Source: Picocystis sp. L7 (Eukaryota; Chlorophyta; Picocystophyceae; Picocystales; Picocystaceae). Taken from it: a stretch of 64,000 nt of DNA. Under the pieces are notes generated by a model. That model was not told where the DNA came from and did not search any database. It saw nothing but the letters and a program-made list of their open reading frames with translations. The stretch lies in NCBI GenBank assembly GCA_020975725.1, contig QXJR01000017.1, positions 187,001 to 251,000 on the forward strand. Reading direction: 5' to 3'. The position numbers were made by a program, and so were the translations under genes. This document shows positions 1-64,000 of this stretch, one piece after another. Positions within the stretch are counted from its first letter, which is position 1. Each line of letters starts with the position of its first letter.

Positions 1-1397
1 GACAAGGGGACGAAGACAAGGGGACCATGCACGCTGATTTTGGCAACTGGAGTGAAAGTTTGATCCGTCGAATGACGAGTCCACAAGAAGATATCGAGTG
101 GGATCCTCGTTCGCCAAGCGATTCGTCTGCTGCTCTGGATGACAGTGCCAGTAGCGATGGAGATAGCTCCGACAGTGACATAGACATTGAAGACCTGGCA
201 GGGAAGATGCCTAGAGGGAAGAGAGAAAAAGGAACCAGCACAACCAATGTGCACCAAGAAAAACCGGAAATGGTCCATCCAGTAATGAGGCAAAAGCTGA
301 CCAAGCAGGGCTACAAGATCATCGGGACACACAGTGGTGTGAAGCTTTGCCGGTGGACGAAGGCGATGCTGCGAGGCAGGGGAGGGTGCTATAAACACAC
401 CTTCTACGGCATCGAATCGCACAGGTGCATGGAAGCTACACCAAGTTTGGCATGTGCCAACAAGTGTGTCTTCTGCTGGCGCCATCATACCAATCCAGTG
501 GGTAAAGAATGGAAGTGGCAAATGGACGATGCTGACATGATTGTCGGCCAAGCGGTATCTGAGCATGTTAAGATGATCAAACAAATGAAAGGGGTTCCTG
601 GAGTACAGAAAGCACGCCTGCAGGAAGGCATGCAGCCCAAGCACTGTGCATTGTCTTTGGTAGGAGAGCCAATCATGTATCCACAGATCAGCAAATTGGT
701 GGAGGAACTTCACAAGCAGAGAATCAGCACGTTTCTCGTCACCAATGCTCAGTTCCCGGAGGCGGTCAGAAACCTTGCTCCAGTGACACAGCTCTATGTG
801 AGCATCGATGCAGCTACAAGAGACACTCTGAAGGCTGTAGACCGCCCACTTTTTAAGGACTTCTGGGAAAGGTTCTTGGAGTGCTTGCGTTTGCTGAACG
901 TGAAGAAGCAGAGAACCGTGTACCGACTTACTCTTATCGCAGGATGGAACATGGAAGATGTCAAAAATTACGCGAGCTTGATTGATGTTGGGAAGCCAGA
1001 TTTTATAGAAATAAAAGGAGTGACATTCTGTGGAGACAGTGGTGCGAATTCTTTGACCATGAAGAATGTCCCATATCACAAGGATGTGTGTGAGTACTCC
1101 AGGGCTATCTGTGACCTGCGTGATCAGGAGTACGAATTGGCATGTGCGCATGAACATTCCTGCTGTGTGCTTTTGGCTCGCAAAGACAAATTCTATCGCA
1201 ACGGCCAGTGGAACACGTGGATAGATTACGACAAGTTTCAGGATTTGGTGGCCAGTGGCAAAGAATTCGACAGTACTGATTACATGCTGCCCACCCCTTC
1301 TTGGGCCGTGTACGGTGCACAAGAAGCTGGATTTGACCCACAGGAAACGCGATTTAGAAAGGTACGGAGACACAAGCATTCTGAAGCAAAGTTGTAA
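1..1397 (+). CDS. TYW1: TYW1, tRNA 4-demethylwyosine synthase (C-terminal part)
   Basis: Radical-SAM enzyme that makes the tricyclic imidazo-purine core of wybutosine next to the anticodon of tRNA-Phe. The frame is open from the first bases of the window, so the gene begins outside it. The N-terminal flavodoxin domain expected in eukaryotic TYW1 would lie upstream. Seen here: an acidic Ser/Asp-rich linker (about residues 25-60 counted from the first ATG at 27), then the radical-SAM core with the CX3CX2C cluster motif (ACANKCVFCW, Cys 143, 147 and 150). Further motifs are SLVGEPIMYP, LVTNAQFPE, YVSIDAA, and a C-terminal wybutosine domain ending near PTPSWAVYGA. No intron is visible in this part. 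The gene is convergent with the next one, with about 140 bp between their stops. Family assignment is firm; the true start is unseen. Confidence 0.95.
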   Translation, partial: QGDEDKGTMHADFGNWSESLIRRMTSPQEDIEWDPRSPSDSSAALDDSASSDGDSSDSDIDIEDLAGKMPRGKREKGTSTTNVHQEKPEMVHPVMRQKLTKQGYKIIGTHSGVKLCRWTKAMLRGRGGCYKHTFYGIESHRCMEATPSLACANKCVFCWRHHTNPVGKEWKWQMDDADMIVGQAVSEHVKMIKQMKGVPGVQKARLQEGMQPKHCALSLVGEPIMYPQISKLVEELHKQRISTFLVTNAQFPEAVRNLAPVTQLYVSIDAATRDTLKAVDRPLFKDFWERFLECLRLLNVKKQRTVYRLTLIAGWNMEDVKNYASLIDVGKPDFIEIKGVTFCGDSGANSLTMKNVPYHKDVCEYSRAICDLRDQEYELACAHEHSCCVLLARKDKFYRNGQWNTWIDYDKFQDLVASGKEFDSTDYMLPTPSWAVYGAQEAGFDPQETRFRKVRRHKHSEAKL

Positions 1398-1536
1398 TAC
1401 ATTGATTGTTGCAGCGTTGCGCTTCTTTTAGATCTAAGCGGATTGATATCGGCCTTGGTGCATGCGATACAGATTCTTGTCTACAACTAGTGAAATTCTG
1501 ATTCCTGCTACGTATGTACTCTTCGATCTTGCTAGC

Positions 1537-2526
1537 CTAAGCCCGTTTCTCTGGTCCATCAAATGCAGATGGGAGTTTGGGTGCAAGCTTTTGCCCTTGT
1601 AAAAGCTTCTCAACATCACGTGCACTGGTAATTGTGTAATTCACGTACTTAGACACAGCAATCATTGCACCAAATATGACAGAATAGAAGAGGTAGAAGA
1701 TGAAGTCAATATTTGGTGGTTGGTCAAGCATTGCTGGTTGCCAAACCATGATATAGTAGTGAATGCCAACACCCACTGATGCTATGAGCTCCACCCAAGC
1801 TAGTGCCTGCATGAGAGGTATACCGGATCTAACCATCACCAATGTCTGAAGGCATTGGAGGGAGATAAAGACAAGGTACCCTATGGATTGTAAGAGTTGG
1901 AAGAGAACATAGCTATCCACCGAGTGCTGTTGCAGAAGTCTCATTGGTTCTCCACGGAAGTAGAGCTGAGCAAATGCCATGATCAGGAAGTACGTTGCCA
2001 AATACAGGTGGATGGCCATCAAGATGCGTTGGAGACTGAGGACATGTCTGAAGGAGCTGCATAGAGCAGCCGTGGCAGCCAATGGAGCAATAACCAGTAC
2101 GAAGCAGATGAAAGTGGTGACCTTGGGTGCTGCTTTTTCTCCGACATATGGCTTCAAGTTTTTGTTCAGATTGTCTGATGCACTAGCCACCCACTCCTTT
2201 GTGGGCTTGGCAATATGTTTGGTTGCCTTTTCTCCCACGGCTTCGACTGTGCTTTGCCAGTGATCTGCAACGCCTCGAAAAAAGGGTACCTCAACCCAGT
2301 CCTTGGCCACTTCGTTCCTGTCTGCAGGGAGCTCAGCTTCTGAGTTTTGTGCCTGCTGCGCTTCCTCCTGCGCTTGTATCTGTTCCGTCTCTTGGAGTAG
2401 CATCCTCCCATTTCGAGTCACTTCTCTCCGTTCCATTCGAACTCCTCCAACACGCGACTCTGTCGGCATGGTCATAAACGCGAGCAAGATTGCAGCCAGG
2501 AGGACTGCAGTTTTTTTCCACATCAT
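1537..2526 (-). CDS. Predicted multipass membrane protein with signal peptide, function unknown
   Basis: I do not recognise a named family. The 329-residue frame starts with a double ATG (MMWKKTAVLLAAILLAF), which reads as a cleavable signal peptide or signal anchor. A charged, Gln/Glu-rich, probably helical stretch follows (residues 30-130). Then come about five strongly hydrophobic segments near residues 138-160, 168-188, 205-230, 237-257 and 272-292, and a short basic tail. This suggests an endomembrane protein with a soluble N-terminal half in the lumen. Single exon. It is convergent with TYW1 and divergent from the TOM22-like gene, with a long GC-rich promoter region between. Its residue use and uninterrupted length mark it as a real gene; function is open. 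Confidence 0.8.
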   Translation of the reverse strand: MMWKKTAVLLAAILLAFMTMPTESRVGGVRMERREVTRNGRMLLQETEQIQAQEEAQQAQNSEAELPADRNEVAKDWVEVPFFRGVADHWQSTVEAVGEKATKHIAKPTKEWVASASDNLNKNLKPYVGEKAAPKVTTFICFVLVIAPLAATAALCSSFRHVLSLQRILMAIHLYLATYFLIMAFAQLYFRGEPMRLLQQHSVDSYVLFQLLQSIGYLVFISLQCLQTLVMVRSGIPLMQALAWVELIASVGVGIHYYIMVWQPAMLDQPPNIDFIFYLFYSVIFGAMIAVSKYVNYTITSARDVEKLLQGQKLAPKLPSAFDGPEKRA

Positions 2527-5422
2527 TGTAGTTTGATTTGGCTCGACAGGGTTTCACCTCGGGCCTTTGGAATGAGCCTGTCCTTTTCTTTTCTTTGTTG
2601 AGGGTCGAAACGTTTTTTTCTTCGTCTTTCCGTCCTACGTTCTGGAGGGTCTTTCCCTACCTCGATTTCTTGCCTCGCGATATGCAAGGTCGTACGATTT
2701 CTTTCGCGGATCTGGTGTATGTTCTCGCGTTTTCTTCGGACCTGTTTTTCGGTCTGACTTGCGTGCTTCGCTTCGTTCTTCGTCACCCGTTGTTCTTGAA
2801 CGTGTACTGTTCGTTTCCCAAGTGGCTTGTCTCGACCACTTCCGGATGCGTCCACCCGGTTTCGATCCTGATCTTAGCCTTGTTTTTTTCTTTCCTGGTG
2901 TCTCGACGTGAAGGCCGCGTCGTGTGCCTCCTGTCCTTGGAACGTGGATCGCGAGGTGCACAGTTCACGCACGTTTTTGTGTGTGTGTGTTTTGGGGTCT
3001 TTGTATTCTCCTTTTGCCTGTTGCACCGGTCGTCTCTGACCCACCTCGGTTGTGTCTGGACTGGATCCCAGAGTGGTGGCAGTCGTGTGGACGAGCGCGA
3101 GGTGAGGTTGGACGCACGGGGTGCCCACCAATGGAAGGGTGGGGGACAAGCAGAAGGGGGAGTGGCAGGGCCGCAGATCGACAGATGCAGCCTTTGGCAC
3201 CAAGCCCATCGGACCCACCCTCCGCCCCACCATGCGACCCTGTCCCGTCCCACCTTCCGAGAGACAGGGACAGGGACAAAGGGGGGGATGGTAGGGGACT
3301 CCCCGGAAGCGACTGAAAAATGACCCCACCGAGGGCTGAAAGTCGACCCCCCCTGGTTTCACACCCCATTCGGAAGATACACCCGGGTTCGAATGGGGGG
3401 GGAGTTTGTTAACCACAGGGACCACCCCCAAGGCCAAGGCAACGAAAGAGGGTGGAAGGAGACGAACCTTCCACGCCCACTCGGATACTTTGGATCGATG
3501 GGCGATGGAATGGGATTGTACCTCGAGACACGACTCTCCACCCCACGAGGCACCTCACTCGGTACATACCTTGCCATTTTCACATTGCTTGCGTGGCCTA
3601 AAGGACAATCCCACATGGTCCATGATTTGGTATGCCAATGTAGGATGAGTTGGAAGGTGATGCAACGGCTGGTGTGCAAATCCAAATCTTCTTCCCTTCC
3701 CTCCAGCGAGGAAAAGCGTACCATGCACGACAAGCTCCCGTGGCCCGTGCTTCTCCCCATCCTTCTTCCGCTTCCGGATCGAAGGATCTCCGGTCTTCCA
3801 ACTTTTCCCCACCCGATGCGAGATTTGAAAAGAAAAACGAGGTTCGTCTCCTTCCACCCTCTTTCGTTGCCTTGGCCTTGGGGGTGGTCCCTGCGGTTAA
3901 CAAACGTCGCCCCCTCTTTTCGAACCCGGGTGTATCTTCCGAATGGGGTGTGAAACCAGGGGGGGTCGACTTTCAGCCCTCGGTGGGGTCATTTTTCAGT
4001 CGCTTCCGGGGACTCCCCCCCCCCGACCCACACGGGGACGGACGACCCTGCCCGGGAAACGCACGAACGCGAACGTGTGCCGACGAGGATGGGGCGCACC
4101 CCGCGGCCTCCCCACCCCCACCCCGGGGGGGCCTGCCCAATGTCCACCCAAGCCTCCCCCATCCCACGTAGGAAGGAAAACCCATGGGTGTCCTTCGGCA
4201 CGGACCCAACAAGGGGGATCCGAATGGGACCCAGTACACGATGGACATGGAAGTAAAGACGGACGAACGGACAAGGAACGACGAAACGGGCCCACCAAAA
4301 GGCACGAATCATGGGAAATCCGAGACGAACCAACCAAGACATCGAGGTCGCACCGTTCCACGGAAACCCCGTGGAAACACAAACAACCTAGCCGACGCTT
4401 ACACCAGCAAACGATTCGTGGTGCAAGGGATGCAATCACACGAGTGCACAGTTCGATGGACGTATGCCTCGAGTGCAACCCGATTTAAACTGTTTTTCTT
4501 TTTCCCAATCCTCATATGCGAGGCGTGGATCCCTACCCTTTGGTTCGTTCGAGCGATCGCCCGCGATCCACGAGACGGACGAGCACGTGCCCCTTTTCTC
4601 ATGGAAACGGTGGTTGGAACGGACGCCCCGGACCTCCCGGATGGACGTGGAGCATGAGATGCGCGCGAAACGTCGCCAGCGTGAAAAGTTTGCGCGTAAA
4701 AACCCAAACACAACAAAGGGGTGGAACGTGATCGTACGATTGGAAGGGACAACGGGAATATGGGTCGTGCAAACGGAAAGCGAAAAGGGTTGGATGAAGA
4801 CGATGCGGCGGGTTGGGATCTTTCGGTCCTCATCGCCATGCATGGATCGAATGTTGTCTTGCATTGGTCGTTGCCCGATGGGTTGCGGTAGGGTAGACCC
4901 ACCGTCCCTCGCGTCCCGTTTCTCCCGCGAGGTTTGGTATCCATCCCTGGTTACCACGCACCTCTACCCCTTCGATTTTTCGCGTTCGGATGCCCGTGTC
5001 GTTCGCTTTTTCTTTGGATTCGCCACGGACTGGTACCCGTCTCTTCGTGTGGAACCTCTACGAGACGGATCCAGGTCCGTTCCTTCCCCGGCTCCCTTCG
5101 GTTCCCGTCCCCCTTCCGATCCGGGTGAGTGGGATGATTCCCGGGTTCCTTGGATCGGGTCACCGAGGATGGTCCCCTTTCGTATCGGGGATTCGATCCG
5201 GTTCGTCCCCATGGAGAAAGGGTGGGGGACCAGGAAGGGTCCGTATCCAACACGACAAGCGAACCGAGGTTTTTTCGGATCTTCGCATCACCACCACGTG
5301 CGCACTTCCGACGTCGACGTGAACGCACCACGCGCGGATCTCGAAACCACGTGCTCTTGCCATCCTCGAGGGTGGACCAGGATCGACACGCTCACGTGGA
5401 AACACGCGGAAGAAGACGACCG
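2527..5422. other. Divergent intergenic region, GC-rich, no gene recognised
   Basis: Holds the promoters of the membrane protein gene (leftward) and the TOM22-like gene (rightward). The first ~450 bases are T-rich on the plus strand with a short GT run near 2980. From about 3060 the sequence is GC-rich with G and C runs. Open frames up to 351 codons occur (for example 4464-5519), but they have low-complexity Arg/Pro/Ser-rich composition and no recognisable domain, so I treat them as chance. The far right end may hold an upstream exon of the TOM22-like gene. The inverted repeat at 3294-4018 is the main structure. Confidence 0.6.
3294..4018. repeat. Large inverted repeat, arms about 175 bp, spacer about 370 bp
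   Basis: The left arm 3294-3468 reappears in reverse complement at 3841-4018 with only a few differences. The plus-strand translation near 3830-3953 and the minus-strand translation near 3359-3480 therefore give almost the same peptide (for example RFVSFHPLSLPWPWGWSL on both). The spacer 3469-3840 is unique. No transposase and no clear flanking target duplication is visible, because the outer ends run into G/C tracts. It could be a foldback or MITE-like element, or a locally inverted duplication of promoter sequence lying between two divergent genes. Confidence 0.85.
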
Positions 5423-5626
5423 ATGCCCCTCACCCACGTGGCGAAGAAGCTCCTCGTGTCCACCGGAAAGGCGGCTTGGATCGCTGGAACCACCTTGCTC
5501 GTACTTGTGGTGCCGCTGATCATCGAGATGGATCGCGAACAGCAGTACCTGGAGATGGAGAACCAACAGATGGCCGTGCTCACCAACCCACAGCAAGGAT
5601 CGACGACAACCAACCCTTCCAGTTGA
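5423..5626 (+). CDS. TOM22: TOM22/TOM9-like mitochondrial import receptor subunit
   Basis: A short gene hidden among longer meaningless frames. From ATG 5423 it encodes 67 residues: a basic lead, then [17 protein letters not shown], a transmembrane helix ([10 protein letters not shown]) and EMDREQQ. That block is the signature of the plant-type TOM22/TOM9 subunit of the outer-membrane TOM complex, which forms the import pore and docks presequences. The short C-terminal tail in the intermembrane space ends [13 protein letters not shown]. The frame is open upstream of this ATG and reads RGRRR just before it, resembling the plant GRRAAGDAV stretch. Some cytosolic residues are therefore probably encoded upstream, perhaps in another exon ending near 5380. 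SDHAF3 starts 189 bp downstream on the same strand. The core is secure; the N-terminus is not. Confidence 0.85.
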
Positions 5627-5814
5627 AGCCGTCCCGTGCAACCGCTCCTCCCTCGCGCGCAAGACGCTGGAAGAAGACGCGCTGGAAGCAATCGACAGAG
5701 GAAGAAGAGAACGAGCAAAGGACGGTCCGTTCGGACGTCACGATCGACCGTCGATCGGAAAAGGAAGAAAAAAAACGAAAAAAAAAAAGCCACGACAACG
5801 TCCGATCGACCCCC

Positions 5815-6135
5815 ATGGCGGCAAGAAGACAACTCCTCGACCTGTACAGGCGCGTCCTCAGGACCAATCGCGCGGTGCTGCCGCGTCCCATGAGGCTGCT
5901 CGGCGATGGGTACGCCCAAGAAGAGTGGAGAAGGCAAAGGAAGGGAAACGCCTCGGAGAAGCAATGGGAAGAATTCGCAAACATGTGGACGGCGTACTGC
6001 GATTTCCTGGTCGGAAAACCAGGATCGATGGATCGAAGTGGCGAACTCAGCGACAACGTCATGAGCAGACTCACCGCCGAGCAGAAAATGCAGCTGAAGA
6101 GCCTGAAAGAGGCCATCGATTTATTTCGAAAGTAG
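5815..6135 (+). CDS. SDHAF3: SDHAF3/ACN9-type succinate dehydrogenase assembly factor (LYR family)
   Basis: 106 residues from ATG 5815 to TAG. The N-terminus LLDLYRRVLRTNRAVLP carries the LYR motif, followed by MRLLGDGYAQEEWRRQ and a helical C-terminus (SRLTAEQKMQLKSLKEAIDLF). This order and length match the ACN9/SDHAF3 family: mitochondrial matrix chaperones that help the iron-sulphur subunit of succinate dehydrogenase mature. The preceding bases are an A-rich leader (about 5760-5790). The gene is convergent with prolyl 4-hydroxylase, with only 70 bp between stops. No intron seen. A longer same-frame reading from 5476 overlaps the TOM22 gene and is not credible. Confidence 0.87.
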   Translation: MAARRQLLDLYRRVLRTNRAVLPRPMRLLGDGYAQEEWRRQRKGNASEKQWEEFANMWTAYCDFLVGKPGSMDRSGELSDNVMSRLTAEQKMQLKSLKEAIDLFRK

Positions 6136-6205
6136 AGCTTGGCCGCATAGGCATGAGCAAAGGATGTCGTGTAGAGCGTGGCTTCCCAAATCCTCTGCTT
6201 CCTTG

Positions 6206-7279
6206 CTACGTAGGACGGGTCTCTGTCGCTACTTTTTTTTTGTCATTCATCCATTTTTTTGCCACCCATTTCTCTCCCTGCAATACAGGACACCCCGCGT
6301 GGAGTGCATGCATGTCAATGGTAGCATCCGGATTGGCGGTGAAAAGGAGAAGCCCATCGCCCTTCCTGGGGTTCACCGTCAATCCCTGCTTGCAGCTCTT
6401 GTAGTCCAAGCTATCAATTTTCCCTAAATTCCCCGCCCCTTCTAGAGGAAACGACGTTTCCCCACCGCCTTGCCAATCGGAAAGAAACAGCAAGAAAGTT
6501 GCCACGCGTTGGCTGCTCTGTGGTCCGTAGCCGTGATCGAACGCGTCGTAATGGGGATCATATCCCTGGTTCGCTTCGTATTTGAACACCTTGAACGCCT
6601 CACCAGAAGAAGCTGGCAAAAGCGAGACCCTGGCGATCTTCTCCTCCAACCACGCAACGACCCCCGAACGATCCATGGGTCGAGGCAAAGATGCTTCCGC
6701 AGCGCCCTGGCTGTTGCTCCCTTTTCGTTCAATCCCCTTGGTTACTGGTTCACTGCCAACGGCCACCATAGAGTTGGAGGCAAGCTGCACCATCTTGTCA
6801 CACACGGTATCGTTGGCGAAACCTGGGTAATAAACCATCCGAGGGTGCCAGCTGAGTACTTGGAACGGGACCATCGATATGTACGTGTCACTTTCTGGAC
6901 TTGTCGAAGGCAGTGGGGGTCTCCCAGGTAGATTCATAGGCATACCTGGCAGGTGACCAGATGGATAGACAGAAGCTTCAGGATGACCATCCAGTGCATC
7001 CATCGTTGGAAACCCGTCCCATTCCTCCAAACTCGAGTACAGAGGGCTTTCCTGTCCATGATCGTGGTGTCATTTCCAAGATTGCAGGTGTTCGTCAGCA
7101 TGTAGCCCTAGAAGAACGATTTGCGTGCTGCTCGTGGTGCATGCTAGCGTGTCTTGGCGTACCTCGAGATGATTGGGTAGACTAGGCAAGTCCTCCCAGA
7201 ACCTTCCCACGGAGAAAGCGAAGAACGCCAACACAGCACAGAGTGAAGGAGAGACGGAAAGGCGCTGTTTCCAACTCAT
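6206..7279 (-). CDS. Prolyl 4-hydroxylase, 2-oxoglutarate/Fe(II) dioxygenase
   Basis: Type II membrane-anchored prolyl 4-hydroxylase of the plant/algal kind, which hydroxylates proline in secreted glycoproteins in the ER/Golgi. Two exons: 7279-7163 (39 codons) and 7051-6206, joined in phase 0 across a 111-bp intron with GTACGC and ACAG ends. Predicted length is 320 residues. Exon 1 encodes an N-terminal anchor (SPSLCAVLAFFAFSVG). The catalytic fold has VLSWHPRMVYYPGF, the iron ligands in PHYDAFDHG (HxD) and the distal His in MHALHAGCPV, then the 2-oxoglutarate-binding Lys region GEKWVAKKW. Without splicing, a TGA in the intron would end the frame, so the intron is needed. The tail after KKW is slightly long (NDKKKVATETRPT). 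Confidence 0.93.
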
Positions 7280-7923
7280 GTCTAGATCAATCGATCGCAC
7301 CAAACTTCGTCGTTGGTGCGGCAGTTCCCGGTTTCGGTGCAGAAGCACGTCGTAGACCTGCTGGATCGATCCTCTCGTCTCTTCGGTCTTCCTGGAGGTG
7401 CAAAGCTGAGGATTGTAGCTCGGCGACCCGCAGGCGCGTTCCAATCGCAACGCTTCCACTTTCCTTCCTCGACCTCCTTGCCAACTCGTGTGGATGGATG
7501 CGAGAAGCAGACAGTCGAGGCGCCCAGTGCTCCGCGTAGCGACGATGCACCTGGTGATCCCCTCCGAGTCCAGGGATGTCTGACCATGCACCAGAGGAAT
7601 GGGACCCTGTGGGATGAATTCGATTCAACATGGACCACAACGAACCATGATTGACCCGAGCAGACAGAGGAGAAGACATGGATATGGATTGTGCACGAGA
7701 AAGGTCCATGAAAAACGCGGTGCTTCGCTTTCTCGGAAGCCAGCGCATTCATTGTCCGGAGGACCTGCTCGTGGCTAGCAGCACGTCACTGAACCAGAAT
7801 GGAGAGAGGAGAAGACGGATTGTACATGCACAAATCCGAAAACACGAGGGGTGGGGATGGATGCATGGAACATCATCCCCTATCGCTATGCTCTCCAGCC
7901 TGGCTTCGCGGAGAAGCCCTGCG
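7280..7923. other. Intergenic region: P4H promoter and HAD gene 3' flank
   Basis: 644 bp between the start of prolyl 4-hydroxylase and the stop of the HAD hydrolase, both on the minus strand. Several overlapping frames of up to 156 codons occur, but none shows a recognisable domain or conserved composition. I see no gene, repeat or RNA here. Confidence 0.6.
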
Positions 7924-8877
7924 TCAAGCGAGCTCTCGTTTCAAAATCGTTTGAAGCATGTCCTCGCTTGCAAATGGACCCATGCGTTTCGATACGGTGA
8001 AATGCTCGGGGTTTCTGTGGATGGTCAGACGCAATGCTTCCGATGTAATGCTAGGTATGTATGCATGATGGGTATCCATTGCCAGGTCTATGTCATTGTC
8101 ATCATCGCAGATGGTAATGGTCCTGCTGTATTTCTTGTTGCCCTTCAACATTTTGTCGGGACAGTTGTTGCGGATGTAAGCGGCAGCCTCTGCCTTGCCA
8201 CTTGAGGATGGGTATATATCGTATTTGCCAAGGTTGCATGAAAACCGAACCTTTCCATCTCCAGCCTTTTGAATTGCATTCTCCAGCGCCGTTTCGTCTG
8301 CTGTCTCCCCGGCATCAACTACTCTGAAACCAGTGAGATAACCAGCTGTGTCGAGCTTCCATCCTTTCTCTGCAAGGACGCGATACACATCCCACAGAGG
8401 ACCTTCTCGATCTTGTGGTGGGTCGAGCGCGAGTTCCAGAGGTCCCACCGCATCTTCGTGGCTTTCAAGCCACGCAAAGTCTTCCATGTAGGGTGCTGCG
8501 GTTTGTCGCTGGTCTGCATTTCGAAAAAAGATTCTGCCACCATTTTCCGTGACAAAAGCATCGCAATCCGGAAGGTAAGCAAGCCTCTGCAGCATGGTTG
8601 TGGTCCTTGCTCCCGAGATCAGGACGAATGCAGCTTCCTTTCGACCACTTCCCTTCAATTGGTGCACCAAGTCCAAGGTTCTCTTCGAAATCACGCCTTG
8701 CAGCCCGGTGGTGGAAGGTGGCAGTTTGACCATGCCATGCGCATTTCCTTGAAGGTCGATGAATTCGTGCGTTCCCATCCCTGCATCTGTTTTGCCGTTG
8801 AACGATCCCAACTTGTCCATGACTTCGTCGTAATGCACCAACGTACCGTCCACGTCGGAGAACACGAGAAGGGCCAT
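7924..8877 (-). CDS. HAD-superfamily phosphohydrolase (subclass IIB, Cof/sucrose-phosphatase-like)
   Basis: 317 residues from a clear ATG. Motif I is FSDVDGTLV (nucleophile Asp8 and Asp10). Motif II is VLISGART with the following TMLQRLAYLPDCDAFVTENGG, typical of Cof and sucrose-phosphate-phosphatase relatives. Motif IV is TICDDDNDIDLA near residues 245-256. A cap-like region lies between about residues 90 and 210. Such enzymes remove phosphate from small phospho-sugars or cofactors; the substrate cannot be told from sequence. No transit peptide is obvious, so it is probably cytosolic. It lies between aldolase and prolyl 4-hydroxylase, all three in the same direction. No intron. A 386-codon frame on the opposite strand is a shadow. 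Confidence 0.88.
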   Translation of the reverse strand: MALLVFSDVDGTLVHYDEVMDKLGSFNGKTDAGMGTHEFIDLQGNAHGMVKLPPSTTGLQGVISKRTLDLVHQLKGSGRKEAAFVLISGARTTTMLQRLAYLPDCDAFVTENGGRIFFRNADQRQTAAPYMEDFAWLESHEDAVGPLELALDPPQDREGPLWDVYRVLAEKGWKLDTAGYLTGFRVVDAGETADETALENAIQKAGDGKVRFSCNLGKYDIYPSSSGKAEAAAYIRNNCPDKMLKGNKKYSRTITICDDDNDIDLAMDTHHAYIPSITSEALRLTIHRNPEHFTVSKRMGPFASEDMLQTILKRELA

Positions 8878-9459
8878 GATCGCGTTTCACACCCGATTCC
8901 TCCGCACAATCGATGCTGCAGCGGACAAGACCGATCACACGTCCTCCACGTCGAGAGCGGCTCGATCCGCGAATCCGATCCGATGCAAAGTGGACGCCAG
9001 GCCTCCCGACAAGTGGGAGCAGGATGGACTGAACGACGTGCATCTCGGATCTCGAGAAGAGAAGAAATCGAGTGGATGGATGCGAACGTACACGGTGGAA
9101 GTCCTATACCAGGCCAAGAGATCACGCACGAAAACAGCGAACATTGGTGCTACACGCACCGGTGCGAGCGGACACCTCCACTGGTGCACTGCAGCCATGT
9201 AAGCCTGTCCCGATGGAAATCGGAAAGAATAGCGCACGGCAAGGTTACAAAAGGGTGCAAAAGCAAACACAAGAGGACTTTCAAGACCGTTGATGGAAGA
9301 TCAACTCAGCTTCAACCGCAACGGTATCGTCCTTTGCCTGCAGTCCAAGGTGGAAACATAACGTCTACGGAAGGGTGCACAAGCGAGGCCATCACGAACT
9401 TGTCAAAATGTTTACAAGGGGTGGTGTAAGCTTCAGAGATATGGAAGTTGCCCTACTGC
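8878..9459. other. Intergenic region: HAD promoter and aldolase 3' flank
   Basis: 582 bp between the ATG of the HAD gene and the stop of the aldolase gene. The part next to the HAD start is richer in G+C and CG than the part next to the aldolase stop. No gene or repeat recognised. Confidence 0.55.
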
Positions 9460-10998
9460 TTAGTAGGTGTAGCCCTTCTCGTACATTCCCTCAGCTGCAG
9501 AAGCGGCCTCTCCGTCCATGGTGTACTGGCCAAGCTGTGCATCCGAGTTGGCCTTGGCACGTGCAAGCAGAGATTTCTGTGCCGCATCCACGTTTGCGGG
9601 GTTGCCCTGCCAGGTCTTCAGCACAGAGTTCTGAAGAGCACGAGCGTAAGAGAAGGAAACATGCCACGGGTTGGGGCTCTGGTTCATGGCATTCAGGTTC
9701 AGTGTTGCCTCCAACTCCGACTGACCACCGGACAGGAACATGATTCCTGGCACAGCAGGGGGGACCCTCCTCCTCAGAGCCTTCAACGTGTACTCTGCAA
9801 TGACCTCAGGGGCAGGCTTCTGTCCCTTCCAGTCAGCTCCAGGAGTGACCATGGAAGGCTTGAGCAGGATCCCCTCGAACATGACCTTGTTGTCGGCCAA
9901 GTAATGGAAGGTCTGCGCCCAGGTATCCATGAACACTTCCATGGTGCGATCAATGTCGTGCTCTCCATCCAGAAGGATTTCGGGCTCGACAATGGGGACC
10001 AGTCCATTCTCCTGGCAGATAGCTGCATAGCGGGCCAAGCCATAGGCACAGTCCCTCACAGCAATGGTGGATGGGCCATTGGGAATGGAGACGACAGAGC
10101 GCCACTTGGCAAACCTGGCGCCAGCCTTGTAGTACTCAGCACACCTCTGAGCGAGTCCGTCAAGTCCTTGGCACCAAGACTCTCCATTGCTTCCAGCCAT
10201 GGGGACAAGACCCTTGTCGACCTTGATTCCTGGGATGATTCCCTGCTCGTTCAAGACATCCACGAACTTCTTGCCGTTGGAAGCAGACTGGTAGAGGGTC
10301 TCCTCGAACAAGATGGCCCCGGAGATGTACTCGCCGAGTCCTGGGGTGCTGACCAGGAGCTCACGGTAGGTGCGACGGTTCTCCTCTGTGTTCTCCACAC
10401 CGATGGAATCCAGGCGCTTTCCGCAGGTTGCGTTGGACTCGTCCATGGCGAGGATCCCACGTCCCTTGGACGCGATTTTGTTCTGCACAAGCAAGGATCA
10501 GGATCGATCGTTCAGGTCAGCCGTCGCTCGTGGGTGGTCGGAGGTCGCCCAGAGCACACCGTGCTACGACCGTGCTCTTTGGACTGTCTCTCCCACGTCT
10601 CTATCTCCTTTCGAATGGATGCCCATCCCTTTCCATGCACACTCGTCGATGCACGCCCGATCCCATCCGTTCGTCGTGGATAAGCTTAATCCCGCTCGTT
10701 CCCCTCTTCCTGTCGTGGACGATCGCGTTCGTTTTTTTTTTTCGCGTCGCTCGACGGTCGCTCGCACGCGGGAGGTGCATCCTTCCCCTGGGCTGGGTCT
10801 GGATCGACTCGTTTCGTTTGCCTTTGCATTCGATCATCGCTCCAGGCGCGCACGTACCGCGGTGGCGACCAGCTCTTCGTCGTAGGCTCCGCAACGTGTG
10901 GTGAGTGCGGCGCGTCTGCCCGCTTTGGCGTGGCTGACGCGTGCCTTGGCATGGACGGCGGTTCCCACGAAGGTGGAGGTCATGGCGGATGCAGCCAT
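9460..10998 (-). CDS. FBA: Plastid class I fructose-bisphosphate aldolase
   Basis: Calvin-cycle/glycolytic enzyme that interconverts fructose-1,6-bisphosphate with DHAP and glyceraldehyde-3-phosphate. Two exons: 10998-10858 (47 codons) and 10482-9460, phase 0, with a 375-bp intron bounded by GTACGT and GTGCAG. Predicted precursor is 387 residues. Exon 1 is a transit peptide rich in Ala, Ser, Thr, Arg and Lys and low in acidic residues ([19 protein letters not shown]). It leads into [10 protein letters not shown], and exon 2 begins [20 protein letters not shown]. The Schiff-base lysine lies in [12 protein letters not shown]. The protein ends in [10 protein letters not shown], the Tyr-terminated tail of class I aldolases. 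Exon 2 codons are strongly biased toward C-ending forms, as expected for a very abundant protein. Divergent from the PP2A gene, with the retrotransposon in between. Confidence 0.96.
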
Positions 10999-13262
10999 GG
11001 TGGATCGAGCGGTGGTGAAGCGAAAGCAGTTGCACGTGTTGTGAAATGCGGCGCGTCTTCCACTCCAAACCCCACAAATGTGGACATGCGGCTCAGAACC
11101 CTCCCGGTTGGATCCCCTCCCCCACCCCATCCCCCCATCGCGGTGGAAAAGGGATGGAACCTACCGATCCAGTGCCCCCCCTTCCTTTTGTTTCTTCGGG
11201 GTAGATGGGGGCGAGATGGGATCGAATGGGAACAGTTCGGGGTTCGATCGACCACCACACCGATCCTCGATACCACCTCCCCCCACCCCCCACGAAACCA
11301 CCCGGGTCGAAACGGAGGAGGATCCCAGCCATCAGGACGACATCCGGATGAAGGGAAGCCACCCACCACCACACATGGACGCACACGCACGCATACACAC
11401 AAAGGGAAGGGAGAGGCTTGGACCGAACCTGGCCGAACGAAACAGGGGGCCGAGGTGTGCCTGCGGATGGAAATAGGAACGTGATGGAAGGAGCCCAGGC
11501 CACACATGGAGGAGGGAGACGGGCACGCTGGAAACAGACACAAGAGAACCCGTGGCACGAAACCACATCACCCGTCCAAACCCGATGGAACGGCCCAGCC
11601 ATCAGGATGGCACAGAACGGACCAAGCGTTTCCACCTCCCGTTCTCCTGTCCCATCCCGAACCCCCATCCGTACTGCCCTCCTGGCTTGCCAACTGTCCT
11701 GCCATGTACGTGGCACGGGAGAGGGGGGGCATTCATTGGTGCGAAGGAAGGGGAATGGAGCCCTTGGACGAGGTGAGAAACGGAGCCGCCGGGGTGGTGA
11801 GATACCCGCCCCGACGAACGAGATTGTGTGGTGGGGAAAGGACCGCCCCAGATGGCGGCCCTCCGAGAACACCCCTGGTGAAAGAAACGGATGGACGGAA
11901 AAGGACGAACCGAAACCGTGCCACAGCGTGGGACCGGCCTCCCCAACGGGGCGGGATGGATAAGGGCTCCACGGGATTGTGGCTACTCGAGAAAAAGACT
12001 TCAGCGGTCGACCGAAAAAACAACCCGCAGGCATCATTTGGCGACGAGGACGGCTCCTGCCTCGACGGCGATTGACCGGATAGCCGAAAACAACCCGAAG
12101 CAAAGCCCTGCTAGAATCGCCACGTGCGAGCACCTGACGCAGAGGTTGCAGCGGCCGAAGCCGAGTTTGAAGTTGCAGAATGGCATCGGTCGTGCCGCCA
12201 ACCAAGCTGCTCTCAACGCTACCAGCACCGTCTCTCTTCCCGCCTCTCCCCCCAAAAAAATGCCGCGTGGGCATCAGACAAGAAACTCGCCAACAATCCA
12301 CCTTCTCGTTTGACGCGGAACTAATCTTGCGCTAGCGCGTGCCAAAACAATTCAACGTGTGCACATGATGGGGGGAAAGATGCAAGCGCGCAAACGTCGA
12401 CTCCCTCCGAGCGCAAATCTTAAGATGCGCGTAAGCTTGGGATTCCAACGCTGATGTTCCGTCCGTCTCACACAGAGGCTTGACCAAACGCAAATGCCAA
12501 ACACCCAATCTTGCGCGGACGATTGATCGAAAGCAGAGCAGCTTACTTGAAACATGGAAAATGCTGCATTCCAAGAGGAAAGTATAGGACGTAATTTTGT
12601 TGAATGCAAGCCACGGCACGGTTGGAACTTACGTTGGCCTTTGCAATGCAATGTACTCCTTCGGTTTTACCTTTGATCGAGATTGCGATCGTTCTCGGCG
12701 ACTTGTCGTGAATTTTTATCACATAGGTCCATCAAATCCGAGCCATTTCGATTTGTGTGGAATCTAACTCCACGAACAGCCGAGGATTCCTCCTAGAACA
12801 CGAAGGCTGCCCCCTCAATAGTCCGGTTTTCTTTCGTGATTGCAGTTGGATCCGACACAATAATTGAACGCTCGAGGGTTTCGTTTATTTCCCCTCGTTC
12901 CTTTGTTTTTACGAGGAAAGATACCTCGGCGCGACATTGTGGATGATTCTTCCTTGGTATCACCACTTTTTTCTAATTGGTTGACACTCTTCGGATTGCG
13001 AATAATAATCGACTCGCCAATCGTGGCAAGCACCAAACGATTGCCCCATGGCGAGCTAACTTGAAGAATGGAATCTTTGCTTGATCTTTTGCGTTGGGAA
13101 GAACTCCAGTGATCTTGCGTCGATTCCTACCTCTTTGTACGAATAGATTGTGAGTTGCATCACAAATTGGCACGTCATCGGGCTCGCGGTGTTCGTTTAG
13201 CTCCGTTCGCAACGGTTGCGTGGATATATCTTCTTTGAGAACGTTTGTCCGAGTTCACGATC
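10999..13262. other. Aldolase upstream region up to the retrotransposon; no gene recognised
   Basis: From 11000 to about 12000 the sequence is GC-rich with C and G runs and (CA)n-like stretches near 11390; a promoter role for aldolase is likely. A 402-codon minus frame (11093-12301) and others are Arg/Pro/Ser-rich and look like chance frames in GC-rich DNA. At 12034-12255 (-) a 73-codon frame has a hydrophobic end (AILAGLCFGLFSAI); I cannot assign it. From about 12310 to 13262 the sequence is AT-richer and shows nothing recognisable. Confidence 0.5.
13259..13262. repeat. Target-site duplication GATC, left copy
   Basis: The four bases GATC directly before the left LTR are repeated directly after the right LTR. 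This marks the whole 13263-20889 element as one insertion into a GATC site. Confidence 0.75.
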
Positions 13263-13918
13263 TGTTACGCCGGGTAGGCCTGGCTCTCCTATGAAGCCAT
13301 GCCCCTAGAGTTCCAGGAGCAGTGGGGGGCAGGACCCCGACAATCGGCCGGTCAATCGAGTGAGCCCCGGACTAATCCCCGGGTTAGTCGGACGGAATAG
13401 TCCGAGCGAACCGGACTCAGACCGACCGACCCCCGGGCCAAATCCCCTCGAAGATTCGAGAAGGGGGTACGAAGGGTGGAGATGTTGTGTGGAAGATTCG
13501 GTCGGCTTAGGAACTGAATCTTGGCCGTCCGATGGATGACGTAAGCAACACGTGACCATCAGCCGCCGCAATTCAGTTGAGGGGGCTACGTACGAACCCC
13601 TCAACCTTCAAGGGGAGGCTCTTAAGGGGACCTCCCTAGCATGTAGTGGATGAGAACTTGCTTGACCCCACGACGTCCACGGCGCCTCTCCCACGGATTT
13701 TCGCGAGCCATCAGCACTTTCCGCGCCGGAGAAGCAGCGCTCCAAGTCTCTCCAAGTGCCGGAGGAGGCACCACCGAGCCAAGAAGGGGACGGACGCCGC
13801 TCTCGCCAACGAGAAGTGCGCCACCCCAAAGAAGAAGAAACCGCCTCCATTTCGTGAGGGGTCGAAGTTTCCAGGAGCAAACCGTGTGTCCAACGTCCTT
13901 CACGGACGCTTTGTAACA
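13263..13918 (+). repeat. Left LTR of the retrotransposon
   Basis: 656 bp, starting TGTTACGCCGGG and ending GCTTTGTAACA, with inverted TGTTAC/GTAACA termini. It is GC-rich in the middle, with purine-rich and proline-codon-like tracts that give chance frames on both strands. A 43-bp leader follows before the gag start. I could not match a tRNA primer site in it with confidence. Confidence 0.93.
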
Positions 13919-13961
13919 CTGTCGAAGCTTGAGCTTTTGAAAAACTTCTACTCGCCGAACT

Positions 13962-15224
13962 ATGGAGGAGAGCGACCATGCAACCCGCATGAGCACGCTT
14001 CGTAGGGAACTCGAACAAGAACGGGAGGAGAGGTCCTCCCTTGAGACGAAGATTGCTGAGCTCCAGCAACTCATTGAGAAGCTCCAAGCTCACAAAGTTG
14101 AAGAAAGTGAGGAAGAAGAAGAGATGGTGGTTGAAGACGGCCCCGAGGGTGTACACCTCGCGGAGCCAAAGGAGCCGAGCCTACAAGAAGTCACACCATC
14201 AGAGCAAGAAGGTTTACCTCATCTCATCAGCCTCTATGGCATGGCTTTACAAGATTCCAAGAATATCTCAAAGGTGTCCCTCGAGAAACCGGACAAGTTT
14301 ACCGGTACGGAACTTGAGGACAACCCCTATGCCCTTACATATTGGTATAGGGATGTCCTTTGTTGGTGCCAAGCATATGCCTTTAACCGCCCGATGGAAC
14401 AACTTGTGTTAGCCATTAATCAAGCACTCGGCGGTACGGCAAAATCCATGGTTCAAAACCTCATTATGAGAGACCCGGCAGCCCTTAACTCCGTCGAAGA
14501 CTTGTATGGTTACCTCCGTAAAACCTTCCAAAATCAAGACCCAGGACCGGAGGCTTGGCGGGAGTTCCACACCGCCCGTATGAAGCGGACAGAAAATGTG
14601 CTGCAGTTCCTCAACAGGTTGGTGCAACTGAGCTTTGTAGTTAATGCAAGCTCCTCACCTGTGTGCCGGACTCTCACGGAACATGACATCTCGGCCCGTT
14701 TGCAACATGGCCTCCCAGGCTACTTGCAAAGAGCTTTATACAAGCACCTGGATCATCTAATTGATGTGGACAAAGCTCCTGACATGGAGCCTGGAAACCT
14801 TGCTGCCATTATCTTTAAACTGGAACGGGAAGTACATGAATCAGCAAGGAAAGACTCAAGACAGCCAGCGGACAACTGGAAATTGCAGAGCAAAGGAGTC
14901 CGTAACACCGGTACCATCCATGGCTTTCCAAATCGATCCAGCATAGCCACAGCGGCAGCGTTACCGTCATCGCATCCAGGTAACTCAAGGGTGAATGGGC
15001 CAGCCAAGCGACAGCGAAAGCGCTTCGATGAATTGGATGAAGAACAGCAGAGTTCGATCGTGAAGGTGCAGACTAGGCTGGCCAACAAGCCCCTAGGTGC
15101 AAAACTTACTCAAGAAGAAAAGGATCTCTGCCTGGCGAACGCGCTGTGCCTACGCTGTCGCCGTTACGGACATGATCAGGCAGCCTGCAAAATGGCATCC
15201 GTAATGGGTGCCCCAAAAAACTGA
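13962..15224 (+). CDS. gag: Retrotransposon Gag (capsid/nucleocapsid) frame
   Basis: 420-residue frame that starts 44 bases after the left LTR. A coiled-coil, acidic N-terminus (residues 5-55; LEQEREERSSLETKIAELQQ) is followed by a retrotransposon capsid-like region (about 105-250; DKFTGTELEDNPYALTYWY and VLQFLNRLVQLSF). A basic stretch comes next, then a CX2CX4HX4C zinc knuckle near the end (CLRCRRYGHDQAAC). This is the usual Gag layout for Ty3/gypsy elements. Confidence 0.88.
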   Translation: MEESDHATRMSTLRRELEQEREERSSLETKIAELQQLIEKLQAHKVEESEEEEEMVVEDGPEGVHLAEPKEPSLQEVTPSEQEGLPHLISLYGMALQDSKNISKVSLEKPDKFTGTELEDNPYALTYWYRDVLCWCQAYAFNRPMEQLVLAINQALGGTAKSMVQNLIMRDPAALNSVEDLYGYLRKTFQNQDPGPEAWREFHTARMKRTENVLQFLNRLVQLSFVVNASSSPVCRTLTEHDISARLQHGLPGYLQRALYKHLDHLIDVDKAPDMEPGNLAAIIFKLEREVHESARKDSRQPADNWKLQSKGVRNTGTIHGFPNRSSIATAAALPSSHPGNSRVNGPAKRQRKRFDELDEEQQSSIVKVQTRLANKPLGAKLTQEEKDLCLANALCLRCRRYGHDQAACKMASVMGAPKN

Positions 15225-15439
15225 ATACCCTCCGTCCGGTAACTACGGTTACCGGGACGGAGCCGGGAGCGAAACCTGCAGCCACCCCGGTTACCAAAGA
15301 TAGGAATGTAGTCTGCCTGCACTCACTTACCAATGACAGGCCTAGACATGAATTCCTGGCTGCCGAGACTTACTTTGGAAAGAAGCCACATAAAATCAGA
15401 ACACAAGCTTACCTGGACACCTTAGCAAGTTACTGCTTC

Positions 15440-18400
15440 ATGAGCGAACGCCTCTTCAAAGAGCTGCAGCAAGCTGACCCTAAGGGACTGTCCTGGCAGT
15501 ATACATCAGCGGCCTTTAATTATAGCGTGGCTGTGGGCCAGCAGGTCCACACTGCCCCAGTAATTAAAGCGCAATTCTCGATCGATGGGTTCCAGGCCTG
15601 CATCGACTTCGGAGTTGCTCCTCTGGAGACCTTTGACTGCATTCTGGGAGCAACCTTCTGCCACAAGCACTTGACAGCACTGGACTGGCAGAATCATCGC
15701 ATGGTACTACGAAGTAGCAATGGTACAAAGTTTACTGTCTATGGGGACCACCAGTTTATATCTTCAAGAAAACTGGACCTGATTGTGCCCCGAAGTGAGG
15801 CACGTAAAGCGGTGAAGGATCCAGGCTGCCTGCTTCTAATGATTCAGCCGGTAGATACAACGCCCGAACTACTCAGTGAAGATTCAGACTTCAGCAGCAT
15901 GCATAGTCAGGTCAGCGATGAATGGCCTCTTGATGACGCTCACCGACAGCGGCTGGACGACCTTGTGAACAAACAGTACAAGCATTTATTCGAGCCCCGC
16001 ACAGAACTACCTCCGGAACGGGTACCGGGCGAAACTTTCAAGATCCAGGTGGAAGAAGGAGCCACTCCACAGTACAGAAACTATTACAGGCTTTCCCCTC
16101 AGCAACAAACTGCCCTCAAGGAGCTGGTGACTGAGTATGTTGAAGCTGGAAAGATGGACCTATGCGCAGGATCCAGCTGGGGTGCCCCAGTGATCCTGGT
16201 CCCCAAAAAAGATGGGGGATGGCGGGTCGTTTTCGATTATCGCCTGCTGAACAATGTGACTATTAAAGACAGATATCCGCTTCCACGGATCGACGATTAC
16301 TTACAGAATCTTAGAGGAGCCAAGTACTTCTCATCGCTCGATGCGCTGGATGGGTTTCATCAGATCCGCATGCATCCGGATGACATCGACAAGACAGCGG
16401 TGGTCACCCCGTTTGGCTCTTACGTCTGGAAAGTAATGCCCATGGGGGCAGCAAACGCACCCGCGATGTTCCAGCGTATGATGAACAGGGTGTTTGGTCA
16501 TTTATTATACCTGAAAGTGTACATGGATGACATTCTTGTTCACTCTGAAACAGTTGAGGAACACTTCAAACATTTGGAAGAATTCTTCGCCACCTGCGAA
16601 CGTGCCGACATTAGGCTGAAGAGGTCTAAATGCCACTTTTTCATGAGTACACTGGAATGGATTGGTTTCCGCATCCGCGATGGTCAGCTCGCCTGCACTG
16701 ATCATTTGCTGTCCAAGATCAAACAGTTTCCGCGTCCCCGAACGCAGCGAGAAAACATGGCATTCCTTGGTCTCTGCCAGTTTTATATGAGGTTCGTCCC
16801 TCGCTATGCGGAACGGGCAGCTCCCTTGACAGAATTGAATCAAGCTGCTCTGAAGCACGGCTTCGCTTCATATTGGAAAGAGCCACAGGAGAAGGCATAC
16901 CATGAGCTCATCAAAGCCTTGACCACAGCCCCGGTATTGGCTCTATTTGATGAAGACAGGCCCATACGGGTCGAGACCGACGCTTCCGATGTGGGGATGG
17001 GAGCAGCTTTGATGCAGCAGGATCAACAGGGAGGTTGGCATCCGGTTGAGTTCTGGTCAAAGAAATTCAATGCTGCCCAACAGAATTACCATCCTGCTGA
17101 GAAGGAGACATGTGCAATATTATATGCACTGCAGCATTGGAGGCACCTCCTGTTTGGCCAGCAGTTCACGGTCATCACTGACAACAAGGCCAGTCAGTTT
17201 ATTGGAACAAAAACTACTGAGCAGCTATCTCCGCGCGAAATGCGATGGATCGAAAAGTTGGCGTACTTCGCCCCGTTCAAGGTGGAGTACAGGCCGGGCA
17301 CAGAGAACGTTGGACCCGATTACCTTTCCAGGCACTCAGCTAAGGTGAACGATACGGACACATATTGCATCTTGGACTTATGTGCAGGTATGGGAACAAC
17401 GCTGCGTGCGCTGGAATGCGTAATACCAGAATCGACCAATATTACCTTGGATTACATAGCAGTGGAACAAAATGAAGACTGCCGCAGCGTAATTGCACGC
17501 GTGTTCCACCAGGTTCGCTTAGCACGCCCTGGGCTCTTTATGCGCAAGGACATCTTTCGGTATGGAAACGATGTGACTGAATTGGCGCATCGACGAAAGC
17601 TCCCCCAAGTCCACCTGCTGATTGCTGGGGTGCCCTGCCAACCATTTTCGCGGGCGAACACCGACCCGTCAAAGCCACCGCTGGGCCTTTACGACGAACG
17701 TGAACTGTTCACAGCAGTGTCAAAGATACACAAGCGGTTGCGGTCGCCAGACTACATATTGGAATGTACGCCGTTTGCCCCGCACTTGAAAACCCACCTG
17801 GACAAGATTGCACACTGGTTTGGAGAACCCACCTGCGAAGATCTCTCAAAGTACTGTGCGCAAGCTCGAGTCCGGCTGTGCTGGACATCATTACCTCCGC
17901 TTAAACAGGATCCTGGAGAAATGGGGACAATACCTATGACCTGGCAGGATTGCCTAGATGAAGGATCGAAGGTACCTACGGACGCATTGAACCGACCCCG
18001 CTTGAAGTGCCCCACTCTGATGGCCAGTGAACGATCGCACAGTGACCGTTCGCGTTCCACCTGGGTGCACAGTCAAGATGGGACCCTACGCCCGTTGACC
18101 ATCAGCGAGCGGGAAAGACTCGTCGGTATGCAGGTTGGTGACACTGCAGCGCTCAACGTCAGCGAAACCAGCCGGCAACGCATGTGCGGCAGCGCCTTCC
18201 CCATGGGTTGGATTGCACACATGTTACACCGATGGCTAAACAACACACGGACGCTTCGACTGCTAGCCGGCCGCAGTCCTGCTGGGACTGTGTGCGGGTC
18301 AATCGCGTCTATTACAAGTCAACAATCTACGCAATCGTTGCGCACAGGTCTTACGGGTCGGTTGCCTCCCATACTGGACAGGATTCGCGTCGCCGCTGAA

Positions 18401-20206
18401 ACAGATCCAGAGTACAAGAAATTACTGCGCGCACCGCCGGAAGGCACGACAGTGCGCGATGGTTTGCTGTTCGAGCAATCGGCCAATGCTCAACCAGCAC
18501 TGGTGGTACCAGCAGATAACGCTCTACGACAGGAACTGCTACACATGGTGCACGATCATCGACACTTTGGGTCAGCCCGTACACTCGCTGACGCCAAGCG
18601 ACATTTCACCTGGACTGGTATTCGATCGCACATCGAGCACTTTGTCGCTCGCTGTCCTGCCTGTCAGCTTCAGAAACCAGGTAACCGGTTACGACACACA
18701 CCGCTCTGTCCAGAAATGAAGTTCCACCCTTACCCTTTTCACACGGTGGTACTAGATATGGTGGAGAACTTACCCCTTACTGCCCTGGGTCATAATGCAG
18801 TATTGACAGTGGTGGACAGGTTTACTAAATACGCCATCTATATACCTATCCACTCTACCTGGAGTGCTCATAGACAAGCTCAGTGTCTTATGGACAGCCT
18901 CGTCTACCGGTTCCATACACCTGTGCATATTCACACAGATAACGGACCGGCTTATCGAGCATTATTCCGAGCATTCTGTGCCGCGCTGGGTGTCCGCCAC
19001 GTAACCGGAACGCCGTACCATTCACAGTCTCAGGGTGGTGCAGAACGGCAACATCGCACCCTGCTGCAGACGTTACGGACGACGTGCGAGAACAAACATC
19101 AATGGGATCAGTATTTACAGGCAGCAGCACATGCTTACAATGATTCTGTGCATGATGCAACCAAACATTCCCCTTTTGAATTGCTCTTTGGCTGTCAATC
19201 AAGGCTACCGTGGCACCTCCAGTTGCCCACAAAGGATGGACCTGCTGATCACCTGACAGTAACAACCTTCGATAAAAGAGTAACAGACCTGCTGGAGCAA
19301 CATCGCGCAGTCTATCGGGTTGTACAGGAAAACTTGGTGAAGGCTTCGCAGAATGTTGCGGCAGCAACAGCGCACAGACCTAAGAAGGTGTTTGCTGTTG
19401 GAGACAAGGTGAAGGTGCAGTATGGGCTCAAGGGGCCCACCGATAAGCACAAATTGGACCCTTACTTTGTAGGTCCTTATCTCATCAAGAAGGTGCTGAA
19501 GAATGGTGCATATCAACTGGAACTACCACCGGGCTCTGCCTTTTCAGATCGTATCCACGCCAACAGGTTGGAACATTGGGTGGATTCAGATCTCACTCTT
19601 TTCCCAATGGATGAACATCGGCAGCCCGCAACGGCACCCTTGCCTGATACTGCAGCCATGCAAAGTGAATCAACTACCTATCGTATTCGACGATACTTGT
19701 TACGGGATTACTCAGTGTTTCCTGCACGCCCCGTACGTTACTGGATAGAGAGTAACCTGGCTGACGCGTCGCAACGCTATTTCTGGGTGGATGAGTCCTC
19801 TACCCTGCTGGAAGAATTCCTACCTCTCGAGGAGAACAATGGCTGTATCCCTGAAAAGGGCATCAGCCCCTCGAATTATGACGCAGTCAAGACGCACAAG
19901 AGGACAGTTTACCTACAGTCACCTGACCCAATCATGATCAATACTTGGACGCAAGCGAAGCTACCGTACCAGACTAGACGACGACCTATTGTTGCTGTGC
20001 CCACCAACCTCATTGGCTGTGTGGTGCAAGAACTTTTCCATTTGGGCAACCACAAATCTGCATACTACCAAGGATTGGTGACCAACGTCCTTAATGGGTT
20101 GTTTGAAGTGTTATGGACAGATGGAAAGGTAGAGCATTACACAGAGCAGAAAGTAAGGAGCATGGTGTATGATCCAGTGGCAGCCATCTACGACTTTCAG
20201 CTTTGA
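15440..20206 (+). CDS. pol: Retrotransposon Pol: protease, RT, RNase H, DNA methyltransferase, integrase
   Basis: 1,588 residues from the first ATG; the open frame begins somewhat earlier and includes the protease start. Domains by position: protease-like about 15390-15780; reverse transcriptase about 16040-16700 with YMDDILVHS at 16519; RNase H about 16970-17330 (ETDASDVGMGAAL). Next is a C5-cytosine DNA methyltransferase-like domain about 17365-18240, with motif I LDLCAGMGTTLRALE, motif IV GVPCQPFSRAN, an Arg-rich QARVRLCW (motif VIII-like) and a closing SRQRMCGSAFPMGWI resembling the last motif of DNMT3. Integrase follows: zinc-binding region 18540-18690 (CPACQLQKPGN) and catalytic core about 18720-19180 (HTDNGPAY). 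The C-terminal part has a Tudor/SH3-barrel-like stretch near 20040-20150 (YYQGLVTNVLNGLFEVLWTD). Confidence 0.92.
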   Translation: MSERLFKELQQADPKGLSWQYTSAAFNYSVAVGQQVHTAPVIKAQFSIDGFQACIDFGVAPLETFDCILGATFCHKHLTALDWQNHRMVLRSSNGTKFTVYGDHQFISSRKLDLIVPRSEARKAVKDPGCLLLMIQPVDTTPELLSEDSDFSSMHSQVSDEWPLDDAHRQRLDDLVNKQYKHLFEPRTELPPERVPGETFKIQVEEGATPQYRNYYRLSPQQQTALKELVTEYVEAGKMDLCAGSSWGAPVILVPKKDGGWRVVFDYRLLNNVTIKDRYPLPRIDDYLQNLRGAKYFSSLDALDGFHQIRMHPDDIDKTAVVTPFGSYVWKVMPMGAANAPAMFQRMMNRVFGHLLYLKVYMDDILVHSETVEEHFKHLEEFFATCERADIRLKRSKCHFFMSTLEWIGFRIRDGQLACTDHLLSKIKQFPRPRTQRENMAFLGLCQFYMRFVPRYAERAAPLTELNQAALKHGFASYWKEPQEKAYHELIKALTTAPVLALFDEDRPIRVETDASDVGMGAALMQQDQQGGWHPVEFWSKKFNAAQQNYHPAEKETCAILYALQHWRHLLFGQQFTVITDNKASQFIGTKTTEQLSPREMRWIEKLAYFAPFKVEYRPGTENVGPDYLSRHSAKVNDTDTYCILDLCAGMGTTLRALECVIPESTNITLDYIAVEQNEDCRSVIARVFHQVRLARPGLFMRKDIFRYGNDVTELAHRRKLPQVHLLIAGVPCQPFSRANTDPSKPPLGLYDERELFTAVSKIHKRLRSPDYILECTPFAPHLKTHLDKIAHWFGEPTCEDLSKYCAQARVRLCWTSLPPLKQDPGEMGTIPMTWQDCLDEGSKVPTDALNRPRLKCPTLMASERSHSDRSRSTWVHSQDGTLRPLTISERERLVGMQVGDTAALNVSETSRQRMCGSAFPMGWIAHMLHRWLNNTRTLRLLAGRSPAGTVCGSIASITSQQSTQSLRTGLTGRLPPILDRIRVAAETDPEYKKLLRAPPEGTTVRDGLLFEQSANAQPALVVPADNALRQELLHMVHDHRHFGSARTLADAKRHFTWTGIRSHIEHFVARCPACQLQKPGNRLRHTPLCPEMKFHPYPFHTVVLDMVENLPLTALGHNAVLTVVDRFTKYAIYIPIHSTWSAHRQAQCLMDSLVYRFHTPVHIHTDNGPAYRALFRAFCAALGVRHVTGTPYHSQSQGGAERQHRTLLQTLRTTCENKHQWDQYLQAAAHAYNDSVHDATKHSPFELLFGCQSRLPWHLQLPTKDGPADHLTVTTFDKRVTDLLEQHRAVYRVVQENLVKASQNVAAATAHRPKKVFAVGDKVKVQYGLKGPTDKHKLDPYFVGPYLIKKVLKNGAYQLELPPGSAFSDRIHANRLEHWVDSDLTLFPMDEHRQPATAPLPDTAAMQSESTTYRIRRYLLRDYSVFPARPVRYWIESNLADASQRYFWVDESSTLLEEFLPLEENNGCIPEKGISPSNYDAVKTHKRTVYLQSPDPIMINTWTQAKLPYQTRRRPIVAVPTNLIGCVVQELFHLGNHKSAYYQGLVTNVLNGLFEVLWTDGKVEHYTEQKVRSMVYDPVAAIYDFQL

Positions 20207-20233
20207 TTGGCTGAATGCCGGGAGCCAGGAGAG

Positions 20234-20889
20234 TGTTACGCCGGGTAGGCCTGGCTCTCCTATGAAGCCATGCCCCTAGAGTTCCAGGAGCAGTGGGGGG
20301 CAGGACCCCGACAATCGGCCGGTCAATCGAGTGAGCCCCGGACTAATCCCCGGGTTAGTCGGACGGAATAGTCCGAGCGAACCGGACTCAGACCGACCGA
20401 CCCCCGGGCCAAATCCCCTCGAAGATTCGAGAAGGGGGTACGAAGGGTGGAGATGTTGTGTGGAAGATTCGGTCGGCTTAGGAACTGAATCTTGGCCGTC
20501 CGATGGATGACGTAAGCAACACGTGACCATCAGCCGCCGCAATTCAGTTGAGGGGGCTACGTACGAACCCCTCAACCTTCAAGGGGAGGCTCTTAAGGGG
20601 ACCTCCCTAGCATGTAGTGGATGAGAACTTGCTTGACCCCACGACGTCCACGGCGCCTCTCCCACGGATTTTCGCGAGCCATCAGCACTTTCCGCGCCGG
20701 AGAAGCAGCGCTCCAAGTCTCTCCAAGTGCCGGAGGAGGCACCACCGAGCCAAGAAGGGGACGGACGCCGCTCTCGCCAACGAGAAGTGCGTCACCCCAA
20801 AGAAGAAGAAACCGCCTCCATTTCGTGAGGGGTCGAAGTTTCCAGGAGCAAACCGTGTGTCCAACGTCCTTCACGGACGCTTTGTAACA
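20234..20889 (+). repeat. Right LTR of the retrotransposon
   Basis: 656 bp, nearly identical to the left LTR. It is preceded by a purine-rich stretch ending GGGAGCCAGGAGAG, a fair candidate for the polypurine tract, 27 bases after the pol stop. Confidence 0.93.
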
Positions 20890-20893
20890 GATC
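20890..20893. repeat. Target-site duplication GATC, right copy
   Basis: Matches the four bases before the left LTR. A fifth base does not match, so the duplication is four bases. Confidence 0.75.
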
Positions 20894-23343
20894 GTTCTCT
20901 CTTCATGCGAGGAAGTGTTTCATGAACTTTCCGAGACACATATATTGTTTGAGGTAGACTTGGGATGAATCATCCTTTGCTCCTCCAACGCATGTTGCCG
21001 AATGAGAATAACCAAGTATCCCAACTTCACCTTGAAACATCGCAAACTATGCTTTCATGGTATGTGTAGTACATGAGAGAATCTCATTTCTTCATTTTCT
21101 TTGTGATGGCATTCTCGTACCTGGAACTACCGCGAGCAAAGCCATCCTCTTTGTATGGGATAGAACATGCAACCAAGAAAACGTCACCCGCGTCTTCATG
21201 CATGTTCGAAGAGAAAGAATATGCAAAAGAGGATACGAAACAAAACGACCTTCGATTTTTTGGGTCATAGCATAGCTTCTAAATGCTATGCATCCTCCGG
21301 GGCTCGGGATGTTGCATTGTAGGACAAGCCTTGTGTCTTTGCACTTGACAATGCATGAAACGACGGAGACTAAATGCAAGACTACGAGCACCGACAAGTT
21401 TCTTTCCACGATTCGCGTAAATAACCCCTTGGCATCTATATGCCACGAAATTTGTCAACCCACTTTATCTTCCTTCCACCATGTTGGGTTAAAAAACCCT
21501 AGCCTCCACGGGTGCGTTTCAAATTTAATTCGTCATCTTTGATGTGCTACCTCACATTTAAAACGATTTTCGAAGTGGAGCAGTCATCTTGCGGGAGAGA
21601 GATAAAGACGATGGTGGGGCGGTGCGAATTCTTGACGGGTTTGCTCACAATCCAACTCGTTGGTTCATGTTTGCGTTGGGCGGGGAAGGCTTGGTTGGAC
21701 GGCAATTGTTCCCCTAGCGGTTCTCTTGCCGGCACTAGTTTCTTTTGCCTATCTCCATGTTTTTGCTAAATGCAAGCAAAGCCACGGAACTGCCCAAATG
21801 GTATAGTGAGAAATTCTAAGCGATCTCCATTGGGGTTTATTCGCGATGTTATCTCCATCTTTTTGGAGAAAATGTACCTGAGCATCAGGATGATTTCATC
21901 GTTTGAAAAACTTCGAAGAATCTTGTTCGATCTATGACTTGAGTCTCACCAAGCCGTATTTGGAAAGATATGGCAGAATGAATTTGATCGCATAATGCAC
22001 GCGAGCCCAACGACTGAACGGGTTCCACGATTTCCTAGTGCAAAACGAGTCCCTCACAATTACAAACGTCCTCTTCTTGCTAGCCTTGTTAGTTGAAACC
22101 GATCAAGCATGCAATGGAGTTTTGTGAAATCGAATCTTCCATGGTTGCTTTGGCCGACCTTGATATGAAAGAAAGGTAAGAGGCCTACATATGCCGGACA
22201 CTTACAAACGAATGGGGCACACACGTATTCTTTGGGCCCTAGCCCACGGTCAATTTAAAGGGGTACGACTCCTCGAGGGTCCCATACCATCACGCCGTCC
22301 AATCTTCAAGTTTCGGGCGTGATTATGAATCATGTCCGATGCTCTTCCAGGTAATGTGAATTTCAATCACAAAAAGTTTACCCGTGGTATCGAATTCGTC
22401 CATGATTTATGTTATGAATTTCAAAACCGCCGTTGTTGGCTTCTTTGTATCTTCAAATTGGTGTTCTTAGGTAGAAACCTTTTCCGCCGATCAAGTGTGT
22501 CTTCATTGTTTCTCCTATTCTCGTACTTCCGTTTTTTTTTTTTTGCATATGCGTTTTTTGCATCCCAATGCGTGGTTCTTGATATGTGTGGCAGAATGTG
22601 CTTGTTGAGCGGTATTGGTTGGCCATGGTTCAAGCGTATGCTATTTTTGGTATGTCGATTTGCGCGCACGCCGTTCCCCAGCATAGGACCGGTAGCATTG
22701 GAATGAACAGATCGTAGATTTGCTGATGGACAAAAGTTTCGTGTACATCTATGACGAAGTCAAGAAGATGGGAACCTTCAAAGTTGTCCCCGGCACCTAG
22801 CAGACTATTACAATCTAGCGGATCCTTGGGCATGTCTTGATGGAAGCCTCCATGGTGTGTGGGAAGATCTTTGCTAGGCACGCTCGCTCGACGAAAGAAA
22901 GGCGCCATCCAACGTAGGGAATGGTTCATTGCACCATCCGCGCCCGTGTCGCGTGTCCTTGGCGAACTCCTTGGCGAACACGGACGGAAGGGCACGCATT
23001 GGTGGCACACAGGCAACGGTGTGCCTTCCTTCCCCGTGCCAAGCGGGTGGTTTTGGGGTCCCGTCTTCCCGCCTAGTTGGGTAGTCTTCTTGTCCATCGG
23101 GTGCAGGTGTCTGTGGTTCATTTCTCATCCATCGAGGAGGGGGGATCCACGCCATAGTCGGTCCACACGCAACCGAGACCTCCATCGCGTCCTTTCTTCT
23201 CTCCTTCTTCGATTGGAAGTCTGGATCGAAACGGTGGTTGCGACGTAGGTCACGTGTTGGTTCGATCCGTGGAACAAGCAGGAACGGCAAGAACCACTTG
23301 GACGGGTAGGTCGCACACCAACCACCGCACGATCAACGAGGAC
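20894..23343. other. AT-rich stretch, then GC-rich PP2A promoter; no gene recognised
   Basis: From 20894 to about 22700 the DNA is AT-rich with short frames only and a T13 run at 22532-22544. A short plus-strand stretch near 22708-22795 (IVDLLMDKSFVYIYDEVKKM) looks like decayed coding sequence of unknown origin. From about 22900 composition shifts to GC-rich, as before other genes in this window, and runs into the PP2A start at 23344. I find no RNA gene or further element. Confidence 0.5.
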
Positions 23344-25201
23344 ATGGCCAACGAAGAAGACGCCACGCTCTATCCCATTGCGGTGCTCATCGATGAATTG
23401 AAGAACGAGGATGTTGGGTTGAGGCTCAAGTCCATCCGTAGGCTCTCCACCATCGCTCTTGCCCTCGGAGAAGAAAGAACCAGGAACGAACTCCTGCCGT
23501 TCCTTGCGGACAACGTGGACGACGAAGATGAAATCTTGCTTGCCATGGCTGAAGAGCTTGGACGATTCGTCCCGTACGTGGGTGGGAAAGATCACGCCAA
23601 ATGCCTCCTCGGACCTTTGGAAAGCCTTTGCACCGTAGAAGAAACGGTCGTGAGAGACAAAGCGGTCGAGTCCATCTCACACATCTGCACCCAACTGAGA
23701 AATGAAGACATCGTCAATCACGGAGTGCCAGCAGTGAGGGTAAGCCGCGAATGCGCCATTTCGAAGACGAAGAACAGAACCGAAACGTGCGCAAGCGCGC
23801 CAATGCTGACTCTGATCTACATCGTCGTTGCAGAGGCTCGCTTCAGGGGAATGGTTCACCGCTAGGGTTTCTGCCTGTGGGTTGTTTCACGCCGTTTACG
23901 AAGCTACTCCCGAAACCACACGTCAAGAACTTCGGGAACTTTTCACGCAAATGTGTCATGACGAGACCCCAATGGTCCGAAGGGCAGCAGCACAGAACCT
24001 GGGACGTTTCTCGACCGTGGTAGAATCAGAGTTTCATAACCCGACCATGTTGCAACTGATACTGGACCTGACTGCAGATGAGCAAGATTCGGTTAGGTTG
24101 CTCGCGGTGGAGAATTGTGCGCAGTTTGCAAAGTGCCTCAGCCCGAAGGACTGTACTGAGCACATTCTCCCCATCGCACTCAAATTTGCGCAGGACAAGT
24201 CGTGGAGGGTGAGGTATATGGTAGCAGCACAGATGGGAGCATTGTGTGAGGGGTTAAGCCCTGACGTATCCCAAGTAAAGCTCCTATCAGCTTTTGCAAA
24301 CCTTTTGCAAGACAGCGAGGCAGAAGTTCGCATTTCAGCAGTAGGCCGAATTGTGGAAGTGTGCAAGGTGATTAAGGACGACAGTGCTCTAATGGACACA
24401 GTTTCCATGGTTCAGAAGCTAGGAGTAGACAGTTCTCAGCACGTTCGTGCCGCTCTTGCATCTGTGGTTATGGGATTGTCATCTATACTTGGAAAGGAGA
24501 AAACACACAAGCACTTGCTCCCTCTTTTCCTGGCCCTGTTGAAAGACGAGTATCCAGAAGTCAGGTTGAACATCATCAGCACACTAGACGCAGTCAACCA
24601 GGTGATTGGCAATGAGACGCTCTCGGACTCCCTGCTCCCAGCAATCAAAGAGCTTGCCAGTGATAAACATTGGCGTGTGCGTCTTGCAATCATTCAGTAC
24701 ATTCCCTTGCTAGCCAGTAATCTTGGAGTCGAGTTTTTCGACAACGAGCTAGGTTTGTTGTGCTTGGAGTGGTTGGGGGATCAGGTTGCTGCGATCAGAG
24801 AAGCCGCCGCCAAAAATCTGAAGCACCTGGCGCAAGAGTTTGGCAATGAATGGGCATGCCAGTACATTTTACCGAGGGTACTTGAAAGGATAACCACCCC
24901 ACATTATCTCTTTCGTATCAATGTACTCTTCACAATTTCACTCTTGGCACCTGTCATGGGCAACGAGGCACTCTGCAACTTCATGTTACCTGTTGTTGTC
25001 AATGCATCGAAGGATAAAGTACCTAACATTAAGTTTAACGTAGCTAAGGTCATGCAACAGATTATACCCTTGGTGGATGGGGTGGTGATTGAAAGCACGA
25101 TCCGCCCGTGTCTCCTCTGCCTGCAGGACGACCACGACACGGATGTCCGTTTTTTTGCAGCCCAGGCGCTTCAGGCATGTGATTGTGTGGCCTGTGTGTG
25201 A
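23344..25201 (+). CDS. PP2AA: Protein phosphatase 2A scaffold subunit A (PR65)
   Basis: Scaffold of heterotrimeric PP2A, holding the catalytic C and a regulatory B subunit. Exon 1 is 23344-23739 (132 codons) and exon 2 is 23834-25201, phase 0, with a 94-bp intron (GTAAGC to TTGCAG; GCTGAC branch-like motif 29 bases before the acceptor). The product is 587 residues, against about 589 in animals and plants. It is built of HEAT repeats throughout. Diagnostic stretches are [18 protein letters not shown] at the N-terminus, [15 protein letters not shown] just after the junction, [29 protein letters not shown] and [37 protein letters not shown] and [14 protein letters not shown] complete the C-terminal repeats. 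Exon 1 is visibly richer in G+C than exon 2. Confidence 0.97.
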
Positions 25202-25918
25202 GCCAGAAGCACTGCACAAGTTTGTGTAGCCAGAAACTGTACATAGGGGCGTGAGCTAGTAGGTATGCTTCTAAATTTTCTTTGTTCGTCCTCGCAGCTC
25301 ACTGGTTGGGAGCACTTGTTAAATATGCGTGTCAACTGCGCACATGTTCCTCTGCATGATTTTGCTATCATGGCGTTTCCCAGGAGGTAGAGTGAGCGGC
25401 AGTGTCCCCGTGCTCCGTTGCAAGGGATGGAAGCCCATCCTTTTGAGAGCGTCACACGGTCGATGGTGGATTCCCATGCATGGGATGAGCCTCGGCCTTG
25501 GCATGCGATCGCTGCATCTCTTGCATTGCCTCCTTGGTCTGGAAGCCGCCTTTTTCATGCGAATGGATCGTCCTGTGCTTTGCCTTGTAGGTGTTTCGTT
25601 CCCTCTTTGGTTCCCCATCCATCTTCGTTCCCTTTTCCACACCCTTTGGGGGCCATGCCTCCTTCCTTCCCCCAGAAGAGGAGGGGTGGGGAGGTGGGTT
25701 CTCCGAGGAAGGCAGGGGATCGGTCCATCCACTCCCCCATCTTTCCTGTTCGATCTGAACCGAATCTTCGACACGTGGAGTCCATCTTGGTTCGACGAAG
25801 GAACCCGACACCAGGACCAGAGTGGGACACGTCCTCCCTACGAACACCGCGCCGACACGTGCACGTCCGTCGCAACCAGCAGGAAGAGATCCGATCCTCA
25901 CCCGAACGTCGTCCTCGG
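25202..25918. other. Intergenic region: PP2A 3' flank and promoter of the multifunctional protein
   Basis: 717 bp between two plus-strand genes. The first ~180 bases are AT-richer 3' flank; the rest is GC-rich with pyrimidine-rich runs on the plus strand, the composition seen before other starts here. The downstream frame stays open back to 25418, but without domain content before 25919. Confidence 0.5.
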
Positions 25919-28141
25919 ATGGACGTACAGGTACACGTCCAAGATTCGGGGGTGGCGGTGGTCACCTTGATCCATCCACCCGTCAATGCACTCCATCCCA
26001 CACTGCTGGACCTGCTCTTCCGAAAACTAAGACATATCAACGCCAATGAAGAGGTGCGAGCCGTCGTGCTCCGAGGAAAAGGAGGGACCTTCTCCGCAGG
26101 ATTCGACGTGTCCAACTTCCAAACGGAAGAAAACCAGGAAAAAGGACGTGGAAAAGGTCCACCCGTCGATGCTGGTAACGTGCAAAAACACATCGAAGCT
26201 GCACTGGAAAACGGAAGGGTGCCCGTTGTGGCGCTAGTCGCAGGAATGGCGCTCGGTGGTGGACTGGAACTGGCCATGGCCTGTGCAGCAAGAGTAGCCG
26301 TACGAGGAGCCAAGCTGGGATTGCCAGAACTGCAATTGGGTATCATACCTGGCTTTGGTGGAACGCAGAGAATGCCCAGGCTCGCTGGGCTTGATACCGC
26401 CATCCAAGCCATGCTCACCTCGAAACCTCTCACCTGCAAGCAGTCCCTGCGCGTCGGATTGGTGGACGAGGTGTGTGAAGACGAGGAACAGGCCCTTCGA
26501 ATGGCCGAAAAACTAGCGCTCCAGATTGCCAATGGAAAGGCAGCTCGATGCTCCGCGCTGTACAGGAACGATCGCCTTCCCCCGCTGTCCGAGGCCCTGA
26601 AAAAGGTGGATGCGGCAAGAAACATACCCGGTGCACGGATGCCACATGCCCAACTATGCCTTGATGCCATCGAAGCTGGACTCCTGCATGGCGCCAGGGA
26701 GGGCCTGAAGGAAGAATCCCTGGCCTTCTCCAAGGCTCGCGCACTGCCGGTGCACCACGCCCTCGTGCACTTTTTCTTTGCTCAACGCAACACAAAGAAA
26801 CTGACCTTGATGGCCGACGAGCCGAAATCAACCGTGCAGCAATACCGCCCCAAGAACATCAAAGTGGTTGCGGTTATTGGGGGAGGATTGATGGGCGCGG
26901 GGATTGCCACCGCGCTTGTCGTGTCAGGCATGAAGGTGCTCCTAAAGGAAGTCAACGATCAGGCCCTCGAGGCAGGCATCAAGAGAGTTCATGCCAATGT
27001 TGAGTCTTTGGCGAAGAAAGCCTCCAAAGAGGGCAATGCCGGGGCTTCTTTCGAGGCCGCGAAAAAAAGCGTCGTGGGTGTGAAGGATTATGAGATGTTC
27101 AAAGAATGTGACATGGTTATTGAAGCAGTCATCGAAAATCTCCCGCTCAAACAGGCCATCTTTGCAGATTTTGAAAAAGCGTGCAGGCAGGATTGCATCC
27201 TGGCAACGAACACATCAACGATCGACTTACAGCTCATTGGGAAAAAATGCAGTGCAACCACCAGGAAGAGAATTCTTGGAGCTCACTTCTTCTCGCCGGC
27301 GCAAATCATGAAGCTGCTCGAAATTGTGAAAACAAACGAAACCGATGGGCAGTACGTGCAAGACACAATTGCTCTGTCCACAAAGATCAAGAAAGTACCT
27401 ATTGTCGTCGGGAACTGTACAGGGTTCGCTGTCAATCGTGTGTTCTTCCCATACACCATGGCCGCTTGCTTGCTTGTGGATGTAGGTCTAGATCCTTACG
27501 CTGTGGACAAAGCCATCGCTAATTTTGGAATGCCTATGGGTCCTTTTCGATTGGCAGATCTGGTGGGCATCGATATTGGACTGCATGTGGGGAAAAACTT
27601 TGTCGACTCTTTCCCTGAAAGAGTGTATTTGTCTACCTTGCTTCAACATATGCACGCATCCGGCAGGCTGGGAGAAAAATCTGGTGGAGGCTTCTATAAG
27701 TACGATCCAAAGACGTCTTCTAGAAAGGCAGTTCCTGACGAAGCAGGCGTGAGCAGGATATTGTCGAGCTCAAGGAAGGATTCTGAGGTAGCTGAGCAGA
27801 CAACGAAAGGTGTGAGACTCTCACCAGAGCGTATCGTGGAAATAATATTCTTCCCCATAGTGAACGAAGCATGCAGGGTCATTTCGGAAGGAATTGTGGA
27901 TAAGCCTGGAGATCTTGATGCGGCATCAGTACTTGCAATGGGTTTTCCGCCGTATCGTGGTGGTCTTATCTGGTGGGCCGACCACGAGAAAGGGAGCAAG
28001 TACGTACATAAACGGCTTGAGGAACTCGCCAGCGAATTTCCTTCGCAGAGCGGATTCTTCAAACCCTGCGAATACCTACATGCTTGCGCAAGCAAGGGTA
28101 GAGATATTGGAAGGGGACTGCACCTTTCCCCCAAGCTCTGA
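25919..28141 (+). CDS. MFP2: Peroxisomal multifunctional protein: enoyl-CoA hydratase / 3-hydroxyacyl-CoA dehydrogenase
   Basis: Carries out the second and third steps of peroxisomal fatty-acid beta-oxidation: hydration of 2-enoyl-CoA, then NAD-dependent oxidation. From ATG 25919 it encodes 740 residues; plant AIM1/MFP2 proteins are of similar size. The N-terminal crotonase domain (1-200) has RGKGGTFSAGFDVSNF, the oxyanion-hole stretch GMALGGGLELAMAC, and PELQLGIIPGFGGTQRMPRL with the catalytic Glu. The NAD-binding domain starts near residue 310 with VVAVIGGGLMGAGIATAL. Then come ILGAHFFSPAQIMKLLEIV and GNCTGFAVNRVFFPY, and the C-terminal dehydrogenase repeat with GFPPYRGGLIWW. It ends in Pro-Lys-Leu, a minor form of the PTS1 peroxisome signal. 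No intron seen. It faces the peroxisomal NAD carrier across an AT-rich gap. Confidence 0.95.
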   Translation: MDVQVHVQDSGVAVVTLIHPPVNALHPTLLDLLFRKLRHINANEEVRAVVLRGKGGTFSAGFDVSNFQTEENQEKGRGKGPPVDAGNVQKHIEAALENGRVPVVALVAGMALGGGLELAMACAARVAVRGAKLGLPELQLGIIPGFGGTQRMPRLAGLDTAIQAMLTSKPLTCKQSLRVGLVDEVCEDEEQALRMAEKLALQIANGKAARCSALYRNDRLPPLSEALKKVDAARNIPGARMPHAQLCLDAIEAGLLHGAREGLKEESLAFSKARALPVHHALVHFFFAQRNTKKLTLMADEPKSTVQQYRPKNIKVVAVIGGGLMGAGIATALVVSGMKVLLKEVNDQALEAGIKRVHANVESLAKKASKEGNAGASFEAAKKSVVGVKDYEMFKECDMVIEAVIENLPLKQAIFADFEKACRQDCILATNTSTIDLQLIGKKCSATTRKRILGAHFFSPAQIMKLLEIVKTNETDGQYVQDTIALSTKIKKVPIVVGNCTGFAVNRVFFPYTMAACLLVDVGLDPYAVDKAIANFGMPMGPFRLADLVGIDIGLHVGKNFVDSFPERVYLSTLLQHMHASGRLGEKSGGGFYKYDPKTSSRKAVPDEAGVSRILSSSRKDSEVAEQTTKGVRLSPERIVEIIFFPIVNEACRVISEGIVDKPGDLDAASVLAMGFPPYRGGLIWWADHEKGSKYVHKRLEELASEFPSQSGFFKPCEYLHACASKGRDIGRGLHLSPKL

Positions 28142-31100
28142 GATTGCTCCAAAGCACGATCTATTGCTGTGAGCCAAGCAATCTACCCTTTCCCGTAGAA
28201 GATCAGCAAACGTGGACGACTCATTCCTACTAACACCTCGTTCTTTCTCCTGAAGCATCACACAGCATCCAGCATGAGGAATGGCATTTTGGCAGCTTAT
28301 ATGATCAACACGGACTGTGGACGAGGAAGCGGACACTTCCATGCATGTGAAATAGATCCTAGCACGTCCAATCATACATACGAACATGCATGCGTGCCGC
28401 TTGAATTTCTAGCGTTGAAATTGATACTTGGAGTTTGCTTAGGATAGAGTGGCATGTGAAGGATAAGTAGTCGCCATGAGATGAAGACTGTCGTGAAAAC
28501 ACACAGAAACCATGTGCCGATTGCAATTGTAACATGTCCTTGCTTACACGCCACGCTCCGAAAATCCTTTTCACGATTTCTGAGCAAGAGCCAATCCTTG
28601 TAATGCCCTCCAATCGACAAGCAGAGAGTCGGAGCACTCTTAGAGATAAACAAGGCGAACATCTCAATGGTTCTAAGGTTCGGTTTGCTAACACCGAACC
28701 TCTATGTGGCAAGCATCCTCAGACAAAGGTCAAGAATACTAAAACGCCGCTCGCTCATTTAAGCTAGAGAAAATCGAGATTTGGGCCGGGAGCCATTCAC
28801 AAAAATGCCTTCCGGACAAAAAGAAGGTGGACCGCGGCATCAAATTCGTAGCCTACGAAACTCAATCTCGAGAGCTGAACGAACGAGATGGTAAGTCGAA
28901 AAGTGCTTGTTGGATTCCGCTGCATGTGACACCATCTATTCGCAACGACTTACACTTTGGTGTCTGAACACTCATATCCTGAGGAAGAGTTGCAAGTTTT
29001 GTGAAGAAATGTAGATTTGATTAATACTCGAAATCACAAGCATCGCCGGACTACGAACCATCCCATTTGCAGAGGGAATTACCGAGCGGTGTAGATCAAG
29101 AAATGCATTCGAGTTGCCCATGTTTATGGAATCTTGCTTCAACTTTGATACTCTTATGTTGTTGAACGAGGAACTTCAATTTTGTCTGTAATGCTACGGC
29201 CATTCGTATAAAATAACAGGTTTTGTTCAAAAGTGCTGCACAAGCGCTCCTTCCACATAGCAAAGCAGCCACACACTGGATTCCAGACTCAAATAAAACC
29301 ATAGTATCCGAAAATTTCCTTAAGTTGTTAAGTTGCGCAACAATGTATCGTAGTTCAAAATAAAGACTACTTGGTAATCTGGAAGTACACCCAAGTTAGT
29401 ATCATGACTTTCCTAACGCATCCGAGTCCAACCAGCAATCGAGCTTTCGCAGCCATGAAGAAATGTCTGAAGGACAGTAGGATTGTCAAGGACAATGATA
29501 GCAGCACAAGTTTACTGGTACGTGCAACGGGACGAGTCGCTTAAATATACAATAGCCAAGTTAAAATGATATGTAACTTCTATGTAGTACGAAAAGGAAT
29601 GTGGATTGTACACAGCTGCATCCACTTCATTTTTTTCAGGAAATGTACTTCAAAATATGCAATGCGATATTAAGTAACATACGAGTTTGTAAATGTGTTG
29701 TATTGATTGCAATGTATTAGTAAAGTATCGAGTCTCTGCGCATGCTCAATTTTATATCCGACCATGCAATGACCATCCTCGAGAATAGGTAGAAAGCAGG
29801 TCGTTACTTTCAGAGTATGCTGCTACTTCGATTACGCATTCCCTTTCGACAGCAAGACGCGATGATTTCTTTGCTACGCCTTGATAAAGAGAAAGAAATT
29901 CAAATTTTGTAGTATGCGAACAGTATCGACCGACATAATGATTCTCGGAGAACACGATACAACGACTTTTACTACCACACAAAAGTTTGTATCCTCTCTT
30001 TTTCGTCTTCCGACATGTGAAACGTCAAGAATTGTTTTTTGAATCTTCCGCTTTTTCAGCATTCCTTGCTCATAAGGCCATTATTTTTACAGCGACAAGA
30101 GTCAAGCTTCGAATCCAAAGCATTAACTGTGTCTTTGATAGCCAATCAATAGTAATCAAAAGCCCAACCTAGCAGGAATCATGAACAAGTGGAAGCTTAT
30201 TCAAAATTCTTCTGCTAAGAGCGACTGCTGATGAGAATTAAACCTGTCATAATGCTGATCTTACACTCGGACTTTTCGTTCGGCATTAAGACTTACGGAA
30301 ATATTAAAAGCTGACCACTCTGACGAGCAAAATATAAAATTCCACCATCATTTTTACGCTCGCTAGAGAGATAAATTTTGATCAAAAAATGAAGAGGAAG
30401 TCGTCCAAACGATTCGGAAAAGTAGCATTAGGTTCAATAATATCTCTTTGAACATATGTTCGCTCTCAAACTGTGACTATGGGCAGATATGGAAACAACT
30501 AATCCGTGTAACATTGAGTTACGAAGCGTTCGATTACTAATTGTTGCGTTGGTGATTGCAACCTTGGAGGATATCAATCTTGAGAAGGATATGTATCATT
30601 TGAACCACTGAGACCTTATTGCCCTAAGTACAGATACATGTCGGTATTTCAAAGCGCACTGTATCCGTGATTTGTTGCCATGCTTCTGAATTCACCTTAT
30701 TGAGCGGGTAAGAAATACCCGTAATTAACACATCATGCATTTTCGCTCGCTTCTGTGGTTTCGTAACTACCTGCAAAGAATGTTACGTAACGATGATCCT
30801 CATTTCTTTATTTGAAATTGACTGCAAAAATGTGCAGACGATTTCTATGGATTATCACGAAGCTAATTACAATCGCTGTGCATGTTGTCAGTAGCAAAAT
30901 TATTGAGCATCAAATGAATTCGCTGTTCGATGACGATCGCTATTTGTTCGATATCTCTTTCTTAAATGCAGACCGGAAAATTAGCGCACTCGCGTAAGTG
31001 TCTAAAACGTAAAAGGAATTTAGACGCCTTTTTGGATGTCCCAAGGCTCGTACAGTTCTCGCTAAACCGCCTTTATTGTTGGAGCACTTTGGTTTTTGCT

Positions 31101-32919
31101 TTCATGAGGAGCAAAGCACCAAATGGTTCGATCGATGCACATCCGTCTCTGCTTGCTGCCCATACAAGCAGTATTCACATTAGATACAGCATCGCGTGTT
31201 TCTGCCTTGAAGAGGTAGATAGCATATTTTCTGTTTCTCGTGCCAGTTATGCCACCCCTCAGAGTTCAGTCATCATGATTGGTTGGTAATAGCGCAATAG
31301 AACTCGTCCATCCAACTTTGTTTCGATTTATCATGTCGTCTAGAAACTTGACCTGCTTGAAAGCTAGGAGTTCCATTTGCCATGGCAGTCTTGCTTTCGT
31401 TTGTAGACAAAGGGCAGGCTTGCTTCGTGGACTGGTATTCCACATATGAAATTGAAGCTTGTTGCTTGTTATTCGTCGAGTATCTAAGGACCAATTGATT
31501 TTCGCGTGTAGCTGACCGGATGCTTGCACAGCTTCACGGGAGTATCACCTGAAGGGCTATCTGTTGCCTGCTAGCATCCATTGATTCTTCGATTACGTTG
31601 ATGGACGACGACACTCTTCGAATCCAAGTTATGACTAGCATGGGAAGATAAATTTCGAATCTACATCTGTCTGCAGGTATCAGTCGAACTGACTAAATGT
31701 TAGTAACTTCATGCTTTGTGCCTATAGAAGACATTGCTCGACAGTTGGTTGTTTATTCGACATCAGGAATAGCTTGCATGAAGATTTTCGTTCTGACCTG
31801 CGACAATGCATCTAGAAGCCTCTTACCGACACCCGTTTTAAAAATCGATCGATTTGTACACCTACAGGTTCAAAATTTGGAGTTTCGAAAGCGACATTTT
31901 CACGATCCCTCCATCAATACCACTTCTTGATTCGGTATGGATTACCAAAGCCCCCCCCCCACTGGTAGTAGTAACAGACATCCTAGCTATGGGTGCATTT
32001 CTATTTTGCATCTTCCTACAACGGATACACTTCTTTTCACAGCTAAGAGAGAGGAACAATTGAACGTTGCTAAACACTTGATGAAGGGCTAGACCCTGTG
32101 TATGCTGACAATGTTAAATTGAGCAGCGAGAACAGGGAAGAGATTGAAGAAGAGGGACACACTTTCTGCATTGTCCATCCGTAGAGTCGTTCAGGTGAAG
32201 CATGAAGCTTGCCGGCTTGATCACCGAAAACTCACTTGTGTTGAGTATCTTCAAAACAGAGCTTCTGTCTTCTCACTATGTGGAAAAGCAGCCAGCGCAG
32301 GTCCGGTTTTTCTTCACTAAGAATGATTTGCACAGGGATGCGATTTACCCGGCAGACAATATCATGTGTGTGTAGCAATGTGCCCAAAAGGATAAGCCTC
32401 CAGTTCCGTGTGTGTCGTTCTGTGATTTCCAGGAGCCGTCCTTCATGCTTCAAACATGGAGGTGGGCTTCGATTCAGTAAGCTTGCCCCCAAAAAAGCAT
32501 CGCAGAACCTTGATTTGCTCGAAAGTTGAATGCTTTATGTCTGCCACCGTGTCCATGGTTCCCGACAAGCAACGGCAATTCACCAGCTTAAGCATCGAAA
32601 GGAACGTGACATGTGTGCATTACAAGATGAAAGTGGAGATGTTCCTGATCGTGCACAGTTTGAAGGTCGCCAAGCAAGCATTCATGTAGCTACAATTCCT
32701 TGGGGACAAGATGTGGTCCAGGTCTACGGATGCCCATGAGGCCATTCCCGAGGCAATGTTGGTTTTTTACGCCATCCAACTCCGTGGAGGTTGAGATGTG
32801 CCAGTGAAGAGGCAGGGGGGAGACAAGTGCGACTTCGGTAAGTTTCGAAACAGATCCGAAGGACCAAATCGGCTTTGGAAAAGCCTGTACAGCTGAACGC
32901 CTCATATCCCATTCCAAAT
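28142..32919. other. 4.8-kb AT-rich gene-free stretch between two convergent genes
   Basis: Lies between the stops of the multifunctional protein and the NAD carrier, so promoters are not expected. It is strikingly AT-rich, especially 29000-32000, with only short frames. A decayed Ty1/copia RNase H fragment lies at about 31266-31529 (-). There is a C10 run at 31951-31960. I looked for tRNA, 5S rRNA and U6 patterns and saw none. The rest is probably transposon debris too old to name. Confidence 0.6.
31266..31529 (-). mobile_element. Relic of a Ty1/copia-type retrotransposon (RNase H region)
   Basis: Minus-strand frames here give short matches to the end of copia Pol: NWSLDTRRITS, then STKQACPLSTNES and KTAMANGT, recalling the usual SKKQ...LST.EAEY.A.A block. 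A CAITNQS at the end recalls the following DNQSA. It is a small, clearly broken fragment with several breaks and no LTRs in sight, so an old insertion. Family assignment is tentative. Confidence 0.45.
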
Positions 32920-34169
32920 CTAGGCTTTATAGTCGACACCCGACAACCAGGCTTTTGAAACCTTCACCACTTCGTCCTTGACTGTTTGGAGGATCGCAGC
33001 GGCTGACATACTTTGCACACACTTGGTACCTATTCCATCGTAGAATGCACCAATACCTTCATCCGCATGGATCCTCTGAATGGCATCGAGTGTGCCGTGG
33101 TAACGTTCTTCTGGTAGAGTGTGTGTACCCTGCTCTTGCAGCCTGGCTTTCACGGTTAGTATTGGGTAGGTCAGCAGCGTTGCACCTAGCTTCGCGACCA
33201 TGGAATCAGCAAAGGTTGAAGCGGCACTGATTTTCCTGTCCCCAAAGGCGCGTCCACTCCTCCTCAAGGCTACGAGACGTTCGTAGAGTGCGTATTGAAG
33301 GGTAGGGTTGATGACCATGATGAGGTTGGGCAACACCCCTTTCCACAGGCCAAGAATACCCTCTTCCCTCAGCAGAGTTCTAAAAGTACCAAGAGCGCTC
33401 GAGCTTGGACTTCCTGCCCTTGAAGAAGGTGTAACTTCTTCAACCACGGTTCCCACATCGTTGGATGCATCCACCTGCCTGTCTGCAACGTCTCGTGCCC
33501 CGTGGACTTGCAGCTTGGTGACGAGGACCCAGATTGGGTTGGTCAGCAGCACGTTACCTGCTCCTGCAGCCGCCGCCACAAGCAGAGCCTCCGCGGTTGT
33601 CAGGGCCACTTTGCTCCTGGGGATGTTCAAGCTCTTGGCTTTTTCTTTCACTGCTTGTTTCCTCGCCACCGCATAGAGTGCAAAGTACACCCCTTGTGAA
33701 ACGGCTGCGCCGAAGAGTGCAAGCGGCAGTCCCGAGTAGGGACGCTTTCGGTTGAGCTTGTGTTTCCTTGTGGTTTGCTTTCGTGTGGTCCACTGGAAGG
33801 TCCGTCCCGTGGAGGTTTCGATCCGTCGCGCATTCGTTGTGGGTTTCGTTCGACACCGTCAGTCGTGTTGGAATTTCCCTCGCACCCATCCATGTTGCAA
33901 CCACGTCTCCATCGACGGTTTCCATCCTTTCTCCTTCCAAGTCTCCGTTCCGTGGGATGGTCTTATACTCCTCTTGCACGCGATGCCTTTCCCACCACAC
34001 GCGTTTCCTTGGATCGTGCGACCTTCCAGCGGTGTCCGCGCGTGGAGAAACGGGCAGAAAGGAAGCCTACGATGCGCACCGTGATGAGTGGATACGTGGC
34101 TGCCAATGCCGTGGTAGCAGCCACAGCTCCAGCGAATCCTTCCAATGCCGCATGACTGGTGGAAGCCAT
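32920..34169 (-). CDS. PXN: Peroxisomal NAD carrier (PXN/PMP34-like mitochondrial-carrier-family protein)
   Basis: Six-helix carrier of the SLC25 family, closest in motifs to plant PXN, which brings NAD (and exchanges AMP or CoA) across the peroxisomal membrane. Likely exons are 34169-34071 (MASTSHAALEG...TYPLITVRI) and 33777-32920, with a 293-bp intron from GTAGGC to AAAG. The acceptor could instead be an upstream AG. Diagnostic stretches are FGAAVSQGVYFALYAV, NVLLTNPIWVLVTKLQ (second repeat signature), LGLWKGVLPNLIMVINPTLQYALYE, AKLGATLLTYPILTVKARLQ (third repeat) and GFYDGIGTKCVQS-like GAFYDGIGTKCVQ. About 318 residues with this model. The first repeat seems to lack the usual matrix helix before YSGLPLAL, so the 5' exon model may be incomplete. 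It ends DYKA. Confidence 0.85.
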
Positions 34170-34758
34170 GAGGATGGGTGCGTTTCGAATGGGAATAGTG
34201 GACACTCGTCCAGACCCACCTGGACGAACGTGGGGTTTAGGGTAGGGTCGATGGGAATGGCAGGGGATCCATCCTCCACCCAAGGAAACCCACATCAGGG
34301 AACCAAGTGGATGGACGTGTGGCCTGTGAAACGTACCCATGACAAAAGGATGGACATCCATGGTGTCTGCAATCCCCACCCAGGAGAAACGAACCAGAAC
34401 GACTGGATGGACACGGAGACTAATCCACCGTGCAACAAAGCACGAGAATGCGAAAAAAGATAGATGCAAAAAGGCGTTGCATGCTAAGATCCCAGGAAGG
34501 AACAGGTGCCGCTCCAGCTTGATCCAGATGATCAACATTGATGGCACGATGCAAAAGGAAGGAACAGCCGAACTGTGACACGTGCCCTTTCTTTCGCAAC
34601 GAGGAAGCGGAAGTATGCGTTGGAAACGAGGGTCTGGACTCACGCGAAGCCCAGTCCTGCCTGGATGCTCTCGTGGATGGATCCTCGTACTTCGATCCAA
34701 GGTATCGAGGGTGATAGGAAGGCATACGGAGCAAAAAAGCATTTCCATTCCAAACACC
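34170..34758. other. Intergenic region: NAD carrier promoter and kinesin 3' flank
   Basis: 589 bp. The part near the carrier start is GC-rich and includes a telomere-like GGGGTTTAGGGTAGGG at 34232-34247. The part near the kinesin stop is more AT-rich. No gene recognised. Confidence 0.5.
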
Positions 34759-36258
34759 TCAACCTGTAAGCAAGCGAGAATGGTCACACGAAACATTCTT
34801 GTTGAAACGATGCAGTTTAGACTGTAATCGTTGCAACCGCTCGATGCGATGGGTGAGCAAATCGTCCAGGCGCAACACGTAGTCATCCATGACGCAGCCA
34901 GGATTGTCCACCTCGGCCAACAGATTCATCTCCTCGCGCATAGCAAGCATCGTCTCCTCCACAATTGACTTGTGCTCGCTGATGATCTCCTCCTCCTGCT
35001 CTACAATGTTTCTCAAAATTTCTTCACGGGCTGCATCATCTAGTGGTGGCGAGGATGGCTTGCTATTGGCATCAGTCGTTATTGCTTGGCCCTTTGGAGA
35101 GGCAATGCATGGACTAGTGGTAACCTTTTCACTCTTTGAGACCGGGTGATTCTCCTTGCCGAGATCCGCTTCGTCCTCCCAAACACCGGGAACCCCTCCA
35201 CGGTTGAAGCTGTTGCACTTTTTGGTAACATGGTCTTGGTTTTTCAATTCTCTCACCCTGTACGCATAACGGAGCGTGTTCAACGTATTTTCACATGCTT
35301 GGTCCGACGGGGAAACGTTGGCAATCATGACAGTCCGAGAATCACCGCTAAAGGAATCACGAAGGACTTCTGTCAGTTTGCTTCCTCGAAAGGGTATATG
35401 CTTGGAATCATTGTCCAGGGCCCGTATGCACTCTTTGAGAGCAAGCAGGCTCTTGTTGATTTCGGCACCCTCCACTCTTGTTTTCTTGTCATTGTTGTAC
35501 GTGTCGGCGCCCCGTTCACTGCCGGCTAAATCAATAAAAGAGAACTTGCCCAGTGCTTCTGAGCCGCGTCTGGCTCCTTCCTGCTTCAGTGTAAGTTGCA
35601 TGATGGCGTGAGACCTTGAGCTGTCCGAGTTGGCTCCCGTGCATCCCGTGCTTCTGGACGCGGCACTGACATTGATGATATCCCTGACTTTTTGGACGTT
35701 CGTGACTTCATGTTCCGTCAGCCCCACGATGCAGACATTGGCCTTGCCATCTTCCCTCATCACCAGCCGGGCCCTCTTGTTGAGGAGGTCGAATATTTTC
35801 CCCCCATAGATTTCGAAAACGCTGATGGTAAGTTTCAGTTCTTTCCTTCCTTCTATGAAATCAAAGATCTGTTGACAGCATCTTAGCGGCAGGGGTCCCA
35901 TCGTGTACGTCTTCCCGCTTCCGGTCTGTCCGTAGGCGAAGCAAGTCGCTTTTGCACCTTGAAAGATGGTGGGCACCAGCGGTCCGATGCATGCATCATA
36001 TACGTTTTCGTTGGTAGCGTCCTGGTCAAAGGCTTGGTCAAAGGGAAAGGGATGTTTTTCCACGTATTTGGTGAGGTCTACTTTCACTTTGGGTTCGTGT
36101 ACGGTGACTGTAGCGCTCTGCTCGTCCACGTCCAGCACGTCTGTCTCTTTCCTCTGCATTTCTTTCTCGCTCAGCGGTCTTTTCCGGACCACCACCCGGA
36201 TCCTCGAGGGTCCACGTCCCGAGGTCGGTCGGTGTTCTTCTCCGGCCGCGCTGAGCAT
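34759..36258 (-). CDS. Kinesin-13 (MCAK/KIF2-type microtubule depolymerase)
   Basis: Motor that removes tubulin from microtubule ends in spindle, cilium or cytoplasm. From ATG 36258 it has 499 residues, with only about 18 residues before the motor core (SRIRVVVRKRPLSEKE). The family mark is EPKVKVDLTKYVEKHPFPFD, containing the KVD finger. Nucleotide motifs are FAYGQTGSGKTYT (P-loop), NSDSSRSHAI (switch I) and FIDLAGSERGAD (switch II). TVMIANVSPSDQACENTLNTLRYAYRV and the neck follow, then an acidic helical tail (EEEIISEHKSIVEETMLAMREE). The frame runs 60 codons further upstream, but without an ATG. No ATG occurs on this strand for about 600 bases above 36258, which supports this start unless a distant first exon exists. 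Confidence 0.93.
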   Translation of the reverse strand: MLSAAGEEHRPTSGRGPSRIRVVVRKRPLSEKEMQRKETDVLDVDEQSATVTVHEPKVKVDLTKYVEKHPFPFDQAFDQDATNENVYDACIGPLVPTIFQGAKATCFAYGQTGSGKTYTMGPLPLRCCQQIFDFIEGRKELKLTISVFEIYGGKIFDLLNKRARLVMREDGKANVCIVGLTEHEVTNVQKVRDIINVSAASRSTGCTGANSDSSRSHAIMQLTLKQEGARRGSEALGKFSFIDLAGSERGADTYNNDKKTRVEGAEINKSLLALKECIRALDNDSKHIPFRGSKLTEVLRDSFSGDSRTVMIANVSPSDQACENTLNTLRYAYRVRELKNQDHVTKKCNSFNRGGVPGVWEDEADLGKENHPVSKSEKVTTSPCIASPKGQAITTDANSKPSSPPLDDAAREEILRNIVEQEEEIISEHKSIVEETMLAMREEMNLLAEVDNPGCVMDDYVLRLDDLLTHRIERLQRLQSKLHRFNKNVSCDHSRLLTG

Positions 36259-38649
36259 TTCGTCTGTGATGTTTCTCGGATGGTCGACCTCCTTCCTCGT
36301 GAACGCTCGGTCCCCCTCGTGATGTTGTTTCGATGCGCTTTGTGCTGCGACTTGTTCGAAAAGCTGCACCCGGTGTCGACGGTTCCTTGTCTCAGTCCCT
36401 TCCAGCGTGTCGTTTCTCGCAACGGTTTCCTTGGGCAAGGTGCTAATCGAAGGGTCCTACCGGTCCTTTTCCCCTTCTGTCACGACCTCCCTTTTTCTTC
36501 CTCGTTTCGTGTGGCGTTCTTCCACCTTCCACAGGGGTCTCGATGTGGCACGCGCTCTACAACGGGACGTAGGTGGTGTTCTACTGACCGTTCTTCGGTG
36601 GGTGTGCGCTCGGTCGTCGGGTCCACCACCGAAGAACCGAAGGAAGGAGGTGCAACCGAGGTGGGACAGGTTCCCGAAAAACCCAAGGTCGCACCACGAC
36701 CCAACCCCCACTGCTTCCCTCGTGCGTGTGAAAAGGTGCCTCGCACCGCACGAGCAGGAGACGGAAAGACCGCGCAGTGGAAGGAACGCGATTCGGTGTG
36801 GAGTTGCCCGTTCGCCACCGCCTCTCCCCGGTTTCCCTCCTCTTTTCCGTTCCCATCGACCGGTCGGAACCGAATGTCGCGGGGACGGAAAAGGAAGGAA
36901 TAGAAGGCACGACCCGGGAACAGACCGGGGGAAACAAGGGAACCAGGAGACCAGGCCCCGTGGGATCCAAATTCGAAAGGAAGGATGGGACAGAAAGAAA
37001 ACAAGGAGAAAACACCACGGGGACGCAACGGTCAATCGTTTCCCCCCCCCCCACCCGACCCGGAAGCCAACGTCAAAGATGGTGGAAACACACACACACG
37101 ACAAAGGCAAGAAGGTCGGGATGCGCGGTCCTAAAGGATACGTCCGCGGGTAGCAAAACCGAAGAAATGGAGGGAACCATCCATGGTCGTTGACACGACC
37201 GCACCCGCGCAGTACCATGCATGCTTGCATGCCCGAGTGAACGCTTCGCATCTCCACACCCCAAATCATCCCGCCCACACCAAGAGATGGCCCTACAAGC
37301 GCAATGTAAACAGCATGTCACACGAACGTAAGGTCGTAGAACGAAATGTGTCGAGATGCGACTAGGAAGATTCGTTATGTGGATACAAGAGCGAAGGATA
37401 GGAAATGAAACAAGGATTGTGGAAGCGAAAAGGCAATGGTGCGCCAATCGGCCATGCACTCCAACATGCCCACGACGCGACACCGAAGTCGTACGGTGAA
37501 GGAATGCTTGAAGAAGAACGCCTTCAAATGTGCCGCTTTTTGTGTTCCGGCAGCTCCAATGTTCACCAATAAAAAACAAGAACTTGTCATGCCCGCAAGT
37601 GTTCGTCTCTTTTCATGCGAAGTAGACAAATGGTACGCGATATGTTTTTTTCATTTTCCCGCAAGATCACAAGCTGAGGTGAACCGGAAAGTGTTTGCCT
37701 ATTCTTAATACTTTGGATACGGTAAAGCGGCAACTTTAAGTTTAACCTCTCGCATCATGTGTCACAAACAAAATGAAGGCTTAAGTGCTCGAATGGGTTC
37801 ATTCTGCGGGATGGCGACACTCGTACGAAGGACATGATTTCATGTTTGGGTTCTTCCGATCACATCCATATTTTTGCAACATTCCTAAAATTGTTACCAC
37901 TTGAACGTTCGATTGAAAGGGATGCCCCCCGCACGGCATCTTGTGAGTGTCCACAAGTTTCTTTGCAATAATTATGGGTTGCTTTTTGTTCACTTGTCAG
38001 ATTCTTACAACTCGATAGAGAGTTGGGCATGAGTTTTGCGTTGAGTAACCTTGATTTAAAACATGTTCTTGGTTGGGTTTGTTTACCTCAGATCGTGCCA
38101 ACTTACCACCCAAGGGGATTGCAGTTGGCAATTCATGGCCTCATCGCCGAGTCCAATAGACAAAGACTCACCCTGCGGTTTTCCAATTTGCACGACTGCT
38201 CTCTTTCAATGGTGAGCGAGCCTCCCATGACCAAACCTTCGTCGTTTTGGCTACTGCATGCATTGAAGCATAGTGTTGTTTTCGCTGTGAGATTCTTCAG
38301 AGCAAGCAAAGTATCCCTCTTAACATTGTGCATCCTCTCGCTACCTAGGCAACCTTAGCTTGCAAAGATAGGGACGCATCTTGTTTCCTTGGATGGGCAT
38401 GCATGCGTAATTTTCTTTCCATGAGTTCATCGATCCAATGCCCAAGCTTGCATTCCCACAGTGCCTCGTCTTGGGAAAGAACGGGAAGAGGACTCACGTA
38501 TCGGGAGAAGAACACGTTGCGTAAGGAACAACAGCATGGCTTGAGAAAAAGACTGTGAGAGAAAAAATTATCAACAGCACTCGTTATTTAAGCAGGACCT
38601 GTTCCTAACAGACAGATCCTGCGGTCGCACAACTCCAGCAATGTGGGAT
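36259..38649. other. Kinesin upstream region (GC-rich) and AT-rich gap; no gene recognised
   Basis: 36259-37200 is GC-rich and lacks ATG on the kinesin strand from 36259 to about 36855, consistent with a long leader or promoter. Long frames on both strands here (up to 273 codons) are Arg/Gly/Pro-rich and have no domain. About 37350-38640 is AT-richer, the 3' side of the ThrRS gene, with nothing recognisable. Confidence 0.5.
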
Positions 38650-40771
38650 TCAGGTAAGCTTGCATGCACTGCACTTGGAGTGCACCTTTTCCTTCATCCT
38701 TGTAATTACTTCTTTTACAGGAAGCTGCCCCAGGTCGCCGTCCACCCTGGTCCTGACAGAAATCCCGTTGTTTTCTGCTTCGTTCTGGCCTGCCACCAGA
38801 AGAACCGGAATTTTCTGGACCTCTGCATTGCGTATGAGCTTCGCCAAACGCTCCCCTGTCCTCACCTCCACGCGCAGCCCCTCAGCTCTCATTTCTGAAG
38901 CCACCTTGTTGCAGTAGTCGACCTGAGCATCGGAGACTGGCAGGAGCTGTGCCTGGACAGGAGCCAGCCATATTGGAAACATACCAGCGTAGCTCTCCAC
39001 CAATATGCCGAAAAAAACGCTCGATTGATCCAAAAATAGCCCTGTGTATCATGATTGGCCTTGCCCTGCCATTCTCTGGGGTGACATACTCCAAGTTGAA
39101 TCGCTCTGGAAGGTTGAAATCCAGTTGGATGGTGGAGCACTGCCACTGGCGGCCAATGGCATCCGTGATCTTGACGTCGATTTTTGGCCCATAGAACGCT
39201 CCACCGCCCTGATCGAGTTTGTAGCTCCAATGCTTCCTCTCCAGGGCCGCCACCAAGCTTTCCTCAGCCATCGTCCAAATATCATCCGTGCCCACCGCTT
39301 TCTCTGGTTTCGTAGACAGGTTTATTTCGTAGGTCTTGAAACCAAACGTGCTCAGGATCTCCTCCACTAGATCAAGCACACCGCAAATTTCGTCCGTGAT
39401 TTGCTCAGGAAGGCAGAAGATGTGGGCGTCGTCTTGCGTGAAACCCCGCACCCTGAAAAGACCATGCATGGTGCCCGAGCGCTCGTAGCGATACACGGTG
39501 CCAAGCTCCGCCCATCGGATGGGAAGGTCACGATAGCTCCTGTACCCGTCCTGATAGACAACAATGTGGAATGGGCAATTCATGGGCTTGAGCTGGTATG
39601 TCTCGTCTTCCACGTCCATACTGTCAAACATATTTTCTTTGTAGAAATCGAAATGCCCCGATGTTTTCCAGAGCTCGAGCTTGGCCACGTGTGGAGAGTA
39701 GAGGAGTTCATACCCGCTGGACAGGTGGGTGTCCTTCCAGAAGCTCTCTATGATGTGCCTCACCATGGCACCTTTGGGGTGCCAGAACACCAGCCCCCCG
39801 CCGGCACCTTCTTGTATGCTGAAGAGGTCCAATTCTTTCCCGAGCTTCCTGTGGTCCCTCTTCTTGGCTTCTTCCTTCATGGTCAAGTACCGCTCGAGCT
39901 GCTCCTCCGTTTCCCAGGCGGTCCCATAGATCCTTTGGAGCATTTCTCTCTGCTCGTCTCCCCTCCAGTAAGCTCCGGCCACCGATTCCAGCTCGAGCGC
40001 CTTGGCGTTGATTTGCCCCGTCGTTTCCAGGTGCGGCCCCGCGCAGAGGTCCCACCATTCCTTGCCGATGTGGTAGATGGTGATGGGTTCCTCTTGGATC
40101 CCCTGGAGGATTTCCAGCTTGTAAGGTTCTCCAAGCTCTTTGATCCTCTTCTCGGCTTCTTCTCGGGAGACTTCTTCTCTCACCAGGGGCAGGTTTTTGT
40201 TGATGATGTACCTCATCTTCTTTTTTATTTTCTTCAGGTCCTTGTCCGAGAGCGGGGCTTGGAGGTCGAAATCGTAGTAGAATCCGTTGTCGATCCAGGG
40301 TCCGATGGTGACCTGTGCATCCTTGAAGATTTGCTGCACCGCCATGGCCATGACGTGGGCGCTGGTGTGCCTGATTTTGAGCAGGGTTTCCGACTGTTCG
40401 GAGGTGGGCAGGGGTCCCAGTTCCACTCCTGCGTTGGCGATTCCACGTGCCTCTGTTCCGTTGGGTATCGGATCCGAGCCGTTGTTTCGATCGTTCGTTC
40501 CTTCCTCTCCACTGGTCCCATCGGATTGGCTTTCGCACGCATCATCCACCGGTTCTCGTCCCTGGGTGGCGGAAGAGGCACAGGTGCCCAGCCACGTACG
40601 GTTGGTTTTTTTCCGGCCTGATCCGTGGTCGGCGACGGACCACGTGTGGATGCGGAAGCGAAACGCTTCTGTTTCCCATCCGAACCTCTTCTTCCACGGT
40701 GTCGTTGGGTTCCACGTGGTGTGTGCGAGTGCACGTCCTGCTCGTGGACCCGCACGTGTGCGACACCACAT
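38650..40771 (-). CDS. Organellar-type threonyl-tRNA synthetase, with an apparent +1 frameshift
   Basis: Charges tRNA-Thr. It resembles the plant plastid/mitochondrial enzyme, not the cytosolic one. ATG 40771 (MWCRTRAGPRAGRALAHT) starts an Arg-rich, presequence-like leader of about 115 residues. The editing domain follows (RHTSAHVMAMAVQQIF and EWWDLCAGPHLETTG), then the class II core: PMNCPFHIVVYQ (zinc Cys), LGTVYRYERSGTMHGLFRVRG (motif 2), YGPKIDVKITDAIGRQWQCST and PIMIHRAIFGSIERF (motif 3). The anticodon domain (GILVESYAGMFPIWLAPVQA ... AEVQKIPVLLVAG) is in another frame. The two frames meet at a run of seven T on the coding strand (39011-39017). One fewer T would continue the family sequence, so this is an assembly error, a recent mutation or recoding. 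About 700 residues in all. Confidence 0.9.
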
Positions 40772-42041
40772 CCTTCTTCCAATGGGCGTCTCCTTGGTTC
40801 CACCCACCTGGGATCCAATGGGGACGAAACCCTAAACCCCTTCCCCTGTCCCCACCCATCCGATTCCCCATCGAACCCGGTTCGCATCGAACACCCCTTC
40901 CCTTTCCTTCCACCCTCCTTCGGTCGATCCCCTCCCCCCAGCAAAAGGGGGAGCACCCCACCGCCACTTTGGGGAAGCGTTAGTCCTCGGGCTCTTTCTT
41001 CGCATATTGCTTGTTTCCCGTTCTTTTTTGTGGTGTTTCTAGGTGATTCGACGAGGAGAATCCGAATCTGAGCTTGGTTGGTCCTGGATCGTTTGTCTTC
41101 TGGGTGAACTCGGCGCGGCTGGCTTGGGGAGTTCTCCAAATTCACCCTTTTCTGGGCGTTTTGGCGAGGCGGTTGAACATGCGCTTCATGGCACCAGGAG
41201 CATCGACTCTCGATGTCTTTTTTCTCATGAAGGTGTCCTATCTCTCCGTCTTTCCTTTCCCCGGGTTTGGCGCTCCGGTTCTTTGTGGATGCCTGGCTGC
41301 CGTTGGGAAGGTGCGAAGAAGCGGTGCCGTTTGGGCTTCCCACCACCTGCCGGTGGCTTTTCGCCTCTAGAAACTGCGCCAGGCAGAATTTGGACGTTTT
41401 GAGGGCACCGTTCGAAATAACGCGCCGAGATCTATCGAACGAGCTATCGTTTGTGCGATTTCAACCGATATTCGAAGAGATACGCGCATCGAAAGAAAGG
41501 AGAACCCGCCAGGGGAAACGAGGCAGGATCCAGGAACAGAAGACCCTGGGACGTACGCGGGCCTCCCGGCGCTTGCACGGGCCGAACCAGGCCGGGATCC
41601 ATCGATCAAAACCGTGCAAAACAGAGTGCTCTACAACTTCGATTGGGGCAGCAACGTCCGGAAAGGCCCTCCCGAGGCTCCACGGATCCCACAGCGACAC
41701 CCCCTCTCTCCCTATGAAGAAAAAGTGGCGGTGGGGTGGAGGGGGAGGAAGGGGTCCTTCCGATCGGGGATCGGGAGGGGACATGCGTCCCTTTCCCATC
41801 GACGTACGTACCCGATTGGATCGGGGGGATGCGCCCGGCAGACCATGGGGTGCGAAACCGAACGGGTCCCCGGTTTCCCCTTCCGGGACCCGGGATCGAA
41901 CCCTCCTTCTGTCCGATCGCCCGTTTCCCATCAACCCCCTTTGGGATCCCTTTCCGTCCAACTGGGATGGGTGTCGGATCCACGTGTCGAAACGACGTCT
42001 CGTCGAAAGGAAGGAAAAAAGAGCGCCACCCACCGCGCCCG
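40772..42041. other. Divergent promoter region between ThrRS and the TLDc gene
   Basis: 1.27 kb, mostly GC-rich. It holds an AAACCCTAA telobox close to the ThrRS start. Frames on both strands are low-complexity. A 15-codon minus frame at 41142-41189 (MKRMFNRLAKTPRKG) is preceded and followed by nothing I can splice it to. No gene recognised. Confidence 0.5.
40827..40840 (+). promoter_or_regulatory. Telobox-like motif AAACCCTAAACCCC
   Basis: Lies about 56 bases upstream of the ThrRS ATG. AAACCCTAA is the plant telobox, found in promoters of translation and cell-growth genes and equal to a telomere repeat unit. Here it is a single hit, so function is inferred only from position. Confidence 0.4.
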
Positions 42042-43460
42042 ATGGGTGCAACGCACTCGTCCGAAGCGGAAGGAACACGAACGGAAGGAGAAGGAAAAAC
42101 CCAAGGGGAAGAATGGATGCGAAAAGAGTACCAGCACCTGCTCGAACCCAGCACGAACGACGATGAGAGGAAGGTGGGGGTCGAAGCGTTGTGGAAACAA
42201 GTGGAAAAGAGGACCGAAACCGAACAAGTGGACGTGCAGAACCAAATGAGAGAAATAGCATGGTGGGCCATGAAAGAAATGTTCCACATCGAAAACATCC
42301 ACGAAAGAATCCAATGGGATGCATTCCAAAAAGCAGCCTGGAAGATACGAGGAGAAACCGGTGGGGCCATGCGAAGGATACTCGACCATTGTGCGAAACA
42401 AAGCGAACCCAAAGCGAAACGAAATCAAGTGCGACAAGCGCTGCAAATATCGTGGTTCATGGTAGGAACGCCCATGGAACGAACCGAAAAGCTGGCAAGG
42501 CAGGTGACCGAAGGATGCTTCGAAGAACTGGAAAGGAAAGCCGATCCTCAAGAAGGTTCTGTGGACAAGGAGCCAATCCTCCAATGGATCATGGAGAAAA
42601 TACCCGGACTTTGCACGAAAGCAGATGACACGTTCTCTTCGATCTTTGGGTTCGAAAGTAGACCGGAAGGACTGAATCAAGAATTGGTGGACGAAATGCA
42701 ACTCGTGCTGCTGAGCACCCATTGGGCTCTGGCTCAGACACTGGTCCCGGATTGCTTGTACGATTCCCACAACGATGGCTCTTCTTTGTCGAGGCTGCTG
42801 TCCAAGACGGTAGGATATCCTGGACCTCTCTTCATCAAGGTCGCTTACGTCCATCCGGACAGAGAAGAGGGACATGACTTGAACACGGTCGGTATACTGG
42901 TTGATGAAGAGATGAAAAACTCAAGAGAAGCGTATGGTGGAGGGAAGTGTGCCCTGTACTCATTCGCCCCATCCTTCCACGTGTACCGCACCAAGCCGTC
43001 GGCACATTGTCGCATCTACTCGTACTCTCGTCCCCCTCTGAGGAGCTCCGGCCACATGAAAGGATGGGAAGGCCTGGGCTTTGGCGGAAAGCATCCCGGC
43101 AAGCATCGCTTGACCCTGGATAAAGATCTGGACAAACTGACGTTCAGGCATTGGAGAGAGGACGACTCGTACGAGGCAGGCCCTCTCTTTCCCCACCAGG
43201 GATACCGTGATGTGGAAGGCCTGGTCAGCCATGTGCAGGCTTTCGGGATGGGCGGGGCTGATTCCCTGCAAAGGATGGATGCCGTGCAACGCCGGCATGC
43301 TGCTTTCATCGAGGATCGTCGGAAAATAGATATGAAGAAGTTTGCAGAAGAATGGCGGGGCGGGGGTGGAGACAAGGCCCTTCTTGGCATGATGTCCCAT
43401 CCGAACATTGCAAGGGGAGAAAGCGCTGGAGACCTACGTCGAGCTGGGCCAGCAGAGTGA
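42042..43460 (+). CDS. TLDc-domain protein with N-myristoylation signal
   Basis: 472 residues from ATG 42042. The N-terminus MGATHSS fits the myristoylation pattern (Gly2, Ser6), pointing to membrane attachment. An acidic linker is followed by a helical middle (residues 35-215; EIAWWAMKEMFHIENIH and QISWFMVGTPMERTEKLA). The C-terminal third is TLDc-like: DSHNDGSSLSRLLSKTVGYP, LFIKVAYVHP, CALYSFAPSFHVYRTKP, GWEGLGFGGKHPGKHRLTLD, the expected T-F pair in KLTFRHW, and YRDVEGLVSHVQAFGMG. TLDc proteins are linked to oxidative-stress protection and to V-ATPase control; the role here is not known. The frame extends 102 codons further upstream as chance-like sequence. It is convergent with RPL10, with 90 bp between stops. 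Confidence 0.75.
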   Translation: MGATHSSEAEGTRTEGEGKTQGEEWMRKEYQHLLEPSTNDDERKVGVEALWKQVEKRTETEQVDVQNQMREIAWWAMKEMFHIENIHERIQWDAFQKAAWKIRGETGGAMRRILDHCAKQSEPKAKRNQVRQALQISWFMVGTPMERTEKLARQVTEGCFEELERKADPQEGSVDKEPILQWIMEKIPGLCTKADDTFSSIFGFESRPEGLNQELVDEMQLVLLSTHWALAQTLVPDCLYDSHNDGSSLSRLLSKTVGYPGPLFIKVAYVHPDREEGHDLNTVGILVDEEMKNSREAYGGGKCALYSFAPSFHVYRTKPSAHCRIYSYSRPPLRSSGHMKGWEGLGFGGKHPGKHRLTLDKDLDKLTFRHWREDDSYEAGPLFPHQGYRDVEGLVSHVQAFGMGGADSLQRMDAVQRRHAAFIEDRRKIDMKKFAEEWRGGGGDKALLGMMSHPNIARGESAGDLRRAGPAE

Positions 43461-43550
43461 CATTGCCTGGCACATGCATGCTGCGTCTGGAGAATAAATT
43501 CCAAGCTTTTTCTTCTTAGATTACTCTCGGCGAAGCCGATACCCTCCTGT

Positions 43551-44705
43551 TTACACGTGGATGGGAGTTTTGCAATCCATCGCGGCCTGTTCGAAGATGT
43601 GCTTAGGATCTCTGGCTGTCAGTGGTCCCTTAACGTCGACCAGCTGTGCATGGATGCCACAAGGCTTGATCCTTCCCTCTTTCTTCCACTGCACGTAATC
43701 GTCCCTGGGGAACTTGGTAAATCCCCAATTGCGGGACACAATGATCTTTTGCCTTCCCGGGAACTTGAACTTGGCACGTCGAAGCGCTTCCTGTGCATTG
43801 ACCCCGTTGGAATCCTTGCATCGGATGGAGAGCAGGATCTGTCCGATGCCCACGCGTGCGCAGGTTCCAAGCGGCTTTCCGAACGCACCACGCATTCCGG
43901 TTTGCAGCCTATCTGCACCTGCGCACGAAAGCATCTTGTTGATACGCAGCACGTGAAAGGGGTGTGCACGCACGCGCAGATGAAAGGCATCTTTTCCCGC
44001 ATTGGTGACCATGTATTTGTTGGCTGCAATACGTGCTGCTTCAAGTGCTTCGGAGGACACGTTTTCCTTCTCCCAGCTCACCAGGTGCACGGCATAGGGG
44101 AACACGTCCACACCAGCTCTTTTGGCTCCCGATTCGAAGATGCGGATCTTAGGATCCGGCACACCACGGCAGTACTTGGACTTGGGATAGGGTTTGTTCT
44201 TGATCTGCCGGTAGCATCGCGCCGGTCCTGCACGTCGTCGATTCGCGAGCAAGCGTCGTTTCGACCGCGTTTATTCGTCAGCATTGGCTCTTTTCGACTG
44301 TTTACGACAGGGGGCGTGTTCGTGGTATCTTTTGCATCCGTTCTACGACCCTTGTGTCCCTTTCCCGTTTCGCCACCCCTAGGTTCGGCCCGTTTCGTCC
44401 AGCAACGGCGCCTCCCTTTCGTTCCGGTTTTCTTCCTGTTGGTCCCCTTCGTTTGTTCCGTTCAGCCGTGCATCGTGTCCATGTTGTGGGATCGTGGGAT
44501 CGTTTCTGACGGATCCTCGTCCACGTCTGGCGTGGATCTGCTGTGCTCGTTGGGGTTGCTGGCACAGCACTCCGTGTTCGCGTCTTTCTCTCCCTTGCCC
44601 GCTGGATCGCTTGGATCTTCGTTCGTCCCCTTCGCTTCCATCTCTCCCTCCCGCTGTCACTCGTGTTTCGTGGGTTTGGATCGCGCGCGACGTACGTCGT
44701 CCCAT
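43551..44705 (-). CDS. RPL10: 60S ribosomal protein L10 (uL16) with a 10-nt first exon
   Basis: Large-subunit protein near the peptidyl-transferase and tRNA sites. Exon 2 (44227-43551) encodes [80 protein letters not shown] and [20 protein letters not shown], all classic L10. It cannot supply the MGRRPARCYRQ start. A 10-nt exon at 44705-44696 (ATGGGACGAC followed by GTACGT) joined to GACCGGCGCGATGC after a GTGCAG acceptor gives exactly that N-terminus in frame. The intron is 468 bp with GCTGAC about 60 bases before its end. Total 228 residues. Divergent from beta-COP, convergent with the TLDc gene. Confidence 0.96.
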
Positions 44706-45395
44706 GATGGATGCGGTTGGTGTGTGCCCAAGACACGACCAGGCACGACTGGGAGGGATGGCGGCGCTCCACCCTTGTCTCCCTCGAAGCCCCCCCCCCA
44801 AACCTCACAACTGTCAACCCGGGACCCCCGACTTCACGACCGGCAACGCACCCGCTCCCACTTCACAACTCTCAACCCGGGACCCCCCGAACCTCGGCGC
44901 GAGCAACGTGAAGGGGAGACCTCCCGGGTCGCAGGGGAGGATCCTTCCTGTCCTCCCACCCTCCCCCTTATCAACGGACGGGGTCGAGGATCCTTGGAAC
45001 CAGGGTGCGTCTTGGGTTCGAACCCGAGGTGAAAGGGAGCGTGTGGGGGGTATAGGAAGGTCGTCCGACCGCCCCTGTCTCGTCCCCTTCGGCTGCCACC
45101 ACGGTCTTTTTCCTTCGGAGGAGGGGTCGTCCATTCGGTCTTCGCATGGGTCCTTCCCCCACCCATCCACGGGGGAACAGGGTGGAAAGGATCGAATGGA
45201 CCGTCCATGGACCTCCCCCGACGGGAACCCCTTCCCATTCCCCTTTCGAAAGGAGAAGAAACCAAGGGAGATAGAACGAAGGACGCGGGTGGGTCCCGGT
45301 GGGAGTGGACATCCAGGATCGGACAGGAAAGGTGCAAACCTGGTGACCACCGCACGTCCACGAAGTCGAAGGAGAAAAACGAACACGAAAGCGAC
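44706..45395. other. Divergent promoter region between RPL10 and beta-COP
   Basis: 690 bp, GC-rich with runs of C near 44790 and a pair of direct repeats at 44805-44887. The chance frames across it carry no domain. A tRNA-like GGTTCGAACCC near 45015 lacks the rest of a tRNA. Confidence 0.5.
44805..44887. repeat. Direct repeat pair, 25 bp each, in the divergent promoter
   Basis: TCACAACTGTCAACCCGGGA at 44805 recurs at 44863 with one difference, each copy followed by a C run. The copies start 58 bases apart. They may be paired binding sites or a small local duplication. Confidence 0.6.
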
Positions 45396-48300
45396 ATGGC
45401 AGGAACGGTGGAAAGGAGCTGCACCATGCTGGTGCACTTCGACAAAGCAGCCTCCCAAAACGAAGTCAAGGAAGCACTGGAAAACGGAGACGACAAAACC
45501 AAAACCGAAGCCATGAAAAAAGTCGTGCTCATGCTGCTCAACGGAGAACAAATGCAAGCACTGTTCATACCCATCGTCAGATACGTGCTTCCGTCCGAAG
45601 ATCACAACGTGCAGAAACTGCTGCTGCTGTACCTGGTACGCGAAACCGCGTCGGAAGATCCAAAGAAAACACCGACGACGAGAAGGAGATGGAATACGAT
45701 CCAGTGCGCGAAAGGGAAACGGAAAAAAAGGAGGGAAAAAGCTGTCCTGCGGCATTTTCGGAAGGATCGTTACGTCGTACCGGATGCGGGAAACCAACGC
45801 ATGCGACGAGCGATACGACGCAGACGAGGGAAGCTAACCGCGAAAACGCAACGTTGCGCTTGAAAACCCAGGAAATCATCGAGAAGAAAGATAGCCAGGG
45901 CAAACTATTGCCTGAAATGATACTGATCTGCCAAAACCTCAGAAACAATCTGCAACATCCCAACGAATACGTACGTGGATGTACGCTCAAGTTTCTTGCT
46001 AGGATGACAGAGCTGGAGATCCTTGAACCACTTGTACCTAGTGTGATGGCCAATCTTGAACATCGACATTCCTATGTGCGAAGGAATGCTGTACTTGCAT
46101 TGGATGCCATGTTCAAATTGGAAGGTGGAGAAAACCTTCTGCCAGATGCTTCAGAGATGATTGAGCAGTTCTTGGTCTCAGAAACCGATGCAGGGGCCAG
46201 GCGCAATGCGTTGCTGATGCTCATGAACGCCGATGAAGAGAGGGCGATCCACTTCCTCCTTGAAAATACCGAGAACATTGGAAACTGGGGTGATATTATG
46301 CAGATGGTAGTGCTGGAGCTGGTCAGAAGAGTTTGTCGTCAAAAACCTTCACAAAAGGGGAGACTGATGAAAATAATCATTCTTTTGATGAACTCAAGCA
46401 ATGCATCGGTTGTCTATGAATGTGCAAATGCTCTGGTAGCACTGTCAAGCGCTCCAACTGCTATCAGGGCAGCAGCCAACTGTTATTGCCAGCTCCTGTC
46501 CAGCCAAAGCGATAACAATGTGAAGCTCATCGTACTTGACCGGCTGAACAGCTTGAAAGAGGTTCACAAGGACATCATGCAAGATGTCATCATGGACATC
46601 TTGCGAGCAGTAAGCTCTCCAAATTTGGACATCCAAAAGAAAACTTTGGACATCACACTTGACCTAGTCAACGTGAGGAACATTGATGATGTCGTTTCTG
46701 TGCTCAAGAAGGAAGTGATGAAGACACAAGACGGGGAGGGTAAGGCAGCAGAATACCGCCAGTTACTAGTACATGCTATTCACCACTGTGCCTTGAAGTT
46801 CCCTGATATAGCAAGCAACGTTATCCACTTGCTGATGGACTTTCTGGGAGATGCCAATACAGCCTCTGCTCTGGATGTTGCATTTTTTGTACGAGAGATT
46901 GCAGAGACAAATGAGAAACTAAGACCATCCATTTTGGATCAGCTTTTAAACTCTTTCTACCAGATCCGTTCATCCCGAGTTTGTGCTTGTGCTCTGTGGA
47001 TCATTGGCGAGTACTGTAGCTCTCTCAAGCAGATTGAATCTGCACTTGAAACCATCCAAACATCAGTGGGCACGCTTCCCTTTTATCAACTGGCCGAGCA
47101 TGAGAGTTCAGAAACGGTAGAAGATGAACAACCGACTTCGCCCTTCCATGCTGTCACGAGTAGACCTGCAATTTTGGCTGATGGGACCTATGCTACTCAA
47201 AGCGCAGTCGTTGAAACTGTTTCTGGATCTGAATCAACAGTTCCCAACTTGAGGTCACTACTCCTTGCAGGCGACTTCTTTCTAGGTAGTGTGTTGGCAA
47301 CGTGCCTCACCAAGTTGTGCTTAAAAATGATCCAGTTGGGGGCATCTTTGCCTGCCTCACAAATCAATCGTGCCGTTGCTGAGACAATGCTCTACATAGT
47401 GTCAGTTGTCAGGTTGGACGAGATACCAGAATTGAAGAAGTCTACAGACGAAGATTCCTTTGATCGAATGCTTCTTTGCATCAAGGTTTTGGCCAATCCA
47501 GAAGAGAAGATCAGGAAGATATGGCTTTCAGACTGTCGACATTCGTTCTCGAAGATGATTGAGGAGAAGATTGTTCAAGAAGCTACTGAGCAGCAAGAGA
47601 AAGAGAAAGAGTCGTTCGCCCAGCCAGACGACCTCATAGACTTCAGACATCTAAAAACACGCAGAGGCATGACCCAGTTGGAGGTAGAAGATGAAGTTGC
47701 GAATGATCTGGGTCGTGCAACCGGCTTTGCTGATGCTTCTTCAGGGGAACAGAAGCTTGATAGAATTCTTCAGCTGACAGGCTTTAGCGACCCAGTGTAT
47801 GCAGAAGCATGTGTTACAGTGCATCAGTACGACATTGTTCTTGATGTGACAGTTTTAAATCGCACCAATGAAACTCTTCAGAATATTTCTTTAGAGCTTG
47901 CCACCATGGGTGATCTTAAGCTTGTAGAACGACCCCAATCTTACACTTTGGCTGCCGGTGCACAAAAATGCATCAGGGCGAATATCAAAGTTTCCAGCAC
48001 CGAAACTGGTGTGATTTTCGGGAATATTACATTTGACACAAGCTCCTCAGTTGATAGGACTGTGGTGGTTTTGAATGATGTGCACATTGACATCATGGAC
48101 TACATATCGCCGGCTTCGTGTCATGATGTTGCATTCAGGTCAATGTGGGCAGAATTTGAGTGGGAGAATAAGGTGGCTGTGAACACAGGGATGACTGACA
48201 TCCATCAGTTCCTGGACCACCTTGTGTCATCCACAAACATGAAATGTTTGACTCCACCCTCTGCATTAGAAGGAAATTGTGGCTATCTTGCAGCCAACTT

Positions 48301-48463
48301 ATATGCCAGAAGTGTATTTGGCGAAGATGCCCTAGTCAATGTGAGTTTGGAAAAACAGAGCGATGGGAATATTGGAGGATTTATTAGAATACGCTCAAAG
48401 ACGCAAGGTATCGCTCTTTCCCTTGGTGACAAGATAACGCTTAGGCAAAAAGCCTCCAAGTAG
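45396..48463 (+). CDS. COPB1: Coatomer subunit beta (beta-COP)
   Basis: Core subunit of the COPI vesicle coat for Golgi-to-ER and intra-Golgi traffic. Exon 1 is 45396-45635 (80 codons) and exon 2 is 45872-48463, phase 0, with a 236-bp intron (GTACGC to CCCAG). Product 943 residues, against about 953 in animals. The adaptin-like solenoid has NGEQMQALFIPIVRYVLP, then across the junction QKLLLLYL and EIIEKKDSQGKLLPEMILIC. LEHRHSYVRRNAVLA, SSAPTAIRAAANCYCQL, SDNNVKLIVLDRLNSLKE, ALWIIGEYCSS and ADGTYATQSA follow. The appendage half has TGFSDPVYAEACVTVHQYDI, TETGVIFGNITFD, HIDIMDYI, MWAEFEWENKVAVNT and NLYARSVFGEDALVNVS. Exon 1 is GC-rich and exon 2 clearly less so. Confidence 0.97.
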
Positions 48464-48619
48464 TCGTACTTAAATCATAGAAGTTTATTGTCACGCCATT
48501 TTGAATGCAAAATGTCAAGCTCTCATCATACCAAATGTGGGGTTTAAACATCCTCATGTAAATCATAGTTATGTAACGTGGACGTAGCACCACCCATTGG
48601 GCCACATGCTTATTGAATT

Positions 48620-49690
48620 TGGGAATAACATGTGTCTCTCTAGATTGCGCTCATCGACATCTTCACGATATTGAATGTGGCATCGTGTCCATTTTCCATA
48701 TACTTGAGCAAGACTTGCACTTGACAAGTCCATATCGTAGAATTTTTCCATTACGGAACAATTGGGGCTTGTCACACTGTTGGAATATCTTGCATTCACT
48801 GCCAAAGGCACCGTTTCTAAGTTGATGTGGCACTTATCCACCAAAACTATATTGTAGCCGGCCTCGCGAAATAGCAAGCAAACGCCTTGACCCATGATCG
48901 GCTCCTTTGTAATTGGGTGCTTACGCTTCCAAAAGTCACTCGTGGTGATAATTATTGCATCAAAGTCACCAAGCACTTCGCGAAATGTGCATGCATATAG
49001 GCTTCCATAGTCTATCTTCGCATGTAGCTACCAAGTTTGAGTTTGCAAACTAAATGTCCATAAAAGAAGGGCCTTTGCAAAGGGTTGAGCTCGTTCGTGT
49101 TCTGAAAGTAGGCGTTGGGCATGGTAAAGTTGATCGTCTCTTTGTTGAACCCGCTTAGCTTGGCTTCACATTGGACCATAGGCTCTTCCTTCCGACGATC
49201 TCCTATCTTCCACGTTGAAGGCAATCCTTCCATTCTTGAACTTCATCTCCTTTAAGCGAGTGTACAGATTGCAACCAAACTTAAAATGCTTGCACTCATT
49301 GCTTTCCACGGAGTACATAGGTTCAATCATGTTGGAATCGATTGCAACCACGCACTTGAACTACAAAGGATTGCGAGCATCTAGCTCCTCGATGTTTATC
49401 CCCATACCACCTCTCCCAACTTTTACTTCCTTGACTCGCTTACGCACTGCTTTCTTGCGTAGCAAAACGCACTAGCAAATACGAGTGGCTTTGTTAATTG
49501 AAGGACGTTTTTTGCATCCTTGGACGTAATCTTTGTCGGGAGAAACAAAACAAACACAAGGGTTCGCACGCCCGTCGAAAAGAAACTCTTGGTATGGAGA
49601 AAATGTCGAGACACGATCAGGAGGTCGTCTCTCGAGGTCATATCACCCAAGCATATCACCGGACCCGAAGAAAAACGTTGTTCGTACAAG
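48620..49690 (-). pseudogene. Decayed Fanzor2-like (eukaryotic TnpB) nuclease gene
   Basis: Fanzors are transposon-borne RNA-guided nucleases related to TnpB. Short family-like stretches occur in the right order on the minus strand: VAIDSNMIEPMYSV near 49350 (compare the family's DPN..DL.YCV at the first catalytic Asp), AKLSGFNKETINF and CKLKLGSYMRR near 49010-49140, LFREAGYNIVLVD near 48850, and RYGLVKCKSC near 48715. The last two recall the DEFRTS and zinc-ribbon end. The pieces are in different frames, separated by several stops, so it is long dead. I read similarity by eye from memory of the family. Confidence 0.6.
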
Positions 49691-50889
49691 ACAAAGTCGT
49701 TTGGTTCGTTTGAAAATCATTTGAACAGGGGAGAAGGCACGCTTTAACTAATCCACAACGTGAAGTTTCACCATTCAAAAGTTGCGTGCCAAATCGCCGC
49801 AAAATGAGGGTAGCCGCTGTAGCATGTGCTTACGTACTCCCCGTGGTGTAACCCTATCGAAGGCATCTTCTCGATCGTAAAATGACCATATTGTGCTTTT
49901 CAAGATGTGGAAAACGCCCTTCCATCTGTACAAAGAACGCAACTACGCACCTTCTTTTTACAAAGTTTGTCGATTCGAGACGGCAATAATCTTCTTAGGA
50001 GATAAGACACGTGCTTTCACATCGTGGCGGATCAAAAGGGAACCACTTGGACAACGCGTCAACTCCGGTCCCTTGTCAAGATATTTTATGACTAAGGATC
50101 CCAAGAATCACCTATTCTTGAAGACCCCTTGAGGATGAGGGATCCGGGAGCCCTTCCCCTCGTTGGAAGGATCGGGGGGGGGGGGGGGACTCGAGGGACT
50201 CTATCCTTGGGTCCACCAAGACCTCTCGATGGGGATCGACCTCGTTCAATCCCGCTCTCAAGGAATCGACTAGGGGTGTCCCTATGCAAGAGACTGCCCC
50301 TCGGATATCTTACCATAGGAGGGAAGCCTCTTTACTTGTGAAGAACGAACCACTTTTGAGAACACCTACCCGCCCACGTGCCTCTTACGTGCGCCAGGAG
50401 CCTTCTCCTCGCTCGTACACACGTCCTCACCAAGTGCACCCACGCATGGTCTACCGTGGAGGCCATCCTCCTAGGAAGTTTTCTAGCGCGAACGCAACAA
50501 CATGATCCCTGACGACGTCTTGGAAGCGCCGATTGGCAAAAAGCAAAACGTCCAGATCGTATTCGAAAGATCGGGGATCTAAAGACTACACAAGGAAGAG
50601 TCGGTACGTGTGCCTTGGATAGTCTCCTTCGTGGTATGGTCCGTGCAATGAAAATTTCAAATGGGCCGTCCAAAACTTGGTTATCGCATTCTCGAGGCGC
50701 ATGCACTTGGTCATCGTGGCTTGAGCCTATCGCACTGGGAAGCCTTTCACGGCAAAGGCACACACCAATTTGCCAACGCGAACGTGCCCGACATGTTTTA
50801 TCAAACGTTCCTTTGCCAATTGATGTTGGGTATCAACGGGGCGCATATGTCTCCGAGGAGATTGTCAAATGCCATGAAAGACACCCCGA

Positions 50890-52281
50890 CTAGTGCATCA
50901 TGGTCGATGCATGCAAACGGTACGCGGGCGACAACAACTCGTTGTCATTTGGTGCCGTCAAGTACTTAAACAACCAAAAAACTACTACGTGGCGGGATTG
51001 ACGCGTGGGATTCAACGGTGGATCTATTCATCGGCGGTCAAGAAAGGATTGGAAACAACGTTCCGATCCTTGGATCACAAAAATCAAACAAGATGTTGTT
51101 GGACAATTCGTAAAATTGGACTCTATTGGGCGAATCGCGTGTTGTTAATGATGCCATGCCTTCTGATTGGGTTGGCGGAATTGAACTTAGATTCGGATTC
51201 TCGGGAAGACTTTCCGATGAACAAGAAGTGGTTGTTGGACTCGACGCCCTTGGAAAAGATGTCGAGGTACGCGGTCTACATCGACAGTCACCTTGAAGCT
51301 CACTTCGAAGCTTGTTTGTTCGACCCTGCACCCCTCTCTCGAATCCGAAACCAACTCGCAACCTTCAATACCAACGTCTTGTACGGGGTGCTACGTGAGT
51401 GGGGATGGACGAGGGCTGACCACATCCCATTTGTCAAGATGAGCGAAGAGCGTTGGTCTTCCGTTTTGGACGTGGACAAAATACGCGGAAAAGGCATGAT
51501 GTGCACGAGGTGGTAATGGACAGAGCGTCCATGTGCGTTACTTTAGAACAACCCGAATATACTTACATGAAACTTGTCGGTTCTTCGCTCCTTCGTTTGG
51601 GACGACGTGCCCGTGGGAGTCCACGCGGGTGGGTCGAACATCTTGTATTGCGTTTGGCGCGAAGGGTGCAACCATCAGTCGATGGTCTTTTCGAGTCGAC
51701 AATGTTATGTGGAATCGGGAATCAAAAGTTCTTCGATTGGCAAACTCAAGTGGACGTCCGGACTGCTTTGCTGGCGCTCTCCCGAGCCTCGTCCTTGGCC
51801 GCGAACCTTGATGCGTCCCTTGCGTACGGGCAGGAAATAAAATGCCACCTACACCTGCCTTTGGTCAACATACACGCGATGGAAATGGAACAACCATTTT
51901 TTGCGTTTACACGGAGGCAAAAAACGCACAATTGCCGAATCATTCCATTGCGCGCAAACGGACACCGGAGAGGACAAGAGGTTGAAAGTGTCCTACGGGT
52001 CGGCAAAATTTGCACTCGGTGGAAGAGGCGAGGTGTGCATGACGATGAGTCCCACCTTCAAGGAATGCGCATACCGTTTCCACCCGCGCATCACGGACGA
52101 GTTTCGGATGACGATCGCTCATCACGAAACGCTCACATTCATGGAAGGAGTCTGTAGACGCGACACCAATCAAAAGGTCCTAGGCTTGCACTGGTGCTGT
52201 TCCACCAAGCAAATGAAATGCAAGCTCATTGACAAGGTCACTACGGCTGCGATCAACTTCTTGAATTGCATGCTACAATAG
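50890..52281 (+). pseudogene. Decayed Fanzor1-like (eukaryotic TnpB) nuclease gene
   Basis: On the plus strand, stretches typical of Fanzor1 appear in order: GGSNILYCVWREG near 51631, FSSRQCYVESGI near 51690, SYGSAKFALGGRGEV near 51990, TDEFRMTIAHHETL near 52095 (compare VDEFRTT), LGLHWCC near 52183 and TTAAINFLNC near 52240 (compare the final RD.NAA.NI). The upstream frame 50893-51516 may be its N-terminal half. Parts lie in different frames with a few breaks, so it is not functional, though the long frames suggest it is not extremely old. The starting point is uncertain and may reach 50640. Confidence 0.62.
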
Positions 52282-52538
52282 CCACCCCTGATTTTGTGTC
52301 GGCCGAACAAAGACGCAATATGGACACTAATCGGACAATGGTTACCCAAATGAATCGAATGGCGGGGGATCGGGCATGTAAGCAACGGAGGCTTTCCTGT
52401 TGCGAAGTCCACGATGTAGGAATGTCAAACCCATTGTTCCGGGTTTTGGGATACGTGCATACGTTTCCTCGTCGTTCCATACACGAATGGTCAAGGCGAA
52501 AGTGGAACCAGTATTGCCTTGAGCGAGTTTACAACAAG

Positions 52539-55500
52539 TTAGAACCAAGGATGCCAGGTAGGGTCCATGCGGCAGAGCTTTGAAGGGTCTGTTGCATTCT
52601 GGACCAGTTCAATGACTTTTTCCTGGCCATGCTCATGTGAATCTTCAGGGCAACTTCCTGCCTGCGGTAAACAAACCTTGACTCGTTTCCATATGTTGTC
52701 CGCACTGTCACGGACAATCTGGTTCAGACTGCCCTCGGATAAGTCAAAGTCTTGCACCATCGTACGGCGATGTGCCCACGCCATGATTTCATCCCTCAGA
52801 AAGAGATGCAAGAAACTATCAAACCCATCCTTTGCTTGCTGGCAAGCCTCTGCTGCAGATGCAAACGAAGCAAGGAATGTACCCTCGACACCAAATGGTG
52901 TAAAAAATGTCTGCAAGTTCCGTGTGAGCCTGAATGGTACAGACTCATCGTTGGGGATGAGTCCTTGTTCATCGTAAGAAATCTGAAAGTCTACCTGAAA
53001 CAACCTGCCAGTTTTCTTTGAGAAAACAATCCTATGAGGGCTACGACCACCAATTTGAAAACCATAACAGAGAAAATTTGTAATAGCAAGTTGGCTGCAG
53101 AATTGCTTTTTGAAGGTCCACAAGTGATTGCAACTTGGTAGAGTCTTGTAGACAAACTGACTAAATATGTTCTCGCTGATCACTTCTTTGTTGATAGTAG
53201 AAAATGCCTCCAACAAAGCGTCATTTTCATCCAGCAACCTCGTTTTTGCCTCGTTGAATACGGTCTTAAAACGCATAATTGGAGAGTCTGGTTCCCTTCC
53301 ATACCTTCCACAATTGATCTCATAAGCTTCCCCAAATGTCGTAGAAAACTCCTCATCCTCCAACAGCCGCACCTGCGGCCACAAAGGGACAATGACAGGT
53401 GCGTAAAATGCTAGTGATCTCTGCCTAGAATTCTTGCACTGGGTAAGGAAGCCATTTATCATTCGCATGAGCTGCAGCATTCTTTCGTCAGACCGAGCTG
53501 CAATAGAAAGGCTAGTCTGCACAAGAAAATGTTTCAAGCTTCCATCGCTGCCAACAAGACAGACCCTTCTGTTCGAGCTGCCGTGCCTTCTCACTACGTG
53601 CACTGATGGATCAACGCACTCAAGCTTCACCATAGATTCAGAAGCTATTTCGCAGTCACCTAAGTACTGCCCAGGCATTTCAATCTCCATTGGGTGAAGT
53701 TCAAGAAGGGCAGGGCTCTCGTTCTCCAACATCAGTGGACTGCTCACCTTCTGCTCAATGTTGTAGTGGAGAATATGAACCCAAACTTTCAAGCGCCTGA
53801 TCAACTCTTGAACATGAACGGGAAACAAATCCTTTCCAGGATCCAGGGCTTTCAGGAAGGCCTCTCGATAGTGTTCATAAAACTGAGCATGTTTTGAAAC
53901 AGTTTCAGAGCTGAAGCATGCTTTGCAGACCCCAGCGAGTTCTCTCTTCAAAGTTGATGGTACTTCTGAGTCCACCGATGTTGTGTACTTGAAACAGCGC
54001 TGAAGGAGTGCATGCACAACTGCAAGAAGTCTTTCCTCCGGGCTGGGAACAAATCTACTTCCTAGCTCAGATAAAAATACTTCAAGCTCAGATACCAGGC
54101 TGCTATATCTACTCCTGAGATGCTCCATTACCTCCTTGGCATGTTCAAAGGACCCTTGTAAAAGCGATCCCTGCGCATCGGTGCCCTGAGATTGCCCTTT
54201 CTGAGTAGGACTCGCATGTCCGCTATTTCCTTTACCCTGATCTGATTGCCTTTGTACTTGCACGGCTGATTCTCTACGTTCAAGCAGAAAGGCTCGCAGC
54301 GAGTAATACAGGGCCTGGGGGAACATGTGTGAAAGCTGAATAAGAACCGGCTTCACATGCTTTGCTTCGGGCCTTTGCAAACTGTACAGTAATTGAGGGA
54401 TCCAGACAAGCCACACCCATAACGGCAATTCACTATACTTGTCAAACGCCTGACCAACAGAACCATTTTGATTGCTGAAGGACAGCAGTTGCAGTACCCT
54501 CCCAATGGCAGCACCTTTGTTCGAGCTACCATGCCTCACAGCTTGAAGGTAGCAGATCGTACATTGTTCTAAAAACTGCAAGTTTCCAGAATCCTTGTAC
54601 ATGTAGTCGCAGTATTTTGCCCAACTCATCCAACCTTCTGGCAACTGCGTACATAGTCCAACAGAGATGCCAAAAGATTGGTTTGCCGAGTCATTTTCTC
54701 CCATCTTCTCATAAAAGATCCCCTTCAACCTGAAGAGCTCAGCTTTGTGTTGAACTTGAAAGTACTCCAGATTCGAAGTGTTAATGAGGTTTAAACCACT
54801 AACAAGCTCACCGGGCATCTCCAGGTAGGCATTGCATTGCTCCCGAATCTTTACAAATGCTTCCTGTACCTCCATCGTAGAGAAGCCATACATCTTATTT
54901 AGGACGGAAACACAAACTTCACCGTGCATCTGTTTCCTCGCAATACTAGCCAACTTGTTCACACTCCAAGCCTTGTCCCTGTAACCCAGCTGGTGTAGCT
55001 GCGGTGAAACTTCCTGAAACCCATCAAAGGCAGTGATGACATTACCATAGACATGATTTCTCCAATGCATGAGGTTGTTCCACCAGAGTAGATCATCCCA
55101 CTCATTAGGTGTTCTCAATCGCCATGTCTCCATAATATCTTTCAGCTCAGCGTATGACTGCTGCTGGTTTCCTGGTGCTGTGTCCACGAGTACCCTACAA
55201 CTTTCATGGAGCTCTACAAGCTGCTGAAACAGGTGCAGGAGAGGAGTCCTCGAGCATGAAGAAAGGTCTGGCAATTGCCACCACTTGTGCAAAGCCACCT
55301 GCATGCCTTGATTGGCTCTTACTTCTGCATCTTGCATCGAACCATCATTCAGCAAAGTGTATGCCTTCACAATCAAGAATTCCGGACTGTCCTCGAACCC
55401 AACCTTGGGAAGTACCTTATCTTTTAAGACATTCCAAGAGTGGGGAACTTTCCAAAGGCAGTCAAGTAGCAAAGTGCTATGGTCAACACTGTGACCAAAT

Positions 55501-58500
55501 TCTGTTAGCAGCTCCCACTGATTCAGCTGTTTTGCACACTCAATCCATTGCTCCTCCCACAAGCAAACTTCTGCCTTAGGAATGGTGGAAGACTGTACAG
55601 AATCGGATTGGGTGAGAGACTTGAAAAATACAGACTGAGCACGTTCCCAGCGTCCATGTTGCATTAGGCTGAGTCCAAGTTTGGTACTGTTGGATACACA
55701 TTTCTTCTTCCATAGTCCAACCAGCATATCTTTTTCGTCTAAGTGACGATAAAGTTCTGCAAGGCCATCAAAGCACCTAACCTCTTGCGGGAACAGCATC
55801 ACATGTGATTCAAGAAGTGGGATGGCCACATGCCAAGCATTATAAGTTCTACCAAGAAAGCGTATCAATTCACTTGGAATTTTAGGTTGCGGCTGTGATA
55901 GAGATATTCCTTCCAGAAGGGCTTGCACAACGTTAGGGCGCTTGTGTGCCTGTCGGTGGTGATACTCTTTAGAAAGGAGACCAATAATTGGCTTTGCCAG
56001 AGATATCTGCTGCTCTTTGCTAAGTGTAGCCCAGACAATTGGAAAGACAAGGACCCACAGATGATACGCCACTTGGCCATCTATGTGTGCTAACTCTCTC
56101 AAAGGAAAAATCAGGTCCTTCACCCTGTATTGTGAAAGCTCATTTAAAAACAATGAAACTTTCTCTACCACCTCATCCTTGCCAGGGCATATCCCAGACG
56201 ATTCAGCCAAGTACTCCTTCTCTGGTAATTGGGATTCTTTCGTTACTGATCCTCCTGATTTCTCATTTTGTTGGTCATGATCTTCTCGATGAACATCATC
56301 AGCACTGCGAGCCTGATCCTCCTCCAAACATACACCCGGAATCGCTGGAACCTGAGCTGAATTCGGGGCAGCAGAAATTTGCTCGTTTTCTACAAGAATG
56401 GCCAAAAGAAGATCGATCCCTTGCTTGAGCCAAAATCTATCACTCATAGCTTCCCAATCTTGCATGGCCACAATGTAACGAAGACGGAGGTAAAGGTTTT
56501 GTCCAATGCTCTTGTGGTACAAAGCAAAAAACTTCTCCCTGATCGTCGCATCCCTTGCCCGGAGTCCCAACAAAAACAACTGCTCGACCTTTGAGAACAC
56601 TTCCTTTCCAAATGCACTCATTTCGCCATTCTCTTCCTCGCAAAGCAGTAGAATCATCTCCAGGTATATCTTTTCCCATTCATGAGCCACAGCGGAGGTT
56701 GCGCCAGTTCTTTCTAGCTGTGCAAGTCTTTGCAGTAGCAAAATAGTTTCCTTCGGACTGATGCCCCCCGTCCCTGACTGTGCCTGAAGTTGTGCGGCCT
56801 TCATAGTTCTTAAGGAATCTGCTTGAGCTTGCACCCAGCCATCAATAACTCGCAGGACTTCATATAGAATCACACCATCTGATGTACGGTCTGTAATGAT
56901 CAGAACAAGAGATTGCAAAAACACCTTTTTCTGTTCGGACTGCTTCAAAGCAACCTGAGATGCAACACATAGGCACTTTCTGACATTGTACGATGTGGAG
57001 CCAAACTCTCCGCTGTCTGTGCACTTCATTTTTTTGGCTCTCAGCTTTTGAGCCTGAACCCTAGCTTGGTTCGAGTTTCCTGTGGCTGCGTGTTCACGAG
57101 CATACCGATTGGCAGCCATCACAAGTGACTGGTTGAAACGCTCTACAAATGTCAAGTGTTTTTTGCAGAGACATTCAAGTAGTGACAATGCACAAGAAAC
57201 ACCAGGTGTGCTGATTGCCTGAGACCCAGATGCAACTTGTCCAGAAGCTGCATTTGACAAGTATTTTTTCAAGAGCTCGTCTAGCTTTGCATGCAACAGC
57301 TTCGCATCATTGCTGTTTGTAGGGCTACTAGGAGGGTAACTGTCGAACATTGTTGATACTATTTCACAGAAAAGAACACATTCTGGACCCTGCACCATAC
57401 GAAAACAAGGATCAAATACCTGCACAATATGTTTTGAATTCTCCCGTATCAACTGTTTTGGTTGGAATTTGACCAACACGCTTAGAATGTCCAATGCCGC
57501 GGTCAAAGCTGGCGGGTTCTTCTCTGCTTTCTGCTCCAATGCAGGACCCAAAAGTTTGTCCAAGTAAGACAATTTGATCGTCGTTGTAGGCCACATTTCC
57601 ATTGCCTCCTTGAAGATAAGCAATGCAAACTGATAGAGTGCCGAGGAGTCTGTCTCCTTCCCATCACAAGATAGGAATAACATTCGAACAAGAAAGTTAA
57701 CGACCATGTCTTCCATCGGCTTAGTGGGCTGAAAGTCATCCTCCACAGTTTTGGATGCTTCGTCCGGTGCGTCTACTGCCATTGAAACTGCCAGACCACT
57801 TTCATCTATTCTTTGTAGTTTCTGAGGTGTGCCTTGATCAAACTTATCGTCACCGTCCTCATCACGTGGATGTTTTTGTTCTCCCCCGCCTGAGGCATAA
57901 GCAGAACTGGATCCATTCATACTGCTGCACTTTCTCCTCTTCTGTTCCCAGGAAACAACCAAGTGTGCCAAATCAAGAGAGAGCTTCCGATTGTCCTGGG
58001 GACTGTTCTGTGGCAGGCCTAATCTGGATAAAGAGTTGACCATTTGCGGAACGAACTGTGCTCTACATGTATAAAACAGCGAGGCATGCCTCACAACTAG
58101 CTGCCAAATATGCACTAAATGGGGGAGGGAGTGGCCTTCTTCAACCAGGATTTTCTTTGCATACCTGATCCAAATAGGGTGCTTATGGTCTGTTGCAGGC
58201 AGTCTCTTAGGTAAGGCAGGAACAAGTACATCCAAAGCTTCCTTCACGAGGGTCCTTGATTCTGGCTGACAGGTCCTCAGCAAGGCTACCAAAACTTGGA
58301 GGATGATTTTCTCAGGGGCCTGGTACGCATCCAAGAAGTGGCAAACATTCACGAAAGCCCATTGCTTGCAATTGCTATCTTCCCTCTTCAAATGATTCCA
58401 ACCAAACTTAATCAGTTCCTTTCGATGCGACACAAGCTCTTCAGAGGCTTTGCGGATAAGTAGAGTTGCTAGCTGGAGGAGTTCAATCCTTAATGGTTCC

Positions 58501-61500
58501 TCAAAAGATTCTGAAACTTCTTCAGGTGGATCCAGAAGATTAGCCACAATTGATTGCACTGCTACTTCATCAAGAAGTTTCTGCCTGTCCTCTAGTGTGT
58601 CATTCTCAAAAGACCAGCTAAGCATTGGCGCAATAAGTACTGAAGTTGCCGCAGTCAGTTTCTCTTGCTGAATCGGTCTAGCTTCAAACATCGCCAAATA
58701 GTGGTCTAAAACTCTCCTTTTCTCAGACATGGAAAATGTGCTCGGGAGTTCTTCACTAAAAAAAGCCCTCAGGAAGCTGTAGTCCAACTGAGTTCGCACT
58801 GTAAAAATAGAAAGCAAGTGGAAAAGAACAGAAAAATCATCTCTCACCCGTCGAAAGTAGCTTAGAAAGATTTGCGCCAGCCATTTTGGCTCCTTCAGTT
58901 GTGTATTAGAAAGATTCTCCTCCTCCCGCAACCTGAGCTTGAAGTCTTCGGAGTTCCATATAGCAAGGAGTATATTCAGTAGCTGTTTCTGTTTAGGAAG
59001 CCAGTCTGGCAGCAGCTCAACAATCACAGAGACAAGATGGACTCCTTGAAATTCAGGAGAGTACTGAGTAGCTGTTACAGTGGCTGAGTTTCTTCCACTC
59101 TGTTTTGAGTCTTTCGAAGTCCCGTGCTTTTGCATCCCTCCCTGCACAGAGGAAAAGGAAGGCTTGAAAGCTGCATTGATGATCTTGTCTGGGTTTCTAG
59201 AGAGCTCTTCCAGAAGAGGAGCTCCCTCCTTGCTCCGAATAATACTAATAAGTCTAGAGAAGTATGCCGGGTTTGCCATCCTTGCTAAAAAATAGTCAAT
59301 CGACTGGGGAGCATACTTATTCAAGAACTTAGTGAGCGGCTTCCGGAATGGACTGGAAATCTCGCTGTCCAGTCCAGTAACAGGGAGTGCTGCCTCCAGC
59401 TGAATAGTCAAAACAACAAGACCAGGTGAATCCTTTGTCGTTTCAAGAAATTTCACAGCAGCTGGCGGGAGCAGGTGGAAAATGTCTATGATAGCCGCAG
59501 CAACCATATTCTCTTCTCCAGCTTTCCAAGATTTTGGGGCTAAAGCTAGCTTTTCAGGTTCTAACCAGCGTTTCAAATGCTCCAATAGCCTTTCACCAAG
59601 GGTAATGTTGAACCAGTTGGAAAGTAGCTCAAGCAACTTGGATAATCCCCTCAACAGTGGAAGGTTCAGGTTCTTGTAGTGTGCGAGATTAAGAAGTATC
59701 GGTCTTAAAGAGCTCTGCAGAAGCTCCTTGGGAAGGCTTTGAAGCTGAATCACCTTTTGAATTCCCCGAGAAGAAATCTCAACCATCTCTTCTGAATGTG
59801 AAGTTAGATTCTTGAAGAACGATGATATGACTTTCACGCGCATTTCAGCAAAGGGCTCGCCTGCAGAGTGCCACTGAGGAAATGAAAGAACAGCCAATGC
59901 CAGTCTCAAGCACTCCACGCGCAGTCTTGCAAATGTTTGCTGGGATTTACCATTCAGTGCCTTGACCTTGCCTTCCTCTGAATCACAGATCAGCAAGACT
60001 TCTTGCACAATAGAAACGACATCTGGGCTTAGTTCATGTACAACCTGCGGCTGCATGGCAAGAATGAATCTTATGCTAGCCACTATTTGTACTTGCATCT
60101 CAAGTGGACGCTTCCTTAGTGCCCTTGATGATAGGGCTGCTAGTGCCTTTGATGCAGAGTTTTTCAGAAGGTCCGGTGGAGTTACCTGAAACGTTGAAGA
60201 AATGACCATGGTAAGATTTTCAAGGCATTTACGCAGCGTTTGCCCAGTAGAAGGCGAGAAGAGAAGCTTAGACAGGACTTCCACTATATCATGCATGGGT
60301 CCTTCCTTTAGGCAAGCATCAGGCTCCGTAGTAGACTCCCGCACCAAATTGCACAAGGTCTCCTCAGTCTGCTCCACGTGAACAAGCGCACTTTGTGGGA
60401 GGGTGTTTAAGCAATAGCACAAGCAATGGACAATCTTTGGTAGGTCTGGCTTGACAAAGTCCTTTGAGACCTTTCGCATCATGATTCTGAGACCAGCCAC
60501 GCCGCCAATCTTTTGAGACCAAGTGTGACCATAGCAACAGTGCATCAGCAGGGAGAACAGTTCCTTCAATGGCAGAGGAATTGGTTGCATCCCTAAAACA
60601 CCAACATCTGCAGGATGTTCAGAGGGACAATTCCTAGCTTCACACAAAGCATTGATGCTATCGACGAACACTACCAACATTTCCAATCCAAATGAAGATT
60701 GATCGGGCTCTGATCGGCAAATAACCGCGACCAGTGCTTCAATGAAAGAATGCAACTCCAGTGTTTTCAGGGTTGACCGTAATTCAGTGTGCACCTCTGC
60801 TTCTGTGTCTTCGTTTGGCACGTCTAATTGAGAACACTGTAGGTAGTTGGAAGCTGGGAGGCCTATGGAATAAAGAAGTGCAAAGTGTCTGCAGAGATTG
60901 GCGCAATAGTCACCGCATTTTCCCTTCAGCCCGTCATCTGATTCAGCCAGCATCACGTCTTCTATGAGGCGCTGAAACATCTTTCGTTCTGCAATCAGCT
61001 GGTTTTTTGTCTTCACACCAACGTCACTTTTCCCGGGAAGAGAAGGCTGTGTAAGGAGAGATTCTTTCTCTGACAACGCATGCAAGAGGTTTTTCTTTGA
61101 AAACGTGCTAGCATTGGCCCCAGTCCCTCGTACATTCAGCAAGCTAGCTAGACAGATGCACAAGAACCTCTGAGCTTGGCTTTTGTATTGTGTGCTGTAA
61201 AGTATAGGTGGACCCCTTGGATCTTTTTTCTTAATACCTAAGACGGTCTCTGCCAGCCCAATACAGCCATCAAGTGGAACGAGAAAAGAAGTGCTCGGTG
61301 CAAACGTGAGGACTAAGCGAAGGCCATGCTCTGGGCTTTCTTTGCACTCTAAATCAAATGGATCCCGGAGGAACCTCCTGTTTCTCCCTCCTAACTTTCC
61401 TAGCAGTTGTGCTGTCCTTGCACCGAAAGGATAAGGGTGAGGTTTCAAATGCTGCCAAAGGGCCAAGAGAAGCCTACTCTCATATTTTCTCATGACTGGC

Positions 61501-63941
61501 TCCAGAAATTCAGGATTCAGGCTATCAACCCAGAATTCAAGTGTCCTAAGTCCAAGCTGCACTAGTTCCTGTGGCCCCTCTACTGCCAAAACAAGGGGCA
61601 GAATTAACCTTGAAAGATGAGGCAGGAGGGACGAAAGCCGAGCAGGAAGAATGAGGAAAAGCTCAACCAATTGATCTCTAAATCTCACGCCGTGCGGTCC
61701 TTCGAGCAAACCACAAAGTGACTGAATAGTCCCCGGCAACGATGGAATCAACTCACGGTAAAGAGATTCATGCTTCCCCCCTGCAAGGGCCCTGAACATA
61801 GTTCTCAGCACCTGTAAGTACCCCTTGGGATTTTCCACGTCCGTTGCAAAATGTAGGCAGCGTTCCAGAAGTGGTATCAGCTTCAGCTGTACGGAAGAGT
61901 CTGCCTCGGGATACTTTGATACAGCGCCAAAGCAAAGCTGAAAGAGCCTCAAAGTCAAAATTCCCTCTGAGTTGGTCAGATCCTTCAAGGTTTCGAATCT
62001 CGAAGCATTACACAGATATTCCAACAGGTGGTCCACAAGAAACCTTGAGAGCCTCGCATTCTGGAGCAGGTGCATAACTACATTCAAAAGGATTGGCAAT
62101 TTCACAAGCTCTCTGAAAAAGTCGTCGAATCCCAAGTGAAGCATGTCCAAGAAGTTTCTAGGTGTCAGTACTGTAAAAACAGCAAAAAAATGCTCCAAAA
62201 TGTCATTCCCACTGGCTAAAGGATGAAGCTTCCCTACATTGTTCGCGCTTAATGGTTCTGGTGGATCTGCAGGGTTGTTTTCCCCGTCTGTCTCCGCAAA
62301 GATATACAAACACCGTACACCATTGGAAAGAAGAGTAGATGCAGCAAGTACCTCATCATCGGTCATGCTTTGAGGAAGATTAGGAACTGCTGCTGGCGCC
62401 TGCGCTTGCTGACTTTGTACTTGCTGGTGGGCCCTTGCAAAATGAGAGATGCTCCATAGCAAGGTCTTCAACCCCATAACAAGGGTCTTAAGAAGCTGTT
62501 TGCACTCGTGCACCTCCTTCTGGTAGTCTGTGTGACCCTTCGATGGGAGGTTCTTCACCTCCAAATCGCTCTTCTCAGAATTTATTCTGACAAATGATCT
62601 TCTACGCTTCTCGATTAGGTCTGGAACAAGGTAAGAGAGACTGTGAAACTTCATGATGAAGGTGTCCAGAATCCTGCCAAGTAAAGCACGGGCCTCTTTC
62701 TTGCCTGCCGGCTCTTGCCTCTTTGCATAGCTGAGGAAAATCACTTCTACCAGATTGAGCATAAGTCGGATGCATGTCATTTGCACACCAAGAGGTAGCT
62801 GATCATCATGTACATTCCTGGAGAAGATGTATACCACGGCGCTAAGCTGCTTGAGGGTCAGGTCACTTCGAACATGATGGATCAGCTCTGCCAAGAGAGA
62901 ATATGCCAATGGACGGAGGGTATCATAGCAAGCCCGGCCCTTGCCAATCAGAATCTCTTCATTAAGTAGTGTGTCTATGTGGGTAAAGAAGCCGCGACGA
63001 AAGTCAGTAGCGAGAACGTGCCTCGTTGCCACCAGGAGCTCTTTCCTAATGGCAACATTGTCCGGTGTGCTGATCATAAGCTCAATGATGGCTTTAGAAA
63101 TGCTATGTTGATGCGGTTTGATAAGGTCTCCGAAACTGCGCAAGAGGTAAGTGAGGAATGAGACGGTCTTGATCTGTGCCCCTTTCATATCGGTAAATAC
63201 CTGCTTCAGTTGTCCTTGGGGGCATTCCTTGGGGCCTTGAGAAGAGATGCACTGGATCATCAGGGGAAGGAGGAGCTGTATGTTCGTTTGGATGTACTGT
63301 GGGTATAGCTGAAACAGGAACATCACAATCAGCGGGCACTCGGTGATCACCTTAAAGCTCCTTGTGCTTGGGACCAATTCAGCCGGAGACGTAGTGCTTT
63401 TGTGCATGCTCATGCTCTTTCCACCAACTACCTTCTTCTTGTCGTCAAAATACATACGAGTTGTTTCCTTAAATCCACGGTAAACCTTGGAAAAAAATCG
63501 TCAGCACGAATTCGGTCCTGGTGAGTCCAAAAGGGACGTTCCTCTCTTGCCCCATGCTGGAACTTACCTTCGCCACGAAATCCAAAAACGGCCGGACTTC
63601 AGACTCAAGAGAAGGTCGGAAGTTCTTGTGTAGATCGAAAATGATCCTCAGACTGATCATGGCATTGTCCTCATTGTCCGCTTCCAGAGTGCCCAAGCAA
63701 ATTTTCATGAGATCGTGGGAGAATGGCCGGATCACCTCGTTGTGTGGCAGCCGGTTGAGGATCTCCAGCACGGTGTTCCTCAGCTTGTGCTCGTCTCCAT
63801 CCTTGAACTGGGGCTTCGTGCCTGCCAGCACCCTGCGGAACGCAGGAAAAAAAGCCTTTAGGAAGTTCAGGTACTCGGAGGTGTGCACGATCTCGATCGA
63901 GTCTCTCAGCTCGGTGGCCAGCTGCAACTTCTCGGTCGTTC
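52539..63941 (-). CDS. TRRAP: TRRAP/Tra1, pseudokinase scaffold of SAGA and NuA4 (5' end outside window)
   Basis: Giant PIKK-family protein that binds activators and anchors histone acetyltransferase complexes. The exon seen as 63941-63568 (TTEKLQLATELRDSIEIV ... FLDFVAK) is joined across an 82-bp intron (GTAAGT to TCCAAG) to one 10.9-kb exon, 63485-52539, beginning VYRGFKETTRMYFDD. That junction matches the animal sequence VYKEL...RYF. HEAT repeats fill most of it; the FAT region follows (TYNAWHVAIPLLESHV, MHWRNHVYGNVI). The kinase-like domain lacks normal catalytic motifs, as in all TRRAPs (GGRSPHRIVFSKKTGRLFQV). The FATC end is CRMDPTWHPWF. A CCCTTAG acceptor before 63941 shows a further upstream exon, at or beyond the window edge. 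More than 3,770 residues. Confidence 0.97.
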
Positions 63942-64000
63942 CTAAGGGAATGGAGCGTTTCGTGGAGTCAGCGACCGAATCTTGCCACCTTGGGCCGCCG

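Follow-up and report, generated by a model that had tools for sequence, protein, structure and literature searches.

Transposons ordinarily evade cytosine methylation, and this raises the question of why one of them should carry a methyltransferase of its own. From the letters of a 64,000-nucleotide stretch of Picocystis sp. L7 DNA (contig QXJR01000017.1, positions 187,001 to 251,000; hereafter the window, in whose numbering all coordinates are given), the original prediction placed a cytosine DNA methyltransferase (DNMT) within the Pol of a gypsy-type retrotransposon. To our knowledge, few cases of retrotransposon DNMTs have been published. We asked whether the domain belongs to the element, where it came from and what it may do there.

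A complete Ty3/gypsy element with a methyltransferase in Pol

The 7627 bp from 13263 to 20889 constitute one full LTR retrotransposon (Table 1). Reverse transcriptase (RT), RNase H and an integrase of the DDE type follow one another in Pol, with a protease assigned by eye from a D-T-L-A motif (the usual active-site motif is D-T/S-G), and the ends consist of direct TG...CA LTRs, near-identical as predicted, flanked by a short target duplication. The RT and integrase sequences have Ty3 of Saccharomyces as their nearest solved relative; Ty3, as far as we know, has no DNMT. The conserved stretch adjoining the 5' LTR, the candidate for a tRNA-type primer-binding site, lacks an initial TGG; self-primed reverse transcription was considered and rejected, as the first 20 nt after the LTR contain nothing complementary to it over 8 nt or longer. 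In summary, the window element is a young, complete and probably autonomous Ty3/gypsy retrotransposon, and the Pfam domain order bears out the predicted position of the DNMT between RNase H and integrase.

Table 1. Features of the retrotransposon in window coordinates.
Feature	Position	Strand	Evidence
Target-site duplication GATC	13259-13262 (left), 20890-20893 (right)		exact match, script
5' LTR, TG...CA	13263-13918	+	655/656 identical to 3' LTR
Putative primer-binding site CTGTCGAAGCT, just 3' of 5' LTR	13919-13929	+	identical in 4 copies of 3 families
ORF1 Gag, 420 aa	13962-15224	+	weak Pfam gag matches, below gathering scores
CCHC zinc knuckle, Gag C-terminus	15147-15188	+	by eye
pol frame, stop-to-stop, -1 relative to gag; first ATG 15440, stop 20206	15176-20206	+	
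A-AAA-AAC slippery heptamer, gag frame, immediately 5' of gag stop (15222-15224)	15215-15221	+	
Hairpin 3' of slippery site, presumed frameshift stimulator	15230-15262	+	folding
Candidate protease active site D-T-L-A	15416-15427	+	by eye; no Pfam protease match
Reverse transcriptase (YMDD)	16199-16675	+	Pfam; Ty3 RT E 1.3e-82
RNase H	16874-17269	+	Pfam
Cytosine-5 DNA methyltransferase domain, DNMT3-like	17345-18250	+	Pfam, alignment, profile, model
DNMT motifs	motif I 17375-17395, PCQ 17633-17641, ECT 17762-17770, QARVR 17861-17875, GSAFP 18188-18202	+	
Integrase zinc-binding domain (H2C2)	18515-18679	+	Pfam
Integrase core (rve); D, D, E present	18743-19024	+	Pfam; Ty3-G IN E 4e-21
SH3-like C-terminal domain, Tf2-1-like	19430-19570	+	27.2 bits, just under Pfam cut-off 30
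Purine-rich tract GCCGGGAGCCAGGAGAG, 5' of 3' LTR	20217-20233	+	sequence
3' LTR	20234-20889	+	pairwise LTR comparison

The gag frame ends in CCA AAA AAC TGA, with a classical -1 frameshift site (A-AAA-AAC) abutting the stop codon and a hairpin downstream. The region 15222-15290 folds at -33.9 kcal/mol (z -4.77), and none of 200 shuffled sequences was equally stable. AAAAAAC alone occurs somewhat more often in the window than expected (24 matches vs. 15), so the evidence rests on the exact place, phase and conservation of the heptamer, which was found in 18 of 21 copies but not in L018, L032 and L036 (one stretch inspected per copy).

Identity and class of the methyltransferase domain

The Pfam check proposed with the prediction gave a match to the DNA methylase family (PF00145) above the cut-off, but over profile positions 48-106 of 324 alone, and the full extent of the domain was set from relatives, profile and model. 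The C5 methyltransferase motifs I, IV (PCQ), VI (E), VIII (QxRxR) and IX/X are all present, with the catalytic C, E, R and R invariant. DNMT3A and DNMT3B are nearest both in the profile search, where DNMT2 scored much lower, and in predicted fold (Foldseek, among the best 1000 PDB chains). The predicted DNMT3-like character thus stands by profile and fold, but the placement in the tree, which holds one partial DNMT3A, is less clear.

Motif VI reads ECT or ECV, not ENV, in all 13 aligned genome copies, and the Asn of the GN motif (18191-18193), kept in 19 of 21 copies, is Ser in the window copy and in L017; the window copy nonetheless has nearly identical LTRs. In two divergent Pol proteins from the database searches described below, P0021 and P0023, motif IV reads D-C-R instead of P-C-Q, a change that possibly alters activity or target; the catalytic Cys is retained. 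In summary, judged by its motifs and fold, the domain carried by Pol is a functional-looking DNMT3-like cytosine-5 methyltransferase.

The host and the surroundings of the element

The prediction's suspicion of a green lineage agrees with the host's own genes. The genome holds 18 matches to light-harvesting (LHC) proteins and is thus that of a photosynthetic organism; one of them leads to PDB entries for chlorophyll a-b binding proteins, which we take to come from green algae and plants. The organisms named among the 120 matches listed for coatomer beta are nearly all green algae or land plants (62-67%), with others at 99% and 89% and one dinoflagellate-labelled record (P0047). On the strength of these LHC and coatomer proteins, a red-algal host was rejected; a phycobilisome search found no match in the genome either, a weak sign, as such genes may be plastid-encoded.

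Pfam identifies further host genes in the window: on the plus strand, a TYW1-like radical SAM protein (3-1394), a PP2A-A-like HEAT protein (23816-25198), an enoyl-CoA hydratase/hydroxyacyl-CoA dehydrogenase (25391-28138) and coatomer beta (45347-48460), and on the minus strand, a kinesin (34762-36456) and a threonyl-type tRNA synthetase (38885-40831). The segments 3294-3469 and 3840-4018 form an inverted repeat with arms of about 179 bp and 96% identity. The minus strand of 52542-63500 holds a single open frame of 3653 aa, Tra1/TRRAP-like, with a CpG observed/expected ratio (o/e) of 0.49; the three lowest-CpG of the sixteen 4-kb blocks fall within it, and gene-body methylation of this gene is possible.

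Copies in the genome and selection

In the host genome assembly (G000; 20.5 Mb, 30 contigs), at least 121 matches to the window DNMT and at least 121 to PF00145, merged within 1.3 kb, gave at least 157 distinct DNMT loci, which answers the proposed copy count: other copies carry the domain. Four of the 157 resemble host genes, and element surroundings were checked for a subset of the remaining 153. Among the 121 listed DNMT matches, 53 lie within open frames of at least 1660 aa, with no stop in the match (hand count). A DNMT directly downstream of RT was found at 103 of the 108 RT loci scored, out of 228 first-look candidates, and was absent at five; DNMT-bearing copies dominate their RT lineage in this alga.

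We studied 21 copies in full. An LTR pair was present in 18 (identity 97.8-100%), four full-length pairs being 100% identical, and exact 4-5 bp target duplications were seen in 8 of the 13 copies with both ends recognised and in none of the other five. Between the window copy and L024, the dN/dS of the DNMT is 0.10 (dS 0.50), compared with 0.05 for integrase and 0.01 for RT, dS being saturated in most wider RT and integrase pairs. Across the six computable between-family pairs, the DNMT gave 0.05-0.11; in one pair dS was saturated. Within-family values were 0.10-0.32, from few differences. The DNMT of the element is under purifying selection.

Of the 157 DNMT loci, 66 fall on contigs C3 and C4, which make up 2.4 Mb of the 20.5 Mb, and many of these 66 have stops or short frames. 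All 18 LHC matches lie elsewhere, and the two contigs are possibly element-rich outlier chromosomes.

The DNMT-type genes of the host comprise a DNMT1, a DNMT with a chromodomain, which therefore is taken as a chromomethylase, a DNMT2-like gene (by eye) and one without a PDB match (L040). No DNMT3-type host gene was recognised among the PF00145 matches listed, where an intron-split DNMT3 could escape.

Relatives and origin of the domain

The DNMT part retrieved 22 proteins at 94% down to 26% identity, with PF00145 listed in 20 of them and a species label on one. A profile search among the 8000 candidates with the most shared words gave 14 matches at E up to 1e-8, six of which have RT, RNase H or integrase domains, while the other eight are pieces; a stand-alone close relative did not emerge among these 14. 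No Klebsormidium-labelled protein is listed among the 22 relatives or the 14 profile matches. Viral contigs (17 loci) and prokaryote genomes (at least 4 loci) gave weak partial DNMT matches alone. The label Pavlova_lutheri stands on 9 of the 14 profile matches, and one such EukProt entry, P0004, is identical over 330/330 residues to the Picocystis copy L055 (C20:548788-549777), so this dataset is mislabelled, contaminated or shares DNA with the alga.

Among the 35 DNMTs placed in a tree, the 15 from elements form one clade (99/98), beside a branch of phage and viral methylases plus DNMT3A, the group being supported at 88/98; the references are thin, with one partial DNMT3A on a long branch and neither Klebsormidium nor Symbiodinium. 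The element clade is separate from the host DNMT1, chromomethylase, DNMT2-like and unclassified genes, and the tree does not support descent from any of the first three. Given this thin sampling, a single origin and an exchange of modules are inferences.

The protein P0018 groups by its DNMT with L045/L046 of the host genome, and compared with the main clade it averages 0.38 identity in RT and 0.30 in integrase, but 0.48 in the DNMT. Its DNMT/RT distance ratio is 0.75 (0.62-0.80, 20 pairs), compared with 1.75 within the clade (1.37-3.86, 175 pairs). The ratios for RNase H (1.48 to 0.99) and integrase (1.66 to 1.32) drop likewise. For P0020, P0021 and P0023, which are more distant, the DNMT ratio is 0.95, 0.90 and 1.04, respectively, without excess DNMT identity, so the low ratio of P0018 is in part due to saturation; beyond this, P0018 still stands out. 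We tentatively suggest, at somewhat less than an even chance, that an old retroelement-specific DNMT module has moved between Ty3/gypsy lineages, always at the RNase H-integrase joint, and has become a regular component of Pol across a widespread retrotransposon group. Prevailing in the RT lineage of this alga, these DNMTs may be its main de novo methylases; the host genes recognised among the matches listed include a DNMT1 and a chromomethylase, but none of DNMT3 type.

Comparison with known systems

The precedents named in the original prediction, retrotransposon DNMTs in dinoflagellates and a charophyte alga, are matched by the excerpts of PMC5890265, which describe such enzymes in LINE and DIRS elements of dinoflagellates and within a Gypsy Pol of Klebsormidium. 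The closest counterpart there is KnitGypsy-Dnmt3 of Klebsormidium nitens, likewise a DNMT3-class domain in a Gypsy Pol, in a streptophyte green host and under purifying selection; its repeats are, however, DIRS-like in arrangement, whereas those of the Picocystis element are plain direct LTRs flanked by target duplications. KnitGypsy-Dnmt3 is less numerous than the Symbiodinium elements, and its DNMT showed no activity in yeast, a result that the authors deem inconclusive (PMC5890265, in excerpt). SymbioDIRS-Dnmt3 also has a DNMT3-class domain in Pol next to RT, active on CG in yeast, but in a DIRS element with a tyrosine recombinase, an unrelated retroelement class. SymbioLINE-Dnmt is again a retrotransposon with a DNMT, but differs in being a LINE with a DNMT of another lineage in ORF1 and in being depleted of CpG, unlike the Picocystis element (both from the same excerpts).

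The DNMT3-like phage methylases Epa40, Perkons and BU2-2 share the branch of the tree with DNMT3A that adjoins the element clade; identity to the window DNMT is about 29% for Epa40 and Perkons, BU2-2 is 26% identical to the DNMT of L045, and PHROG 116 matches at E 8.5e-16. These methylases are, however, stand-alone genes, unlike the DNMT embedded in Pol.

In the open-licence literature searched, which excludes most subscription papers, no report of a DNMT-bearing Gypsy element from another green alga emerged. The excerpts of PMC6338049 state in general terms that methylase-bearing Gypsy and DIRS elements occur in green algae and charophytes, and those of PMC12344493 mention retrotransposon DNMT3s and list Copia and DIRS elements. 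PMC8226279 was set aside as a precedent, the part seen being concerned with animal DNMTs and networks.

What the methyltransferase may do

We then compared C/T differences between copies by sequence context, pairs of copies not being independent in these statistics. In the window family (seven of the eight closest copies, without L021, which a contig end truncates), the values per site are 0.0120 at CG, 0.0108 at CHG and 0.0050 at CHH; restricted to third codon positions, the CG value is roughly threefold that of CHH. The excess is small in the sister family (nine copies of ten, L032 omitted), with 0.039, 0.030 and 0.030. Its CG/CHH ratio at third positions is 1.6 for one strand and 1.2 for the other, and CG transitions on one strand barely exceed transversions (1.1). 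The 16 long LTR pairs show no context difference (0.0022 each; 27 differences). CpG depletion was discarded as proof of self-methylation (o/e 0.81 in the element vs. 0.84 in the rest of the window), and host methylases alone could cause the CG/CHG excess.

From the frameshift arrangement and the CG/CHG excess of the window family, we infer self-methylation as the leading explanation, and we give about an even chance to a packaged DNMT that methylates the new DNA of the element, with host enzymes keeping the mark, so that the copy would be born methylated. Pol would be produced solely as a Gag-Pol fusion, and hence little DNMT would be packaged per particle alongside RT and integrase. There the enzyme would methylate freshly made double-stranded cDNA, or else it would act on the insertion site at integration. 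The DNMT1-type maintenance enzyme and the chromomethylase of the host would preserve the mark, so that a new copy would be methylated from the start. Such a start would limit damage to the host, and the copy would no longer resemble foreign unmethylated DNA, at the cost of low transcription. Against this reading stand the unaltered overall CpG, the weakness of the CG/CHG excess in the sister family and its absence from the LTR pairs, the Ser of the GN motif in the window copy and L017, and the yeast result for the Klebsormidium enzyme.

It is also conceivable, though rather unlikely, that the methylated cDNA in the particle is ignored by nucleases, deaminases or sensors of unmethylated DNA, the gain being survival before integration, not later silencing. 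We know of no such defence in this host. The packaging logic of slippery site and hairpin would be identical, and the DNMT at 103 of the 108 scored RT loci is in line with it; the discussion in PMC5890265, as excerpted, offers the same idea for SymbioDIRS.

That DNMT from many copies acts in trans on host chromatin or rival elements and alters the host methylome is improbable: the number of loci and of long open frames given above speaks for it, as does the lack of a recognised DNMT3-type host gene among the matches listed, but frameshift expression should leave the enzyme rare and particle-bound, an intron-split DNMT3 or an unscored candidate may be overlooked, and the host-type L040 is unclassified. 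We see a similarly slim chance of an RNA-directed or non-catalytic role, in which the domain would bind the genomic RNA or methylate it, or else act as a structural spacer or help the integrase as a DNA-binding module. The ECT or ECV form of motif VI in all 13 aligned copies and the Asn-to-Ser change in the window copy and L017 would fit this. The invariant catalytic residues argue against it, as do fold and profile, both nearest to DNMT3A/3B, which act on DNA; in the profile search DNMT2 came out far below them. An assembly chimera or a one-off insertion, with a negligible probability, is refuted by the at least 157 DNMT loci, the exact target duplications in 8 of 13 copies and the presence of PF00145 in 20 of 22 homologues.

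In summary, self-methylation of new copies is the preferred reading: the Picocystis element would carry an enzyme that lays down cytosine methylation, the very mark that cells use for silencing. The frameshift arrangement predicts where this enzyme should sit. In this alga, whose compact genome combines many intact copies of recent date with maintenance enzymes of the host, self-methylation would be open to direct test, as would its timing (in the particle, at integration or afterwards) and its benefit.
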